Of a stretch of DNA of 64,000 nt, positions 1-64,000 are shown one piece after another (the first letter of the stretch is position 1; every line of letters starts with the position of its first letter). Location: assembly GCF_900313065.1 (NCBI RefSeq), contig NZ_OMPU01000004.1, positions 261,474 through 325,473 of the forward strand. The letters are read 5' to 3'. A model generated the notes under the pieces. The model saw only the letters and a program-made list of their open reading frames with translations, did no database searches and was not told the origin of the DNA. The translations under genes were made by a program, and so were the position numbers. The DNA is from Kiloniella sp. EL199 (GTDB lineage: Bacteria > Pseudomonadota > Alphaproteobacteria > Kiloniellales > Kiloniellaceae).

Positions 1-398
1 GGTGACGTTTGCTCTGCGAGCGCGCCAGGCCTTCGTCGTAAAGCTGCCTTTATTCTTGCCTCTAGCTCGCGTAAATCAACTGGCTTGGCAAGGTAATCAT
101 CCGCCCCCATTTCCAACCCAACAATTCGATCTACAACTTCTGATGCAGCAGTCAGCATAATGACGGGTACATCAGAGTTATTTCGTAGATTACGAAGAGC
201 AGTCAAACCGTCTTCGCCGGGCATATTAATGTCCAGAATGACTAAATCAGGGGAATGCCTTTCTGACGCTTCGTGCATAGTTTTAGCACCAGCAGATTCA
301 ATAATTTCATAGCCACGATCATTTAAATATTCAGCAACCATTTCACGTAAATGTGGTTCATCATCGCAGACAATAATTTTGTAACCATTTGCACTCAT
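1..398 (-). CDS. Response regulator, receiver domain (3' end outside window)
   Basis: The start of a two-component response regulator, read leftward and cut by the window edge. The first 120 or so residues are a complete receiver domain: an acidic pair near residue 12 (CDDEP), the phospho-acceptor Asp in ILDINMPGEDG, a Thr in VIMLTAA and the conserved Lys in YLAKPV. The sequence continues into a linker (ELEARIKAALRR) typical of OmpR-type regulators, so a winged-helix DNA-binding domain probably follows, but it is not visible. The ATG is 7 bases from the stop of the upstream histidine kinase, so the two are almost certainly one operon. The target genes are unknown. Confidence 0.9.
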   Translation of the reverse strand, partial: MSANGYKIIVCDDEPHLREMVAEYLNDRGYEIIESAGAKTMHEASERHSPDLVILDINMPGEDGLTALRNLRNNSDVPVIMLTAASEVVDRIVGLEMGADDYLAKPVDLRELEARIKAALRRRPGALAEQTS

Positions 399-405
399 GT
401 AAAAA

Positions 406-2658
406 CTATTTCCCTGTTTTTTGAATAAGTGATCGCATCATATTGACAAGCTCTTCCGGAGAGACTGGCTTCTCCAAATGTAATTGTCCCGAATTCTCAA
501 TAAAATCAGCAACTCCCGGGCTCATTGAATCACCTGTTACAAAAGCTGTTTTTGCTGACATCTCGGGAAATTCAACAGCAATACGTTGCAAGAAAGCCAT
601 ACCATCCATACCAGGCATTTTAACATCACTTAAAATTGCATCGTATGAATGCACCTTTAGTTCGGAAAGAGCATCTTTGACTGAATTAACTGCTGTCACT
701 TGATAGCCATCTTCCCTCAGAATTTCACTAATAAGATCTGCTACATCGACTTCATCATCAACGATCAAAATACTTTGTTTTAAATGCTTTTCATCATGTG
801 GATCAGGAGCAATTTTATTCTTCCCTACCACTTCAGAAGCTTTCATTCGAACGGAAAAACAAGTGCCGCCTTTTGCAGACGATCGGAAGGATAAATTTCC
901 ATTATGGGCATCTACGATGCGATGGCAAAAAGCAAGTCCAACTCCCGTTCCGCTTCCAACATCTTTTGTTGTAAAAAAGGGTTCAAAAATTCTGGCCTGT
1001 ATCTCTTTCGGAATGCCGATACCATTATCAATGACATCAACGATAACTTCGCCTAATAAATCATCAAAAGAAGATCGAATAACAAGTTTTCCCTCGTCTC
1101 CCTTTTCAGACAGGGCGTGTTCTGCATTCACAATCAAATTGGTAAAGACCTGTGCCATTTGATCATGGTCAGCAACAACAAAAGGCAAATCATTCGCCAG
1201 AGACAAAGATATCTCTGCACCAGAAACTTTCAATCCATACCCGGCAACGTCCAGAGCAACTTCAACCGCTTCGTTCAAATTACAGTTTTCAATCTGCATT
1301 GGACGTTGTCTGGCCATTGCCAAAAAAGTTTTAACAATTTTGGCACAGCGCTCTGCGGCGATAGCAATCCGGTCAACTCTTCTTTTAACTTCGGGATCAT
1401 CTGTTTTATCCTGAAGCATCAAGGCATAACCCACGACAATAGAGAGCGGATTATTCAATTCATGGGCAACGCCAGCGAGTAATCCACCCAAAGCAGATAT
1501 TTTTTCATTCTGGTGCGCAATTTCCCGCTGTTCTTCCAACTCTTTTTGCATTTGCAATTGTTCGGTAATATCGCGCGTTGACGAGACAATTACATCTTCG
1601 CCTTTATAATCAGTAACACGGGCAGAAGTCAGGCCTTGCATTATTGATCCATCCCTGCGGCGAAACTGAACCCTGTAGTCATCCAGTGTTCCACTCGGCA
1701 GCAAAGCCTTGAGATAATCTTCGCGATCCTGCGGTTTGATAAAGAAGCTTTTTGCCGTTTCAATATCGCCAAATCGATCACGCGAAGCAGGCGGACAATA
1801 TATTATTTTTCCATCAGAAACTCGTGAAACCAAGAAGTTTGCGGGACATGCTTCAACAATTTTGTGGAGCAGCATATCCGCTTCACGACTGGCCTCTTCC
1901 ATTTCTCTCTGTTTGGTAATGTCTTTTACCGTAACAAGATAACCACCAAATCCTGTTTCATGCGTTGACCCAAGAAACAAACGGCCATCCGGTCGTGGTA
2001 TTTCAAGGTCTTTCGCATAGCTCGTAATACTTGAGACAATTTTCTCTATCCAGTCTTCTAATGTAAGACCAAGGGGAAGTGTAAACCCATCCGAAGAGGT
2101 TAAATCTCTGGTTATATCCCGTATATTTCGCCCGGGACGTAATGGATTATTGTCGGGCATGACCAGATCTACATATTTCTTGTTTGATAAAACAAAACAT
2201 AGATCTGCATCATAAAGAGCAATACCAACATCCAGGGATTGTATGGCATCCAAGAGAACTTCAGCATTGAGATATGACTGTGTTTTCTTTTCCGTTTCCA
2301 ATTGGAAAGGAGCTTTCAAATAACAGGTTCCACCTTCGGGCGTTTTATAGTGGGAGAATAAAAACTTGTTGCCGGAAACATTCTGTCTGACAAAGCCAGA
2401 ATGATCAAAACGCCATTGATGAATAGTACCCTCTATTTCTGGTGTCTTCTGAAAAGAAGCCAACGCCTTCTCAAGGACAAACTTTTCGACTTTAGAGCCT
2501 ATTAATGATTGTCGTGTTTCTTCGTTTAATGACAGGAAAACATCATTGATCGAAAGCAATCTCCCGGCTTTATCAAAGGTCGCAAACCCAGTCTCCATTT
2601 GAGATCCCTTTTGTAATTTTGCCTCAAAAACAGACTTCACTCTACCATTCTCTTTCAT
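406..2658 (-). CDS. Hybrid PAS sensor histidine kinase with C-terminal receiver
   Basis: A 750-residue hybrid sensor kinase with no obvious membrane segment, so probably a cytoplasmic sensor. It has PAS-like regions at about 130-250 and 262-370 and a further PAS-like stretch at the N-terminus. The dimerisation/phosphoacceptor helix carries His399 in GVAHELNNPL. The ATPase domain follows, with an N box (NLIVNAEHAL), DNGIGIP and a GTGVGL G2 box. A receiver domain from about 628 has Asp678 in LSDVKMPGMDG. The kinase probably relays phosphate through its own receiver and then to the adjacent response regulator. The input signal cannot be read from the sequence. Confidence 0.93.
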   Translation of the reverse strand: MKENGRVKSVFEAKLQKGSQMETGFATFDKAGRLLSINDVFLSLNEETRQSLIGSKVEKFVLEKALASFQKTPEIEGTIHQWRFDHSGFVRQNVSGNKFLFSHYKTPEGGTCYLKAPFQLETEKKTQSYLNAEVLLDAIQSLDVGIALYDADLCFVLSNKKYVDLVMPDNNPLRPGRNIRDITRDLTSSDGFTLPLGLTLEDWIEKIVSSITSYAKDLEIPRPDGRLFLGSTHETGFGGYLVTVKDITKQREMEEASREADMLLHKIVEACPANFLVSRVSDGKIIYCPPASRDRFGDIETAKSFFIKPQDREDYLKALLPSGTLDDYRVQFRRRDGSIMQGLTSARVTDYKGEDVIVSSTRDITEQLQMQKELEEQREIAHQNEKISALGGLLAGVAHELNNPLSIVVGYALMLQDKTDDPEVKRRVDRIAIAAERCAKIVKTFLAMARQRPMQIENCNLNEAVEVALDVAGYGLKVSGAEISLSLANDLPFVVADHDQMAQVFTNLIVNAEHALSEKGDEGKLVIRSSFDDLLGEVIVDVIDNGIGIPKEIQARIFEPFFTTKDVGSGTGVGLAFCHRIVDAHNGNLSFRSSAKGGTCFSVRMKASEVVGKNKIAPDPHDEKHLKQSILIVDDEVDVADLISEILREDGYQVTAVNSVKDALSELKVHSYDAILSDVKMPGMDGMAFLQRIAVEFPEMSAKTAFVTGDSMSPGVADFIENSGQLHLEKPVSPEELVNMMRSLIQKTGK

Positions 2659-2961
2659 TTACGAGCCTAGATGCTGCAACTTATCAAATCACACTAGAAG
2701 ATGAAGGTATCTGTAAGATGTCTGAGTATTTATTCTTTGTATCAATTGTAACATTACCTGCTAGGAGCTGGAACAAAAGCTAATTAAATTACTTTTCACT
2801 CCAGTATCAAAAGGTCACATCTCTCTCCAATAATCACGAATAAAGTAATCACTCAAACAAGACATCAGAATGATACAAACGCGCGATACACTCTACAAAA
2901 CATTGGATATTTAACCACTAAACATATAATTCAAGACACTAAATTCAGGAGTATTGATATC
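2659..2961. other. Intergenic region between kinase and small membrane protein
   Basis: About 300 AT-rich bases between divergent genes, so it should hold the promoters of both. I saw no convincing small gene, repeat or hairpin in it. The only clear signal is the Shine-Dalgarno sequence AGGAG just before the GTG at 2962. Confidence 0.5.
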
Positions 2962-3306
2962 GTGAAGTCAGAATTTCTGATCCCCATACTTATCATATCA
3001 ATACATTTAATGGCTATTTATCTAGGGTGGCAAAGTAGTTGGTCAATCACAGTCCCCAAATGGCTTTTACGTATTTCTATGAGCTTTTTGACCATCTACT
3101 CTTCTTTTTGGATACTGGAAGAAATTCAATACGATATACGCCCTCATGTACTTTTTATTTTCCTAATAAATATCGTACTTTGCATTTCAGTCTGGGCTTC
3201 GTCTTCACAGATTTTAATCTGGAGCATTTTTACGATCCAATTCTTAATACTTGCTCTAGGATCAATCTGGTTCGTTTTTTTCTTCAAAATAACGCGATTA
3301 TTTTGA
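2962..3306 (+). CDS. Small hypothetical membrane protein
   Basis: A 114-residue, very hydrophobic protein with three to four likely membrane helices (residues about 5-22, 35-52, 62-80 and 84-110). The GTG start is chosen because AGGAG lies about 10 bases upstream. Overlapping frames on both strands are less convincing because they lack such a site. I recognise no family. The last bases overlap the end of a start-less reading frame on the other strand. It could be spurious in AT-rich DNA, but the ribosome site and helix pattern favour a real gene. Confidence 0.5.
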   Translation: MKSEFLIPILIISIHLMAIYLGWQSSWSITVPKWLLRISMSFLTIYSSFWILEEIQYDIRPHVLFIFLINIVLCISVWASSSQILIWSIFTIQFLILALGSIWFVFFFKITRLF

Positions 3307-3537
3307 TACTGATACCTCTGGCAATTTAATAACATCAGAGCGAAACGATGGGTGTACGCCCATAACACCAGTATCACAGGAAGAACAGACAAATTCCGCT
3401 TCAGATCCATTGCGCGTTCCTATATGTTCATACCAAGAAACACAATTGGGAATGCCTAGATTTTGATAAATTTCTTTTTGATCAAATCGGCAATTTTCAA
3501 ACTTTCTGCCAATGAGTTTGATTAACCTGTCGCACTT
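3298..3537 (-). pseudogene. Start-less 79-codon open frame, possible gene remnant
   Basis: This minus-strand frame is open for 79 codons and ends in TAA, but has no ATG, GTG or TTG near its 5' end; a TGA stop lies directly upstream. Its translation looks protein-like: mixed hydrophilic and aromatic composition, a CSSC pair, and stretches such as NCVSWYEHIGTRNG and GVHPSFRSDVIKLPE. It could be the 3' remnant of a truncated gene, a small protein started at ATT or ATC, or chance. The family is not recognised. The rest of the gap up to 3608 holds nothing else I could see. Confidence 0.35.
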
Positions 3538-3608
3538 TCAACGACCAAAGTGTTTAACACTGAGTCTAAAAACAGAAGAGTGATAATCCACAATTAAATC
3601 ACGAACTT

Positions 3609-4178
3609 CTAGCTAATGTTCACAGCAGACGTTTCGATTGCGTCAAGGAAAGAATATGTAGAAGAACGGGCTGATAACAGAAGAAAACTATCTTCTGCTT
3701 CATGTATGATCGTTGTGCCCAGATGCTCCATAACTGTTCTCGCAACGGAACCAATCGGGAAAACAGATGGATGGATATCCAGAGGGCAAATACGTTCAAG
3801 CAAAGATCTACTATTGGTTCCAGATACCCTTATCATGACAAAACTATCAGATTGATCCGTTAAATAAGCCGCATCATTTAAATGACTCCTCACGACTGAA
3901 GTTGCGGTATTTCCTGCATAGTCAAACACGAGGAAATATTGATCCTGTGCCATGCTAAAAAGAACAGCATTATCTAGCGAAGCAGCAGATAAAATTCCCG
4001 CTTTTGGCAATTCAATTTCATAAGAACTTGCCAGTGCATTGGCCAGTTTTTCTTCTCCGTCTTTGGGAACAGCAACCGACACAATAGCACGTTCATTAAC
4101 TTCACAGATAGAAACGCCCACGAAATCCCGGCTAAATCCATCCAAAGGTGTATTGGCAGTAAGTGTATAATCAGGCAC
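3609..4178 (-). CDS. soxG: Sarcosine oxidase gamma subunit
   Basis: A 189-residue gamma subunit of heterotetrameric sarcosine oxidase, a structural subunit of the cytoplasmic complex that oxidatively demethylates sarcosine to glycine. The GTG start at 4178 gives the usual family length, overlaps the soxA stop by 8 bases and has GAGGGAGA upstream; the frame stays open further upstream but only inside soxA. The C-terminal half has the GcvT-like pattern of gamma subunits (FVMIRVSGTNSRSLLERI, DIHPSVFPIGSVART). Gamma subunits diverge fast, so the position after soxBDA is the strongest support. It is the last gene of the operon. Confidence 0.88.
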   Translation of the reverse strand: MPDYTLTANTPLDGFSRDFVGVSICEVNERAIVSVAVPKDGEEKLANALASSYEIELPKAGILSAASLDNAVLFSMAQDQYFLVFDYAGNTATSVVRSHLNDAAYLTDQSDSFVMIRVSGTNSRSLLERICPLDIHPSVFPIGSVARTVMEHLGTTIIHEAEDSFLLLSARSSTYSFLDAIETSAVNIS

Positions 4179-7122
4179 GGAGACGTTCTCCCTCTGGATC
4201 AATAAAGTGTGCGGAAACAATTTCGACTTCGATCTCGCCCCCGCGAAGAGGATCAGCAGCGCGTACGACTTCTCCCATACGTTCACTTCCTTGCTTGATA
4301 AAACCAAGGCCAATGGAATGTCCCAAGTTCGGAGAATAGGCAACAGAGGACATCCAACCCTCATCATTTGCCATATTTGCTGTTTTTCCTTTTGCAAGGA
4401 AATGTGTCCCAGCTTTGAGTTCATCACTTGGGTTAACAGGGCGGAAACCTACAAGGCTTAAACCATCATTTTTATTAAGACTTTCGCGCTCAGAAAGCGT
4501 ATTTCCGATGCAATCTTTTTTCTTGGAAACCATGCGTCCCATACCAAGATCTTGCGCCGTTGTTTGGCCATTAAGCTCATTGCCTGCTGCATGACCTTTT
4601 TCAATCCGCATGACACCAAGAGCCTCGGTACCATAGGACGTTACATCAAACTCTTCGCCCGCCGCCATCAAAGTGCGCACTAAAGAATCTCCGTATCGGG
4701 TCGGCACAGCTATTTCATAGGCTAATTCGCCTGAGAACGATATTCTGAACAAACGAGCTGGAATATCACCGCAAACCGTGATTTCACCACAGGCCATAAA
4801 GGGAAAAGCTTCGTTAGAAATATCGTGATCGTTATCAACAACTTTCTGTAACAGCTTACGAGCATTTGGTCCTGCCACAGCAAACTGCGCATACTGTTCA
4901 GTACTTGAAATCAGATGCACATCCATTTCCGGCCACAAGCACTGTCGACAAAATTCCATATGCCTAAACACACCGACAGCATTGGCTGTGGTTGTTGTCA
5001 TAACAAAGTGATTGTCAGAAAATCGTGCTGATGTTCCATCATCCATCATGATGCCGTCTTCGCGTAACATGATGCCATAACGGACCTTGCCAACAGGTAA
5101 CTTGGCAAAAGCGTTCGCATAAATCTTGTTCAGGAACGCAGCAGCGTCTTTGCCCTGAATATCAATCTTTCCAAGCGTGGTAACGTCGCAAATACCAACA
5201 GATGCTCTGGTTTGTGTGACTTCACGGTCAACCGATTGCCGCCAATGGGTTTCACCTGATTTCGGGAACCACTGCGCGCGATACCACATTCCAGTTTCAA
5301 CAAAGACAGCCCCCTGCTCTTCAGCCCAGGCATGACTAGGAGTTAGTCTTGAAGGACGAAAATCTTTTCCCCTTGCACGTCCAGCAAGGGCACCAATTGC
5401 CACAGGCGTATAAGGAGGACGGAAAATTGTTGTGCCTGTTTCAGGGATCGACTTTCCTGTACATTCAGCCATAACCGCCAAAGCAGGAATATTTGCCGTT
5501 TTCCCCTGATCCGTTGCCATACCAAGTGTTGTGTAGCGCTTAAGATGCTCAACAGATCGGAAACCTTCTTGATGCGATAGCTTGACGTCTTTTACCGTCA
5601 CATCATTCTGTAGATCGAGCCAAGCCCGTGCTTTGCTCTCTTTCACATGCCAAAAAGCTGATATTCCAATTGTCTCTTCTTCTGATATGGCGGCATTTTC
5701 TTTTGTTAGCTTAAAGCCAAGATCACTTACAGCCATATTGCCCAGATCATGTCCGTCCTGCAGAACAGATGATAGAGAAAAATTACCAGCCGCGGCCCCA
5801 GCAACCATCATTCCCTGAGGCAATTCGCCACCAGGTACAAAAGCAGCAATGTCTTCCCGCCACGTTGGGCGACCACGCTGATGACAGGTAAGCTGTACAT
5901 TCGGGCTCCACCCGCCGGAAACAGCAAGACAATCTGTCGGAATGTTTTGACCATTTGAGAGTGTAATTGATCTAATACCATGTCGCCCGTGCGTATCAAC
6001 GATGCGACCACCCATAATCACAGTAGCACCGCTGGGTACATCAACAGGCGGCTGTCCATCACGACTATCAATTACAGCTGAAATCTCAACGCCCTTTTCC
6101 GCCAAGTCAATTGCGGTACGCCAACCATCGTCATTGTTAGTGAAGACAGCTACTCTTTTGCCCGGAAGCGCCCCCCAACGATTAACATAGGCACGAACAG
6201 CCCCCGCCAACATAATACCTGGTCGATCATTGTTACCAAAAGCAATTGGCCGCTCTGTAGATCCAGCACACAAAATAGTGCGTTTCGTATAAACCCGCCA
6301 CAGGATCTGACGGGGTTTATTATGAGAAGATACCAAATGATCCGTGACACGCTCCAAAGCACCGATAACACCATGATCATAGGCCCCATAGGCTGTCGTA
6401 CGTGTCATCAAGCGAACATTATCCATTGCAGACAATTCGACAGTCGCCTGTGTTGCCCATTCATGACCGCTCTGATCATTTACCGACAAGGTTTCCGCAT
6501 TAAGGCGCCCCCCCATACGGAAATCTTCATCCATCAGGATAACACGCGCCCCTGCCCGACCAGCAGAGAGTGCCGCGGACAAACCAGAAGGCCCAGCACC
6601 GACAACCAGGACATCACAATGTAAAAAGCCTTTGTCATAAACATCTGGGTCATCTTCACCGGACAAACGACCTAGACCTGCCGCAGCCCGGATAACAGGC
6701 TCATAAATCTTTTCCCAGAAAGCTTTCGGCCACATAAAAGTTTTATAATAAAACCCAGCAGACAAAAATGATGAAAAGAGATCATTCACAGCCATAAAGT
6801 CATACTTCAACGATCCACGATGGTTCTGACTTGTTGCCTCTAACCCCTGGAACAGCTCGGTAACTGTCGCACGGGTATTCGGTTCCTGATAAGCCCCGGA
6901 ACGGAGTTGTATCAATGCATTCGGTTCTTCCGATCCTGCAGAGAAAATGCCACGGGGCCTATGATACTTAAACGACCGGCCAACCATTTTATAACCATTG
7001 GCCAAAAGAGCGGAAGCCAAAGTATCCCCGGCAAAGCCTTCAAGTGTTTGACCATTGAAAGTAAAATTGAGCTTTTGTGCGCAGTCTATTAACCCGCTAT
7101 CAATTCTGTTTATCTGGCTCAT
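4171..7122 (-). CDS. soxA: Sarcosine oxidase alpha subunit
   Basis: A 983-residue alpha subunit of heterotetrameric sarcosine oxidase. The N-terminal 100 residues have the ferredoxin-like fold typical of these subunits (GFAGDTLASALLANG, GRSFKYHRPRG). A Rossmann dinucleotide site follows near residue 173 (VVGAGPSGLSAAL), with a second nucleotide region (RTILCAGSTERP). The last 380 residues are a GcvT-type folate-binding domain, which in this family passes the methyl-derived formaldehyde to tetrahydrofolate. The start overlaps the soxD stop as ATGA. A homologous complex, N-methylglutamate dehydrogenase, has the same gene order, so the substrate is not proved by sequence alone. Confidence 0.93.
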   Translation of the reverse strand: MSQINRIDSGLIDCAQKLNFTFNGQTLEGFAGDTLASALLANGYKMVGRSFKYHRPRGIFSAGSEEPNALIQLRSGAYQEPNTRATVTELFQGLEATSQNHRGSLKYDFMAVNDLFSSFLSAGFYYKTFMWPKAFWEKIYEPVIRAAAGLGRLSGEDDPDVYDKGFLHCDVLVVGAGPSGLSAALSAGRAGARVILMDEDFRMGGRLNAETLSVNDQSGHEWATQATVELSAMDNVRLMTRTTAYGAYDHGVIGALERVTDHLVSSHNKPRQILWRVYTKRTILCAGSTERPIAFGNNDRPGIMLAGAVRAYVNRWGALPGKRVAVFTNNDDGWRTAIDLAEKGVEISAVIDSRDGQPPVDVPSGATVIMGGRIVDTHGRHGIRSITLSNGQNIPTDCLAVSGGWSPNVQLTCHQRGRPTWREDIAAFVPGGELPQGMMVAGAAAGNFSLSSVLQDGHDLGNMAVSDLGFKLTKENAAISEEETIGISAFWHVKESKARAWLDLQNDVTVKDVKLSHQEGFRSVEHLKRYTTLGMATDQGKTANIPALAVMAECTGKSIPETGTTIFRPPYTPVAIGALAGRARGKDFRPSRLTPSHAWAEEQGAVFVETGMWYRAQWFPKSGETHWRQSVDREVTQTRASVGICDVTTLGKIDIQGKDAAAFLNKIYANAFAKLPVGKVRYGIMLREDGIMMDDGTSARFSDNHFVMTTTTANAVGVFRHMEFCRQCLWPEMDVHLISSTEQYAQFAVAGPNARKLLQKVVDNDHDISNEAFPFMACGEITVCGDIPARLFRISFSGELAYEIAVPTRYGDSLVRTLMAAGEEFDVTSYGTEALGVMRIEKGHAAGNELNGQTTAQDLGMGRMVSKKKDCIGNTLSERESLNKNDGLSLVGFRPVNPSDELKAGTHFLAKGKTANMANDEGWMSSVAYSPNLGHSIGLGFIKQGSERMGEVVRAADPLRGGEIEVEIVSAHFIDPEGERLRA

Positions 7123-7424
7123 TTTTCACCTCGGCCTGATTGGTTTGCCTGCTTGGCAAGCGCGACATCGCGGGCCAGTTCTACATTGGTAATATCATGG
7201 GTCAGAGTATTTCGGGTTACGATCAACCAGGAACGATCCCCCTGCTCATGATACCAAAGTTCTCGGTGCTCTCCGGCGGGATTATCACGTAGATATAGAT
7301 AATCATGAAACAGTTCAGCCGCATTATCAGCTTGCCAGTCAGGTCGATCGATAAGAGATACATCGCCTTTGTATACAAATTCCGAAGCATCACGAGGCCC
7401 CAGAAGAGGATGATTAATGATCAT
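7119..7424 (-). CDS. soxD: Sarcosine oxidase delta subunit, lacking the zinc cysteines
   Basis: A 101-residue delta subunit with AGGAG before the ATG. Canonical delta subunits hold a zinc ion through a CPxCG motif near the N-terminus plus a His and a Cys near residue 60. Here the N-terminal motif reads NHPLLGPRD, the distal one reads HEQGDRSW, and the whole protein has no cysteine. The rest of the family pattern is kept (DYLYLRDNPAGEHRELWYH). Zinc binding is therefore probably lost. Cysteine-free delta subunits may mark a subgroup closer to N-methylglutamate dehydrogenase; that is recollection, not something shown here. Confidence 0.9.
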   Translation of the reverse strand: MIINHPLLGPRDASEFVYKGDVSLIDRPDWQADNAAELFHDYLYLRDNPAGEHRELWYHEQGDRSWLIVTRNTLTHDITNVELARDVALAKQANQSGRGEK

Positions 7425-7435
7425 GTTCTGTGCTC

Positions 7436-8689
7436 CTAATGCAAGTTCGGTTGGGCACCCATGCCCTTTTCATCAATCATCGCTCCGCGTTTGAAACGAT
7501 CCAGTCGATATTCCGTCGCCATAGGATGAGGCTCATCTTTTGCCAAGAGGTGCGCATAGCACCAACCACTTGCTGGCGTTGCCTTGAAACCACCGTAACA
7601 CCAGCCACCATTAAAATAGAGGCCATCAATATGTGTTTTATCGATAAAGGGTGATCCATCCATGGACATATCCATCACACCACCCCACATGCGCAATAAT
7701 CGGGCGCGACCAATCATTGGCATCAAGGCCATCCCCCCTTCACAGACGTCTTCAACAACTGGTAAATTCCCGCGTTGGGCATAGCTGTTGTAGCCATCAA
7801 TATCACCACCAAAAACCAAACCACCTTTGTCTGATTGCGAAACATAAAAATGCCCGGCACCAAAAGTCACGACCCCGGGCAATATTGGTTTTAAACCCTC
7901 TGAGACAAAAGCCTGCAAAACGTGACTTTCAATTGGAAGCCGCATTCCGGCCATGGACATGACTCGGCTGGATGATCCGGCAACACAAACCGCAATTTTC
8001 TTGGCTTTAATTATTCCCTGATTGGTTTCAACACCGCGACAAATACCGTTTTCAATCACCATGCCTGTTACTTCACAGTTCTGGATGATATCAACACCCC
8101 GGTTATCCGCGCCACGCGCATAGCCCCAGGCAACAGCATCATGTCGAACGGTGCCACCACGCGGTTGTAGTAATCCGCCTTTGATCGGGAAGCGTGCGTT
8201 ATCAAAATCAAGACAAGGATACATTTCCCGAACACCATCCTGATCAAGCAACACGGCATCAGCTCCGGCAAGAATCATAGAATTGCCACGACGTGCATAG
8301 GCATCCCGCCCTGCATCGTTATGGAAAAGATTTAAAATACCACGTTGAGACACCATGGCGTTGTAATTGAAGTCCTGTTCAAGATTTTCCCAAAGCTTCA
8401 TGGAAAACTCGTAAAAAGGTTCATTCCCCGGCAAAAGATAGTTGGACCGCACAATCGTTGTATTACGTCCAACATTTCCAGAGCCAATCCACCCTTTCTC
8501 GAGAACCGCGACGTTTGTAATGCCAAATTCTTTTGCAAGATAATAGGCCGTTGCTAGGCCATGTCCACCGCCACCGACGATGACAACATCGTACTCTTCC
8601 TTAGGTTTCGGGGTTCGCCAGACAGGTTTCCAGCCTTTATGACCTGTCAGTGCTTCTTTTATAACCTTAAAGCCAGAATATTTTAACAT
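7436..8689 (-). CDS. soxB: Sarcosine oxidase beta subunit
   Basis: A 417-residue FAD/FMN flavoprotein subunit that carries the site where sarcosine is oxidised. An FAD Rossmann motif lies near residue 36 (VVIVGGGGHGLATAYYLA). GGTVRHDAVAWGY contains His183, matching the His that binds FMN covalently in known beta subunits. The ATG at 8689 is chosen over the adjacent GTG because it matches the usual short N-terminus (MLKYSGF). It is the first gene of the soxBDAG operon and is divergent from a GlxA-type regulator, the likely activator. Confidence 0.93.
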   Translation of the reverse strand: MLKYSGFKVIKEALTGHKGWKPVWRTPKPKEEYDVVIVGGGGHGLATAYYLAKEFGITNVAVLEKGWIGSGNVGRNTTIVRSNYLLPGNEPFYEFSMKLWENLEQDFNYNAMVSQRGILNLFHNDAGRDAYARRGNSMILAGADAVLLDQDGVREMYPCLDFDNARFPIKGGLLQPRGGTVRHDAVAWGYARGADNRGVDIIQNCEVTGMVIENGICRGVETNQGIIKAKKIAVCVAGSSSRVMSMAGMRLPIESHVLQAFVSEGLKPILPGVVTFGAGHFYVSQSDKGGLVFGGDIDGYNSYAQRGNLPVVEDVCEGGMALMPMIGRARLLRMWGGVMDMSMDGSPFIDKTHIDGLYFNGGWCYGGFKATPASGWCYAHLLAKDEPHPMATEYRLDRFKRGAMIDEKGMGAQPNLH

Positions 8690-8776
8690 CACAAATTCTC
8701 AAATTTATTGCCTTTTATTACTAAAACAGTGATATAAAGATTCAGATTTCAAAAAAAGGACATTTTATTACAAATA

Positions 8777-9766
8777 ATGGACAGCCATTCATCACCTAAT
8801 CAAACATATAAAATTGGTATCTTACTGATCGATGGCTTTGCCCTGATGTCCTATTCATCAGTTATCGAACCATTACGCGCCGGGAATTTGCTTGGTAAAA
8901 AAGTCCTTTATCAGGTTGATCATATTGCCGCAGGAAATGAACGCGAAATTTCAAGTTCAAGCAGTGCTGTAATCCCTACCAATGCCACCATGTCTGAAAA
9001 TAAAGACTATGATCTTATTCTCGTTGTCGCCGGAGGAGATCCCTCCAGTTTTAAAGACGAACAGACATTTCAATGGTTACGCAATAAAGCACGATATGGC
9101 GCTAGACTGGGTGGTGTTTCCGCTGGTCCTGTTATCCTAGCCAATGCAGGTGTTATGAAAGGATATAGGATGACAGTACATTGGGAACATGCAGCAGCTC
9201 TGTCTGAAAACACCCCAAACCTACTGCTTGAACGAAGTCTTTACATCATGGATCGAGATCGCATTACCTGCGCAGGTGGAGTTGCCCCGTTGGATATGAT
9301 GCATGCATTACAAAGTGAAATTCACGGACCGGAATTTGCCAGAAAAGTCAGTGACTGGTTCATCCATACGGATGTCAGACCGTCAGGAGACCCCCAGCGG
9401 TCTGGAATGATAGAGCGATTTGGTACTCATCATCCCTCTATTATTCAAACACTCGAAATAATGGAAAATCATATTGCTGACCCTTTGAACTTAAGGCAAC
9501 TCGCCCTATTGTCCTCGATAAGCCCGCGCCAACTCAATAGGATTTTCATCGAGAAAATTGGACGGAGTACCATGTCTGTCTACCGGAATTTGCGATTGGA
9601 AAAGGCCCATAATCTTATTCAACAAACAGTGCTTTCATTAACAGAAATTGCCTTGGCAACAGGCTTTTCCAGCTCTGCACATTTTTCCAAAGCCTTTCAG
9701 GAAAAATACAGTTCGCCCCCCTCATCGTACAGACAGGATACACGATCAAAGGCACAACAACTCTAA
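8777..9766 (+). CDS. GlxA-family AraC regulator, divergent from sox operon
   Basis: A 329-residue regulator with an N-terminal DJ-1/PfpI-like domain (about 10-190) and a C-terminal AraC double helix-turn-helix (about 215-320; LALLSSISPRQLNRIF and the second helix pair near ATGFSSSAHFSKAF). The nucleophile-elbow position reads GVSAG instead of Cys, so the first domain is a ligand sensor rather than an enzyme. Related regulators (GbdR, SouR and CdhR in Pseudomonas) respond to dimethylglycine, sarcosine or carnitine. The divergent placement next to soxB suggests it activates the sox operon with sarcosine or a precursor as signal; this is inference. Confidence 0.9.
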   Translation: MDSHSSPNQTYKIGILLIDGFALMSYSSVIEPLRAGNLLGKKVLYQVDHIAAGNEREISSSSSAVIPTNATMSENKDYDLILVVAGGDPSSFKDEQTFQWLRNKARYGARLGGVSAGPVILANAGVMKGYRMTVHWEHAAALSENTPNLLLERSLYIMDRDRITCAGGVAPLDMMHALQSEIHGPEFARKVSDWFIHTDVRPSGDPQRSGMIERFGTHHPSIIQTLEIMENHIADPLNLRQLALLSSISPRQLNRIFIEKIGRSTMSVYRNLRLEKAHNLIQQTVLSLTEIALATGFSSSAHFSKAFQEKYSSPPSSYRQDTRSKAQQL

Positions 9767-9837
9767 CCTGAATAACACAAAACCAAAAAATAAAGGGAAT
9801 GAATTCAACCATGAAAACACTCCCTTTAAATGCAACA

Positions 9838-9872
9838 TATTCAATAGATTACAAGATATAATCTATTGAATA
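9838..9872. terminator. Perfect inverted repeat between convergent genes
   Basis: A perfect 14-bp stem (9838-9851 with 9859-9872, 7-base loop) lies between the ends of the GlxA gene and the convergent Ldh_2 gene. The T-run after it is weak (CTTTAACTTTA). An 8-bp stem at 9791-9798/9821-9828 precedes it. A bidirectional terminator is the likely role. Confidence 0.6.
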
Positions 9873-9880
9873 CTTTAACT

Positions 9881-10894
9881 TTAACGATCAGCCCATTCTT
9901 TGACTTTTTCAACGATCGCTGCATTTACAGCAACACCATTTTTATCCGCTTCAGTACGCGCATCAAAGCGTTCGGCACCATGCAGCCGAGCACCATCCTG
10001 ATCAACAATTGCTTCGATCAAGTGGTCAACACGCTGCGAGAATGCGCCGCCAGAGGAGAGTTCCGGGTCAATAGCAATAAAGAACTGGCCTGTTTTTGGG
10101 GGGCCACCAACAGGACCGGAAAATGGGCTCGCATCAATACCAAGCGTTGCCCCTGTCATAGCAGCAGCCATTAACTCAACCATCAAAGCTGTACCAAAAC
10201 CCTTATAACTGCCACTTGGGATCATTGTTCCTTTGAGGGCAACATCCGGATCTGTCGTTGGTTGACCATCTGGCCCAAGTGCCCATCCTTCAGGGATGGC
10301 CTTACCTTCACGAGCATGCTTCATGACTTCACTTTTTGCAATAACTGAAGCACTCTGATCAATCAGGATACGTGTTTCACCCGCAGCACCGGGGACAGCA
10401 ACAGAGAAAGGATTAGTCCCAACGACAGCTTTTTTCCCACCAACAGGTGCGACAGAAGCAGGTGCATTGGTAAAACCGATACCGAGAAGACCCTGCGAAG
10501 CAAGGCGGTCAGTATGATACCCAAGAATACCACAGTTATAGGAATTACGTAATCCCAGTGCAGCAATTCCCTGTTCACGGGCAGCTTTGAGCAACCAATC
10601 AAATCCAAGATCGATCGCTGGATGAGCAAAACCTGTTTTAGCATCTGCAATTGCCAAGCCTGAACGAACAACATCCAATTCTGGCACGGCAGCACCATCA
10701 ACCTTGCCACATTCCACATGCAAGCAATAGGTTGGGACATAGGCCAAACCGTGTGACGCAATGCCGTCTTGTTCGGTGGCCGCAACTGAACGCGCCAAAG
10801 AAGCCGCATTTGCCTCTGTTGTTCCTGCAGCAATCAAAGCCTTAAGTGCAAAGGCCTCAATCTCGGATACACTCATCGTTACAGTTTCAACCAT
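9881..10894 (-). CDS. Ldh_2-family NAD(P)H oxidoreductase (malate/lactate dehydrogenase type)
   Basis: A 337-residue member of the Ldh_2 family, which includes ureidoglycolate, sulfolactate and delta1-piperideine-2-carboxylate/pyrroline-2-carboxylate reductases. Family marks include DGIASHGLAYVP near residue 37, GLRNSYNCGILGYH, VGGKKAVVGTNPFSVAVP and SGSYKGFG. The substrate cannot be told from sequence. GGAAG precedes the ATG. It is the last gene of the minus-strand operon that starts at the aldehyde dehydrogenase, and a second family member sits at 18708-19718, across the divergent promoter. It probably reduces a 2-keto or imino acid made in the same pathway. Confidence 0.85.
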   Translation of the reverse strand: MVETVTMSVSEIEAFALKALIAAGTTEANAASLARSVAATEQDGIASHGLAYVPTYCLHVECGKVDGAAVPELDVVRSGLAIADAKTGFAHPAIDLGFDWLLKAAREQGIAALGLRNSYNCGILGYHTDRLASQGLLGIGFTNAPASVAPVGGKKAVVGTNPFSVAVPGAAGETRILIDQSASVIAKSEVMKHAREGKAIPEGWALGPDGQPTTDPDVALKGTMIPSGSYKGFGTALMVELMAAAMTGATLGIDASPFSGPVGGPPKTGQFFIAIDPELSSGGAFSQRVDHLIEAIVDQDGARLHGAERFDARTEADKNGVAVNAAIVEKVKEWADR

Positions 10895-10942
10895 GTGTTC
10901 TTCCTTTTATTTTTCTTGTTTAGTCATTTGTTGTTTTAAAGC

Positions 10943-11644
10943 TTAATCATTGTCGCTGAGGCCAGCGCCCGCCCCTTTAAGGCGAGACTCTTCCGTAGCC
11001 GGGACATACGTTCTTGCAGCAAAAGCTTGGAGATCAGCCCAGTCTTCTGAACTTAGGGGAACGCCCTGAACAACACGCTCGATAATTGTTCCTGATTTCT
11101 CTGCTCTTAAATTCGATAAATCCGACAAAATACCCGATACAGAAACTCGTTCAGCCTGTTCAGTCCCGAGATCATTGATAGTACCTTGTTCTAAATAGAG
11201 TACATCGGGTGCAATAATCACTTTCACTGCTCCCCCAGAAACTGAAAACCAGGAGACTGAGAACCCTTTACCAATAGCTTTTGCTGCACGCCCTAATATT
11301 GGAAGTATCAATGCTGGAGATATAACTGATTCCAGAATGATCTCATGACGATCCAATAGACGATCAGCTAAATCATTCAACGCGCTTCCACTGATTACAG
11401 GACACAGGGGGCCGTTTGGCGTGTTCCAGATGTCAAGATCCAAGGATTGAGGTCTCAACTCATTGTAAGCTTTACCATCATTGGTCTTTAGCAAAGAAAG
11501 CAGCAAGCAAACGTTTGGTAAGCCACGTGCAGCCAACCAACGTGTTGCTTTCCCGGCTTCTTCTGCCAAGCCCCAGGACATACCAGCTCCACGCGCGGCC
11601 TTACGTGCAGAAGCTTCGATTTCATTCAAGGAATAGCGTTCCAT
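10943..11644 (-). CDS. DUF3726-like protein of unknown function
   Basis: A 233-residue soluble protein. The N-terminus (SLNEIEASARKAARGAG, WGLAEEAGKA) resembles what I recall as DUF3726, an alphaproteobacterial family of unknown role often found with catabolic genes. The ATG at 11644 is chosen: it overlaps the upstream stop as TGATG and has GGGGAG upstream, better than the GTG three bases earlier. No catalytic motif or membrane segment is visible. The tight coupling to the upstream unrecognised gene suggests the two products act together. Confidence 0.75.
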   Translation of the reverse strand: MERYSLNEIEASARKAARGAGMSWGLAEEAGKATRWLAARGLPNVCLLLSLLKTNDGKAYNELRPQSLDLDIWNTPNGPLCPVISGSALNDLADRLLDRHEIILESVISPALILPILGRAAKAIGKGFSVSWFSVSGGAVKVIIAPDVLYLEQGTINDLGTEQAERVSVSGILSDLSNLRAEKSGTIIERVVQGVPLSSEDWADLQAFAARTYVPATEESRLKGAGAGLSDND

Positions 11645-13353
11645 CACAAACTCCCCTCTTCACGAATATCCATAGGATAGGCCCAGTTATCTTCATCCAT
11701 CGTTGCTAACTCGTGCGGATAGGGAGCATTTTGAAACATGGTAATACGTACCCAACGATCAGAACGTGGATCGAAGCGTGTCGCGCCAAAGAAAGACAAT
11801 TTACATCGTAAGAGATCAACAGGTAGCAGATCTTCCCCGATCAGGTTGTCCTGAATTTCAGCATAGGGATAACGTTGAGTTAGCTGTACTCTGCGTGCAA
11901 TCAGACGGTGTTCCGGATAATCAATCAGGAACGCACCAATCTTCTGATCTGTTTGTGCATTCAGTAAATCTTTGTATAGGCACGCAGCATCCCGGCCAAT
12001 CGATAGCGGTTGTTCCAGATTATCCCCAGGTTCTTCGCCTCTGGACCCCAACCTTGGTTCCAGCTTTTCTTCCGATACATACCAGAAGAAAACAGAATTT
12101 GGGTGCGTGTCATAGTCCACGGACAAGGCCCAGCTATAGTGCTCTTCCAGTGCGACCAGAAGATCAGCAACACTTTGAGAGCCATCAATGCGAAAATTAT
12201 CGTTTTCTTCTGCATACATCACAGATGCATAGGCATCGACAATCTCGGCATGGGGTTCAAGCAGCAAACTGACAAGCAGTTCCTGTCCTTCCAAAGACAG
12301 TTCAGACTCCCCCCAACGATAGAGCTTATCCCACGGAAGATCATCACCTGTGAAAGTATCCAGCGATAGAGCGCTCAATTTTTCCAGGTCACGCCGAAGA
12401 ACGGTTACGCGCTCGGCTTGCCGTTCATCAACTGTAAACCAACGGTCAAGGGATAAATGAGCGCTTTCAAGATACACTTCATAGTGCTTTCTTGCCGCAG
12501 CTGTCATTGTAGGTAATGCGCGGATACGGGCTAATGCGCTTTCACGTGCATGTATCCAGCTATGTAATAAGATTGGGTGATTGACTAGAAATGGTGCCAT
12601 CCCCAGGCCAGTCGAATTACCTACGCCCAAACTGCGTCGAATTTCAGGTTCTAACTTTACAGCAGTTTCTGGTGACCGATAGGTCGCCATTTGTTCAACG
12701 TAATCAGATACAAAATTTCTGATGAGCCAAACCGCCAGCATTTCAGCACGGAACGGACCCAACATTTCTGAACGGTTAGCAATTCGGTCTCGATCCGCCA
12801 TACCAAGCTTGCCGTTCCCATAAACGGCGGTTGTCCGCATCAGGTAACCAACCTTATTCAATTCGGTTTGATCTGGTTGTCTGCCGGCTGCCAGTTCACG
12901 AACAACATATTCAAACAAGCGTACGCTTTTATTTGCGCGAGAGAGAACAAGTTCACTTTCCAGACATCGTCCGGCTTCCTGTTTGGGGACATTCAGTGAC
13001 AAACGCTCGATATCGTCCTCCCCAATAACACCGTCATATAGCGCAAAAGTTGTATCCCACGCTTCTGCAATCACACGATCTGAACGTTTTGCCGGATCCA
13101 GATCATGGGCAAAACAAACCATGCTGTAGCTGCGTTCAGGGCCTTTTGCCAAATAAACAGCAATACCTTCGCCTTGTTCATTTATACGCCAGATCGGACA
13201 TTCGAAGGTCCAGTTATCACGCTTCAAGCGACGCATTACTGCGCGCATAAAACTCAATCTCGTTTGATGGAAAGAGCCCAGACGATCCAGTTTCATGACC
13301 TGTTGTGGCGGCCGAAGTGAAATTGAATTTGTGCTATTTAGTTGCGTCGTCAC
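11644..13353 (-). CDS. Unrecognised 569-residue protein in catabolic operon
   Basis: A long soluble protein with no recognised domain, no signal peptide and no membrane helix. The GTG at 13353 is chosen because GGAGG lies 5 bases upstream; the frame is open for 19 more codons, but those run through a 32-bp palindrome that belongs to the intergenic region. The N-terminus (SISLRPPQQVMKLDRLGS) looks like an ordered start. Charged and aromatic residues are spread throughout, with several Trp-rich patches (NDNFRIDG, YSWALSVDYDTHPNSVFFWY). It is translationally coupled to the DUF3726-like gene (TGATG) and follows the BCCT gene. A substrate-specific enzyme or a partner of the DUF3726 protein is possible; the function is unknown. 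Confidence 0.8.
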   Translation of the reverse strand: MTTQLNSTNSISLRPPQQVMKLDRLGSFHQTRLSFMRAVMRRLKRDNWTFECPIWRINEQGEGIAVYLAKGPERSYSMVCFAHDLDPAKRSDRVIAEAWDTTFALYDGVIGEDDIERLSLNVPKQEAGRCLESELVLSRANKSVRLFEYVVRELAAGRQPDQTELNKVGYLMRTTAVYGNGKLGMADRDRIANRSEMLGPFRAEMLAVWLIRNFVSDYVEQMATYRSPETAVKLEPEIRRSLGVGNSTGLGMAPFLVNHPILLHSWIHARESALARIRALPTMTAAARKHYEVYLESAHLSLDRWFTVDERQAERVTVLRRDLEKLSALSLDTFTGDDLPWDKLYRWGESELSLEGQELLVSLLLEPHAEIVDAYASVMYAEENDNFRIDGSQSVADLLVALEEHYSWALSVDYDTHPNSVFFWYVSEEKLEPRLGSRGEEPGDNLEQPLSIGRDAACLYKDLLNAQTDQKIGAFLIDYPEHRLIARRVQLTQRYPYAEIQDNLIGEDLLPVDLLRCKLSFFGATRFDPRSDRWVRITMFQNAPYPHELATMDEDNWAYPMDIREEGSL

Positions 13354-13375
13354 ACAAACCTCCAATGAACCAAGT

Positions 13376-13407
13376 AATTCAGGGAAGAAAGCTTTCTTCC
13401 CTGAATT
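13376..13407. repeat. 32-bp perfect palindrome after the BCCT transporter gene
   Basis: Positions 13376-13391 are the exact reverse complement of 13392-13407. It lies 15 bases after the BCCT stop and about 20 bases before the next start. No T-run follows on the minus strand, so it is more likely an RNA-stabilising or attenuating hairpin within the operon than a full terminator. Confidence 0.7.
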
Positions 13408-13422
13408 CATGACAAGAACGAT

Positions 13423-14982
13423 CTAGGCTTCTGCTGTAATCGGCACTGTATTTTCCCGATCACGTTTTTCCAGAATACCCGCAATTTGTGGCGCTGCCCA
13501 CAAAGATGGCAACAACACCAGTGAAACCGGAACTGCCGTTACAACAATAAAGGATTGCAACGCACTAACGCCCCCGGATCCCAACGAGATCAAGATGATC
13601 GCCATAACGCCCATCGCAATGCCCCAAAACACACGAACAGGTGTGCTAGGTGTATCGCTATCTGACATCGCAACAGAAATACAATAGGTCATGGAATCAC
13701 CTGTTGTTGCGACAAAAACAGTTGTCAGAACAAGAAACAGAACAGAGATCAGTAAACCGGCAGGAAGCTGTTTGGTAATTGCCAATAATGCAGCAGGTAA
13801 ATTAAATCCTTCGAAAGCAGCAGAAACTGAGCCAGGATTAGCAAGTTCAAACGCAATTCCAGACCCGCCAACAATGGTGAACCAGAAACACGTTACGACA
13901 GGGGCTACGATTGAAAGCATGATCACAATCTGACGAATTGTGCGTCCACGCGATACACGTGCAATAAACATTGCCATCAATGGACCGTACCCCAGGAACC
14001 AGCCCCAGAAGAAGACAGTCCACCAGCCTAGCCATCCACCTTCAGCACGGAACATCGCCATCGGGATAAACTTGTCAACATACACACCGAAGCTATGTAC
14101 AAAGCTATCAACGATAAAAGCAGTTGGCCCAAACAGGAACATGAATATCAACAACGCACAGGCCAAGATGACATTAAATCGGCTGAGAATTTGAATGCCT
14201 TTGTTTACACCCGTAACCGCAGAGGCCGTATAGATCCCGACCAGTACCGCAATAACAACAGCTTGAGAGGCAAAGCCATCCGAAAGGCCAAACAGATCCT
14301 GGAGACCATAGCTAACTTGCAAACCAAGAAAACCTATTGGGCCAACAGTTCCAGCAACAACAGCAATTATGCAAGATGCATCAGCAATAAGGCCAATTGG
14401 TCCTTTTAACGCACGCTCTTTAAAAACCGGGTAAAGCAACGTACGGGGAGCTAATGGCAAGCCTTTTTCGTAATGATAATACATCAGGACGACAGTGGTC
14501 AGCGCGCCAAGAATAGCCCATGCCAGAAAACCCCAATGCATAAAAGCCTGTGCCAATGCAGGATATGCAGCTTCAGCTGTTTTCGCTTCAACACCGAAGA
14601 GAGGTGGCGGGGAAAGAAAGTGTGCCATTGGCTCACCCGCGGCCCAAAAAACACCACCGCCGGCTAGCAAGGTACACATGATCATGGCACCCCATTGAAA
14701 AACGGTAAATTCAGGCTTATCCAATTTCCCAAGGACGACAGAACCACGCCCACTAAAGGCCATAAAAAGACCAATAACAAACGTTAGTAATAGCAATACC
14801 TGCCAATAGGCACCAAAGATCTGAACTGACCAGCCAAAACCCGCATTGACCAGCTCTTTTAGCAAATCAATATCAATCAGTGCCAAGCCGCAAAACGCCG
14901 CAATAAAGCCGCCGGTAACGGCAAAAAGAGGAACATTTACCCCTTTGAGAATACCGTCACCAGTTGTTGACGTATACGCCAT
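13423..14982 (-). CDS. BCCT-family betaine/carnitine/choline-type transporter
   Basis: A 519-residue inner-membrane secondary transporter of the BCCT family with about 12 membrane helices. The family signature is present (GWFLGYGPLMAMFIARVSRGRT region, about residues 320-345), as are the Trp-rich helix (GWLGWWTVFFWGW) and the glycine-rich TM1 region (GGGVFWAAGEP). There is no long C-terminal osmosensor tail, so nutrient uptake is more likely than osmotic regulation. GGGAG precedes the ATG. The operon context suggests it imports the quaternary-amine or betaine substrate of the neighbouring enzymes. Confidence 0.93.
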   Translation of the reverse strand: MAYTSTTGDGILKGVNVPLFAVTGGFIAAFCGLALIDIDLLKELVNAGFGWSVQIFGAYWQVLLLLTFVIGLFMAFSGRGSVVLGKLDKPEFTVFQWGAMIMCTLLAGGGVFWAAGEPMAHFLSPPPLFGVEAKTAEAAYPALAQAFMHWGFLAWAILGALTTVVLMYYHYEKGLPLAPRTLLYPVFKERALKGPIGLIADASCIIAVVAGTVGPIGFLGLQVSYGLQDLFGLSDGFASQAVVIAVLVGIYTASAVTGVNKGIQILSRFNVILACALLIFMFLFGPTAFIVDSFVHSFGVYVDKFIPMAMFRAEGGWLGWWTVFFWGWFLGYGPLMAMFIARVSRGRTIRQIVIMLSIVAPVVTCFWFTIVGGSGIAFELANPGSVSAAFEGFNLPAALLAITKQLPAGLLISVLFLVLTTVFVATTGDSMTYCISVAMSDSDTPSTPVRVFWGIAMGVMAIILISLGSGGVSALQSFIVVTAVPVSLVLLPSLWAAPQIAGILEKRDRENTVPITAEA

Positions 14983-15094
14983 CTAAGTTACTCCCTAAGT
15001 ATCATAATCAAGCAGAGCGAACGGTTCCAATGTTGTTCCCATTGGTTATCCCCTTCTCACTGTGTTAATGGTCAAATATTAGACCTGTTGCCTT

Positions 15095-16090
15095 TTAAGG
15101 CTGTTGTGGGCCAAACGAGTTTTCGTAGAATGAAAACCAGTTCATACCCATAATCTGTGCTGTTTCTTCTTGCGAAAATCCAACATCCCGCAACCCTGCA
15201 GCAAGGTTGGGAAAATCTCTGTTGTCTCTGAACCAATCAGGCATTTCAGGAAAACCGGGATTTGACGCAGAGCCTTCACCGTAATCGATTGTCTTGGTCC
15301 ATCGTCCAACGCGCATCCATTCAACGATTGAATCTGGTTGATCCTGACAAAGATCACTGCCAATACCGATGCTTTCAACGCCGATCATTTCAGCAGTTTT
15401 AGCGATCATTGTGCAAAACTCTTCAAGCGTGCAGTCACTCTTTCCTTTCAGATGATGAGGGTAGAGTGAAAACCCGACCATACCGCCTGATTGCGCCAAA
15501 GCTTTCAAAACGGTATCTGATTTATTACGCAATGCCGGATGCCAAAAACTTGGATTGGCATGGGTAATTGCAATCGGGCGTTCAGAGATTTCAATAGCTT
15601 CAAGCGTAGAACGTTCCGCAGAATGAGACATATCAACCACAAGGCCAACACGGTTCATTTCCTTGATCACTTGCTTCCCCATCCGGGTAATTCCCGGATC
15701 TTCGGCTTCGTAACATCCTGTCGCCAACAAAGATTGATTGTTATAGGACAACTGCATGAAACGCGCGCCAAGTGTGTGGCAAATCTCGACAAGCCCGATA
15801 TCATCTTCAATCGGGGAACAGTTCTGAAAGCCAAAGAAAATAGCTGTGCGGCCACTTTCATTGGCACGGCGAATATCATCCGCCGTGCGACCGTGAATAA
15901 TCAAATGATCATGTTGTTCGAAAAAACGGTTCCACTGTTCAACATTGGTTACAGTTTCGCGAAACATCTCGTGATAACAGATCGTGGCATGAACGGCATC
16001 AACACCACCTTCACGCATTTGGGCAAAAGTCTTTTCTGACCAATTACAGTATTGAAGACAGTCAATTACATATGATTTTTTGTCGCTCAT
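15095..16090 (-). CDS. M19 membrane-dipeptidase-like protein
   Basis: A 331-residue TIM-barrel amidohydrolase of peptidase family M19 (renal dipeptidase). The two distal His ligands are visible in DMSHSAERS and ITHANPSFWH. However, the N-terminal HxD ligands are replaced (VIDCLQYCNW) and the bridging Glu is replaced by Gln in FFGFQNCSP. I recall the same substitutions in the Pseudomonas aeruginosa PA5396-type group, which lies beside dimethylglycine and sarcosine genes, so this is probably a specialised subgroup rather than a broken enzyme. AGGAG precedes the ATG. There is no signal peptide, so it is cytoplasmic. Confidence 0.87.
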   Translation of the reverse strand: MSDKKSYVIDCLQYCNWSEKTFAQMREGGVDAVHATICYHEMFRETVTNVEQWNRFFEQHDHLIIHGRTADDIRRANESGRTAIFFGFQNCSPIEDDIGLVEICHTLGARFMQLSYNNQSLLATGCYEAEDPGITRMGKQVIKEMNRVGLVVDMSHSAERSTLEAIEISERPIAITHANPSFWHPALRNKSDTVLKALAQSGGMVGFSLYPHHLKGKSDCTLEEFCTMIAKTAEMIGVESIGIGSDLCQDQPDSIVEWMRVGRWTKTIDYGEGSASNPGFPEMPDWFRDNRDFPNLAAGLRDVGFSQEETAQIMGMNWFSFYENSFGPQQP

Positions 16091-16118
16091 GCCTATATCT
16101 CCTACTCTGGCCTAATGA

Positions 16119-17567
16119 TTACTCTGGCGAACCAGAACTGATGTAGGATGTTTTAACCTGCGTATAGAACTCGGCTGCATAAGAACCTTGCTCACGAGGA
16201 CCATAACTTGAATCACCACGGCCACCGAAAGGTACGTGATAGTCAGTGCCTGCAGTTGGCAGGTTAATCATGACACAGCCAGTACGGCTGTTACGGCGAT
16301 AGTGATTAGCGCGCGCAAGAGAGTTGGTCATGATACCAGATGTCAAACCAAAACCAGTGTTATTAGAAACACTTAAAGCTTCATCATAAGATCCAACTTT
16401 AATAACACAGGCAATCGGGGCAAACATTTCTTCGCGGTTGATTTTCATGGAATTGTCACCGTTGATGAACAAAGCCGGGGACATGAAATATCCCTCAGTT
16501 GCCATATCCAGACGATCACCACCACAAACCAATTCACAGCCTTCCTCTTTTGCCAATTTCATGTAGGCAAGATTGGAATTAAGCTGTGTTTCGCTAACAA
16601 CCGGACCAAGTTGAACACCGTCGGTCAAAGCATGTCCGACTTTCATCGCTTTTGTTGCCGCGCTTGCTTTTTCGACAAATGCATCGTGAATTTTTTCATG
16701 AACGATCAAGCGTGAAGAAGCCGTACATTTTTGCCCCGTTCCGCCGAAAGCACCACCAACCGCACAAGAAACAGCGAGATCAAGATCTGCATCATCCATA
16801 ACCACCAATGGGTTCTTGGACCCCATCTCCATTTGAACTTTGGTCATGTTTGCCATCGCAGACGCAGCAATACCACGGCCGACATCAACAGAACCAGTAA
16901 ATGAGATAGCGTCAACACCAGCACTTTCCACAAGGCGCTGACCAACGGAAGAACCGCCGCCCATTACCAGGTTGAAAAGTCCTTTTGGCAGATCATGACG
17001 AGAAAAGATCTCTGCCAATGCCCAAGCGCTTGCCGGAGTCAGGTTCGCAGGCTTCCATACGACCGCGTTTCCATATGCCAATGCCGGGGCAATTTTCCAC
17101 GTCGCTGTCGCTGTTGGGAAGTTCCAAGGCGAGATAATAGCAACCACACCAACAGGTTCACGGCGAACATCAATTTCTATACCGTCGCGTACAGAATCAG
17201 CAGTGTCACCCATCTGACGAAGCACTTCAGCCGCATAGTAGGTGAAAAATTGCCCAGCACGGAAGATCTCACCCTTACCTTCAGCAAGTGGCTTACCTTC
17301 TTCACGAGAAAGCAATTCGCCCAACTCCGCAGCGCGGTTTTTCATTTCTTCGCCGATTGACATCAAAACGTTATAGCGTTTTTCCAAGCCTGTTGCGGCC
17401 CAAACTTTTTGTGCCTGCCTAGCAGCATCCAGTGCAGTATCCAGTTGCGCACTGCTTGCTTGCGCATACTGACCAATAACGTCTGACAAATCGGATGGGT
17501 TTATGTTTTTGATGTAGTCATCAGCGGCAACCCATTCACCAGCGATATAATTGGAAAAATTGGACAT
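16119..17567 (-). CDS. NAD(P)-dependent aldehyde dehydrogenase
   Basis: A 482-residue class 3-type aldehyde dehydrogenase. The catalytic Cys lies in [12 protein letters not shown] and the general-base Glu in [10 protein letters not shown]; the cofactor-binding stretch [18 protein letters not shown] and the FTGSVDVGR loop are present. Similarity to alpha-ketoglutaric semialdehyde dehydrogenases is suggested by GQKCTASS and the overall pattern, but the substrate is not certain. It is the first gene of the operon, divergent from a LysR regulator. It probably oxidises the aldehyde left after a methylated amine is split or deaminated. Confidence 0.9.
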
Positions 17568-17699
17568 GATTACCTTCTCATTTCAATCAACACAGCAGGC
17601 GTTTCAAATCAATACAGTCGAAAGAGGCCCAGCAAAAAATTCTGAAAACATTTCCGCAAAATTTGCAACTTTCGTCAAATTCAAATAATTTAGGAAAAT

Positions 17700-17714
17700 T
17701 TCAATTTTATTGAA
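17700..17714. promoter_or_regulatory. Short inverted repeat in the LysR/aldehyde dehydrogenase promoter region
   Basis: TTCAAT-TTT-ATTGAA lies 16 bases before the LysR start, in the divergent promoter region. Its size fits a LysR-type half-site pair or autoregulatory site, but AT-rich DNA makes such repeats common. Confidence 0.3.
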
Positions 17715-17729
17715 TAAAGGAAAATAACA

Positions 17730-18668
17730 ATGGCGATCACCCTTGCCATGCTCAAAACCTTTGTTTCTGTTGCAGAAAACGGTTCCTTAATGGAAGCCGC
17801 AAAACAGTTGGGTAGAACACCATCAGCCGTTTCAATGGCCCTTAAACAGCTTGAAATCGAATTTGATGCCCAACTTTTTTCTGGTGAGCGCAAAGGTAAC
17901 TTAACCCCAACCGGTATTTTTGCATTGGAACAGGCCCGTAATTTAACCGATCAATGTGACGAAGTTTTCTCCGCGATCAGAGCCTACGCGAAAAATGAAA
18001 TCGGGTATATTTCGCTTGCCTGTGTTCCATCTGTTGCAGAGCATATTTTACCACAGGTGATCAAAGCGTTCCACGCCCAGTGGCCGAAAGTAGAAATTGA
18101 AATCCGGGATGCTGATTCACGTAGTGTTATCAACGCAGTTCATAGCGGACGTGTCCAATTTGGCCTAGCAAGTTTGGCAAAAAAATTACCCGGTATCGAG
18201 TTCACTCCCCTTTTCGAAGACAGCCTTGGTCTTGTGAGTAGTGCCGAGGATGCCCCACCTCTTCCGAATAAAAACATCAACTCAAAAAAACTGGGATCAT
18301 TTTTAAAAAACAAAAAGTTGCTACTGAACAGTATAACGCAATCAATCACTCTTCCCGAGATATTAGAAAATCAGGAGAGTAGCCGTATTACAGTACATAA
18401 CGTGACATCAGTCCTAGCCTTGGTAAAAGCTGGTGCAGGCGTCACGGTACTTCCCAGACTACTGGTTCCAGAAACAGACACTTCCCTAAACTTCATTCCC
18501 TTCACAGATGAAAAGTTACGACGCACCGTTGGCCTCTTCCAACGTAATGGTACTCTTCTATCACCCGCCGCTCTTTCTCTGATCGAAAAAGTACATACCC
18601 GCATTGCTGAGATCGAACACAACATGGGGGGAAACTTCACGAAACTGGACGTTCCATCTTGCGAATAA
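17730..18668 (+). CDS. LysR-family transcriptional regulator
   Basis: A 312-residue LysR regulator with an N-terminal winged helix-turn-helix (residues 1-62; NGSLMEAAKQLGRTPSAVS and KQLEIEFDAQLF) and a periplasmic-binding-protein-like effector domain from about 90. It is divergent from the aldehyde dehydrogenase operon and directly precedes an Ldh_2 gene on the same strand. It probably controls both arms with a pathway intermediate as co-inducer. Confidence 0.92.
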   Translation: MAITLAMLKTFVSVAENGSLMEAAKQLGRTPSAVSMALKQLEIEFDAQLFSGERKGNLTPTGIFALEQARNLTDQCDEVFSAIRAYAKNEIGYISLACVPSVAEHILPQVIKAFHAQWPKVEIEIRDADSRSVINAVHSGRVQFGLASLAKKLPGIEFTPLFEDSLGLVSSAEDAPPLPNKNINSKKLGSFLKNKKLLLNSITQSITLPEILENQESSRITVHNVTSVLALVKAGAGVTVLPRLLVPETDTSLNFIPFTDEKLRRTVGLFQRNGTLLSPAALSLIEKVHTRIAEIEHNMGGNFTKLDVPSCE

Positions 18669-18707
18669 TTTCATATCGTTCCACTAAATAACCTGGGTAC
18701 AAAACCT

Positions 18708-19718
18708 ATGTCTGAAAACATTCTATCAATCAAAGAGTTGGAAAAACTTGCGCAAGATGCCCTGATCAATTTTGGTGCAGGAAATGATGCTGCGTATTCA
18801 GTCGCAAAGGCTGCTGTTCGTGCAGAGAGCGAAGGAAATTACATTTGTGGGTTACTTTATATCCCCCTTTTATGTGAACAACTAAAAGTTGAAAAAATTA
18901 AGGGAAAAGCAAAACCAAGTATAGAAATTAAAGCCTCAGCAGCAATTACCGTTGATGCATCGGATGGACTGGCTCACCCAGCAATCGAACTTGGATTACC
19001 ACATTTACAAGAAGCGGCCCTTAGCTCTGGGATTGCTGCAATGACTGTAAACAATTCAACTAACTGCTTGGCTCTGTCCCATTTTCTTTTACCATTAGCC
19101 CAAAATAGTTTGATTGGATTAGGTTTTGCTAACTGTCCAGCAGTCATGGCTCCTCCCGGTGGGAAAACGCCAATACTTGGTACAAACCCAATTTCTATGG
19201 TTGTACCAGGAAAACACGCTCCGAAAATCATCATCGATCAAAGTAGCAGTGCTGTTGCTATGACAGAACTAATTCTTCGTAGAGATTGCGGTCATCAACT
19301 CGAAGAAGGCTGGGCGCTGGATCAAGATGGAACCCCAACAGTCGATCCATCAAAAGGACTTGCTGGATCCATGGTTCCTAGTGGTGGATATAAAGGATTT
19401 GGTATTGCTTTGATCGTTGAAATACTTAGTGTTGCACTCAGTGGAGCTCAATTAAGTTCCCAGGCAAATCCCTATTTTGGGGATAAAGGTGGTCCTTCTA
19501 AAACAGGGCAATGCATTATAGCTATCAATCCAATGACATTTAATCCGAATTTTTTAACTGTTATTGATGATCTATGTTCATCAATTGAAAGTCAGGAAGG
19601 TTCGCGTTTGCCCGGGAAAATCAAATCAAAAAATTACAATCACGCAAAAAAGCATGGCCTATCAATTGAAAAAACATTTGTGGAGCAATTAAGAAGTTTG
19701 TCGACAAAGAGTAATTAA
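18708..19718 (+). CDS. Second Ldh_2-family oxidoreductase
   Basis: A 336-residue Ldh_2 paralogue of the gene at 9881-10894. It shares landmarks such as PPGGKTPILGTNPISMVVPG, NNSTNCLALSHFL, LEEGWALDQDGTPTVDP and SGGYKGFG. Its active-site region differs from the usual pattern: ESEGNYICGLLYIPLL replaces the common DGIASHG stretch, so the conserved catalytic His there is missing. It may use a different substrate or have altered activity. It starts 39 bases after the LysR gene and is probably co-transcribed with it. Confidence 0.85.
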   Translation: MSENILSIKELEKLAQDALINFGAGNDAAYSVAKAAVRAESEGNYICGLLYIPLLCEQLKVEKIKGKAKPSIEIKASAAITVDASDGLAHPAIELGLPHLQEAALSSGIAAMTVNNSTNCLALSHFLLPLAQNSLIGLGFANCPAVMAPPGGKTPILGTNPISMVVPGKHAPKIIIDQSSSAVAMTELILRRDCGHQLEEGWALDQDGTPTVDPSKGLAGSMVPSGGYKGFGIALIVEILSVALSGAQLSSQANPYFGDKGGPSKTGQCIIAINPMTFNPNFLTVIDDLCSSIESQEGSRLPGKIKSKNYNHAKKHGLSIEKTFVEQLRSLSTKSN

Positions 19719-19938
19719 TTCTAGATATAATAACATTCTATCTTGTTGAATTGTTGCTGTACTTTCACAACAAAATCGACAAATAATCGATAATTATCAC
19801 CTTTGGCATCACATAATCATAATCTTGATTACATTGTATGATTGTTCTTAAAAACGGCCTATCGCATGATTTTTAAAACTCAGGACAAAAATAACAAGAA
19901 AAGCTATGTGAATATCATAACAAAATCAGGGGTGAATA

Positions 19939-21339
19939 ATGGATATGAAAAACGTATCAGCTCCGCCAGAACAGCTATTTGGGCGGCATCGTCGAAAGAT
20001 TGCACCCTATGAAATTCCAGAACATCCCGGTGAGAATGCCAATCCTCAAGAGCTGGAAGAATGGGCGCGTGCCAAAGCTTCCAGTTTAAATCAACATGTT
20101 ATTGGATATGGTTCTTTGGCTGAAAGCGAATGGCAAATTGCTGAAATACCAGAACCTGATCTTGGTACAATGCGACGCTATCGATTGAACCGTATTCGTG
20201 AGCAACTTCAAGCTCGGGACCTTGCCGGTATTTATCTCTATGATCCCCTGAATGTACGCTACGCAACAGATGCCAGTAACATGCAACTCTGGACTTTGCA
20301 CAATCCTGTACGGGCTTGCTTCGTTGCTATAAATGGCCCTGTTATTCTTTATGATTTTCACAACTGTGAACATCTTTCCGATCATTCTGAAGTGGTCGAT
20401 GAAGTACATCCCGGTATCGCATGGTTTTATTTTGAAGCAGGTAACCGTATTGAAGAACAGGCCGCCAATTGGGCCAAGCAAACGGCTGATCTCGTGTATC
20501 AATATGGTGGTGGCAACAAACGTCTGGCTTTTGATCAAATAGACCCACACGGCATTCCCCATCTCAATCGCGAAGGTATCGAGGTCATCTATGGTGAAGA
20601 CGCGATGGAAGAAGCCCGCAAAATTAAATCACCAGACGAAATACTTTGCATGCGTCGTGCTATTACGGCTTGCGAATCCGCCATGCATCAAATGGAAACC
20701 GCCCTACGTCCGGGAAAGAGCGAGAACGATTTGTGGTCAATCTTGCATGCTGAGAACATTCGTCGCGGTGGAGAGTGGATTGAAACCCGTTTGCTTTCTT
20801 CCGGCCCTCGAACCAATCCCTGGTTTCAGGAATCGTCTTCACGAATCATAGAAGATGGCGACCTTGTTGCATTTGATACTGACCTTATTGGTCCTTATGG
20901 ATTTTGTTGCGATATTTCCAGAACATGGCTGGCTGGTGATGGAATACCAAGTAACGAGCAACGCGCCCTGTATCAAATGGCTCTGGAGCAAATAGATCAT
21001 AATCGTGAAATGTTGGCACCCGGTATTAGCTTTAGAGAGCTTTCACTAAAGGGAAAAAGCTTGCCTGAAGAGTACCTGGCAAACAGATATTCCGTCTTGT
21101 TTCACGGTGTTGGTCTCTGTGATGAATATCCTGCTGTCCGATACCCTTCAGATTGGGATGCCGTAGGCTATGAAGGGCAACTGGAACCCGGCATGGTCGT
21201 CTGTGTGGAAAGTTACGTTGGTCGTCATGGCGGACACGAAGGCGTCAAACTTGAAGACCAAATTCTCATTACAGAAACGGGATATGAACAACTTTCAACT
21301 TACCCCCTGGATGATCGCCTAATGGGCATTATCGACTAA
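19939..21339 (+). CDS. dddP: DddP-type DMSP lyase (M24 family)
   Basis: A 466-residue M24-fold protein closely matching DddP, which cleaves dimethylsulfoniopropionate to dimethyl sulfide and acrylate. Shared stretches include DPLNVRYATDASNMQLW, NIRRGGEWIETRLL and HGVGLCDEYP. By alignment from memory with the solved Ruegeria enzyme, all six metal ligands are present (Asp313, Asp315, Asp325, His389, Glu424, Glu439), as is the catalytic Asp395. AGGGGTG precedes the ATG. No acuI or other acrylate gene is adjacent. Its placement among betaine genes leaves open a related substrate. Confidence 0.85.
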   Translation: MDMKNVSAPPEQLFGRHRRKIAPYEIPEHPGENANPQELEEWARAKASSLNQHVIGYGSLAESEWQIAEIPEPDLGTMRRYRLNRIREQLQARDLAGIYLYDPLNVRYATDASNMQLWTLHNPVRACFVAINGPVILYDFHNCEHLSDHSEVVDEVHPGIAWFYFEAGNRIEEQAANWAKQTADLVYQYGGGNKRLAFDQIDPHGIPHLNREGIEVIYGEDAMEEARKIKSPDEILCMRRAITACESAMHQMETALRPGKSENDLWSILHAENIRRGGEWIETRLLSSGPRTNPWFQESSSRIIEDGDLVAFDTDLIGPYGFCCDISRTWLAGDGIPSNEQRALYQMALEQIDHNREMLAPGISFRELSLKGKSLPEEYLANRYSVLFHGVGLCDEYPAVRYPSDWDAVGYEGQLEPGMVVCVESYVGRHGGHEGVKLEDQILITETGYEQLSTYPLDDRLMGIID

Positions 21340-21370
21340 TAGATTAAGTCATAAGCAATTCAATTAGCTA

Positions 21371-21402
21371 AGGGCAAAGAGTGTTGAAACACCCTTTGCC
21401 TT
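21371..21402. terminator. Hairpin between dddP and convergent flavoprotein gene
   Basis: GGCAAAGAGTGTT pairs with AACACCCTTTGCC (one mismatch, very short loop), extended by a G-U and an A-T pair. It lies between convergent genes. There is no strong T-run on either side, so function as a bidirectional terminator is probable but not certain. Confidence 0.55.
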
Positions 21403-21414
21403 ATACGAAGGCTA

Positions 21415-23835
21415 TTACCCCATCATTCTCTCTGCTTTGGGGTCAAAGAGGGTTTCCATAAACATTCTGGCCTTGAGCATCACCCCAAGGACTTCGATTT
21501 CCACCTCAAGGCCATCATTGGCAATATCGGTTGGCAAAAATCCATAGGCTACTGATTTCTTGCTGTAATGGGCATAACCACCCGATGTCACAAAACCGAC
21601 TACATTGCCGCCGTGCCAGATGGGTTCATCCCCCCACACATCAGCATCTATTGCTTCAACAATAAAGGTGCAGAGCTTTCGACTGGCCCCCTCTTCTTTT
21701 TCTTTCACTGCCGCAGCTTTACCTATGAAGTCAGCTTTTTTATTGTATGCAGTGAAACGATCCATCCCTGTCTCCACGGGCATATAGTCCGGACGAAACT
21801 CTCTTCCCCATGATCCAAAAGATTTTTCAAGTCTCAACGACATCATAGCGCGCATACCAAAAGGTTTTAGACCTAAATCCTTCCCTGTTTCAGAGAGAAT
21901 ATTATAGAGAGAAGTCTGCTCTTCGATCGGTACATAAATTTCATAACCAAGATCCCCCGTATAGGAAACTCTTTGAACCAAAGCACGACAAGTACCTATG
22001 TCTGTCTCTTTAACATCCAGAAATTTAAAGCTCTCTGCGGAAACATCTTCGAAAGCAACACGGCTCAGTAATTCGCGTGCATTTGGCCCCGCAATCTGAA
22101 AGCCAATGCGTTTAGTCGAGATATTCTCAACAGTAACAAAGCCATCAGACGGCAAATTATCTTCAAACCAGCGCATATGTGCCGCCTGCATTCCAAAAGA
22201 TGCCGTCACCATAAATTCATGCTCATCCAAACAGGACACGGTGAAATCACCAATCAACTTGCCCTTGTGGCTCAACATAGGATTAAGCGCCAGCCGTCGC
22301 GGTTTTGGAATGCGACCAGCCATAATTATATCCAGCCAATCCCGTGCCCCCTTCCCCGTAACACGGTACTTTCCAAAATTATGAACCTCGTTAATCCCAA
22401 CGGCCTCACGAACCGCACAACATTCAGCAGCAACCGCATCAAAAGCATTACTCCGCCTGAAGCTCGGCGTTTCTTCTAACGGTTCGCCTTCTGGTGCGAA
22501 ATAGTTCACAGCCTCCATGCCATACGCCGCACCAAACACAGCGCGTTGTTCTTTCCAGATATGATAAGCCGGGGTTGTTTGATGTGGACGTGCAACAGGC
22601 AATTCTTCATTTGGATATGAAACAGAAAAGCGCCGTTGATAATTTTCTTTCACCTTCGCTCGTGTATATCCCGGTGTGATCCAATCGCCAAAACGGGCAA
22701 CATCCATAGCGAAAACATCCCGTGACGGTTCGCCATCAATCATCCATTCCGCCAAGGTTAATCCCACCCCGCCACCTTGTGAAAAACCAGCCATAACCCC
22801 ACAAGCAGACCAATAGTTTTGTAAACCGGGAACAGGGCCAACAAGTGGGTTTCCATCAGGCGCAAAGGTAAAAGGCCCATTGATAACTGTTTTAACGCCG
22901 ACCCGTTCCAAAACAGGGAACCGCTTGAAAGCAAATTCCAATGAATCACCAATACGATCCAGATTGTTATTTAAAAGTTCATGACCAAAATCCATCGGTG
23001 TTCCGCGTTCAGCCCATGCGTCACAGGCTTGCTCGTAAAATCCGATACAAAGCCCCCTTCCTTCTTGCCGAAGATAACTTTCCCCTTCCGGATCCATGAC
23101 ATGGGGTAATTCACGATCCAGTTCATAAACTTCAGGCGCATCTTCGGTGACCAGATATTGATGTTCCATTGGATGAAGCGGCATATAAACGCCAGCCATT
23201 TCACCAACTTCACGCGCCCACAAACCACCTGCATTCACAATGTGTTCGGCTATAACAGTGCCTTCTTTCGTAACAACTTCCCAAAAGCCATCAGCTTGCG
23301 GGTTGAGCTCTAACACGGGATTACGCAAAACAATCTCTGCCCCGGCCATCTTCGCCGCTTTGGCATAAGCATGGGTTGTTCCCGAAGGATCAAGATGCCC
23401 GTCAAGAGGATCGTAAAGCGCCCCTATAATACCCTCAATATTGGTAATTGGTGACAATTTCTTGATTTCTTCTGGGCTGACAATCTCGGTATCCAGTCCC
23501 ATATAGCGATGTTTTGCACGCTCGGCCTTGAGAAAATCCATACGTTCCGGTGTAGAAGCCAGAGTAACCCCGCCAACATGATGCAGACCACAGGACATCC
23601 CGGTGATTTCTTCAAGTTCCTTGTAAAGCCGGATCGTATAACCTTGAAGCGCGGCCATGTTCGTATCTGCGTTCAAAGTATGAAAACCGCCGGCTGCGTG
23701 CCATGTTGAACCAGATGTAAGCTCTGACCTTTCAATCAACATAACATCGCTCCACCCGAGCTTTGTCAGGTGATAGAGAACGGAACAACCAACAACACCG
23801 CCACCTATGACGGCTACACGAGTATGTGATTTCAT
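21415..23835 (-). CDS. Dimethylglycine/sarcosine dehydrogenase-type flavoprotein with GcvT domain
   Basis: An 806-residue two-part enzyme. Residues 1-400 form a DAO-type FAD domain (VAVIGGGVVGCSVLYHL; GSTWHAAGG with His46, the covalent FAD His position in dimethylglycine dehydrogenase). Residues about 430-800 form a GcvT-type folate domain (SYTGDLGYEIYVP, LRLEKSFGSWGREF). Such enzymes remove an N-methyl group and pass it to tetrahydrofolate. Dimethylglycine is the best guess; sarcosine or another N-methyl amino acid is possible. It follows the next flavoprotein gene by 5 bases. Confidence 0.88.
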   Translation of the reverse strand: MKSHTRVAVIGGGVVGCSVLYHLTKLGWSDVMLIERSELTSGSTWHAAGGFHTLNADTNMAALQGYTIRLYKELEEITGMSCGLHHVGGVTLASTPERMDFLKAERAKHRYMGLDTEIVSPEEIKKLSPITNIEGIIGALYDPLDGHLDPSGTTHAYAKAAKMAGAEIVLRNPVLELNPQADGFWEVVTKEGTVIAEHIVNAGGLWAREVGEMAGVYMPLHPMEHQYLVTEDAPEVYELDRELPHVMDPEGESYLRQEGRGLCIGFYEQACDAWAERGTPMDFGHELLNNNLDRIGDSLEFAFKRFPVLERVGVKTVINGPFTFAPDGNPLVGPVPGLQNYWSACGVMAGFSQGGGVGLTLAEWMIDGEPSRDVFAMDVARFGDWITPGYTRAKVKENYQRRFSVSYPNEELPVARPHQTTPAYHIWKEQRAVFGAAYGMEAVNYFAPEGEPLEETPSFRRSNAFDAVAAECCAVREAVGINEVHNFGKYRVTGKGARDWLDIIMAGRIPKPRRLALNPMLSHKGKLIGDFTVSCLDEHEFMVTASFGMQAAHMRWFEDNLPSDGFVTVENISTKRIGFQIAGPNARELLSRVAFEDVSAESFKFLDVKETDIGTCRALVQRVSYTGDLGYEIYVPIEEQTSLYNILSETGKDLGLKPFGMRAMMSLRLEKSFGSWGREFRPDYMPVETGMDRFTAYNKKADFIGKAAAVKEKEEGASRKLCTFIVEAIDADVWGDEPIWHGGNVVGFVTSGGYAHYSKKSVAYGFLPTDIANDGLEVEIEVLGVMLKARMFMETLFDPKAERMMG

Positions 23836-23840
23836 AAGAC

Positions 23841-25148
23841 CTATCCGATTACTGAGAAGCTGGAATTTTGATTGATTTCACGATTACGGGCAAACACACC
23901 AAGCGAAATGGTTTTGTCGATGTGCTCCAGATGGAATTGCAATGGTATAGCATCATGGTCATGGCCGTTCTCACATGCCTCTACAATTGCCATCATCATC
24001 TTCCCGGCGACAGGCGCGTTCTTGTACTGGTTTCCACTAGTACCCACAGCCATATAAAAACCGGGCAAACAGCTTTTATCGTATATCGGCATCCAGTCTT
24101 CCGTCACATCATAAAGGGCAACAACACCCTTGGTTTTAGAGGGAATGCCAAGTTCAGGGAAACGTTGCGCCATGCGCATCACAAGAACTTTCCACTGCTC
24201 GGAAAAATTTTCATCGTAATTATCGGGATCATCCACCCATTCTTTTTCATCACAGGCAGGATCTTCAGATCCAATCAGAATATTGTTTCCTGTCTCGGGG
24301 CGACAGTAGGTATGGATATCACTATCAGAATAAACCATTCCCTCTTTTTCAAAATCAAATCCTGCCGGCGACGGTACATGAGCAACCTCATGACGAAGAG
24401 CTCGCGTGCTCATTTTCATATCCCCACATACGCCCGCCATTTCATTGACTTTGGATGAATGCGGACCGGCAACATTAATCACAACAGGCGCGTTAATCTC
24501 AGTCCCATCAGCTAATTTAACGCCACTTACCCGTCCATTTTGTTTCAGGATCTCACTGACTTCTGTTTTAAACAAAAACTCTGCCCCATTGGCTTCAGCA
24601 GCGCGTTGAGCATTATGGGCCGACAATTTGGGATCATTCACATAACCGCCACGCGGGAAGAAAACAGCACCTTCGACAGCTGGTCCCGTCGGCAATCCAA
24701 ATTCAGGATCTTCCGGGCGGCGAGCAGGCTCAAATTGTTGTGTATCAGCTATCGGTAAATATTTTTTAATCTCAGATGTCTGAATATCTTGATAGGGGCA
24801 CCCAATTTCATCCATTGTTGCGCAGACCTTACTGAGCGAATGATTGTGAGGTGTTTTAATAACGAGGCATCCGGTTTCTTTATATTCAATCATGCCATGA
24901 TCATCTTGAACGCCTATGTATTCGTCCCAATTTTTCCAGTAATGCCAGCCTTCATAAGCAAGCGCACAGGTTTCCAAAGCAGAATAGTAAGTTCGAATAA
25001 TCGCGCAGGAACCTGATGTCGAGCCATATCCAGATTCAGGCAACTTATCGATGGATAGAGTTTTCCACCCTTTCTTGGCCATTTCAAAAGCTGTACAGGC
25101 CCCGATGACCCCTGCACCAATGATGATTGCGTCGTATGATTTACTCAT
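23841..25148 (-). CDS. FAD-dependent oxidoreductase (DAO family)
   Basis: A 435-residue DAO-family flavoprotein with an N-terminal FAD site (AIIIGAGVIGACTAFEMA) and a second FAD contact (GYGSTSGSCAIIRTYYS). It resembles single-chain amine or amino-acid oxidases and SoxB-like proteins; the substrate is unknown. It lies between the MttB-family gene and the dimethylglycine-dehydrogenase-like gene, all on the minus strand, so it probably oxidises the demethylated product. Many acidic residues around 110-160 and a short C-terminal tail are its own features. Confidence 0.85.
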   Translation of the reverse strand: MSKSYDAIIIGAGVIGACTAFEMAKKGWKTLSIDKLPESGYGSTSGSCAIIRTYYSALETCALAYEGWHYWKNWDEYIGVQDDHGMIEYKETGCLVIKTPHNHSLSKVCATMDEIGCPYQDIQTSEIKKYLPIADTQQFEPARRPEDPEFGLPTGPAVEGAVFFPRGGYVNDPKLSAHNAQRAAEANGAEFLFKTEVSEILKQNGRVSGVKLADGTEINAPVVINVAGPHSSKVNEMAGVCGDMKMSTRALRHEVAHVPSPAGFDFEKEGMVYSDSDIHTYCRPETGNNILIGSEDPACDEKEWVDDPDNYDENFSEQWKVLVMRMAQRFPELGIPSKTKGVVALYDVTEDWMPIYDKSCLPGFYMAVGTSGNQYKNAPVAGKMMMAIVEACENGHDHDAIPLQFHLEHIDKTISLGVFARNREINQNSSFSVIG

Positions 25149-25257
25149 TCTTCTCTTCGTCCCTGTTGTTTCCTGATGTCTGGGTTTTGTTCCAGATTCA
25201 TGGAATCCGTTCTTGGTTATTGATTTTTTTTGCTTTTATCTGACATAATTTTTCAAA

Positions 25258-26799
25258 CTAGAAATCCCCTGACACACCCCCCTCAGAGGTTCTGCGTGCC
25301 ACAAAATCAGCTATTTCATCCTGTCTACTGATATCGAGATCTGGTTGCTGGTAGTCATTGATAATGTTTTTATAAATTGAATGCGCCCGCTCTGTTGTTG
25401 TCTTTGATCCATTTTCTTCCCAGTTTTCGAAATTATTCCAATCAGACAAAATCGGAGAATAAAACGCTGTTTCATAACGCTCGAGTGTATGTGGCGTACC
25501 AAAGAAATGCCCGCCTGGACCGACATCCTTAACAGCATCTAACCCTAAGCTACTTTCTGTTATTTCAGGTGGTTGCAGAAACTTTGTCATCATTTGCAAC
25601 ATCTCGGCATCGATGATTACCTTCTCGAAAGAGGCACATAACCCGCCTTCAATCCATCCTGCACCATGCATCAGCATATTGGCCTGTCCCATAACCGCAG
25701 ACCATATAGACATCTGACTTTCGTAAGTTGCCTGTGCATCGACACAATTCGATGCATTGGCATTAGATGAACGATAAGGGACACCAATCCGCCGGGCCAG
25801 TTGCCCACCAATCATTGCCGCTTGTGCATTCTCAGGCGTTCCAAAAGCAGGCGATCCACTTTTCATGTCAACATTAGAAGTAAAGCCCCCATAAGCAACG
25901 GGGCATCCCGGGGCAACCAACTGTAACAATGTCATCCCGGCAAGTGCTTCAGCATGTTGTTGAGCCAAAGCCCCTGCAATGGTAATCGGTGCCATGGCAC
26001 CTGAGAGGGTAAAGGGTGTAATGACACATAGCTGGTTGTGACGTGCCATTTCCATAGCACCATCAATCATCACCCCGTCCAAACGAAGGGGCGAAGATGT
26101 GTTGATAATCGTGAATAATCGGGTTTTTTCCTTGAAGTCGTCCCAGTTTTCACACTCATGCGCTATACGGGTAATTTCCAAAGCATCAGTAATACGTTCT
26201 TTCCCCAACGCGTAGGCGTGGTAAACCTTGTCCGTAAGCAAAGCCATATCCGCAATACATTCGAGGTGCCGTATGCGTGGCAGGATATCAACTGGCTCTA
26301 CCGGATACCCTGCAATAAAATGTACAATATTCAACGACTGGCACAGCTTTAAAAGGTTACGATAATCTTCCTGATTTCCGGGACGTCGACCACGTTCTAT
26401 GTCGCTAACATTTGGCGCCGATGCTACAGACCCAAAAGAGATGTTCCCAGGTGACAAGCTTAAATTATGTACCGGATTACGGGCGTGTAAAACCACATCC
26501 GATGGAGCATTTGACATGGCCTCTTTGATCAACCCCCGGTCCATAAAAACCCGGTCACTTCCAACCTCTATCTTTGCGCCGACTTTATGAAAAATGTCTT
26601 TTGCTTCTTTATGCAGAATATCAATACCAACTTCTTCGAGAATACGGTAAGCCGTATCACAAATAGCATCGATTTGACCTTCATCGAGTATCTCAACAGG
26701 TTGATAAGGTGTCCGAACCTTGGACCAAGGTAACTGCTGAAACGCAAATGCAGCAATATGCGGCCTTTTATTCCTTTTACGCCCAGATCTTTGCATCAT
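25258..26799 (-). CDS. MttB-family (trimethylamine methyltransferase-like) protein, non-pyrrolysine
   Basis: A 513-residue member of the MttB superfamily. The ATG at 26799 is chosen because GGGAG lies about 9 bases upstream, removing 10 codons from the longest frame. Family features include DEGQIDAICDTAYRILEE, the glycine-rich barrel (GPGGHFFGTPHTLERYE) and a full-length C-terminus. No in-frame TAG exists, so it is not a pyrrolysine enzyme; characterised members without pyrrolysine include glycine betaine methyltransferase. No corrinoid protein gene lies in the window. Neighbours are a DAO flavoprotein, a PhnD-like protein and a membrane desaturase-type protein. Confidence 0.88.
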   Translation of the reverse strand: MMQRSGRKRNKRPHIAAFAFQQLPWSKVRTPYQPVEILDEGQIDAICDTAYRILEEVGIDILHKEAKDIFHKVGAKIEVGSDRVFMDRGLIKEAMSNAPSDVVLHARNPVHNLSLSPGNISFGSVASAPNVSDIERGRRPGNQEDYRNLLKLCQSLNIVHFIAGYPVEPVDILPRIRHLECIADMALLTDKVYHAYALGKERITDALEITRIAHECENWDDFKEKTRLFTIINTSSPLRLDGVMIDGAMEMARHNQLCVITPFTLSGAMAPITIAGALAQQHAEALAGMTLLQLVAPGCPVAYGGFTSNVDMKSGSPAFGTPENAQAAMIGGQLARRIGVPYRSSNANASNCVDAQATYESQMSIWSAVMGQANMLMHGAGWIEGGLCASFEKVIIDAEMLQMMTKFLQPPEITESSLGLDAVKDVGPGGHFFGTPHTLERYETAFYSPILSDWNNFENWEENGSKTTTERAHSIYKNIINDYQQPDLDISRQDEIADFVARRTSEGGVSGDF

Positions 26800-26855
26800 G
26801 ATCGCGTCTCCCAATACAGTACAAAACACCTAAAACAAAACAAACGTAATCATTC

Positions 26856-27653
26856 TTAAATTTCACAACTCATACCAAAGGTACGTTTCACAATATTCAA
26901 TCGCGTTTCTATCACGTCATAATCACGCTCTTTTAAAGGGGAAAAACCTATAAGTAACAGGGCTTCACGTGTCTCTTCATCAAGGGAAACCATTGCATCA
27001 ACAACAGCCATATGAAGTTGATCAATCTCTTTTCGAGAACGTCGTGCCGTGATAAAAGGGAGCGTTGGCGTTGGTTCGCTTGTGGCTATAACTTTTAGTT
27101 TTTGTGCCGCGGGTTCATGACGCAAAGCCAGTTCCCAACTGAGCGCATCAATCGATGCAAAGTCTGCACGGCCTGCTGCCACGGTCTGAATAGATGCCCG
27201 ATGACTACCACTTTCGAAAGAAGATCGAAAATCCTTGGTATTTCCGATGTGGCTTAAAGTAAATAAAAGGGCCGCATAACCAGATTGAGATCTTTTATCA
27301 TTATAGGTAAAGGTCAACCCTTTTAAGTCATCCAATGTATCTATCGACGTATCTTGATGAACAACAATGACGCTAAAATAAGAACCTGCCCCGCAGTTTA
27401 TGCCATAAGCAGGTGTTCCCACTAAAGACACCTTGTCTTTCAGTACCGTTTTAAAAGGCAAACCACAGGTTTGGGATAGAAGCAAATTATCACCTAACCA
27501 CTGATCCATAGTCGCAATTGTCCTATTCAGAGCTGTGGGAGCAATAAATCCTTGATCAGCAAGGCTTGTACGAAGCTCTTTAAAAAATCGATCATTATAA
27601 ATTTGAACTTCTGGCCAGTCATACATGGGAAGAGAGACAATGGCTTCACTCAT
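26856..27653 (-). CDS. PhnD-like substrate-binding protein without signal peptide
   Basis: A 265-residue periplasmic-binding-protein-type fold of the phosphonate/PhnD group. Telling stretches are VSLPMYDWPEVQ, GTPAYGINCGAGSYFSV, TLDDLKGLTFTYNDKRSQSGY and ADFASIDALSW. The N-terminus is hydrophilic and lacks a signal peptide, and no permease or ATPase lies beside it, so it is probably a cytoplasmic ligand-binding or sensor protein rather than a transporter part. It begins 4 bases after the desaturase-type gene and precedes the MttB-family gene, so all three are likely one transcript. Confidence 0.8.
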   Translation of the reverse strand: MSEAIVSLPMYDWPEVQIYNDRFFKELRTSLADQGFIAPTALNRTIATMDQWLGDNLLLSQTCGLPFKTVLKDKVSLVGTPAYGINCGAGSYFSVIVVHQDTSIDTLDDLKGLTFTYNDKRSQSGYAALLFTLSHIGNTKDFRSSFESGSHRASIQTVAAGRADFASIDALSWELALRHEPAAQKLKVIATSEPTPTLPFITARRSRKEIDQLHMAVVDAMVSLDEETREALLLIGFSPLKERDYDVIETRLNIVKRTFGMSCEI

Positions 27654-27657
27654 CTCA

Positions 27658-28599
27658 TCAACCTTGATTTGCGTTTACTGTTTTAGAAGCTGATTTCGCT
27701 TTTCCAGCATTTGGCCTTTTTGGTGTGAAAGGATATGCCACAGGTTCTTTTTGTGAAAAGGTAAAAAGCTTAAATATTTCGGCGTAGTTTTTGAAGCTGT
27801 AACCTTTGTTCATTTCCAAAAAGCGCTGTCGATTTTTTTGAAAAATATCTGGTAATTTATACCAGGCAACAGTTGGATAAGCATGATGAACAACATGCAA
27901 GTTGTTGTTCAAAAACAGAAAGCTGAAAAAACCTTTATCTTCAACAATAACTGTTCTGGCCCGCATAGACTCATGAGCCTGGTGTTCTAAAAACGTACGA
28001 ACCATCAACAGAGAATAGGCAAAATAGCCGCAGATAAGATAAGCCCAGACAGGCATATCGCTTACAACATAAATAAAGGTGATAACCAATCCAGACATCA
28101 CAAAATGCATCAACCAAATTAAAATGGTCTTCTGCTCACCATTCTTATACTCGTATAAGGCGAAACCAATAACACTTAGGGTTGGCCCAATAAGCATCCG
28201 GCCAAACAATGAGTTATTAAAATTGAAAATCGTTTTTACCCACTCAGGACGCTTTTCCCAGATTTCCAATTCCTGATAGCCACTTTCGGGATCTTCGTAA
28301 GGGTCGCTTATACTAGCATTTTGATGGTGCTTGATATGGGTTTCTTTAAACCGGAGATAAGGAACCAAAAGCCCAATCGGCATTATAACGATTGCATCGT
28401 TTAACTTTTCTGACACAAAGGGATGACCATGAATACATTCATGCTGGAGAGAGGAATGCAAAGTAATCAGAGGAATAATGATAAGTATTTGTATACTTAA
28501 CGGTACACCAAAAGGATTGAGAAGCATTAATCCCCAAAAAAAATAGCAACATATAATTAGTAATACTGTCCGCCACTCAGCACTGTCACGTAGCCACAC
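27658..28599 (-). CDS. Membrane fatty-acid-desaturase-family di-iron protein
   Basis: A 313-residue integral membrane protein of the desaturase/hydroxylase family, with the three His boxes that hold a di-iron centre: QHECIHGHP, HIKHHQN and HVVHHAYP, between about four to five membrane helices. The GTG at 28599 is chosen because GGAGG lies 7 bases upstream; the frame extends 19 codons further. The family includes fatty-acid desaturases but also hydroxylases of small molecules. Because it sits in an operon with an MttB-family methyltransferase, oxygenation of an N-methylated compound is as plausible as lipid desaturation. Confidence 0.85.
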   Translation of the reverse strand: MWLRDSAEWRTVLLIICCYFFWGLMLLNPFGVPLSIQILIIIPLITLHSSLQHECIHGHPFVSEKLNDAIVIMPIGLLVPYLRFKETHIKHHQNASISDPYEDPESGYQELEIWEKRPEWVKTIFNFNNSLFGRMLIGPTLSVIGFALYEYKNGEQKTILIWLMHFVMSGLVITFIYVVSDMPVWAYLICGYFAYSLLMVRTFLEHQAHESMRARTVIVEDKGFFSFLFLNNNLHVVHHAYPTVAWYKLPDIFQKNRQRFLEMNKGYSFKNYAEIFKLFTFSQKEPVAYPFTPKRPNAGKAKSASKTVNANQG

Positions 28600-28716
28600 T
28601 TCAAAACCTCCGTTATTTAACTTAATAACGATGCGGCAGAAAAAGACTATCGACAATAATACAATTCAACCATTATAATAATAATTAGATGATAATCGTT
28701 CATTTTGTAACTAAAA

Positions 28717-29604
28717 ATGGATAATGATGTGAACTCACAACAATCTAATTTAAATAGTTCTGACAAACGGGATGTAGCCCATATTTTTCGTGAACGAATG
28801 GCACTACTAATTTCGCAGAGCGGCAACAATCTAAGTCAGTTCTCCAAATCAATTGGTATAGACCGTTCCGCCTTGAGCCAGTTTCTGGCGCCAGATTCAA
28901 CCAGGCTTCCAAGAGCAGAGACTTTGTGTGCGATTTCAAGAGCCTGTGGGGTTTCTTTAGACTGGCTTATGGGCTTGATTGCAAATGATGGACACAGTGA
29001 CGATATCGTCCCGTCCATCGAAATCATGCAAATGAATGAAGAAGAAGCAACGCGTAAGCTGGAAGAATGGCACAGGGAAGCCATTGGTTACAAAATCAGG
29101 TACGTCCCCAATACACTACCAGATACCATGAGGATCGACGAAGTCAGCAAATTTGAATTTAAGTATAATCATCTTTTTATTCGTAAGGCCCAGGATCAAC
29201 AAGCAAAGCAACACCTTATTAAAACTGCGAAGCCAGACACAGATATGGAAGTCTGTATGCCTTTACAAACCCTGGAGTTATTCGCGAAAGGGGAAGGTGT
29301 GTGGAATGAACTGTCAATAGATGTGCGAAGAAAACAATTGGAACACATGTTGAAACTTGTTGGCGAATTTTACCCAACTTTCCGCTTGTTTTTCTTTGAT
29401 CAACAAGCGGTTTATTCCGCCCCCTACACTCTCTTCGGGCCTTTGCGCGCGGCAGTTTATCTGGGAAATATGTATCTGCTGGTAAACTCTGTGGATCACA
29501 TCAAAGCGCTGACTCAACACTTCGATAGATTAATTCGCCTAGCTACAATTGGACCCGACAAAGCGGAAGAGCAAATTAAAAAATTTATTAACGAAATAAA
29601 ATAA
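28717..29604 (+). CDS. XRE-family regulator with unknown C-terminal domain
   Basis: A 295-residue regulator with an XRE helix-turn-helix at about residues 28-90 (NNLSQFSKSIGIDRSALSQFL). A C-terminal domain of about 200 residues, probably ligand-binding (MPLQTLELFAKGEG, FPTFRLFFFD-like region, YTLFGPLRAAVYLG), is not recognised. It is divergent from the desaturase-type gene and is the natural regulator of that operon. Confidence 0.85.
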   Translation: MDNDVNSQQSNLNSSDKRDVAHIFRERMALLISQSGNNLSQFSKSIGIDRSALSQFLAPDSTRLPRAETLCAISRACGVSLDWLMGLIANDGHSDDIVPSIEIMQMNEEEATRKLEEWHREAIGYKIRYVPNTLPDTMRIDEVSKFEFKYNHLFIRKAQDQQAKQHLIKTAKPDTDMEVCMPLQTLELFAKGEGVWNELSIDVRRKQLEHMLKLVGEFYPTFRLFFFDQQAVYSAPYTLFGPLRAAVYLGNMYLLVNSVDHIKALTQHFDRLIRLATIGPDKAEEQIKKFINEIK

Positions 29605-29984
29605 CGTTATCCCTTTATTCAAATAGCGACACTTGCTAGAGTCGCTATCAAGCAACAAAATGTCGCTCAAAGTCACGACCTTGAGTGCCATACGGTTAAG
29701 AAAAATAGTAGGGAGATAAAAGCGTTCAAAAAACAACAATCTAATGCAGCAATAACAATGAGCAGAATAACAATAAAACGCTCCATGCCTGCTTGGATGT
29801 AATTGGCGTGCATATTGTAGCTGATCATCATAAATTCGCACTATTGATGTTTATGCACAAAAACACGATGATTTATATGTTTTTTGATCGCAACGGTTTG
29901 ACAAAAAAAACGATACAATAAACACTTAAGAAAATAACAACAAAAACAAACAGATAAAAATACGCAACCGGGAGGCACTATTAA
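29605..29984. other. Intergenic region upstream of the peptide ABC operon
   Basis: AT-rich DNA that should hold the promoter of the binding-protein gene at 29985. It contains the hairpin at 29623-29648. A minus-strand frame at 29673-29831 could encode a 52-residue hydrophobic peptide, but it has no ribosome site and I do not call it a gene. Confidence 0.5.
29623..29648 (+). terminator. Hairpin after the XRE gene
   Basis: ATAGCGAC pairs with GTCGCTAT across a 10-base loop, 19 bases after the XRE stop. There is no T-run behind it, so it is only a probable terminator. Confidence 0.45.
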
Positions 29985-31637
29985 ATGAAATTCTTTAGAC
30001 GTAATGGCAAGCCAATGCCATCTCATACAGTCAAAATGGCCGAAGAAGCAAAATCCGGCACTATGGACCGCCGAGAGTTCCTTGCTATTGCCAGCGTTTT
30101 TGGCGCAACGGCTGCTACCGCGTACGGTATGCTTGGTATGGTCGCACCATCCAAGGCAATTGCTGCTGAAGGTAAAAAAGGTGGTATCCTGAAAGTATCA
30201 ACCAGTGTACGTGAGCTCAAAGACCCGCGCACATTTGACTGGTCTGAAATGGGTAACCTCGCGCGCCAATTCTTAGAACCGCTTGTCCGTTATAACCGCG
30301 ACTTTACTTTCGAAGGGCGTCTTCTTGAAGGCTGGGAAATCAACGATGATGCGACTGTATATAACCTGAAAGTCCGTAAGGGTGTTAAGTGGAATAATGG
30401 TGATGATTTCAATGCCGACGATGTGATATTTAATATGACGCGCTGGTGTGACAAGGCTGTAGAAGGTAACTCTATGGCTGGTCGAATGGCGACCCTTATC
30501 GACGAAAAAACAGGCAAAGCCATCGAAGGCGCGATTGAAAAGGTAGATGACCACACCGTACGATTAAACTTGCCTAAATCCGACATCACTATCATTCCGG
30601 GAATGAGCGATTATCCGGCCCTTATCGTACACCGTGATTACGAAAAAATGGGTAGCGATCTACCATCTAATCCAATTGGTACAGGCCCGTTTGAACTGGA
30701 ATCATACGAAGTTGGCACTTCTGCGTCCGTTAAACGCCGCACGAATGGCAAATGGTGGGACGGCGACGTTTATCTGGATGGTGTCGAGTTTATTGATTAC
30801 GGAACGGATCCTTCTGCCGAAGTTGCTGCGTTTGAATCTGGTGAAATCCATACAAACTACCAAACAACCGCTGACTTTATCGAAATTATGGATAGCCTTG
30901 GCCTAACCAGATCAGAAGTTGTCACATCAGCAACTGTTGTTCTTAGAACCAATGCAACCCACAAACCATATGATGATCAGCGTGTTCGTAAAGCCTTGCA
31001 GATGGCTGTGGATAACGAGACGGTTCTTCAACTTGGATATGGCGGCGCAGGTACTGTTGCCGAAAACCACCATGTGGCGCCTCTTCATCCTGAATATTAT
31101 GAACTTCCAAAACAAGAACGGGATATTGAAGGCGCTCAGAAGTTAATGGCAGAAGCTGGTCAGAGTGAATACGAGCACGAACTCATCTCAATTGATGATG
31201 ATTACCGCAAAAATACTGCCGATGCAGTTGCGGCTCAAATTCGTGAAGCAGGATTCAAAGTAAAACGTACTGTCTTGCCGGGATCAACTTTCTGGAACGA
31301 CTGGACCAAGTATCCTTTCTCTATCACCAACTGGAATATGCGCCCTCTGGGTGTACAAATTTTAGCACTTGCTTACAGATCAGGTGAAGCCTGGAATGAA
31401 ACTGCGCACAGCAACCCTGATTTTGATGCAAAGATGAAACAGGCTCTTGCAATCGCAGATGCTGATAAACGTCGGGAAATCATGAAAGATCTGGAACAAA
31501 TTCTACAAGATTCCGGACATATCATTCAGCCATACTGGCGTTACCTGTTTAACCATTCAACACATAACGTTCGTAATCACGGTATGCACCCGCTTTTCGA
31601 ATTTCATTTCGAAAAGGTTTGGCTCGACGACGCCTAG
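29985..31637 (+). CDS. ABC transporter substrate-binding protein, peptide/opine type, Tat-exported
   Basis: A 550-residue family 5 solute-binding protein (DppA/OppA type). The N-terminus has a twin-arginine signal ([15 protein letters not shown]) followed by a hydrophobic stretch and a likely cleavage after AKAIAA-type residues (SKAIAAEG). Binding-protein marks include [19 protein letters not shown] and [20 protein letters not shown] precedes the ATG. The permeases and ATPase follow directly. Ligands of this family include peptides, opines and amino-acid conjugates; the neighbouring amine oxidoreductase suggests an N-substituted amino acid. Confidence 0.92.
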
Positions 31638-31652
31638 TTGTTTTGTTGGAAC

Positions 31653-31688
31653 AATCACAGGAGTTTCATGACCGAAACTCCTGTGATT
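31653..31688 (+). promoter_or_regulatory. Intercistronic hairpin after the binding-protein gene
   Basis: A perfect 15-bp stem (31653-31667 with 31674-31688) and a 6-base loop lie 16 bases after the binding-protein stop. No T-run follows. Such hairpins usually protect the binding-protein mRNA and lower expression of the permease genes that follow. Confidence 0.7.
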
Positions 31689-31732
31689 TACCCAAAAACA
31701 CTGGGATTTAGCGTCAGACCAACGGGGCCAAT

Positions 31733-32770
31733 ATGTTCACATTTTTCTTAAAACGCTTGGGCGTCATGGCTTTGACCATGTTATGCTTGACGATTGTTGT
31801 TTTTTCACTGGTCAATCTGGATCCAAACCTTCGAAAGCTTTCTATTTCGCAAACAAATATGAGAGCAACAGATGTTGAGATTGAATCCTGGCTGGTTAAT
31901 AACGGTTACAGAGATCCCTTTCTTGAACGTTATGGATCTTGGCTAGGGCTCTGGCCCAGACAACCTAATATTGATCAAAAAACAGGCGAAGCCGTCTCAC
32001 GTTTTAAGTATTGTGACGACCCGACAGTTCCTACCTTTTCCGGAGTTTTCCAAGGCGATTTTGGGTGCTCAACCAAATTTAAGAAAAAAGTCGCAGATAA
32101 ACTGGTCCCTGCCCTGCAATCAACAGGTTGGTTAATGTTTTGGGTCATGGCTGTCATGATCCCTTCTGCTTTGCTGATAGGTATTCTTGCCGGTATGCGC
32201 GAAGGTTCGCGCACGGACCGTAGCTTGTCCATTGTGTCCATTACATCCACGGCAACACCTGAATACGTGTCAGGCATATTTTTCACTGTAATTTTTGCTT
32301 CCTGGCTTGGGTGGTTAAACGGCTCCGCCGCAACAGCAACTTCCAAAGGCATTACTTTTTACAACTTTGCCCTTCCCGTAATGACGATGGCCATTTACGG
32401 CATGGGTTATATCGCCCGCATGACACGTGCCTCTATGGTAGAGGTTATGACGGCACAGTATATCCGGACTGCTCGCCTCAAAGGTATGGGCTTTTACGCC
32501 GTCATCATCAAACACGCCCTGCGCAATGCACTTATCGCACCCTTTACCGTTATCATGCTTCAATTTCCATGGCTGCTGACTGGTGTTGTGATTGTTGAGA
32601 TCATGTTCAGGTATCAGGGTTTTGGTTTTACTCTCGTTCAAGCGGCCGGTAATAACGATATCGATCTCTTGTTGGCCTGTTCACTTGTTTCTGTGGTTGT
32701 CGTGCTGGTTACCCAGCTCATATCAGATGTAGGCTACGCCTATCTCAACCCTCGAATTCGTGTGAAATAA
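31733..32770 (+). CDS. ABC transporter permease (DppB type)
   Basis: A 345-residue inner-membrane permease with about six helices and the ATPase-contact loop (RTARLKGMGFYAVIIKHALRNAL region, near 250-270). An insert of about 80 residues between helices 1 and 2 (LDPNLRKLSISQ through GDFGCSTKF) holds two Cys residues that could form a periplasmic disulfide. It pairs with the permease gene that follows. Confidence 0.92.
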   Translation: MFTFFLKRLGVMALTMLCLTIVVFSLVNLDPNLRKLSISQTNMRATDVEIESWLVNNGYRDPFLERYGSWLGLWPRQPNIDQKTGEAVSRFKYCDDPTVPTFSGVFQGDFGCSTKFKKKVADKLVPALQSTGWLMFWVMAVMIPSALLIGILAGMREGSRTDRSLSIVSITSTATPEYVSGIFFTVIFASWLGWLNGSAATATSKGITFYNFALPVMTMAIYGMGYIARMTRASMVEVMTAQYIRTARLKGMGFYAVIIKHALRNALIAPFTVIMLQFPWLLTGVVIVEIMFRYQGFGFTLVQAAGNNDIDLLLACSLVSVVVVLVTQLISDVGYAYLNPRIRVK

Positions 32771-32780
32771 GGGGGCTGAC

Positions 32781-33932
32781 ATGGAATTCTTATCAACATT
32801 CGACATTATTACGACAACACTCATCCAGTTATGGCCAACATGGCTTGCGCTTATCATATTGGTCGCTGCAAGTTTTGCCTTTCAAAATCAACTCGGTCTA
32901 TACGGCAGGTTATTTGACAGTGGGGTTGGTATCGTCGGCGTTCTCATCGTCGCGTTTTGGATTTTCACGGCGATCTTTGCGAATATCATTGCCCCCTTTG
33001 ATCCGCTTGAACAAATTGTGGTCATGAAAAACAAACTCCCCGGTGCGATAGAACCGGGAAGTGGGGAAGCCTTTCTGTTTGGCGGAGACAAGCTTGCACG
33101 AGATGTATTCAGTCGTGTTGTTTATGGCAGCCAGATTGTTTTAATTATCGCCCCTGCCGCAACAATTTTTGCTTTGATGGTTGGCATTTCCCTCGGACTA
33201 CCTGCGGGATATTACGGCGGAAAGACAGATACGGTTCTGTCATTTCTTGCAAATCTGGTTCTGGCTTTCCCTGTTATATTGCTCTTCTATCTTTTGGTTA
33301 CACCGGGAATTACAGAGACACCAATTCCTTACGCTATGGCAGGGTTGTTCTTTCTTTTTCCCATCGTCTTTTTTGTGGCCCTGTTCTATTCACGGTACAA
33401 AAAAAGAACCGAAGTTTTATGGATACAGTTGGCGATCACCCTGATCCTCGGTGGCTGGATCTATGCCGGACTTGTTTTTAATGCTGATCCACTTGGCATC
33501 ATTTCCATTGATCCGAACGAGCTTAATATTTTTGTCGCTGTGGTCTTCGCAACCAGTCCGGCTGTATTCCGAATAGTTCGTGGTTTGGTCATGGATATCA
33601 AAACCCGAGACTATATCGCAGCGGCACAAACAAGGGGTGAAACACCATGGTATATAATGCTTTGGGAAATCCTCCCCAATGCCAGAGGGCCTTTGATTGT
33701 TGATGCCTGTTTACGTATTGGTTACACGACCATTCTCCTCGGCACCCTAGGCTATTTCGGATTGGGTATGGCGCCTGAGAGTCCCGATTGGGGCACAGCG
33801 ATTAAAGAAGGCTCGCGCCTGCTTCGCCTTTATGTACACCCTGCACTCTTTCCTGCTGCGGCTCTGATGTCGTTTGTTCTTGGCTTGAACCTATTGGCTG
33901 ATTCACTCCGTGAAGAGTCCCTGAAAGACTAA
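32781..33932 (+). CDS. ABC transporter permease (DppC type)
   Basis: A 383-residue permease, longer than the usual 280-310 residues because of extra hydrophobic segments at the N-terminus and around residues 175-245. The DppC-like N-terminal portion (PFDPLEQ) and the ATPase-contact loop (AAQTRGETPWYIMLWEILPNARGPL region) are clear. GGGGGC precedes the ATG, 10 bases after the previous stop. Confidence 0.92.
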   Translation: MEFLSTFDIITTTLIQLWPTWLALIILVAASFAFQNQLGLYGRLFDSGVGIVGVLIVAFWIFTAIFANIIAPFDPLEQIVVMKNKLPGAIEPGSGEAFLFGGDKLARDVFSRVVYGSQIVLIIAPAATIFALMVGISLGLPAGYYGGKTDTVLSFLANLVLAFPVILLFYLLVTPGITETPIPYAMAGLFFLFPIVFFVALFYSRYKKRTEVLWIQLAITLILGGWIYAGLVFNADPLGIISIDPNELNIFVAVVFATSPAVFRIVRGLVMDIKTRDYIAAAQTRGETPWYIMLWEILPNARGPLIVDACLRIGYTTILLGTLGYFGLGMAPESPDWGTAIKEGSRLLRLYVHPALFPAAALMSFVLGLNLLADSLREESLKD

Positions 33933-33955
33933 AGGAAGGATTAAGGGAGATGACA

Positions 33956-36052
33956 ATGACTGAAGACACACCAATTCTTGAAATTAAGAACCTTTCTATA
34001 TCCTTCTTTGTCCGTACGGGTGAAATTCCAGCGGTTATGGATTTCTCTTGCAAGGTAATGCCCGGCGAAGCCATGGGACTGGTGGGTGAATCAGGCTGTG
34101 GAAAATCTACTGTCGCCTTGGGGATCATGCGGGATCTTTCCAATATCGGTAAGATTACTGAAGGTACGATTAAATTCATGGGCAAGGACATGGGTGAAAT
34201 GTCCGAGGCTGAATTGCAAGACATTCGTGGATCAAAGATCTCGATGGTTTATCAAGAGCCAATGGCCAGCCTTAACCCCGCCATGAAAATCGGAAAACAG
34301 CTTATGGAAGTTCCGATTATTCATGAAAAGGTTTCAAAGGATGCTGCCTACGCACGATCATTGGAAATGCTGGAAGCTGTCAAACTACCTGATCCGGAAC
34401 GCATGATGCGCTCTTACCCGCATCAGTTATCTGGTGGGCAACAACAACGTATTGTCATTGCAATGGCCTTGCTTTCAAAACCAAAGTTACTTCTTCTTGA
34501 TGAACCAACAACAGCTTTGGATGTCACCGTAGAAGCAGGTATCATTGATTTGGTTAAAGATCTGGGAAAACGGTTTGGAACCTCCATTCTCTTTATATCT
34601 CATAATCTGGGACTGATTTTGGAGACTTGTGACCGCATCACAATTATGTATTCAGGTGAGGCCGTCGAAAGCGGCACCGTAAACGATGTCTTTGATCGTA
34701 TGCAGCACCCCTATACCCAAGGACTTTTCCGATCAATTCCTCTGCCTGGTGCAGATAAAAACACCCACCCTCTTGTGGCTATTCCCGGGCAATTACCACT
34801 ACCGAATCAACGTCCGCACGGCTGTAATTTCGGGCCTCGCTGCCATCACTATGTCGAAGAGGTATGTAATGCGGGCCACATAAATATGATGCCCGTGGCC
34901 AATGAAGAAGGGCATACAAGCCGCTGTTTACGGTTTGAGGAAATCGACTGGAAAGCATTACCGGAAAACTCACAACAACATGAAGCGATTCAACCCGGCC
35001 GTGAAGTCCTTAAAGTTGAGAACCTGAAAAAATACTACCATGTAGCCGCAAATGCTATATTCGGTGGATCTGATACACGTACAGTCAAAGCCAACGAAAC
35101 CTTGTCTTTTACAGCTAGAGAGTCCGAAACAACAGCCATCGTTGGAGAATCAGGTTGTGGTAAATCAACTCTTGCGAAAGTTCTATTAGGGCTGGAAACA
35201 GCGACAGACGGAACCGTCACGATTGATGGCCTGAATATAGAAGCAGTTGAAGTTGATAATCGTACGCCAGAAACCATTGCTTCCCTTCAAATGGTTTTCC
35301 AAAACCCGTTCGATACCCTGAACCCAAGCCATTCAATCGGATCACAAATTATCCGGACCCTTGAAAAATTTAACATCGGCGCCAATCAGAAAGAACGCGA
35401 AAGCCGTATGCTCGAGCTACTTGATCTGGTCAAGCTACCCAGAGCATTTGCGTCGCGTATGCCGCGACAACTTTCCGGCGGGCAAAAACAGCGTATCGGC
35501 GTTGCACGCTGTTTTGCCGGGCATCCCAAAATAGTTGTTGCAGATGAGCCTGTCTCTGCACTGGATGTTTCTGTTCAAGCTGCTGTTACAGAACTTCTTA
35601 TGGATATCCAACGAGAAGCAAAAACAACGATGTTATTTATTTCGCATGATCTCTCTGTTGTGCGATACATAGCAGACCGTGTGATCGTTATGTATCTGGG
35701 TCATATCGTCGAACAAGGAACGACAGATCAAATCTTTGCGCCGCCTTATCATCCCTATACCGAAGCCCTTCTCTCGGCTATTCCGATTGCGGATACATCA
35801 GTTGAGAAAAAACACATCGTACTTGATGGAGACATTCCTTCGGCGATGAGGCCGCCTTCTGGCTGCCCATTCCATACCCGGTGCCCACATGTTTCCGAAG
35901 TTCCGGGCGATCTCTGCGCCAAAGAAGTGCCCGAAATCAAAAATCTGAGCGACGGACATCAAATAAAATGTCATCTCGCTAATGATATTCTCGAACGCAT
36001 GGAACCAGTCATCAGTTTTGACAAAAGGGAAAAAGACCATACGGCAGCCTAA
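33956..36052 (+). CDS. Fused ABC ATPase (DppD-DppF type)
   Basis: A 698-residue protein joining the two ATPase subunits of a peptide-type importer. Each half has a Walker A motif (GESGCGKST, twice), a signature (LSGGQQQR; LSGGQKQR), a Walker B (LLLLDEPTTALD; VVADEPVSALD) and the C-terminal oligopeptide-transporter Cys pattern (CNFGPRCHH; CPFHTRCPH). The second ATG at 33956 is chosen because AGGGAG is spaced properly for it; the first ATG, 6 bases earlier, abuts that site. Its 3' end overlaps the longest frame of the next gene. Confidence 0.92.
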   Translation: MTEDTPILEIKNLSISFFVRTGEIPAVMDFSCKVMPGEAMGLVGESGCGKSTVALGIMRDLSNIGKITEGTIKFMGKDMGEMSEAELQDIRGSKISMVYQEPMASLNPAMKIGKQLMEVPIIHEKVSKDAAYARSLEMLEAVKLPDPERMMRSYPHQLSGGQQQRIVIAMALLSKPKLLLLDEPTTALDVTVEAGIIDLVKDLGKRFGTSILFISHNLGLILETCDRITIMYSGEAVESGTVNDVFDRMQHPYTQGLFRSIPLPGADKNTHPLVAIPGQLPLPNQRPHGCNFGPRCHHYVEEVCNAGHINMMPVANEEGHTSRCLRFEEIDWKALPENSQQHEAIQPGREVLKVENLKKYYHVAANAIFGGSDTRTVKANETLSFTARESETTAIVGESGCGKSTLAKVLLGLETATDGTVTIDGLNIEAVEVDNRTPETIASLQMVFQNPFDTLNPSHSIGSQIIRTLEKFNIGANQKERESRMLELLDLVKLPRAFASRMPRQLSGGQKQRIGVARCFAGHPKIVVADEPVSALDVSVQAAVTELLMDIQREAKTTMLFISHDLSVVRYIADRVIVMYLGHIVEQGTTDQIFAPPYHPYTEALLSAIPIADTSVEKKHIVLDGDIPSAMRPPSGCPFHTRCPHVSEVPGDLCAKEVPEIKNLSDGHQIKCHLANDILERMEPVISFDKREKDHTAA

Positions 36053-37043
36053 CGCGTTTCAGAAAAGTGAGAGCCGTACTGAGGGCGATAGAGGATTATT
36101 ACCTGACAAAGGTTCATTTGTATTCTTGTTGCTTCCAAATTATTCCTTGCTTGCCCTCAGTTCAGCCGTAGAGGTTCTGCGCGCAGCCAACAGACTATCC
36201 AGATCAGAAATATATTCATGGCAACTCGTCTCTGCTGATGGCGGGTTATATCCGTCATCAGGGGGGCTGGCCCTACCAACAAAAACACTTGATAGGCCAA
36301 TAACTGATGTAACACATCTCGTGATTTGCGGTGGGGATGGCTCAGACAGCCTTAGGGATAACAAAACACTTTCTTTTGTTAGAGAGCACGCAAGGCACGC
36401 AAAGTTATCCGGCGCTATATCCGATGGCTCTTATCTCGCAGCTCGTGCCGGGTTGTTTAACGGATATAAATCAACAATCCACTGGCAGTGTTATGATGGC
36501 TATGTCGAGCAAAACCCGGATCTAGATATTACACGCCAAATTTATGAGATCGATAGAGACCGTTTTTCCTGTGCAGGTGGAAATGCAGCTTTTGATTTGT
36601 TTCTTCAACTTGTTGAACGGGACTATGGTCGCCACTTAAGTTTGGAAATTGCCGAAAATTTTGTTCATAGCGATATCCGGCCACAGGTAAGCCCTCAGCG
36701 CCTTAATCCGTCCTTCAAATTCGCAGCTTCAAGCCCGCGACTAAGTGGTGTAATCCAACATATGGAACAAAACCTTGAAGATCCCTTATCCTTACCAGAG
36801 CTTGCTAAACTTGTTGGCATTACGGCCCGACAAATGAATCGTATTTTCCAGCAATATGTGGGAGAAAGCCCCAGCAAATTTTATATAGGCCTTCGAGTAA
36901 GGCGCGCAGCTTACCTTTTACGGCAAACCACCCTTTCGATCAGTGAAATTGCAGTTGCGTGTGGATTTTCATCATCATCTCACTTGGCAAAACATTTCCA
37001 GAAAATATGGAGGATGTCTCCGCGGGAGTATCGAATATTTTAG
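35982..37043 (+). CDS. GlxA-family AraC regulator in the ABC operon
   Basis: A regulator of up to 353 residues with a DJ-1/PfpI-like domain (FVFLLLPNYSLLALSSAVEVL onward) and an AraC DNA-binding domain (LPELAKLVGITARQMNRIF, ACGFSSSSHLAKHF). The nucleophile elbow reads AISDGS, with Ser for Cys. The start is uncertain: the ATG at 35982 lies 71 bases inside the ATPase gene without a clear ribosome site, and about 40 residues precede the conserved domain; a TTG at 36018 is an alternative. It probably controls its own operon. Confidence 0.88.
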   Translation: MIFSNAWNQSSVLTKGKKTIRQPNAFQKSESRTEGDRGLLPDKGSFVFLLLPNYSLLALSSAVEVLRAANRLSRSEIYSWQLVSADGGLYPSSGGLALPTKTLDRPITDVTHLVICGGDGSDSLRDNKTLSFVREHARHAKLSGAISDGSYLAARAGLFNGYKSTIHWQCYDGYVEQNPDLDITRQIYEIDRDRFSCAGGNAAFDLFLQLVERDYGRHLSLEIAENFVHSDIRPQVSPQRLNPSFKFAASSPRLSGVIQHMEQNLEDPLSLPELAKLVGITARQMNRIFQQYVGESPSKFYIGLRVRRAAYLLRQTTLSISEIAVACGFSSSSHLAKHFQKIWRMSPREYRIF

Positions 37044-37169
37044 ATTTTTCTGAATTTCATTGACCAAATTGTGCTTATAAACGTCTTAAATGTTGTTTTC
37101 TGATTACCTATTCTCCCTAAACTGAGAGAGAATTTTATATAAGCGCTCTCTAACAAAGGTCTGGGATCA

Positions 37170-38513
37170 ATGGCTTTTCCAACAAAGGCAAAATACATCA
37201 TTATCGGAGCTGGCATTCATGGGTTGTCAACGGCATGGCATCTGGCCGAAAAGCTGGAAGCAAAAGGGCAAGGTAACGGGAAAGACATCCTCGTTATAGA
37301 TAAAGAAGGCATTGCATCCGGCGCCAGTGGTATTGCATGTGGCGTTGTTAGGAATAATTATTTTCAGCCCGCCATGCGCGAATTGATGGCGCATTCTGTC
37401 GATGTTTGGGAAAATGATCAGGAATCTTTCAGTTATAACCCCGTCGGCTATTTACAAATAAGCCCAGATTCAATGCATGAAGATTGTGCTAATATTCATC
37501 GCCAGCAAACAGAGATCGGTTATTCATCTGATTTCATAGAAGGCAGTGATAAGTGCATGTCTTATATGAAAAATATTTTCAATGATTGGCAGGCAAAAGG
37601 CATCACAAACATCCTTCACGAAAAGCGCGGAGGATATGCAAACAATACCAAAGCGATCTATGGATTGGCTAAAAAAGCCGAAGATAACGGCGTTCGTATT
37701 TTATCAGGCGTTGAGGTCAAAGGTTTTAGCTTTGCTAATGGATCTTCCGCTGTCACAGCCGTTGAAACCAACAAAGGTAACATTGAATGTGATCATGTCA
37801 TTGTAGGTGTTGGCCCTTGGGTAAAAACCATCTGGGACATGCTTGAACTTCCCAAGTCTGTCGATATAAAGGGTAGAGACGGTCAAATCCACCCCGACAT
37901 TCCCATGTGGCGATACTGGGCATTAGAAGAAGGTGTTCTTGATGTAGAACCCGGTTTCTTAATGGATAACAACGGCAATATGCCCCCTGTTATTCATGTA
38001 GATACGGATGAACCTCTCTATTCCGACGTCGATGGCTCTCTGATTACCGATGAAATGTGGGGGATTTACTATAAGCCTGATTTCCATTTCAACGGCGTGC
38101 AAGGTGGCGCTATGCCCTACAAGATAGATAAAGCCGCCGACGACGTGAATATTGACCCCTATGGGCCAAAATCACCAGAGTTCATTGTCAACGATCACTT
38201 TGCTCATATGTGGACGTCTGCCCTCGCCTTTTGTCAGAAACGTTTCGAAGGACAAATCATCAAATATAGAAATGAACCTTCAGGTGGCCTCGGTTGCTTT
38301 ACACCGGACAGCTTCCCCGTCTTTGATCATTTCAGAGAGAATGTGACAATTATTGCTGACTCAAATCACGGTTATAAGATGATCGGCGTCGGAGCCCTGA
38401 TCGCTCAAGAAGTCTTGGGCGAGAAATCTGCACTCTTGGAACCTTTCCGCTTTAATCGTTATGCAGAAGGTAAATTGCATCCGGTAAGTAATAGCCCCTT
38501 CCCCTGGAGCTGA
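37170..38513 (+). CDS. FAD-dependent oxidoreductase (DAO family)
   Basis: A 447-residue DAO-type flavoprotein with an FAD motif at residues 9-26 (IIIGAGIHGLSTAWHLA), a second contact (GASGIACGVVRNNYFQ) and a C-terminal closing segment (SNHGYKMIGVGALIAQE). It resembles SoxB-like and opine-oxidase-like proteins; the substrate is unknown. It is the last gene of the ABC-GlxA operon and probably oxidises the imported compound. The stop codon is the first of three in-frame TGA codons made by a short tandem repeat. Confidence 0.87.
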   Translation: MAFPTKAKYIIIGAGIHGLSTAWHLAEKLEAKGQGNGKDILVIDKEGIASGASGIACGVVRNNYFQPAMRELMAHSVDVWENDQESFSYNPVGYLQISPDSMHEDCANIHRQQTEIGYSSDFIEGSDKCMSYMKNIFNDWQAKGITNILHEKRGGYANNTKAIYGLAKKAEDNGVRILSGVEVKGFSFANGSSAVTAVETNKGNIECDHVIVGVGPWVKTIWDMLELPKSVDIKGRDGQIHPDIPMWRYWALEEGVLDVEPGFLMDNNGNMPPVIHVDTDEPLYSDVDGSLITDEMWGIYYKPDFHFNGVQGGAMPYKIDKAADDVNIDPYGPKSPEFIVNDHFAHMWTSALAFCQKRFEGQIIKYRNEPSGGLGCFTPDSFPVFDHFRENVTIIADSNHGYKMIGVGALIAQEVLGEKSALLEPFRFNRYAEGKLHPVSNSPFPWS

Positions 38514-38545
38514 TTCCTCTGGAGTTGATTCCTCTGGAGTTGATT
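38505..38545. repeat. 15-bp tandem repeat carrying the stop codon
   Basis: The unit TGGAG(C/T)TGATTCCTC occurs at 38505-38519 and 38520-38534, with a third partial copy to 38545. Because the unit is 15 bases, each copy repeats the gene's last codons and an in-frame TGA. Confidence 0.9.
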
Positions 38546-38552
38546 ATAGACA

Positions 38553-38590
38553 AATAAAGAGAACTCATTCTGGAGTTCTCTTTATTTTTT
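38553..38590 (+). terminator. Strong intrinsic terminator of the ABC-GlxA-oxidoreductase operon
   Basis: A perfect 14-bp stem (38553-38566 with 38573-38586), a 6-base loop and a T-rich tail (ATTTTTT) form a textbook intrinsic terminator. Runs of A upstream could also let it work for the convergent MmgE gene. Confidence 0.92.
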
Positions 38591-38599
38591 GAAATCTTC

Positions 38600-38797
38600 T
38601 TATAAGAGACCTCAGCAAAACTCTATAGCGATTACGTTCATTATAAAACTATGAGTTAATTTGCATAATTTTTGCCCGTTGGCTCCCATTTGTTCTCTTT
38701 TTGATCTTGATATGTTTGCGTGAATTAATTCGTGCCAAATACTATTTCGGTTTTTTCTCAGTGTGGATCGTTTTGCTGAGGTCTCTTTAACTTATAA
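38600..38797. repeat. Inverted micro-duplication of the MmgE gene end
   Basis: Positions 38600-38621 match the reverse complement of 38770-38797, apart from a 6-base gap (16 bases are continuous). The right copy is the last codons of the MmgE/PrpD gene; the left copy lies in the intergenic region just after the terminator. Confidence 0.8.
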
Positions 38798-40161
38798 CGG
38801 CATCCATTTTGTGAAATTGGATGTTTTAAGAAATTCAATAAATCTGTTATTGAAGCATCATCTCGTTTCAAATCGCCAACAGATTTTACAATTCCCTCTA
38901 TTGTACTTTGATGCAACGATCCTTCGCACAGACTGTGAAATTTACGGAGGATATGATCATCTGTTAACGGATTTTCCGGATCACCGTTCGGGCAAGTTGC
39001 AGGTGTCTTCAAAACCTCACCATTATTGAGTGTTATCGTAACATCGGCCCAACGCTCGCCCGGAAATTTTGCATTATATTTTTCTCCTTCATTCAAAGAG
39101 ATTTTTTCACTTAAGGCCAAGATTAAAGGATCTCTCAAAGAGTTTGGCGACACCTCATTTGCCCCTAAGGTGCCACGGACAATTAATGCAGCAACTGGAA
39201 ATGCAATTGCATATTGTGCTTCTTCTGTTGTTGTCGGGGCGTACCCACCAAGACAAATACCTTCATGAAATGTTCGAATTTCTATCGCTTGAATTTCATG
39301 ATGATTTATTAATTGCTGTTCCATTAAATCTGACACAGCCTGTATGGCTGGTTGCGCCCATCGACAAACAGGATATGGTTTGAAATATTGCGCCAAAAAC
39401 TCCCACCTTTCATAAAGATCGTCCCAATAAGAGATGACATCTTCATGTTCGAGGGTAATGGCCGGAGCACCGGTAAAACCTGACCTGGCAAGATATGCTG
39501 CACTTACCCCTGTCATTGCCCCCCATCCAGAACCATCCTTAAGCATCGTCGGATGATCAATACAACGCATCATCTGGCTTCTGGGACCATGGTATTCTGC
39601 AATTCCCAATGCATGCCGGGTTTGTTCTTTATTCAGCTTAAGCAGACGCGCGCCCATAGCGGCTGCTCCAATAGCATTCCACGCACCTGATGTATGATAA
39701 TCACAAGCCGTGGAATGTAATGCTATACCAGCACGCAAACTGACTTCATACCCAATGACCAAGGTCGTTATAAACTCTTTGCCGCTTATCGTACTTTGTG
39801 CTTCTGACTGACTATAAACAAAAGCCAATAAGGCAGGTAAAATGGCTGCTCCAGCATGTCCTTTTGTTAAACGATGGCCATCGTGCGCATCAAAGGCATC
39901 AATAGTCATCCCCATGGCAAGTGCACTTCCAGCCGGACTGGCGATTTGCCCCGTAAAAGGAATGGGGGCAATCTCTTGACCAGCTCCAAAAAGAGAAACC
40001 GCATGTTCAGTAATGATCTGAGAAAGTTCCGTTTGCCTGCCAGCCACAGCAACACCCAGTAGATCAAGACAGCAGCGTTCAGCCATTTTAACGACATCAG
40101 AGGATAAATCATCAAACGTTGTGTCATGGATAAATGATAAGATTGCGCCTTGAGAAGACAT
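38758..40161 (-). CDS. MmgE/PrpD family protein
   Basis: A 467-residue MmgE/PrpD protein, a family of 2-methylcitrate dehydratase and cis-aconitate decarboxylase types with an all-helical domain and an alpha/beta domain. Landmarks include KGHAGAAILPALLAF, GIAEYHGPRSQMMRCIDHP, KDGSGWGAMTGVSAAYL and FKPYPVCRWAQPA. The substrate is unknown; it may act on a dicarboxylate or hydroxy acid from the local pathway. It lies 19 bases after the nitrilase-family gene, in the same operon. Confidence 0.88.
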   Translation of the reverse strand: MSSQGAILSFIHDTTFDDLSSDVVKMAERCCLDLLGVAVAGRQTELSQIITEHAVSLFGAGQEIAPIPFTGQIASPAGSALAMGMTIDAFDAHDGHRLTKGHAGAAILPALLAFVYSQSEAQSTISGKEFITTLVIGYEVSLRAGIALHSTACDYHTSGAWNAIGAAAMGARLLKLNKEQTRHALGIAEYHGPRSQMMRCIDHPTMLKDGSGWGAMTGVSAAYLARSGFTGAPAITLEHEDVISYWDDLYERWEFLAQYFKPYPVCRWAQPAIQAVSDLMEQQLINHHEIQAIEIRTFHEGICLGGYAPTTTEEAQYAIAFPVAALIVRGTLGANEVSPNSLRDPLILALSEKISLNEGEKYNAKFPGERWADVTITLNNGEVLKTPATCPNGDPENPLTDDHILRKFHSLCEGSLHQSTIEGIVKSVGDLKRDDASITDLLNFLKHPISQNGCRYKLKRPQQNDPH

Positions 40162-40180
40162 GGAACTTCACCCTGTTGTT

Positions 40181-41032
40181 TTATTGTTTAAGGATGCGAT
40201 TAAATTCACGAACAAAGTGATGTGGATTCAGATCTCGTAATGTTGGTAAAAGATATCGTGCTTTTTTCACCTGCGCATAATCCGCTTCGGCAGAGATTAA
40301 ACACTCTCCCTCTTCGGCTTGAGAAATAACAAGACCTTGGGGAGAGACAATTGAACTTCCCCCCCAAAAACTCACATCATTCTGGGGCCCGATCCAGTTA
40401 CTCATCAGGATATAACTGCCAAAGGTAAGTGTTGTATTCCCAATATTTTGTTTCCAGCCTTTTGGATTAGAAAAATTTCCGCCTACCGCCTCTGAAGCCG
40501 AGGCAATAGGTGCTATAAGAATATTCGAACCACGAAGCGCGGAAAGACTAAGAAGCAATGGATTCCAGTGATCTGCGCAAATCAGTGCGCCAGCACACCA
40601 GGGATCTTCTTCATCGACAGGCACAAAGCTGTTTACCTCTTCCCCTGCAGTAAAATGTTTTCCCTCTTCCAATAGTCCATAAGTTGCTAGATTAATCTTC
40701 CTGTGCACATTCAGGATTCTTCCATCCCGAACCGTCATTGCCGAGTTATAGAAAAGCGCACTATCCCCTTCTTCAACGAACCCGAAAGTGACTGTTATAC
40801 CTATGGCCTTATCAGCAATTTGAGAAATAATATCATCATTAATCCGAAGAGCAATTTCCGGAATAGGCTGATTAAAAGAATACCCTGTAAGTGAGAGCTC
40901 TGGAAAGACAAGGATATCTGTACCAAGTTCTCTTGCTTGATTGATAAACTTGATATGTCGCAACAGACCATCCTGAAACGAAGTCGAGCCCGCTGTTAAC
41001 TGCGCCACAGCAAGGATTAATTTGTTTGTCAT
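40181..41032 (-). CDS. Carbon-nitrogen hydrolase (nitrilase family amidase)
   Basis: A 283-residue cytoplasmic amidase with the Glu-Lys-Cys triad of the nitrilase family: Glu in LVFPELSLTGYS, Lys in NVHRKINLATYG and the nucleophile Cys in GALICADHWNP. Family members cleave amides, N-carbamyl compounds or nitriles; the exact substrate cannot be told. It is divergent from the third GlxA gene and probably supplies an acid to the MmgE/PrpD protein. Confidence 0.88.
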   Translation of the reverse strand: MTNKLILAVAQLTAGSTSFQDGLLRHIKFINQARELGTDILVFPELSLTGYSFNQPIPEIALRINDDIISQIADKAIGITVTFGFVEEGDSALFYNSAMTVRDGRILNVHRKINLATYGLLEEGKHFTAGEEVNSFVPVDEEDPWCAGALICADHWNPLLLSLSALRGSNILIAPIASASEAVGGNFSNPKGWKQNIGNTTLTFGSYILMSNWIGPQNDVSFWGGSSIVSPQGLVISQAEEGECLISAEADYAQVKKARYLLPTLRDLNPHHFVREFNRILKQ

Positions 41033-41264
41033 CTACCCGCCTTCTTACATCATAACCTTGTACATTTTATAGAACTTATAATGTGCTGATGCCTCAAAGC
41101 GACCAAGATATGATCCCAAGCGGCCTCTTAAAATATATCTGGAATAAAGTCAGTTTTTCTTTGCTGTCGCATTTTATTACGTCACTATTACATTATTGAA
41201 GTATGATATTGTTGAATAATTATACAAACGATCAGGATCAAAGAATTCATTCCATAGGGCACGA

Positions 41265-42287
41265 ATGACAGAGTATCATAATCAAATTCGTTTTGAAGAA
41301 GATGAAGAGCAGAAAATGACAATTGCGTTTCTTCTTGTTCCTGATTTTTCCATGATGTGTTTTTCCAGCCTGGTAGAACCCCTACGCGCCTTGAACAGAC
41401 TGGTAGGACACGAATATTTCAAATGGGTATTTCTTTCACAGGATGGTGCACCGGTTTTTGCCAGTAATGGTGCGTCACTCAATGTTCATTATCCAATGGA
41501 TCAGCTGACGAGTTGTGACGCTATTTGTGTCTGCACCGGGATAGATGTCGGTCACCATGTCAATGATGCAATCCTCGGTTGGTTGAGACAGGAAGCCCGT
41601 AAAGGCAGGATAATGGGGGCAATATCAACTGGCACCTATTTTCTGGCTAAAGCGGGGTTGTTGGAAGGAACAAAATGCACTCTACATTGGGAAAATCAGG
41701 ATAGTTTTCGTGAACTTTTTCCAACTCTGGAAGTTACCGATCGTCTCTATGAAGTCAGTGAAAGGCATTTTAGCTGTGCTGGTGGTACCGCAGCATTTGA
41801 TCTGGCTCTATCATGGATTTGCAGTAAATTTGGCAACAGTGCAAAAACGGCCGTAGCAGATCAATTCCTGCATGGAACGGGCAGATCCCCAGAAGAACCA
41901 CAAAGAAACGATTGGGTTGAACGCTATGGCATCCACAACCCCAAACTGCTCGACGTTATTCGTTTGATGGAAGACAACCTTGAAGAACCAATGTCCCGTC
42001 AAGAGCTTGCAGATACAGCCAATGTATCTGTACGTCAGCTGGAAAGACTCTTTGGGAAATATTTACAGAGTTCTCCCTCCTTATTTTACCTTCAACTCCG
42101 ATTGGAACGTGCGAGCTATTTTCTTAGGCAGACGGCAATGCCCGTTTCTGAAATTGCAGTCGCTTGTGGTTTTATTTCCTTTTCACACTTTTCACGCAGT
42201 TATCGAAAACAATTTGGTTGTTCGCCAAGCGAAGAAAGAGTGCCCGAGCACGAACGTACTAACGTAAAAACAATCGATACTTTATAG
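41265..42287 (+). CDS. GlxA-family AraC regulator
   Basis: A 340-residue regulator with a DJ-1/PfpI-like domain (FLLVPDFSMMCFSSLVEPL) and an AraC double helix-turn-helix (QELADTANVSVRQLERLFG, ACGFISFSHFSRSY). The elbow reads AISTGT, again Ser for Cys. It is divergent from the nitrilase-MmgE genes and upstream of an MttB-family gene, so it may control either or both. The N-terminal 18 residues are acidic and may belong to a later start. Confidence 0.9.
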   Translation: MTEYHNQIRFEEDEEQKMTIAFLLVPDFSMMCFSSLVEPLRALNRLVGHEYFKWVFLSQDGAPVFASNGASLNVHYPMDQLTSCDAICVCTGIDVGHHVNDAILGWLRQEARKGRIMGAISTGTYFLAKAGLLEGTKCTLHWENQDSFRELFPTLEVTDRLYEVSERHFSCAGGTAAFDLALSWICSKFGNSAKTAVADQFLHGTGRSPEEPQRNDWVERYGIHNPKLLDVIRLMEDNLEEPMSRQELADTANVSVRQLERLFGKYLQSSPSLFYLQLRLERASYFLRQTAMPVSEIAVACGFISFSHFSRSYRKQFGCSPSEERVPEHERTNVKTIDTL

Positions 42288-42305
42288 AAAAATACCCTTC
42301 AAAGA

Positions 42306-42348
42306 CCTGACGCGATAAGACAAATAGATGTCGCTTCAGGCATTTTTT
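42306..42348 (+). terminator. Intrinsic terminator after the third GlxA gene
   Basis: CCTGACGCGA pairs with TCGCTTCAGG with one mismatch, followed by CATTTTTT. It separates the regulator from the MttB-family gene, which therefore needs its own promoter or read-through. Confidence 0.7.
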
Positions 42349-42421
42349 CTCTCATTACTTCACATAGGCTCAAGATAAATCAGCACTAACGTTGATCAAC
42401 AAAGATGTGCAGGAGAGCAAG

Positions 42422-43978
42422 GTGGCAAGAAGACCCGGACGCCGAAACCGTGAAAATCAAAAAACGTCAGATAATAAAACATCCGTTGCACCAGCCGGAG
42501 CAATGGGAGGTCGATATAAGCCTCTCCTTGATCAAGAAGTTAATCGTATTTTTGAAGCAGCACTCGTCGTTCTGGAACGTACTGGCATTGAGGTCACAGA
42601 AAGCCCCTGTCGCGAAACGTTCCGAAAAGCAGGTTGCCGGATTGATAGTAATATCAATCGTGTATTTATTCCGCCAAAACTTGTTGAGAAAGCCATGAAT
42701 TCTATGGCGCACGAAGTTTTATTGGCCGGGAGAACACCGGAACATGACTTAAATCTCGGTAGTGCTCGTGTATACATGGGAACTGGCGGACAAGCCGTGA
42801 AGATGTTGGACCTCAACGGTAACGTCCGGGAAACTATTACCAGTGATAATTACCATATTGGTCGCCTCGTGGATAAACTTGATAATATCCATTTTTATAT
42901 GCGTCCTGTGGTCTGCCGTGACCTTGAAAATGAAGACATTGATGTAAACCAGTTTTATGCCTGCCTAGCCGCTACCAATAAACATGTCATGGCAAATTCC
43001 TACCTTCCCGAACGGGTTAAAGATTTACGAGCCATGGCCAACATGATTTCCGGTAGCGCCGAAGCTTTCAATAAACGGCCGATCATTTCGTTTACCGCTT
43101 GCTGGACTGTAAGCCCCCTACGCTATGCAATGGAAACGGTAGAAGTTCTTGATCAGGCTATTGAACATGATATTCCCGTTGTCATATCCTCGGCCCCTCA
43201 GGCTGGAGCAACATCCCCCGCGGCACTTGCCGGAACATTGGTTCAATTACTCGCGGAACAGCTTTCCGGTATTGTCTATGTCAACCTGATAAAACCGGGC
43301 TTCCCCTTGATTATGGGCTGTGTTCCGGCACAGGCAGATTTACGTACCGGTGCTTTTACAGGTGGCTCAGGAGAGTTTTCACTATTGAATGCCGCCTGTG
43401 CCCAGATATCGCAGCATCTGCGTATTCCTATTTATAATTCATCCGGTATCTCTGATTCAAAAATCCCGGATGCACAGGCTGGCGCTGAAAAAAGTTTGAC
43501 TGGCCTCGCCGCAGCACTCGCTGGCTCTAATTATATACATCATTCTGCCGGTTTTCTCGAAAGCCTTTTGACCGTTGCTTATGAACAATACGTAATAGAT
43601 AACGATATTAACGGCGCCATTATGCGTATGGTACGTGGTATCGAAGTAAATGACCAAACTCTCTCAGTAGATGTCATACATGATGTTTGTACAGAAGGCC
43701 CCAATCACTTCCTTGGGCATGAACAGACGCTTGATCTTATGAACACCGAATATCTTTACCCGCAATTGATGGACAGAGCGACGAGAGACGATTGGGAAGC
43801 ATCCGGTGAGTTTGACCTACGGCAGACAGCGATCGTTCAAGCCAAGGAACTTCTGGGCAATCATTGGCCAAAAATCTTCACCGATGAGTTAGACAACGAT
43901 TTACGGAAGCATTTCAATATTTTGCTATCCAAATCTGAAATGCGACCAGATGGTTTCTGGAACCGCTTTCTATCTTAA
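42422..43978 (+). CDS. MttB-family (trimethylamine methyltransferase-like) protein, non-pyrrolysine
   Basis: A 518-residue MttB-superfamily protein with the usual barrel features (RYKPLLDQEVNRIFEAAL, ISFTACWTVSPLRYAMETVE, NSSGISDSKIPDAQAG, GPNHFLGHEQTLDLM). No in-frame TAG interrupts it. The GTG at 42422 is chosen because AGGAG lies 7 bases upstream; the longest frame starts 10 codons earlier at TTG. It is clearly diverged from the copy at 25258-26799, which suggests a different methyl donor. No corrinoid partner is seen. Confidence 0.88.
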   Translation: MARRPGRRNRENQKTSDNKTSVAPAGAMGGRYKPLLDQEVNRIFEAALVVLERTGIEVTESPCRETFRKAGCRIDSNINRVFIPPKLVEKAMNSMAHEVLLAGRTPEHDLNLGSARVYMGTGGQAVKMLDLNGNVRETITSDNYHIGRLVDKLDNIHFYMRPVVCRDLENEDIDVNQFYACLAATNKHVMANSYLPERVKDLRAMANMISGSAEAFNKRPIISFTACWTVSPLRYAMETVEVLDQAIEHDIPVVISSAPQAGATSPAALAGTLVQLLAEQLSGIVYVNLIKPGFPLIMGCVPAQADLRTGAFTGGSGEFSLLNAACAQISQHLRIPIYNSSGISDSKIPDAQAGAEKSLTGLAAALAGSNYIHHSAGFLESLLTVAYEQYVIDNDINGAIMRMVRGIEVNDQTLSVDVIHDVCTEGPNHFLGHEQTLDLMNTEYLYPQLMDRATRDDWEASGEFDLRQTAIVQAKELLGNHWPKIFTDELDNDLRKHFNILLSKSEMRPDGFWNRFLS

Positions 43979-44008
43979 TTTACGGATGGCTATTAGAACC
44001 ACGTCGAA

Positions 44009-44040
44009 AAAAGAACCAAAAACGGGCTCTTTTCATTTTG
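44009..44040. terminator. Probable bidirectional terminator
   Basis: AAAAGAACC pairs with GGCTCTTTT with one mismatch and is flanked by A and T runs, between the convergent MttB-family gene and the dioxygenase-like gene. Confidence 0.5.
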
Positions 44041-44043
44041 GCC

Positions 44044-44724
44044 TTAATAAGCCAATGCTGCCACGAGATGGACACGGTGATGTTCGCCCCCATTTAATGC
44101 TGTGTGATACCCACGTGTATCAGTAAAATACACGGACCCATCAGCGGGTAAGTGCGTAACATGATGATTAACAATAAAAAGCGCACCCGGGTTCGTAACC
44201 AGGGGAATATGCAATCTTGGTTCCGGATCACGGTGCCATGAATTACAATTATACAGCCCCTTGGAAAGAATGCGCATTCTCCCTATGGGGAAACGGCGTG
44301 TCAGTTCCTTGTGAACATATTCGAAATAGGTACCCTTGAACTGAGGATTGAACTCTGAGAAAGCTCCTTCATCTACAAGATCTTCCCGGGACTCTTCAAC
44401 ATAACGATCATCTGCCCTAAGCCAATACCGCCCGGATAAATCATTTGCCGTTGCGACTTCTTCACCCGGACGGCGGTTCAAAGGAATGGCTGCAAACCCC
44501 TGATCCTGCATGTCACCTTCAAAAGAAGTAACTTTTAAAACCTCGTCCAATGCCTTGCGTAATTTTTTAAGATCAAAACAAAGAGAAAGTTTTTCAATAC
44601 CATGACCGGGAACAAAATGTGCAACAGAATCTGTTATCCGATCTTCAGCCATCCAGGCTTTCATTTGTATCACATCTGGGTCATTTTCCAGTATATTTGG
44701 TGAGGTCAGAGTTTCAATAATCAT
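44044..44724 (-). CDS. Putative Fe(II)/2-oxoglutarate Asp/Asn-hydroxylase-like dioxygenase
   Basis: A 226-residue protein whose C-terminal half fits the aspartyl/asparaginyl beta-hydroxylase fold: an iron-binding His-x-Asp in NSWHRDPEPRLHIP, the distal His in GYHTALNGG and an Arg that could bind 2-oxoglutarate in HHRVHLV. The N-terminal 90 residues are not recognised. The ATG at 44724 is chosen over a TTG six bases earlier. It stands alone, divergent from a LysR gene. Hydroxylation of a free amino acid or betaine is a possible role; the substrate is unknown. Confidence 0.6.
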   Translation of the reverse strand: MIIETLTSPNILENDPDVIQMKAWMAEDRITDSVAHFVPGHGIEKLSLCFDLKKLRKALDEVLKVTSFEGDMQDQGFAAIPLNRRPGEEVATANDLSGRYWLRADDRYVEESREDLVDEGAFSEFNPQFKGTYFEYVHKELTRRFPIGRMRILSKGLYNCNSWHRDPEPRLHIPLVTNPGALFIVNHHVTHLPADGSVYFTDTRGYHTALNGGEHHRVHLVAALAY

Positions 44725-44888
44725 GATCAATATCCCATGGGGTAAATTAACCTATAACCTCGCACGATATACAAAACCGAGTACAACGCCTTTTCTTCAT
44801 TAGTTGATGCAAAAAACTGATCATTATATGATGTTTAATGAAGATGTTATGAAGAAGAATATCAACAAGCTTAGGGGCAACATTAACA

Positions 44889-45779
44889 ATGCGCCGAACC
44901 ATTCCTTCGACCATGGCACTTATATGTTTTGAAGCAGCGGCCAGACACCAAAATTTCACGCAAGCAGCACAGGATATCAATTTGACACAAAGTGCCGTAA
45001 GTCGACAAATCAACCTCTTGGAAGAACTTCTTGAACAAAGGTTATTCGAACGTGTTCGACAACGTGTAAGACTTACTTCAGCGGGACAGCACTATCTACT
45101 ACAAGTTCAACCACTTTTAGAAACTCTGGAAATTGCAACAATAAGAATGCCGGAATTCCAGACCATGAGGGGAGGTATAAATATTGGTACTTACCCCACT
45201 CTAGGTTCGAGATGGTTACTTAAGCATTTAATGAATTTTTCTATTGAATTTTCAGACATTAATACAAATACCATTACCTACCTAGACAACAAGCAGTTCG
45301 ATCAAAATATGATCGACATAGGTATTGTTCAAGGAAATCCTCCCTGGCCCGGATGTCGATACGATTATCTAATGCCTGAAGAACTCGCAGTTGTTATCAG
45401 CCCAAAACTGCTAGATTACCAGGATACCTCAAACAACACTCTTTTATCTCATCGATTTCTTCAACACACAACGCGCCCTCAAAGTTGGGATATCTGGTGT
45501 CAAAGTGCTAATATTAAAAGGCCAAACCCGCAAAACTCGTTGTATTTTTCGCAATTCGAAATGATCATTGAAGCAACAATCTCAGGCCATGGTATCGCAA
45601 TATTACCCACTATCCTCATAGAACGTGAGCTAGAAGACAAACGGCTTGTTCTTGCTCATCCTCATATCGCAAAACCTGAAAGCGCCTATTATCTCATTTC
45701 ACCAAGTACAAAAGCCAATACGAAGAAAGTGCAAGTCCTTCGTGATTGGTTATTAAATCAGTCACGACCATCTCATTGA
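44889..45779 (+). CDS. LysR-family regulator (GcvA-like)
   Basis: A 296-residue LysR regulator of the GcvA type, with the helix-turn-helix at residues 8-62 (FTQAAQDINLTQSAVSRQI) and a substrate-binding-like domain after it. AGGGG precedes the ATG. It is divergent from the dioxygenase-like gene, the likely target. Confidence 0.9.
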   Translation: MRRTIPSTMALICFEAAARHQNFTQAAQDINLTQSAVSRQINLLEELLEQRLFERVRQRVRLTSAGQHYLLQVQPLLETLEIATIRMPEFQTMRGGINIGTYPTLGSRWLLKHLMNFSIEFSDINTNTITYLDNKQFDQNMIDIGIVQGNPPWPGCRYDYLMPEELAVVISPKLLDYQDTSNNTLLSHRFLQHTTRPQSWDIWCQSANIKRPNPQNSLYFSQFEMIIEATISGHGIAILPTILIERELEDKRLVLAHPHIAKPESAYYLISPSTKANTKKVQVLRDWLLNQSRPSH

Positions 45780-46062
45780 TCTTCCAGACATAAAATTACG
45801 AAGGCTTGGCTTTTCTTTGCCATTTATTACACACAAAAAGGTTCTTTTTCAAATAAGAGTGAGTAACGATAAATCTTGCAATTAATAAACAAGTTAAGTG
45901 CTTATATTCAATGACAGTTCGTTACCAGAGAAATTAAATAAAACATCCTTATGCCACATAAAGCTTTTCCATTATAATGCTGTCAGGAAACACTTTCTCC
46001 ACTTTCAATGCTTAAATGAATCTGTCTTATAGAACGATTAAAAAAAAACAAAGGATTTATAC

Positions 46063-46290
46063 ATGACTACGAAATCAGAAAGAGATATAGAGAAAACTTA
46101 TCCAATAGAGGATTTCATCGCAAAACTACGCCGCCTTGCTGATTCACTGGAACAAAAGAAGAGTTTTGAAATCCAAATTGCAGGTGAGCGTATCTACGTC
46201 CCGGTTCGAGCAACTTATAATATTGAACATGAACGGGGTGACAGTGAAGAAGAGATTGAATTCCAGATTAAATGGGATCTGGAAAAGTAA
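46063..46290 (+). CDS. Amphi-Trp domain protein
   Basis: A 75-residue acidic protein that matches the small amphi-Trp domain family: an N-terminal helix (DFIAKLRRLADSLEQ), beta strands (FEIQIAGERIYVPV) and the terminal EIEFQIKWDLEK with its Trp. The function of the family is not known. AAAGGA lies upstream of the ATG. It stands alone, followed by about 150 bases with a long C-run. Confidence 0.8.
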   Translation: MTTKSERDIEKTYPIEDFIAKLRRLADSLEQKKSFEIQIAGERIYVPVRATYNIEHERGDSEEEIEFQIKWDLEK

Positions 46291-46445
46291 CAAATTAATA
46301 CCCCCCTGACATCTAATACTCCACCCCCCCCTCCTTGATTGTATGTAACAAAAAAACACTTCTATTCAAAATGGTATCATGTTATATATACAACAACTAA
46401 TAAGCACAAATAATGTGCAAAATATCAACTGGGGGTTAAAATAAA

Positions 46446-47633
46446 ATGCAGAACGCGAAAGCGGGTGAATCTCAAGACGAGTTTCTCCCCTTTAGTAAAC
46501 CTTGCCTGCTTAAAGAAGACATTGATGCCGTTACAGAGGTTCTTCAGTCCGGGTGGATCACAACCGGTAGGAAATGCCAAGAACTAGAAGATATTTTCCG
46601 CACCACAGTCGGATGTAAACACGCTGTTGCCCTAACATCGGCAACAGCTGGAATGCATCTTGCTGTGCAAGCACTGGAAATCGGTACAGGTGATGAGGTC
46701 ATAACACCTTCAATGACCTGGGTTTCTACAGCCAATATGATTGTAACATCTGGTGCAAAACCCGTATTTGTAGATGTCGATCGTGATACATTAACCACAA
46801 CGGCAGAACAGATAGAGCCTCTTATTACAGAACGGACAAAGTTGATTGTACCTGTTCATTTTGCAGGAGCTTCAGTAAATCTTGACCCTATTCTGGAACT
46901 GGGTAAACACCATAATATTCCTGTCATAGAAGATGCAGCCCATGCCCTGGGAACCTATTATAAAAATAGGCATGTAGGTAAAAGAGGCACTTCAATCTTT
47001 TCACTACACCCGATCAAAAATATCACAACAGGTGAAGGTGGAATTTTCTGCACCAATGATGACAACCTCGCAGAACGAATAAGGCGTCTTAAATTTCACG
47101 GGTTAGCCGTTGATGCATTTGACCGAAAATCACAAGGACGCTCACCGCAAGCCGAAGTACAAGAACCTGGATTCAAATACAATATGCCAGACCTTAATGC
47201 TGTTTTAGGCTTGGGACAAATGCGTCGGCTATCACAAATAAACGAACAACGGGCCCGAATAGCGGCACTTTACCAGGAACACCTTCGCGACATTGATGGA
47301 ATTGTACCATTGGGCGTGCCTCCTCACACAAGCCTGCATTCATGGCATTTGTTCATCGTTAGGATAATGCCTGAAATTACGGGCCTATGCCGCGATGATT
47401 TTATGGAATCCTTAAAAAACAAAGGTATTGGAACCGGGATTCATTTTAAAGCTATTCATAAACAGCGCTATTATCGAAAGGTATTTCCAGGCCTTAATCA
47501 TCTTGGCAATACAGAATGGAATTCAGAACGAATATGCTCCTTACCGCTGTTTCCCGATATGTCCGATCAGGACACAGATCGAGTAATTAACGCAATCAGA
47601 GAAACTCTAAAGCAAAAGGTATCGATAGTATGA
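46446..47633 (+). CDS. ArnB-like PLP aminotransferase (DegT/DnrJ/EryC1/StrS)
   Basis: A 395-residue sugar aminotransferase. The PLP Lys lies in SLHPIKNITTGEGG, the Asp-Ala pair in VIEDAAHALG and the substrate-side stretch in GWITTGRKCQELE. With the ArnA-like gene it would aminate UDP-4-keto-pentose to a UDP-4-amino-4-deoxy sugar. GGGGG precedes the ATG, and the last codon overlaps the next start (ATGA). Confidence 0.88.
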   Translation: MQNAKAGESQDEFLPFSKPCLLKEDIDAVTEVLQSGWITTGRKCQELEDIFRTTVGCKHAVALTSATAGMHLAVQALEIGTGDEVITPSMTWVSTANMIVTSGAKPVFVDVDRDTLTTTAEQIEPLITERTKLIVPVHFAGASVNLDPILELGKHHNIPVIEDAAHALGTYYKNRHVGKRGTSIFSLHPIKNITTGEGGIFCTNDDNLAERIRRLKFHGLAVDAFDRKSQGRSPQAEVQEPGFKYNMPDLNAVLGLGQMRRLSQINEQRARIAALYQEHLRDIDGIVPLGVPPHTSLHSWHLFIVRIMPEITGLCRDDFMESLKNKGIGTGIHFKAIHKQRYYRKVFPGLNHLGNTEWNSERICSLPLFPDMSDQDTDRVINAIRETLKQKVSIV

Positions 47634-49648
47634 AGTCCGTAATATTCGCAGATGGGAAGCTAGGTTGTGTTGGCCTTCAAAGTCTGTTGGAAAGCAAATT
47701 TCAAGTCGAGGCTTTGTTTACCCTGGCAGGTGAAAGTGAAGACAGTAGCGGAACAAGGAAACTCCACCAAATTGCCGCTGAACATAATATTCCGGTTTAT
47801 GCGCCTGATGATATAAATCATCCGCTTTGGATCGCACAAATTGCTGATATGAAACCGGATTATCTGTTTACCCTTAATTTCCCGGTCCTGCCATCAAACA
47901 AACTTGTGAAAGTCGCGCGTGATGGTTTTTTCAATCTACATGCCTCTTTATTACCTAAATACAAAGGCCTGTCACCTATTCATTGGGCAATTTTATCTGG
48001 GGAAAATGAAATTGGTGTCTCTTTGCAAAGGGTTGAATACAAACCATATTTTGGAGAAATCCTTGGTCAATGCAAGATAGAAAATCGACCTGATGATGAT
48101 TTTGATGCTATTATTGAAAAGCTTACTCATGAAGTTAGAGGATTTCTGGGAGATATACTTTCACAACTTATAGAAGGGAACATTTCCCCCATCCACTCTG
48201 CCCCCGGTGCTGTAGAAGAAATTCGCCCACATATAAAGTCATTTTCCGCCGCTATTCCCTGGCAAAAAAGTGCACGTTCTGTCAATGATCACATACGTGC
48301 TCTCACATCACTTAATAATCTTCCATATACCTATTTTCGCCAAACAGAAATCCAGGTACTCAAAGCACAGGAAAGTCAATTCATCGTTCCGACAGGTATC
48401 ACCCCAGGAACTGTTCTTGCCACAAACCCTTTAACAATTGCCTGCGGTAGTGGTGCTGTTGAAATTCGCTTTGCCAAAGAAAAAGATAAAATACCTGTCG
48501 GTGGGAAACAATTATCTCGCCAACTTAATCTGCGCACAGATTCTCAATTACAGACGGTTGCAGACACACCAGCAAGCCAACGCAGAAAAAAAAGGGTACT
48601 TATACTCGGTATAAACGGTTTTATCGGAAATGCATTATCCGGACGCTTGCTTGCAGATGGTAACTATGAAGTTCACGGTATGGACATTAATTCTGACGCC
48701 ATTGAACGCTTTTTGGATCACCCGGACTTCTATTATCACGAGGGTGACATAGCAATTAATTCCGAATGGATCGAATACCATGTTAAAAAATGCGATATTG
48801 TTCTGCCATTAGTTGCCATTGCTACACCGATTGAATATACCCGAAACCCACTAAAAGTTTTTGAACTGGATTTTGAGGAAAACCTGAAGATCGTTCGTGC
48901 CTGTGTGAAATACAAAAAACGGGTTATCTTTCCATCTACCTCAGAAGTTTATGGAATGTGTGACGACAGCTCTTTTGATGAAGATAACTCCAACCTTGTT
49001 CTGGGACCGATAAACAAACAACGCTGGATCTATTCCTGTAGTAAACAGCTTCTGGATCGGGTTATATGGGCATACGGTATTAAGCACAATCTAGACTTCA
49101 CCTTGTTCCGCCCCTTCAATTGGATGGGTCCAAGATTGGATACTCTTGATTCCGCTCGCATCGGGAATTCACGTGCAATAACCCAACTTATTCTGAATCT
49201 AGTAGAAGGCACCCCAATTCTGTTGATAGATGGTGGTGAGCAAAAACGGTGTTTCACAGATGTCAGGGATGGTGTTGAATGTCTGTTCAGAATAATTGAA
49301 AATAAAGAGCGAATTAGCAGCGGAGAAATTATCAATATTGGCAATCCTGAAAATGAATACAGTATTAAAGAATTAGCCGAGATGCTTTATGACAAGTTCG
49401 AACAACATCCTCTGCGCCGTCACTTCCCTGCATTTGCCGGTTTCAAGCTAATCGAAAGTCGTATCTATTACGGTGATGGCTATGAAGATGTCCAGCGACG
49501 ACGCCCGAGTATCCAAAATGCACAAAGACTTCTTGATTGGTCCCCCACAGTATCAATGTCAGACACAATGAGTAGAACATTGGATTATTTTTTAAGAGAT
49601 CACCTTTCAACAGATCAACAATTCGAAAGTAAACAGGGAGTTCTATAA
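47630..49648 (+). CDS. ArnA-like bifunctional formyltransferase / UDP-glucuronate decarboxylase
   Basis: A 672-residue two-domain enzyme. Residues 1-305 form a formyltransferase domain (LHASLLPKYKGLSPIHWAI, with the Asn-His-Asp type active site partly visible in FNLHASLLPKYKG). Residues 325-660 form an SDR decarboxylase (RVLILGINGFIGNALSG and the YSCSKQLLDR catalytic Tyr-Lys). The length and order match ArnA, which oxidises and decarboxylates UDP-glucuronate and formylates the 4-amino sugar. It overlaps the ArnB-like gene by 4 bases. Confidence 0.87.
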   Translation: MKSVIFADGKLGCVGLQSLLESKFQVEALFTLAGESEDSSGTRKLHQIAAEHNIPVYAPDDINHPLWIAQIADMKPDYLFTLNFPVLPSNKLVKVARDGFFNLHASLLPKYKGLSPIHWAILSGENEIGVSLQRVEYKPYFGEILGQCKIENRPDDDFDAIIEKLTHEVRGFLGDILSQLIEGNISPIHSAPGAVEEIRPHIKSFSAAIPWQKSARSVNDHIRALTSLNNLPYTYFRQTEIQVLKAQESQFIVPTGITPGTVLATNPLTIACGSGAVEIRFAKEKDKIPVGGKQLSRQLNLRTDSQLQTVADTPASQRRKKRVLILGINGFIGNALSGRLLADGNYEVHGMDINSDAIERFLDHPDFYYHEGDIAINSEWIEYHVKKCDIVLPLVAIATPIEYTRNPLKVFELDFEENLKIVRACVKYKKRVIFPSTSEVYGMCDDSSFDEDNSNLVLGPINKQRWIYSCSKQLLDRVIWAYGIKHNLDFTLFRPFNWMGPRLDTLDSARIGNSRAITQLILNLVEGTPILLIDGGEQKRCFTDVRDGVECLFRIIENKERISSGEIINIGNPENEYSIKELAEMLYDKFEQHPLRRHFPAFAGFKLIESRIYYGDGYEDVQRRRPSIQNAQRLLDWSPTVSMSDTMSRTLDYFLRDHLSTDQQFESKQGVL

Positions 49649-50307
49649 TGTGGTCCCGTCAGATGATGTTCTGCTACAGTTTCGGTATTCTTGCTCTTCT
49701 CTGGGGTGGTTATGCTCTTATGTATCTGCCCGCTGATAACGAAGTTAAAAGCCTTGGTGTCTTTCTGTTTAAATTAGGACCTTTTGTCTGTGCTGCATTG
49801 TCTGTCAGTTTACTTGACCCAGATATAGTAAAACGACTACGCCTTAATATTTTAGCGATATTTCTATGCTTTGGCGTATTTTTCTTTCTTTACGTCCCTC
49901 GTATGTTTTTCGACGTGTTTTACAATCAAGGGGAAGAGCTCTACTACCAAACCCTTGTGATCGTCCCCTTTCTTATCTTATCCTTTACTCTGGCATTTCG
50001 ATTGGGAGGAGGCTCAACCGGAGATAGCTTACGAGTTGCATTTGGCCTGCTTATACTGATGTTATCTGGGCTGGAAGACCTGGCTTATCTTGTTATTAAT
50101 CCTCATGAAGCCGGGAAATGGTCGCCAATACCTGAATATTGGGATTGGCCATCCCATATGATTGTTCGCTTAGGGCATATCCCTTCCAAATACGAAGCGT
50201 ACGGCTTTATAGCGTTTCATTTAGGACTCGCCTTGTTTGTTGCAATTTACCCTTTCAAATTCTTGTCCAGATATGCTTCTTTCTTTGGAGTATCTGGCCA
50301 AAAATAG
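49648..50307 (+). CDS. Unrecognised membrane protein in the sugar cluster
   Basis: A 219-residue protein with about six predicted helices (residues 5-27, 36-54, 64-84, 100-118, 128-148 and 185-210). No family is recognised. Its ATG overlaps the ArnA-like stop by one base (TAATG), so it is translated with that gene. Its 3' end overlaps the convergent flippase-like gene by 61 bases. A role in moving or transferring the modified sugar is possible. Confidence 0.75.
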   Translation: MWSRQMMFCYSFGILALLWGGYALMYLPADNEVKSLGVFLFKLGPFVCAALSVSLLDPDIVKRLRLNILAIFLCFGVFFFLYVPRMFFDVFYNQGEELYYQTLVIVPFLILSFTLAFRLGGGSTGDSLRVAFGLLILMLSGLEDLAYLVINPHEAGKWSPIPEYWDWPSHMIVRLGHIPSKYEAYGFIAFHLGLALFVAIYPFKFLSRYASFFGVSGQK

Positions 50308-51272
50308 GGAAAAATACCAATTACGCTAAACAAGGTAATCACAATAAAAAAGACATTAAAAATGTCGGCACCATTGGGAACACCTTGCGTCTCAAAAAGC
50401 ACAAGGAACATTAGATGGCCCACCCCCAGCCCCCCAGGTGCCAGAGAGAGAATAGTAACAATCAAACTAATGGCAAAAACACCGGAAACAGCAATAAATG
50501 AAACCGGCAAGCCTGTAACATACTGTGCAATCAACATCAGAAAGAACACATTCGCAGCCTGTAGTACAAATGAAATCAAAAGGCTATAAATCAAACTCGT
50601 CTTATTTTCACGGATGCTATTTAAATGTTGAAACAACACATCAAGAAAGTTCGTTTTTTGTCTCAGGCCAGAAATAATTTTAACTATAAAAACTGGTAAC
50701 GAGATGGGAAAAATAAAGATGAACAAACCCATCAGCGACAAAAGAACAGCAAGAACGATAAGAGCATCAGCCAAGATACTGTAATCAGATTGCCCCCAGA
50801 CGTCATAGTTCCAAAGAATACAAACCGCTCCCCAGACAATCAAAGCATATAAACCCATTGCCCGATCCAGAAAGACACTCAGATATGCAGGCCCTCTTCT
50901 TTCAGATGAAAGTTTTCTGAATTGACCAAACCTGTATGCCTTCCAGACATCCCCGCCAATACTACCAGGCAACCAGCTGCTCAAAAAAACACCCGCCATA
51001 TGAGTATGAAGTGCAAACCTGACAGGCAAAGTCAAACCCAGTATCCGCGCAATCATTACCCATCTCAAGGCAACCAGCAGAACAAAGCTAAAAAACCAAA
51101 CAATAAATAGAGTGAAAAAGATACCCGGTGTATCAAGTAAACCTAGCTGCAATGCGAGGTCAAATTTATCCTCTTGCAACAGCAGATAGATCGGGACCGT
51201 GACAATGACAATCTTGAACAAGAAAATCATATAGGTTCGATACTTTATTTTAAAATTATCCACGCTTTCCAC
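50247..51272 (-). CDS. Lysylphosphatidylglycerol-synthase-TM/YbhN-family membrane protein
   Basis: A 341-residue, multi-spanning membrane protein of the flippase-like UPF0104 family (seven to eight helices; motifs SSWLPGSIGGDVWKAYRFG and LSLAPGGLGVGHL, typical of the family). Members are thought to move lipid-linked molecules across the membrane. It is the last gene of the glycosyltransferase-ligase operon. The GTG at 51272 is the likely start, though no clear ribosome site is seen. Confidence 0.82.
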   Translation of the reverse strand: MESVDNFKIKYRTYMIFLFKIVIVTVPIYLLLQEDKFDLALQLGLLDTPGIFFTLFIVWFFSFVLLVALRWVMIARILGLTLPVRFALHTHMAGVFLSSWLPGSIGGDVWKAYRFGQFRKLSSERRGPAYLSVFLDRAMGLYALIVWGAVCILWNYDVWGQSDYSILADALIVLAVLLSLMGLFIFIFPISLPVFIVKIISGLRQKTNFLDVLFQHLNSIRENKTSLIYSLLISFVLQAANVFFLMLIAQYVTGLPVSFIAVSGVFAISLIVTILSLAPGGLGVGHLMFLVLFETQGVPNGADIFNVFFIVITLFSVIGIFPYFWPDTPKKEAYLDKNLKG

Positions 51273-51306
51273 TAAACATCATTCATTTACAAGCAAACAT
51301 TATAAA

Positions 51307-52584
51307 TCAAAGCAAATCCAGATCCCGTTCAACGCCATCAATCGAAAGGGTAATCTTCAGCAACTCATGAACATAGGTCAAACGCTCTTTCAATCCCTGT
51401 TCTGTCTCGTCACTCACAATCACATACCCCAACTTATCAGCGCCATTGTTAAACTTTTTAACAGGGGTTTCCGGCTTATAGAAAACTTCGTAGCGATCAA
51501 TTAAGCGATCTTTTTCCACTTCATGAAGATTCTTAATTCCCATAAATATCCCCGCTTGTGAGCTGGCAAAAGTTAACAATCCTGCATAGCGTCTTGTACT
51601 TGCCTGTACAGGAATGGTTTCGCCAACAGCCAACGCAACACCTGACATAACGAAAGTTACACCATATGCCTGCTCCATAAGAAGACTTATGCCATTTCCA
51701 CCTGCCCTGGCCCCCATTTCAATAAAATAAATATCCTCTTTTTCGTCGACAACAACATCACAGGTAATGGGACCAGCCTCAATCTTAAGGGCTCTGCATA
51801 TTGTAATGACGCAGTCTCTCATTCTGTCTTGAAGATCCTTGGATACGCCAGCAGGCATCACATAATGTAAAGGCACCATTAAGGGCGATTCTGTCAGGGT
51901 CTTTTGAGATACGGCCATAAATTCCGGTTCATAATCCCGAACAAAGGTATCAAGAGAATAATGCGTTCCTATAATTAATTCCTCCCCTAGCACGGTATTG
52001 CTTGGGGAGTGGGAAATTGCATCGGCGACAGACGTTTTCAATTCATCACGAGATGTAAGGACTACAACCCCTTTACTACCAGAGCTATCATTCGGCTTAA
52101 TCACAAAAGGCAATGACCAATCGCTTGTCGCTTGCTCTATGTCATTCAAGTTCGAACCAATAGCCTGTCGTGGTGTAGGTAAACCAGCCTTTCGCAAGAC
52201 TTCCGCAAAATAAGCCTTATCAGAGGATGCATTAACAGATTCAATAGAAACCGTTTTTTTACATCCATATCTGCGGGTTAGATGATACTCACTCAAGCGG
52301 GCGGTATCACTGGCTTGACTATAAAATCCGTCAATCTTCCGATTTCCCAGACACGCTTCTATTGCATTATGATCGCGAATTGATATCACATGGGTTTCAT
52401 CTGCCAGTGACATCGCATAAGCTGCTTCATTTGCATCAATACCAATAGAATACATCCCCATTGCACGTGCTTCCCGATAAGGAAATGCCTGATCAGTTGA
52501 TGCGCCTAAAAAAACGATACTTTTTCCCGTAAGGGAAGCCGCAACATTTCCGGTTTCTTTCCGGATGGTTGACTTAGCTGTCAT
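51307..52584 (-). CDS. ATP-grasp ligase
   Basis: A 425-residue ATP-grasp protein with a pre-ATP-grasp domain (FLGASTDQAFPYREARAMG), an ATP-binding central part (FVIKPNDSSGSKGVVVL) and metal ligands (YFIEMGARAGGNG). Such ligases join a carboxylate to an amine or thiol. The ATG at 52584 is chosen because GAGGA lies about 8 bases upstream. Its start overlaps the end of the glycosyltransferase gene by 11 bases. It might acylate the 4-amino sugar made next door; that is inference. Confidence 0.85.
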   Translation of the reverse strand: MTAKSTIRKETGNVAASLTGKSIVFLGASTDQAFPYREARAMGMYSIGIDANEAAYAMSLADETHVISIRDHNAIEACLGNRKIDGFYSQASDTARLSEYHLTRRYGCKKTVSIESVNASSDKAYFAEVLRKAGLPTPRQAIGSNLNDIEQATSDWSLPFVIKPNDSSGSKGVVVLTSRDELKTSVADAISHSPSNTVLGEELIIGTHYSLDTFVRDYEPEFMAVSQKTLTESPLMVPLHYVMPAGVSKDLQDRMRDCVITICRALKIEAGPITCDVVVDEKEDIYFIEMGARAGGNGISLLMEQAYGVTFVMSGVALAVGETIPVQASTRRYAGLLTFASSQAGIFMGIKNLHEVEKDRLIDRYEVFYKPETPVKKFNNGADKLGYVIVSDETEQGLKERLTYVHELLKITLSIDGVERDLDLL

Positions 52585-53461
52585 AGAGACGATCCTCAGC
52601 TTGAACTTCCAGATTTGATTCCCGAACCAGAAACGCACGGTGGAACATTTGTTCCCGAACCAATCGGCGAATATAGCCGGCTTGAACCCAGAAACCGGTC
52701 AGCATCAACAAAAGGATTATTGATATTGTGAAATTACCCGGTGCCCCAAATAGTAGTGGAGTAGAAATGATCAGGGAAAAGGCAAAAAATCCTAGTGGAA
52801 CAGTGGAATGTCCGATAAAAAGCTTCATGGTTGCCCGTAAAGACTTACCAAAAGTAAATTTTGAAACACCGGCATGACGCGGGGCATGTTCATAGTCAAT
52901 AAAACTATGTTTAAGCCCCAATCTCATACACTCAGCCAGAAAATAAGGATATGCAGTCTGGCGAGATATAACACGTTTGGCAACATCTCTTCTGACAATA
53001 CGAAATGTTGAAGCACCAACGGGAAAATCTATACGAAAAACAGTTCTGGCCAAAAAGTGCTGTAACCTTGATCCCGCTTTTTTAAGGAAGCTATCTTGCC
53101 GATTCAATCGTCTAGCAAAAACAATATCGTACCCTTCATTGGCCTTGGAAATCAGTTTAGGAATTTCCTCTGGAGGGGATTGTAAATCTGCGTCCATCTG
53201 GATAATCCAGTCACTGGCACAATATTTAAATCCACAGGCAAATGCAGCATCAAGTCCAAAATTTTTGGTAAGAGATAAATAAAATACACGTTTATCTTTT
53301 TCGGCAAGTTCTTTTATAAGCTCTAAACTATTGTCAGAACTGCCATCATTGACAAACAGGATGCTGGCCTCTGATAGTTGTGCCTTCAAACGCTCAAAAA
53401 GCGGGCCTATATTCTCTGCTTCATTAAAACAGGGAATAACTACCGTATAACTTTCAACCAC
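52574..53461 (-). CDS. Family 2 glycosyltransferase (ArnC/DPM1 type)
   Basis: A 295-residue glycosyltransferase with the GT2 catalytic domain (VVIPCFNEAENIGPLF, FVNDGSSDNS, IQMDADLQSPPEEI) and two C-terminal membrane helices (about 225-270). This architecture matches ArnC and dolichol-phosphate mannose synthases, which charge undecaprenyl phosphate with a sugar. The GTG start at 53461 has a G-rich ribosome site. It begins the minus-strand operon that also holds the ATP-grasp and flippase-like genes. Confidence 0.88.
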   Translation of the reverse strand: MVESYTVVIPCFNEAENIGPLFERLKAQLSEASILFVNDGSSDNSLELIKELAEKDKRVFYLSLTKNFGLDAAFACGFKYCASDWIIQMDADLQSPPEEIPKLISKANEGYDIVFARRLNRQDSFLKKAGSRLQHFLARTVFRIDFPVGASTFRIVRRDVAKRVISRQTAYPYFLAECMRLGLKHSFIDYEHAPRHAGVSKFTFGKSLRATMKLFIGHSTVPLGFFAFSLIISTPLLFGAPGNFTISIILLLMLTGFWVQAGYIRRLVREQMFHRAFLVRESNLEVQAEDRLYDS

Positions 53462-53715
53462 CCCATACCCCCTTCCCCTTAAGCAGGTTTATAATTCTTA
53501 TTTCTAAGGGAAAATTTCAATATTTTTATCGAATTAGTTGTACACACTATAATAATGCATTTTTAATCCGTCGAGAATTATTATTCTTGAAAAACCTGTT
53601 AAGCTTACTCTCTGTTTTTACTCGTATTTTTAAATTAATTCCCCCCGCTAACGACATCAACAGGAATAACATCAATACTTTTTAAATTCTCACAATCAAA
53701 TATGATCATGACAAA

Positions 53716-55890
53716 CTATGATTTTTGTAATTCTCGTGCTTTGTGTAGTTTTTTATAGCTTTCTAACAGTTTCAGATGCTTCTCTAATCCTTCAAGCTTC
53801 ATACTTGTCTTTGTCAATCCATAAAATTTGACATCCCCTGTTACAGACCCCACAGCATTATCCATAACTTCAGAGCCATACATTCGGGTGAGATTTGGGA
53901 GAAAGTCATCAATACTTAATTTACCATTGAGTGTGATATCCAGAACAGCATCCAGTGCCCGATAAAATAAAACCCGCTCCACAGTATTTTCAGTAAAATT
54001 AAGGAGGTCGCCAATGCCGTCTTTTGCTTCTTCGTATTCTTTCAGAGCTAAAGAAATCAGTATTTTCAGTTCACGAATATCCAACTTTCCCCAAACTGTA
54101 TTTTCATCAAACTCTATGCCAATCAAACCTGAAATAACTGTATGGGGATCCAGTTCAGACTCTTCCAAACGCTCAAGCAAATTCTCTAATTCTGCATCAG
54201 CCAAAGAATGAATATTTAAAATATCTTCTCTGAAGATCAAAGCTTTATTGGTGTTGTCCCAAATCAGATCTTCTGCCGGATATACTTCTGAATAACCCGG
54301 TACCAATATCCTGCAAGCTGTTGCCCCAAAATCATCATAGGTCGCGATATAAACTTCTTTACCGAGATCATCGAGCATATTCATCAGACATTCGTTTTCT
54401 TCTTCTGTCGTGCCACTAAAATCCCATTCACAAAACTCATAATCTTGTTTAGAGCTAAAAAATTTCCACGAAATAACGCCCGTAGAATCAATAAAATGTT
54501 CGACAAAGTTACCAGGCTCTTTTACCGCATGACTGCTGAAGGTCGGAAGCGGGACATCGTTCAACCCCTCAAAACTACGCCCTTGCATAAGTTCTGTAAG
54601 GGAACGCTCCAATGCCACTTCAAAACTGGGATGCGCCCCAAAAGAAGCAAAGACTCCCCCGGTTTTCGGGTTCATCAAGGTCACACACATAACCGGAAAC
54701 TTGCCACCCAGAGAGGCATCTTTAACCAGGATAGGGAAACCTTTATCTTCTAGTTCCTCAATACCAACTAAAATATGAGGGTATTTTTCAAGAACGTCTT
54801 TTGGTACATCGGGAAGAACAATTTCTTCTTCAATAATTTCGCGCTTAACTGCGCGTTCAAAGATTTCAGACAAACACTGCACCTGTGCTTCGTACAAAGT
54901 GTTGCCAGCACTCATACCGTTGCTCACAAACAAATTTTCAATCAGGTTTGATGGAAAATAGACCGTTTTCTGATCAGAACTCCGTGTGAATGGCAGGGCA
55001 CAAATACCACGTTCAACAAGCCCTGAATTTGTATCAATTAAATGAGATGCTCTTAATTCATGATCAGGATTATAGAGTTGCAGGCAGTATTCATCCAGCA
55101 TCCCCTCGGGCAAGGCATCATCAGGTCCGGCCTTGAACCATTTTTCATTGGGGTAATGTACAAATTCGCTATAAGCAATCTCTTCACCAAAGTAATAATC
55201 GTTATAAAAGAAATTACAGCTAATTCGCTCGATATATTCGCCTAAAGCAGAACACAGGGCACTTTCTTTAGTTGCACCTTTCCCGTTGGTATAACACATC
55301 GGAGACGCAGCTTCGCGGATATGAAGTGACCAGACGTTCGGTACAATATTACGCCAGGAAGCAGCCTCAATTTTAATACCAATATCAGATAAAATCGCCG
55401 TCATATTGGCAATTGTCTGTTCCAGGGGAAGATCTTTGCCCGGAATAACCGTATGGCCATCGCCCACATAGCATTGTAACAGTGATGAATCATTCAGATT
55501 TTCCACAGGATCAATTTTAAATTCCGGGCCTTCCTGAATAACTTTTTTCACTGTGCAACGATCAGCTGCCCTTAAAATTCCTGCCCGATCTCGTTCAGAA
55601 ATACCGTCCGGTAGTTCAACCTGAATTTGAAAGGTTTGATTGTATCTGTTTTCCGGATCGATAATATTATTTTGCGAAACCCTGATATCATCTGTGGGGA
55701 TGTCGCGTGAAACACAATAAAGTTTGATAAAATAAGCGGCACACAAAGCAGAAGATGCCAGGAAATAATCAAATGGACTTGGCGCAGTTCCATCACCTTT
55801 ATACCGGACAGGTTGATCAGTCGTCACCGTAAAATCGTCAAATTTAGCCTCAAGCCGAAGGTTGTCCAAAAAGTTTACAATAATTTCCAT
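53716..55890 (-). CDS. OsmC domain-YcaO domain fusion protein
   Basis: A 724-residue protein with an OsmC-like domain (residues 1-135; GDGTAPSPFDYFLASSALC and the Cys in DRCTVKK) joined to a YcaO domain (about 170-560). ATP-binding patterns are visible: SALGEYIERIS, CLSEIFERAVKRE and ALERSLTELMQGR. A C-terminal helical tail completes it. YcaO enzymes activate amide bonds with ATP, as in azoline formation or the RimO-linked modification of ribosomal protein S12. There is no peptide-precursor or partner gene beside it, so a housekeeping role is more likely than a natural-product one. Confidence 0.9.
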   Translation of the reverse strand: MEIIVNFLDNLRLEAKFDDFTVTTDQPVRYKGDGTAPSPFDYFLASSALCAAYFIKLYCVSRDIPTDDIRVSQNNIIDPENRYNQTFQIQVELPDGISERDRAGILRAADRCTVKKVIQEGPEFKIDPVENLNDSSLLQCYVGDGHTVIPGKDLPLEQTIANMTAILSDIGIKIEAASWRNIVPNVWSLHIREAASPMCYTNGKGATKESALCSALGEYIERISCNFFYNDYYFGEEIAYSEFVHYPNEKWFKAGPDDALPEGMLDEYCLQLYNPDHELRASHLIDTNSGLVERGICALPFTRSSDQKTVYFPSNLIENLFVSNGMSAGNTLYEAQVQCLSEIFERAVKREIIEEEIVLPDVPKDVLEKYPHILVGIEELEDKGFPILVKDASLGGKFPVMCVTLMNPKTGGVFASFGAHPSFEVALERSLTELMQGRSFEGLNDVPLPTFSSHAVKEPGNFVEHFIDSTGVISWKFFSSKQDYEFCEWDFSGTTEEENECLMNMLDDLGKEVYIATYDDFGATACRILVPGYSEVYPAEDLIWDNTNKALIFREDILNIHSLADAELENLLERLEESELDPHTVISGLIGIEFDENTVWGKLDIRELKILISLALKEYEEAKDGIGDLLNFTENTVERVLFYRALDAVLDITLNGKLSIDDFLPNLTRMYGSEVMDNAVGSVTGDVKFYGLTKTSMKLEGLEKHLKLLESYKKLHKARELQKS

Positions 55891-56251
55891 TTGACGATAT
55901 CTTTCTAAAACCCTTCCTTAAAGAAACGGCTATACATAAATACAAACACTACGCAAATTCTGTACTAAAAAAAATCTATTGGTTACGAGTAACTTATACT
56001 AATCTTTCAGCTTCATACAGGCCTGACAAAACAAAAACCCCCTGACATTAATGCGTGGAAAGCTTTTATAACTGTTCCTGCACTAAAGTCTTGTACTTGG
56101 CAAAGTCATTTTTCATTAATGGTAAAAGGTTTTTAAAAACAACTAATAGTGTCTTTTCTCTTCCTGTACGCCGATTTTCAAATGTCGAAAAAAAAAGAGA
56201 GAGCCAAAACTCTCTCTTATAAGGCGCGGCAGGGTTAGTTATATTTAGAAT
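55891..56251. other. Intergenic region upstream of the OsmC-YcaO gene
   Basis: Should hold the promoter of the OsmC-YcaO gene and the 3' end of the sugar ABC operon, including the terminator at 56188-56218. No other gene or repeat was seen. Confidence 0.5.
56188..56218 (-). terminator. Intrinsic terminator of the sugar ABC operon
   Basis: Read on the minus strand, AAGAGAGAG pairs perfectly with CTCTCTCTT across a 6-base loop and is followed by seven T. It lies about 35 bases after the stop of the ATPase gene. Confidence 0.9.
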
Positions 56252-57031
56252 TTAAACTGTCCCCTCCAGAGATCCTTCCAGAGTTGCAAGTTCCTGACCA
56301 CCAGCCATCATATCTTGTAACTCTTCTGGCGAGACTTCGCCCCGACTCGCGGTTCCATATGTTTTGCCTCTGTTAAGAACCGTAAAACGATCCCCGACTG
56401 CCATAGCATGACGAACGTTATGGGTAATAAAAACCACCGCAACACCAAGTTTTCGCACCATATTGATTGTCGCGAGAACATTTGATGTCTGACGCACGCC
56501 CAGAGCAGACGTTGGTTCATCAAGAATAAGAACCTTCGCCCCGAAATATACAGCACGGGCAATAGCAACCGTTTGGCGCTCTCCCCCCGATAAAGTACCC
56601 ACGGCCTGATCCGGCCCACGGAGGTTGATGCCCATTTTGCTCATTTCAGCCATGGTAATTTCGTTGGCACGTTTATGATCGAAGAGCTTCAGAGGGCCAA
56701 TATTACGGGTTGGCTCATTTCCCATAAAAAAGTTACGACTGACAGACATCAAGGGGATCATCGCCAAATCCTGGTAAACCGTTGCAATACCAGCAGAGAT
56801 TGCATCCCGAGGACGTTGAAAATCCATAGGCTTCCCTTCAAAGAGGATTTCTCCCTTTGTAGGTTTGTGAACACCGGACATGGTTTTAATAAATGTAGAT
56901 TTACCAGCCCCGTTATCACCCAATAGGCAATGGCATTCTCCTTGATGCACATCTACAGATACGCCGGCGAGTGCAATCACAGGACCAAAGTGCTTTTCGA
57001 TATCTTTCATCTGAAGAATAGGTGATGACAT
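56252..57031 (-). CDS. Sugar ABC transporter ATPase (single domain)
   Basis: A 259-residue ATPase of the CUT2 (ribose/fructose/inositol) group in the single-domain form: Walker [10 protein letters not shown], signature [13 protein letters not shown], Walker [13 protein letters not shown] and the H-loop FITHNVRHA. It starts one base after the permease stop with GGGAGA upstream. The binding protein, permease and ATPase form one complete importer; the neighbouring iol genes suggest inositol. Confidence 0.92.
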
Positions 57032-57032
57032 C

Positions 57033-58160
57033 TTATCTCTCCCCCGTAATCATACGGCGGATGTAAGTATTAAGAACCACAGCCAGAAGCAGGATAATAC
57101 CAAGGAAAACCCGAAACAGAGAACTCTCGACACCGGCAAAGAATAAACCTTGCTGAACAACACCAAAGATCAAAGCACCAAGTGCAGCACCCAAGACTGA
57201 GCCATATCCTCCAGTTAGAAGTGCCCCCCCAATCACCACTGAAATAATCGCTTCAAATTCCTTCAAGACGCCTCTGTCAGCGCCAGCAGAACCAAATTCC
57301 ATCACCTGGCAGGTTGCAAAAACAGTGGCACAGAAAGCGGTAAACATGAACATGAGTATTTTGACACGGCTCACGGGGACACCAACATAACGCGCGGCCT
57401 GAGCATCCCCCCCCGCTGCAAAGATCCAGTTTCCGAAACGGGTTTTTGTCAACAGAATATGGCCAAATATAATCAAGCCAATTGCCCAGACCACAAGCAT
57501 GGGAACACCGTCAACAATCGGCTGGCCAGCTTTAACGCCACGCTCAAAAGTGGCAATTACGCCTATATCTCCGAGCCATTGGAAAAAACCGGTTAGTATT
57601 TTCCCGCCAAAAAGGCTTGCAATCCAATCCCCCTCTGCAACATCACGAATACCGCCAATAATGGTTTTACGTTCAATTGTCTGCGGTAAGAAAATCGTAA
57701 AGCCACGCAGAATGAACAACAGCGCCAAGGTCACAATAAAACTCGGTAACCCGGTTTTGATGACGATGTAGCCGTTCAAGGCCCCGATGCCGATACAAAG
57801 AACAAAAGTAACAATGATTGCAAACCAGATAGGCCACCCTAGCGTGACACCAAATATTGCAATCATCATGCCTGCAAACCCGATCATCGATCCCATTGAA
57901 AGGTCAAATTCACCGGAAATCATTAACAGACATGCCCCAACGGCAATAATGGCAAACTGTGCCGAAACAAGTGTCCAGTTCAGGATACCTTGCGATGTAA
58001 ACATCCCGGAATCAAAAGCCGTCAGCAGGAAGAATGTAAACACAAGAACGGTTCCGCACATTCCCCCCAATTCGGGGCGAACCAGTGCTTTCCGTAGAGA
58101 AGATCTCTCTTTTATTCTTTCATCAGCGACAGGTGTGGGAGAAGGATTGCTCGCGACCAT
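57033..58160 (-). CDS. Sugar ABC transporter permease (CUT2 type)
   Basis: A 375-residue permease of the ribose/inositol type with about nine to ten helices and the family marks [33 protein letters not shown] and [13 protein letters not shown]. The ATG at 58160 is chosen because TGAGGC lies upstream; the longest frame begins 13 codons earlier. It follows the binding-protein gene after an intercistronic hairpin. Confidence 0.92.
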
Positions 58161-58173
58161 AAAGAGCCTCATC

Positions 58174-58218
58174 AATAAAAAATACGCAGAAACGGCCACA
58201 CAAAGGTGGCCGTTTCTG
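58174..58218 (-). promoter_or_regulatory. Intercistronic hairpin between binding protein and permease
   Basis: Read on the minus strand, a perfect 13-bp stem (58187-58199 with 58206-58218, 6-base loop) comes 11 bases after the binding-protein stop and is followed by ATTTTTTATT. It can act as an attenuator that leaves the binding protein more abundant than the permease. Confidence 0.82.
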
Positions 58219-58228
58219 ATTTAGCGTT

Positions 58229-59179
58229 TTAGCGATATTCGCCTGCGAATTTTTCAACAAGTTCCAGACCATCAGCAGTTACAAAGCCCGGGCCAGAGTT
58301 GATGTTATTCCCCGGTAACACGCCATAACGGTCATAGTTGGTCAGAATAACAACAGGCAGATAAGCCTGTAGGAATGGTTGCTGATCAATACCCCATTTG
58401 ATGATGCCAGACTTAATGCCTTTGACAATTTCATCACCTAAATCAAAGGTACCGAAGTAAATGTCACCCGCCATACCATTTTCTTGTAGCGCCAAAATTG
58501 TTGGATCGGCAGAGGTTGGACCAAGTGTTAGAACTGCATCTGTATCCGGATTTGCGGCAAGATAAGCCAAGACACGGTTTTTGATTTCAGCTGGATCCTG
58601 ACCACTATCAATCATGGAACTACCAAGCGGAACGCCCAGACCATCAGCAAAGCCACGGCAACGTTCCGCAACAACAGTATTGGAAATTACGTGATTTACA
58701 CAAACAAATGATTTTACGCCATCTGATTTGGCACGAAGTCCCGCAGCATACCCCGCATCATATTCAGGTTGCCCGACAAACATCAGTGCACCCACTTCAC
58801 GAGTTTGTTCTGCCGTACCGGAATTCATGATTATAACATTAATACCCTGGTCCACGGCAGCGCGGATTGGACCGCTGAGAACATCGTAATCTGCAAGGGT
58901 TGTAATAATGCCATTCGGATTAGAAGCAGCAGCCTGTTCAATGATACGTGCCATATCGGCAAGATCACCGGTCGGGGGATTACGATATTCAACAGAAACA
59001 TTCATCTGCTTACCGGCAAGTGCGATTCCGTTTTTAATGGTATTCCACCAACTGTCACTGTCTGGTGCATGGCTGACCAAAATATACTTTTCTCCTTCGG
59101 CCGAAGCCGTTGTTACTCCCAATAATGGTGCAACGGCAAATACTGTAGCCAAGATCAAACTTTTGAAGAGTGGTTTCAT
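58229..59179 (-). CDS. Sugar ABC transporter periplasmic binding protein
   Basis: A 316-residue binding protein of the ribose/inositol (peripla_BP_4) type, with a Sec signal peptide (KSLILATVFAVAPLLG, cleavage after ASA). Family features include SDSWWNTIKNGIALAG, GIITTLADYDVL and YFGTFDLGDEIVKGI. GGGAG precedes the ATG. It is the first gene of the importer operon and lies beside the palindromic LacI operator. The ligand is probably a sugar or cyclitol; inositol is inferred from the linked iol genes. Confidence 0.92.
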   Translation of the reverse strand: MKPLFKSLILATVFAVAPLLGVTTASAEGEKYILVSHAPDSDSWWNTIKNGIALAGKQMNVSVEYRNPPTGDLADMARIIEQAAASNPNGIITTLADYDVLSGPIRAAVDQGINVIIMNSGTAEQTREVGALMFVGQPEYDAGYAAGLRAKSDGVKSFVCVNHVISNTVVAERCRGFADGLGVPLGSSMIDSGQDPAEIKNRVLAYLAANPDTDAVLTLGPTSADPTILALQENGMAGDIYFGTFDLGDEIVKGIKSGIIKWGIDQQPFLQAYLPVVILTNYDRYGVLPGNNINSGPGFVTADGLELVEKFAGEYR

Positions 59180-59254
59180 TGTTTACTCCCTTTTCAATAC
59201 ATTTTAACTGTGGACGGTTCATACCGTTTCTTGTTCTTTGTTCATCCTATTCAT

Positions 59255-59296
59255 AGTTTTTTAATTTTTGCAACCGGTTGCAAAAATTAAAAAACT
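59255..59296. promoter_or_regulatory. 42-bp perfect palindrome with LacI-type operator
   Basis: The 42 bases are their own reverse complement. The core TTTGCAACCGGTTGCAAA is a typical LacI-family operator with a central CG. It lies between the divergent binding-protein and lacI genes, so it can control both. The same 18-base core recurs at 63672-63689. Confidence 0.9.
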
Positions 59297-59366
59297 TTCG
59301 TACTGTTATTTTCAGCTTTTTAAGTTACACATACGGCAATTACAGACCATTGGAGAACGAAATTAT

Positions 59367-60365
59367 ATGGCTGCAACGTTAAAGGAAGTTGCCAAACACG
59401 CGGGTGTGTCCACATCTGCTGTGTCCCGAACCTTTACGCCAGGAGCTTCCATTTCTGATAAAATGCGCCGCCGGGTTGAAAAAGCCGCCCGAGAACTTGG
59501 TTACAGCCCGAATCTACTTGCCAGAAGCCTAACAACACGACGTACAAAATTAATCGGGTTGGTCTCGAACAACTTTCACAACCCGATCTTCCTTCAAGTT
59601 TTTGAACTATTCACGCGAGGCCTGCAAGCCCGTGGCCTAAGACCCCTGCTTGTTAATCTGTCGGATGAGACTAATCCCGCAGGCTCCATCCGTATGTTGA
59701 GACAATATTCCGTCGATGGCGTAATAGTTGCGTCATCAACATTATTACCGGGCTTTGCAAAAGCCTTCAGAGATGCCGGGGTTCCAGTTGTTCATTCTTT
59801 TGGACGTTATTCAAGTTCACCCGAGATTCACGTCGTCGGAATCGACAACGTCGAATGTGGCCGAATGGCTGCTCGGGAACTGGTCAAACGAGGTTATAAA
59901 AAAGTCGGCTTTCTCGGCGGACCTGATACAGCAACATCAACTCAAGATCGCTTTACCGGTTTTAAAGAAGAGATAAGCCTTCACCCTCAAATCAATTTTA
60001 AATACAGTTTTGCTGAGGCTTATTCATTTGACGCCGGTCGCGATGAGATGAAGTGCCTTTTAAAAAAATCACCTCAGGAAGCTTATTTCTGCGGAGATGA
60101 CATTCTGTCAATCGGCGCATTAACCGCTTTAAAGCTTGCGGGGCTTTCTGCGCCGGAAGACATTGGAATTATTGGTCTTAATGATATGGAAATGGCCAGA
60201 TGGGAGAACATCGATCTGACAACCATCCGCCAACCAATCAACGAGATCATTAACTCCTCTATCGAATTGATCACCGCGATGTTAGATGATCCGGAACGCT
60301 ACCCAGAATCACGCCTGTTCCCTTGTCGTGTTATTGAACGAGGGACACTAAGGCCCCTCGTATAG
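59367..60365 (+). CDS. LacI-family regulator of the inositol regulon
   Basis: A 332-residue LacI/GalR regulator: an N-terminal helix-turn-helix (TLKEVAKHAGVSTSAVSRTF), a hinge helix (NLLARSLTTRRTKLIGLV) and a ribose-binding-protein-like effector domain. The ATG at 59367 is chosen because GGAG lies about 10 bases upstream and the protein then begins directly with the DNA-binding helix; the longest frame starts inside the operator. It should bind the palindrome in its own promoter and the copy before iolD. Confidence 0.92.
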   Translation: MAATLKEVAKHAGVSTSAVSRTFTPGASISDKMRRRVEKAARELGYSPNLLARSLTTRRTKLIGLVSNNFHNPIFLQVFELFTRGLQARGLRPLLVNLSDETNPAGSIRMLRQYSVDGVIVASSTLLPGFAKAFRDAGVPVVHSFGRYSSSPEIHVVGIDNVECGRMAARELVKRGYKKVGFLGGPDTATSTQDRFTGFKEEISLHPQINFKYSFAEAYSFDAGRDEMKCLLKKSPQEAYFCGDDILSIGALTALKLAGLSAPEDIGIIGLNDMEMARWENIDLTTIRQPINEIINSSIELITAMLDDPERYPESRLFPCRVIERGTLRPLV

Positions 60366-60385
60366 TTCACACTTAATCAAACACT

Positions 60386-60421
60386 GGCTAATGGAACATG
60401 GGCGGCTAACGGAACATGGGC
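60386..60421. repeat. 18-bp tandem duplication carrying the stop codon
   Basis: GGCTAATGGAACATGGGC and GGCTAACGGAACATGGGC are adjacent, differing at one base. On the minus strand each copy encodes Pro-Pro-Met-Phe-(Arg/His)-stop, so the second copy supplies an in-frame backup stop. Confidence 0.9.
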
Positions 60422-61563
60422 GGACGAGCATCAACCCACTGCCCTTCTTCTTTACCTGATTGCGCCACAGCGGCAACAGCAGCCATGGAACGCAAACCGT
60501 CTTCTGATTTCGGATAAAGGTTTGCAGTCGGGTCAGCTGGCCGTCCTTCTTTCTCAGCACCAATAATTTCAGCCAAATCTGTATAGATATTGGCAAAAGC
60601 AAGCGGCATACCCTCTGCGTGACCAATGGTCACTCGTGTTGCCCTATCAGCTTCTGGCGAAAGATTTGCTTCCCCACGTTCAATTGTTTGTAAACGTCCA
60701 TTCAGTGGCATGTAATAGAGTTGATTGGGGTGTTCTTGCGTCCACTTAAGGCCACCTTTTCCACCAAATACCTGGATAGACAAGCCATGTTGACGGCCAA
60801 TAGCAACAGAAGACGTCCATAAACGCCCAACCGTTCCACCATCCATACGAAAGTTTACCATAGCATCGTCTTCCAGAATCCTGCTCTCAATAAGGGATGC
60901 GCAATCAGCTGATAACTTGGTAACTTCCTGCCCGGTAACGAAGCTTGCCATATGCAGTGCATGTATACCACAGTCAGCAAATTGTGCTGAAACACCAGCC
61001 TGTGCAGGATCGTAACGCCATCGCACACGGGGATTATCGGCATCAGCTGCGTCAGCATGGTGTCCATGAGCAAATTCTGTCACCACCAGTCTGATTTTAC
61101 CCAGATCACCACGGGCAATCATCGCCTTCATATGACGCACCAGCGAATAGCCGGTGTATCCATAGTTCACTGCACAAATTTTTCCGGATTTCCGTGCGAC
61201 ACGAACAATATCTTCGCCTTCTTCAACGGTCATGGTCATCGGCTTTTCACAAAGAACATGATACCCGGCCTCAAGAAAGGCTTTTGTAATTTCAAAATGT
61301 GTTGAATTCGGCGTCGCGACTGTGACGAGATCCACTCGATCTTCTCGTGCATTTTCGCCCTGAAGCATTTCCCGCCAGTCACCATAGGCACGATCAGAAG
61401 CAACGCCAAGTTTTTGTGCATAGCGGCGTCCCTCTTCCGGATTATGATCAAGCGCACCAGCCACAAAAGAAAACAGCCCATCAAGCCCCGCACTCAAACG
61501 GTGTGCCGGGCCAATTTGACTACCTTCACCACCACCAATCATTCCCCAATTAAGTTTTGTCAT
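60406..61563 (-). CDS. Gfo/Idh/MocA-family oxidoreductase
   Basis: A 385-residue NAD(P)-dependent dehydrogenase with a Rossmann start (WGMIGGGEGSQIGPAHR) and the family's active-site stretch (LCEKPMTMTVEEGEDIV, containing the EKP motif). It is longer than classical inositol dehydrogenase (about 330-340). GGAG precedes the ATG, 12 bases after the IolE-like stop. Oxidation of an inositol isomer or epimer is likely from context. Confidence 0.9.
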   Translation of the reverse strand: MTKLNWGMIGGGEGSQIGPAHRLSAGLDGLFSFVAGALDHNPEEGRRYAQKLGVASDRAYGDWREMLQGENAREDRVDLVTVATPNSTHFEITKAFLEAGYHVLCEKPMTMTVEEGEDIVRVARKSGKICAVNYGYTGYSLVRHMKAMIARGDLGKIRLVVTEFAHGHHADAADADNPRVRWRYDPAQAGVSAQFADCGIHALHMASFVTGQEVTKLSADCASLIESRILEDDAMVNFRMDGGTVGRLWTSSVAIGRQHGLSIQVFGGKGGLKWTQEHPNQLYYMPLNGRLQTIERGEANLSPEADRATRVTIGHAEGMPLAFANIYTDLAEIIGAEKEGRPADPTANLYPKSEDGLRSMAAVAAVAQSGKEEGQWVDARPPMFR

Positions 61564-61574
61564 ATCCCTACTCC

Positions 61575-62468
61575 TTAATTAAAGCCGATGGACTGTAGAT
61601 ATTTACGATTTAGTATTGCATCATCGATGGGACGTACCGGCAAGGCTGGATCGCAATCCTGCTCTACAGTGCACCAACCTTCAAAACCTGCCTGGATCAA
61701 GAGCTGATGAACAGCCGGAAAATCAACATCACCGTCACCTAGATTACAGAAAATCCCCTGCCCGCAAGCCTTATAAAAATCAGTTCTGTTTTCTATAACA
61801 TCTGCTTTAACAGTCGGCGATATATCTTTGAAATGCATATAAGAAATGCGTTTCATATAACGCTTCATAAAGGCGACAGGATCAAAGCCAGCATAGGAAT
61901 GATGCCCTGTATCAAAACAGATCTTCAGAATACTCTCGTCAATCTCAGACAACAGGCGTTCCAATTCTGGTTCAAAGTCCATGAATCCTGCGGCATGGGC
62001 ATGAATGCCTGTTGTTAAGCCGTACTCTTCAGTACCAATTTTGGCAACCGTCTTAAAACGATCCCTGTAAGCATTCCATTCCAGCTCATCCATCTTTTCT
62101 GCTTCATTCGCACGCCCTGCTGTTGGGGCACGACGTGGTGAAATTGAATCAATCAATACCAGATTATCCGCCCCATGTGCCACCAAGGCTTTACAGGTAC
62201 GGTGTACCCCATCCAGAACATCTTCCCATTGAATTGGGTCATGAAAAGACCTAAAAACAACACCACCAATAAGAACAAGGTTATGTTCATCCAATGCTTC
62301 TGCAAGTTGGCTCGGGTCTTCGGGCATAAAACCAACAGGACCTAATTCGATACCAGTATATCCTGCGTCAGCACATTCTTTCAGGACTGTTTTCCAATCT
62401 GGATTACGTGGATCCTGAGCGAACTCCACCCCCCATGAACAGGGTGCGTTACCAATCTTTATAGACAT
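61575..62468 (-). CDS. iolE: IolE-like inosose dehydratase (TIM-barrel family)
   Basis: A 297-residue xylose-isomerase-like TIM barrel. The opening GNAPCSWGVEF is typical of IolE and IolI, and metal ligands are likely in TVEQD, CFDTGHHSYAG and HFKDI. IolE dehydrates scyllo-inosose to the dione that IolD then cleaves; iolD starts nearby. The ATG at 62468 is chosen over the adjacent GTG. An isomerase role (IolI) is the main alternative. Confidence 0.82.
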   Translation of the reverse strand: MSIKIGNAPCSWGVEFAQDPRNPDWKTVLKECADAGYTGIELGPVGFMPEDPSQLAEALDEHNLVLIGGVVFRSFHDPIQWEDVLDGVHRTCKALVAHGADNLVLIDSISPRRAPTAGRANEAEKMDELEWNAYRDRFKTVAKIGTEEYGLTTGIHAHAAGFMDFEPELERLLSEIDESILKICFDTGHHSYAGFDPVAFMKRYMKRISYMHFKDISPTVKADVIENRTDFYKACGQGIFCNLGDGDVDFPAVHQLLIQAGFEGWCTVEQDCDPALPVRPIDDAILNRKYLQSIGFN

Positions 62469-62498
62469 CACTGTCTGCCTTTCACATTTAAGAGTAAT

Positions 62499-63644
62499 TT
62501 ATACGTTCAGCCACGTTTTTGATTCACTTGAATCGTGAGCAAGTTCAACAATACGGTTCACTTCCATCCCGTCACGAAAGGTTGGCCAAACCGCTTTTTG
62601 GGTTTCAATAGCCCGTAGGAAATCCCGTGCTTCAATAATAATTTGATCCTGATAACCTGTACCGTGTCCCGGCCCCTGACAAAAAGCCAAATAATCCGGA
62701 TGACTGGGTCCCGTCAGAATTTTGCGAAACCCGCGCAGGTTTTCCGGCCCTTCTGCTTTATATAGCCACAAGGCATTTTGATCTTCCTGATCAAACCTGA
62801 TAGCCCCTTTGGTACCTGTTATCTCAAAAGCATATCCCATTTTTCGCCCTGTCGCGATCCGGCTAAAAAACAAATGCCCCATTGCGCCATTTTCAAAACG
62901 GCACATAATCTGCCCCTGATCATCATTGGTGACATCTTCATAGACAGACAAATCTCTGGTAACGGATTCAGAAGGTTTTGCGGGACATTTTGCCGGGCGT
63001 TTTAAATGAACCGTTTCAACTTCGGCGACAAGTGTTGTAATTGGCCCAACAAGTGCCAAGGCACCATTGATCATGTGTGGAGCCAAGTCGCCCATAGTGC
63101 CATTACTTTTCCCACTTGTACGCCAACTTGCTGAGAGTTCCGGGTCAGCATAAAAATCTTCTGTATGCTCGCCTCTGAACCACGTGATATCCCCTATCTC
63201 TCCATCGGCGATAAGGGATCGGGCAAATTGAGCAGCAGGAGTACGTATATAATTAAACCCAATCATATTAACGACACCACTGCTTTCCGCGGCAGCAACC
63301 ATTGCCACACTATCTTCCAGTGACGCGCCAAGCGGTTTCTCGCAAAATACCGGCTTGCCACAAAGGAAAGCGGCTTCCGCAATCTCGCGGTGAGTTTCTT
63401 GGGGGGAGGCAATAATTATTGCTTCGACCTTGGAGTCATTAACTAACTGCTTCCAATCAGACGTACAGCGATTAAAACCAAGGGACTTCCTGTATTTTGC
63501 TGCAGATTGATCCGTCGTGGCGCAAACCATTTCCAAGCGAGGCCGCAAGTTAGTGCTAAAGACAGCACCAACAGACTGCATCGCCACAGCATGCGCCTTG
63601 CCCATATAGCCCCCACCAACGATGCCAATACCAATTTCTTTCAT
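62499..63644 (-). CDS. Gfo/Idh/MocA-family oxidoreductase
   Basis: A 381-residue dehydrogenase with a Rossmann motif (GIGIVGGGYMGKAHA) and an EKP active-site stretch (VFCEKPLGASLEDSV). AGGAGG precedes the ATG. It is the first gene of the minus-strand iol operon and is divergent from iolD across the LacI operator. It is only distantly similar to the copy at 60406-61563, so the two probably oxidise different inositol isomers. Confidence 0.9.
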   Translation of the reverse strand: MKEIGIGIVGGGYMGKAHAVAMQSVGAVFSTNLRPRLEMVCATTDQSAAKYRKSLGFNRCTSDWKQLVNDSKVEAIIIASPQETHREIAEAAFLCGKPVFCEKPLGASLEDSVAMVAAAESSGVVNMIGFNYIRTPAAQFARSLIADGEIGDITWFRGEHTEDFYADPELSASWRTSGKSNGTMGDLAPHMINGALALVGPITTLVAEVETVHLKRPAKCPAKPSESVTRDLSVYEDVTNDDQGQIMCRFENGAMGHLFFSRIATGRKMGYAFEITGTKGAIRFDQEDQNALWLYKAEGPENLRGFRKILTGPSHPDYLAFCQGPGHGTGYQDQIIIEARDFLRAIETQKAVWPTFRDGMEVNRIVELAHDSSESKTWLNV

Positions 63645-63671
63645 TGGTAGAGCCTCCTCATGTAAAATAAA

Positions 63672-63689
63672 TTTGCAACCGGTTGCAAA
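63672..63689. promoter_or_regulatory. Second LacI-type operator
   Basis: TTTGCAACCGGTTGCAAA, identical to the core of the 42-bp palindrome at 59255-59296, lies 27 bases before the dehydrogenase start and 90 bases before iolD. It ties both divergent units to the local LacI regulator. Confidence 0.9.
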
Positions 63690-63779
63690 ATTAGTATCCT
63701 CAGAATCGATAACACGTCAACTGGCAATCGAACAATGACGAAAATTGACGTAATTAACCATTCGACTGCAGAGGCAGAT

Positions 63780-64000
63780 ATGAAGACTTCGGAACAGATA
63801 ATTCGCTTGACCACAGCACAGGCTATCGTGCGCTACTTCGCCAACCAGTACATTGACATAAATGGGCAAGAAATGCGTTTATGTGGTGGTGGCTTTGGTA
63901 TCTTTGGGCATGGAAACGTCACCTGCCTGGGCGAAGCATTAAACAATTACAAGGCAAAATTGCCCCTCTATCGAGGTCAAAACGAACAAAGTATGGGTTT
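63780..64000 (+). CDS. iolD: IolD, trihydroxycyclohexane-dione hydrolase (5' end only)
   Basis: The first 73 codons of a thiamine-diphosphate enzyme matching IolD, which opens the ring of the inositol-derived dione. The N-terminus (IIRLTTAQAIVRYFANQY) and GGGFGIFGHGNV are typical. The ATG at 63780 has GAGG five bases upstream; another in-frame ATG at 63735 lacks a ribosome site. The gene runs off the window's right edge. Divergent from the dehydrogenase gene and near the LacI operator. Confidence 0.9.
   Translation, partial: MKTSEQIIRLTTAQAIVRYFANQYIDINGQEMRLCGGGFGIFGHGNVTCLGEALNNYKAKLPLYRGQNEQSMG

Follow-up and report, generated by a model that had tools for sequence, protein, structure and literature searches.

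We found that the linkage among the genes for an XRE-type regulator, a membrane di-iron enzyme and a cytosolic PhnD/AioX-like binding protein exceeds chance. In the stretch of DNA analyzed here from the marine bacterium Kiloniella sp. EL199 (64,000 nucleotides; the window), this triad adjoins an MttB-family methyltransferase gene, and our best explanation, to which we give even confidence, is that the set would serve to break down a quaternary ammonium compound of betaine type under control of the XRE protein. The explanation builds on gene content, conservation, folds, pocket residues and the corrinoid set present in the genome, from which we infer the reactions, the sensor role and the substrate class. 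What was a loose grouping of di-iron, PhnD and MttB genes is now a conserved module open to test.

Organization of the locus

The four-gene set (MttB, PhnD-like, di-iron and XRE) was confirmed at positions 25258-29604 of the window. The features of the locus are as follows.

28717..29604, + strand: XRE-type regulator with a predicted C-terminal PLD/TrmB-like sensor domain (HTH_3; model fold)
28600..28716, no strand: divergent intergenic region between the XRE and di-iron genes (aligned in five Kiloniella-type loci)
27658..28599, - strand: membrane di-iron enzyme, fatty-acid-desaturase superfamily (PF00487; open frame to 28656)
26856..27653, - strand: cytosolic PhnD/AioX-like binding protein (PF12974; structural neighbors AioX and ArrX)
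25258..26799, - strand: MttB-family methyltransferase without a pyrrolysine codon (PF06253; open frame to 26829)
23841..25148, - strand: FAD-dependent DAO-family oxidase (PF01266)
21415..23835, - strand: DAO-GcvT fusion, dimethylglycine/sarcosine dehydrogenase-like (PF01266, PF16350, PF01571, PF08669)
29985..36052, + strand: neighboring Opp/Dpp-type ABC transporter with its own binding protein, a possible importer (SBP_bac_5; permease; fused ATPase)

The sequence-only reading of this DNA had described three packed genes facing an XRE gene, and this layout held, with a gap of 4 bases from the di-iron to the PhnD-like gene and of 56 bases from the PhnD-like gene to MttB, provided that translation of MttB begins with the ATG at 26799, which has GGGAG upstream. 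For the di-iron gene, the start codon is the GTG at 28599, preceded by GGAGG. Pfam scores were 623 bits for MttB (PF06253), 99 bits for the PhnD-like protein (Phosphonate-bd, PF12974) and 117 bits for the di-iron protein (FA_desaturase, PF00487). The DAO gene lies on the same strand 109 bases past MttB and is followed 5 bases on by the DAO-GcvT gene; these two flavoenzyme genes probably extend the operon. In Hoeflea poritis, too, a DAO gene (76% identity) stands next to di-iron and PhnD genes. The binding protein had also been said to have no transporter partners, which is right in that no PhnD transporter is present, but a separate oligopeptide-type (Opp/Dpp) transporter lies beyond the XRE gene and adjoins the module in K. 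majae and K. litopenaei as well. In favor of our explanation, the window also contains SoxA- and SoxB-family genes, together with a GbdR-like regulator and a BCCT-type transporter that both score under the NCBIfam cut-offs.

Conservation and linkage of the triad

Co-occurrence across genomes, which the sequence-only reading had proposed as its check, was borne out: XRE, di-iron and PhnD genes were all present in 48 of the 61 genomes of the order searched, and they lay within 3 kb in 46 of these 48, the other two having the genes on separate contigs. The XRE gene was present in 50 of the 61, and the order of the genes was often rearranged among the relatives. Gene neighborhoods were counted at 36 triad loci, made up of the 34 of 38 fetched loci of the order that carry the triad, the window and one further locus. 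MttB was found at 22 of them, a GFA-family gene at 24, and HutI, HutF or an ergothionase-like lyase at 10.

Several observations count against our explanation. MttB was absent from 14 of the 36 triad loci, although some of these are cut by contig ends; among the 36, the DAO gene was restricted to the three Kiloniella loci, and DAO-GcvT occurred at two of these three and at one other locus. Three near-complete genomes of the same genus lacked the triad. On plasmids of Rhizobium, Agrobacterium and Erwinia, the di-iron gene, with or without PhnD, stands among flavin monooxygenases and amino-acid/taurine-type transporters. In the class-wide count, which took in all 80 PhnD places and merged two di-iron pieces of one genome, 12 of 56 di-iron places had neither XRE nor PhnD inside 3 kb. 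Separation of the genes in relatives, or a di-iron gene nearly always kept among lipid genes, had been named as what would speak against a functional set; neither pattern was seen in the order, while the class-wide places just given do show the genes apart. The XRE regulator had been called private to the operon, and it is linked within the order, but 13 of 44 XRE places class-wide have no di-iron gene inside 3 kb, so it is not strictly private.

The same linkage bears on an alternative that we judge improbable, in which the di-iron protein is an ordinary lipid desaturase near betaine genes by accident and the PhnD-like protein an unrelated passenger. The superfamily name and the hydrophobic segments would suit it, but the linkage to PhnD and XRE persists across the order despite rearrangement, and the recurrent neighbors identified in relatives (among them MttB, GFA, amidase and Hut genes) included no lipid gene.

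Betaine-type neighbors in relatives

Most of the neighbors that we identified in relatives are genes of betaine, histidine or methyl-transfer metabolism, and they point to betaine catabolism. Among them are HutI, HutF, GFA, carnitine dehydrogenase, corrinoid-transfer genes and a lyase without MIO that most resembles ergothionase; in Phaeobacter, as well as at three loci of the class, carnitine dehydrogenase and BKACE were found near the XRE and di-iron genes. The earlier proposal of a demethylation or oxygenation route for an N-methylated compound is supported in part, by a conserved unit with a linked XRE gene and fitting neighbors, its oxygenation step being a prediction.

Among solved structures, the module-linked lyase scored highest with ergothionase 6s7j, at 249 bits; the top ammonia-lyase reached 218. 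The divergent lyases occupied 24 of 60 lyase places, those at 43% identity or more. The MIO-forming GASGD was absent in 21 of 21 divergent lyases examined and kept in four of four hutH-like ones; 4 partial copies fell outside this check. At least 5 of the 24 divergent places were within 1 kb of MttB, a lower bound like all our MttB distances, for which 44 of the MttB places listed were taken in, and 6 of the 24 were within 12 kb of the module. Of HutI and HutF, two proteins each were scanned, and all four exceeded the equivalog cut-offs.

These lyase and Hut genes raise the possibility, in our judgment an unlikely one, of a module for hercynine, ergothioneine or a related trimethyl-histidine that feeds the Hut pathway in relatives, perhaps also in this genome (background: PMC13405746). 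The loss of the MIO motif, the proximity of some divergent lyases to MttB or the module and the Hut scores all favor it. However, the one lyase found in the search of the window's genome keeps the canonical motif, 26 of the 36 triad loci have no HutI, HutF or lyase in the fetched stretch, carnitine genes take the place of Hut or lyase genes at other loci, and 18 of the 24 divergent lyase places lie away from the module. Moreover, if the lyase releases TMA, the reading would call for a pyrrolysine-free MttB acting on TMA, for which we know of no precedent. Ergothionase-like lyases linked to corrinoid methyltransferases recur in several families of one order.

MttB and the corrinoid set

The MttB protein matches PF06253 over its full length (open-frame residues 14-518; profile positions 1-500 of 500). 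A pyrrolysine-type TMA methyltransferase was rejected on two grounds: the score to TIGR02369 was 289 bits against a cut-off of 525, and the 523-codon frame contains no in-frame stop or amber codon. On another contig of the same genome lie genes for a corrinoid protein (PF02607) and for a reactivator (PF14574), each scoring above its Pfam cut-off, along with one for a methyl-THF:corrinoid methyltransferase (NF005719, 366 bits against a cut-off of 259). Against our explanation, the corrinoid protein and the reactivator are both under the NCBIfam cut-offs. In Terrarubrum and one more genome, the di-iron and PhnD genes adjoin homologues of this corrinoid protein, of its DUF1638 neighbor and of the reactivator. 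In a 30-row tree, the window MttB fell into a group (support 98/96) with 25 others, of which nearly all come from module loci; two other MttB copies of the window's genome fell outside it. To our knowledge, few aerobic corrinoid demethylation routes have been characterized.

The PhnD/AioX-like protein

The nearest solved structures were AioX and ArrX, both by profile (AioX E 1e-29) and by fold (first ten matches). The AioX pocket consists of Tyr88, Cys106, Tyr131, Ser161, Ser163, His192 and Asp210; six of these seven, including the arsenite-binding Cys, were aligned and invariant in 52 sequences (here Cys63, Tyr92, Ser122, Ser124, His151 and Asp169), and the Tyr88 equivalent falls outside the profile alignment. 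Since this pocket is kept, ligand binding by the protein is plausible. None of the 52 sequences had a hydrophobic N terminus or signal peptide, in agreement with the signal-less protein described before, and they represent a cytosolic AioX-fold branch that retains the arsenite-binding cysteine. A PhnD of phosphonate transport was rejected, given the score of 57.6 of 261 bits to TIGR03431, the missing signal peptide and the neighbors, which are MttB, di-iron and XRE genes instead of a phn permease and ATPase. It may be the ligand sensor or chaperone proposed earlier, and would most likely signal or hand over a compound of the pathway.

The retained cysteine brings up organoarsenical demethylation, for example of arsenobetaine, with the protein sensing trivalent arsenic. 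One relative, in Ruegeria conchae, is indeed divergent from an arsJ/ACR3 operon. We nonetheless find this very improbable: of the 134 stretches searched, none of the remaining 133 had homologues of the R. conchae ArsJ, ACR3 or GAPDH, which weakens any general arsenic linkage, and family members with the same Cys adjoin unrelated catabolic genes. In addition, AioX, a periplasmic first component of two-component signaling, also bound phosphate in a crystal (PMC5908839), so the pocket Cys may contact another oxyanion. Catabolism of an N-methylated heterocycle such as homarine (background: PMC13390433) seems quite improbable as well; one PhnD-like relative adjoins genes for 6-hydroxynicotinate reductase and of molybdenum-hydroxylase type, but that context was seen at one locus only.

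The di-iron enzyme and the XRE regulator

The three His boxes claimed for the di-iron protein (HECIH, HIKHH and HVVHH; H72/H76, H107/H110/H111 and H254/H257/H258 in the 332-residue frame) proved invariant in 36 sequences and, with the hydrophobic segments, place it in the membrane di-iron desaturase/oxygenase superfamily. NCBIfam gave weak matches only, to CrtW and CrtR, and a profile search of solved structures found no relative at E <= 0.1. Its probable role is that of an oxygenase, acting on a methylated substrate or intermediate by hydroxylation or demethylation. Counting against our explanation, no recurrent ferredoxin or reductase partner was seen among the neighbors identified.

The XRE regulator combines HTH_3 with a C-terminal part that has no Pfam name. 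This sensor domain had been called unrecognised; in the predicted model (mb80193b96870) it has a PLD/TrmB-like fold, as TrmBL2, TrmB and PLD folds matched at about residues 98-281. The VIA-align Z scores (TrmBL2 9.8, PLD4 10.3 and TrmB sugar-binding domain 8.9) are only moderately over the background of 7-8, and Foldseek gave no match for the model at E <= 0.001. HKD is a motif of PLD-fold domains; because an alignment of 41 XRE sequences has no invariant His, the sensor domain has no HKD motif. The intergenic region, aligned with flanking coding sequence in the five Kiloniella-type loci, had 84% mean column identity over 221 columns. An inverted repeat upstream of the di-iron start was dropped as a candidate XRE operator, being altered in two aligned loci.

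Proposed pathway

In the module that we favor for a betaine-type compound, MttB would take the first N-methyl group off the quaternary nitrogen and load it onto the corrinoid protein, whose gene lies elsewhere in the genome; the methyl-THF:corrinoid methyltransferase would pass the methyl group on to folate. The DAO and DAO-GcvT flavoenzymes would remove the remaining N-methyl groups oxidatively, and the membrane di-iron oxygenase would hydroxylate or demethylate the methylated substrate or an intermediate. The GFA-family protein encoded near the di-iron gene in relatives could handle formaldehyde. The PhnD-like protein would bind a small oxyanion-bearing or thiol-reactive ligand through its six pocket residues, and the XRE protein with its PLD/TrmB-type domain would be the operon switch.

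A further, rather unlikely proposal is that a MocD-like di-iron oxygenase, a cytosolic Cys-pocket AioX-type protein and an XRE regulator with a PLD/TrmB sensor constitute a new alphaproteobacterial system for histidine-type betaines (hercynine, ergothioneine), in which the AioX-type protein would read a thiol-reactive or oxyanion product; the same system may have an arsenic-betaine version. If function is confirmed, the locus would offer enzymes and a possible biosensor for degrading histidine betaines or other marine betaines.

Comparison with known systems

The window MttB resembles the non-pyrrolysine MttB superfamily in its scores (346 bits to PDB 4yyc and 304 to the glycine betaine methyltransferase 9yce) and in the presence of a corrinoid protein, methyl-THF transferase and reactivator in the genome, but here the corrinoid protein is encoded outside the operon. 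The PhnD-like protein shares the fold and the pocket, including the arsenite-binding Cys, with AioX and ArrX, and the Tyr92 equivalent is Met in two of six plasmid relatives. It differs from them in having no signal peptide, no histidine-kinase gene in its operon, an adjacent regulator of XRE type, and a gene linked to methyl catabolism rather than to arsenic oxidation.

The di-iron protein has the three His boxes in common with MocD, CrtW and AlkB membrane di-iron oxygenases, and no ferredoxin genes were seen beside its gene; MocD is likened here by description, not by sequence. As given in PMC2593844 (background also in PMC10107442), the MocD rhizopine oxygenase converts 3-O-MSI to SI, a demethylation. 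The predicted model of the sensor domain resembles TrmB/TrmBL2 and PLD domains in fold, while the HTH is of XRE type and identity is 6-12%. Finally, the module-linked lyases of some relatives share with ergothionase the HAL fold, the best PDB match and the lost MIO motif; an ergothionase was not found in the window's genome, and the activity of the relatives' lyases is a prediction.

Organization of the gene cluster

The sequence-only reading placed the genes for MttB, a PhnD-like protein and a membrane di-iron protein of the desaturase superfamily in one operon facing an XRE regulator gene, and we confirmed all four genes at the places claimed:

27658-28599, minus strand: membrane di-iron protein; GTG start, read from the sequence, with GGAGG ahead
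26856-27653, minus strand: PhnD-like protein; 4-base gap from the di-iron gene
25258-26799, minus strand: MttB; ATG start, likewise read from the sequence, with GGGAG ahead; 56-base gap from the PhnD-like gene
28717-29604, divergent from the other three: XRE regulator

MttB is followed at 109 bases by a gene for a DAO flavoenzyme and, after another 5 bases, by one for a DAO-GcvT fusion; both share its strand, so the operon probably comprises five genes (di-iron, PhnD-like, MttB, DAO, DAO-GcvT). The genome lies near Kiloniella majae and K. litopenaei, and the order of these genes is identical in both.

The XRE, di-iron and PhnD-like genes form a conserved module

An order-wide search of 61 Kiloniellales genomes recovered the PhnD-like and di-iron proteins in 49 genomes each and the XRE protein in 50. 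All three occurred together in 48 and lay within 3 kb in 46 of these; in the other two the genes are split over separate contigs. Outside the genus the usual arrangement is MttB> <DES XRE> GFA> PhnD> amidase> (DES, the di-iron gene), with variants, and because the genes stay together while their arrangement differs, the linkage outlasts rearrangement. Within the genus the triad is carried by five of nine genomes; it is absent from three near-complete ones, and an incomplete one (77%) gave an XRE match only.

Across 385 alphaproteobacterial genomes, a di-iron gene lay within 3 kb of 31 of 44 XRE places, with PhnD also present at 20. Among the 56 di-iron places, 31 had XRE, 33 had PhnD and 12 had neither; only 33 of 80 PhnD places had a di-iron gene. 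Of 398 genomes sampled from the phylum, an unstated share of them outside the class, 29 encode the XRE protein, every one in the same class. We conclude that the genes are a conserved module.

The module most likely serves N-methyl betaine catabolism

Of this reading, the corrinoid step has the best support. MttB is a full-length PF06253 protein that has no amber codon and scores under the pyrrolysine trimethylamine methyltransferase cut-off. Another contig of the genome encodes a corrinoid protein and a reactivator, both above Pfam cut-offs, and a methyl-THF:corrinoid methyltransferase above its NCBIfam cut-off; a 308-residue protein there looks, by eye, like MetF, with no NCBIfam match at 1e-30. 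In a 30-row tree the window MttB shared a cluster (support 98/96) with 25 other rows, almost all of them from loci that carry the module; the row of one module locus (L127) fell just outside. Two further copies from this genome (L090, L091) were separate, and the copy at 42392 sat on a long, unreliable branch. Next to the gene for this very divergent second MttB-family protein of the window (42392-43978, 26% identity) lies one (41265-42287) for an AraC-type regulator that carries a DJ-1/PfpI domain.

Further methylated-osmolyte catabolism genes lie at 4171-16090: those for sarcosine oxidase subunits of the SoxA and SoxB families, which exceed NCBIfam cut-offs, and those for a GbdR-like regulator and a BCCT-type transporter, which fall below theirs. 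An M24 protein at 19939-21339 is nearest to the DMSP lyase DddP, below the cut-off (513.6 versus 600 bits); a relative in Mesorhizobium sp. J18 (486 bits) accompanies MttB and DAO-GcvT genes.

Neighbors were counted at 36 triad loci of the order, three from Kiloniella: MttB occurred at 22, GFA at 24 and an amidase at 15. HutI, HutF or a histidine-ammonia-lyase relative occurred at 10, across five families of the order, and the HutI and HutF proteins scanned, two of each, all exceeded NCBIfam equivalog cut-offs. Both divergent lyases scanned fell below the hutH cut-off, and for the single one searched the best solved relative was ergothionase (6s7j) at 249 bits, ahead of the top ammonia-lyase at 218. 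The MIO-forming motif was missing in 21 of 21 divergent lyases examined and kept in four of four hutH-like ones; a 2026 paper (PMC13405746) describes ergothionase as lacking MIO. Among 24 divergent lyase places, six were 12 kb or less from the module and 18 were not near it; five lay within 1 kb of an MttB. The histidine-betaine link recurs in relatives; no MIO-less lyase was found in the window's genome. Lyases at locus L060 (12406-13950) and loci L192-L205 represent an order-level MIO-less family distinct from canonical HutH-like proteins.

Phaeobacter sp. G2 and three class loci have carnitine 3-dehydrogenase and BKACE genes near XRE and di-iron genes; in Terrarubrum and genome G061, the di-iron and PhnD genes have genes for a corrinoid protein and DUF1638 nearby, together with a homologue of the window genome's reactivator. 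Against a purely betaine-related role count the Rhizobium, Agrobacterium and Erwinia homologues, whose neighbors encode flavin monooxygenases and transporters of amino-acid or taurine type, and the XRE relative among metal-resistance genes in Mesorhizobium sp. INR15.

Resemblance of the module proteins to known systems

The C-terminal domain of the XRE regulator received no Pfam name. At Z scores of 8.9-10.3 its model, of moderate confidence (mean pLDDT 76.2), resembles the folds of PLD, TrmBL2 and TrmB; the best Foldseek E value was 0.002.

The PhnD-like protein was said to lack a signal peptide, and indeed none of 52 sequences has a hydrophobic N-terminus. Profile searches ranked AioX (1e-29) and ArrX (6e-25) ahead of PhnD from Pseudomonas aeruginosa (6e-13) and Escherichia coli (8.5e-11), and the first ten structure matches of the predicted model (mean pLDDT 95.5) were AioX and ArrX chains. 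Cys63, Tyr92, Ser122, Ser124, His151 and Asp169, invariant in the 52 sequences, align with AioX Cys106, Tyr131, Ser161, Ser163, His192 and Asp210. Six additional plasmid relatives retain the Cys, both Ser, the His and the Asp, and two of them have Met in place of Tyr92. As described in PMC5908839, AioX Cys106 bonds arsenite and PhnD lacks that Cys. Judging from two aligned positions, the acidic residues holding the ammonium group in PhnD appear to be missing here. The protein may have an AioX-like role in the module. Relatives lie beside varied catabolic genes. The gene for one of them, in Ruegeria conchae (L214, 3785-8750), adjoins a DUF1045 gene and faces away from an arsJ/ACR3 arsenic operon whose products are HTH, GAPDH, ArsJ and ACR3 proteins; in Fuscovulum (L216, 7009-14266) the PhnD-like gene adjoins genes for an Ldh-type dehydrogenase, xanthine-dehydrogenase-type proteins and 6-hydroxynicotinate reductase.

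All three His boxes of the di-iron enzyme are invariant. NCBIfam gave only weak carotenoid-oxygenase matches, and profile search found no solved relative. We propose that the enzyme may act as an oxygenase. MocD, described in PMC2593844 as an oxygenase turning 3-O-MSI into SI, offers, by its described reaction, a demethylation precedent within the superfamily.
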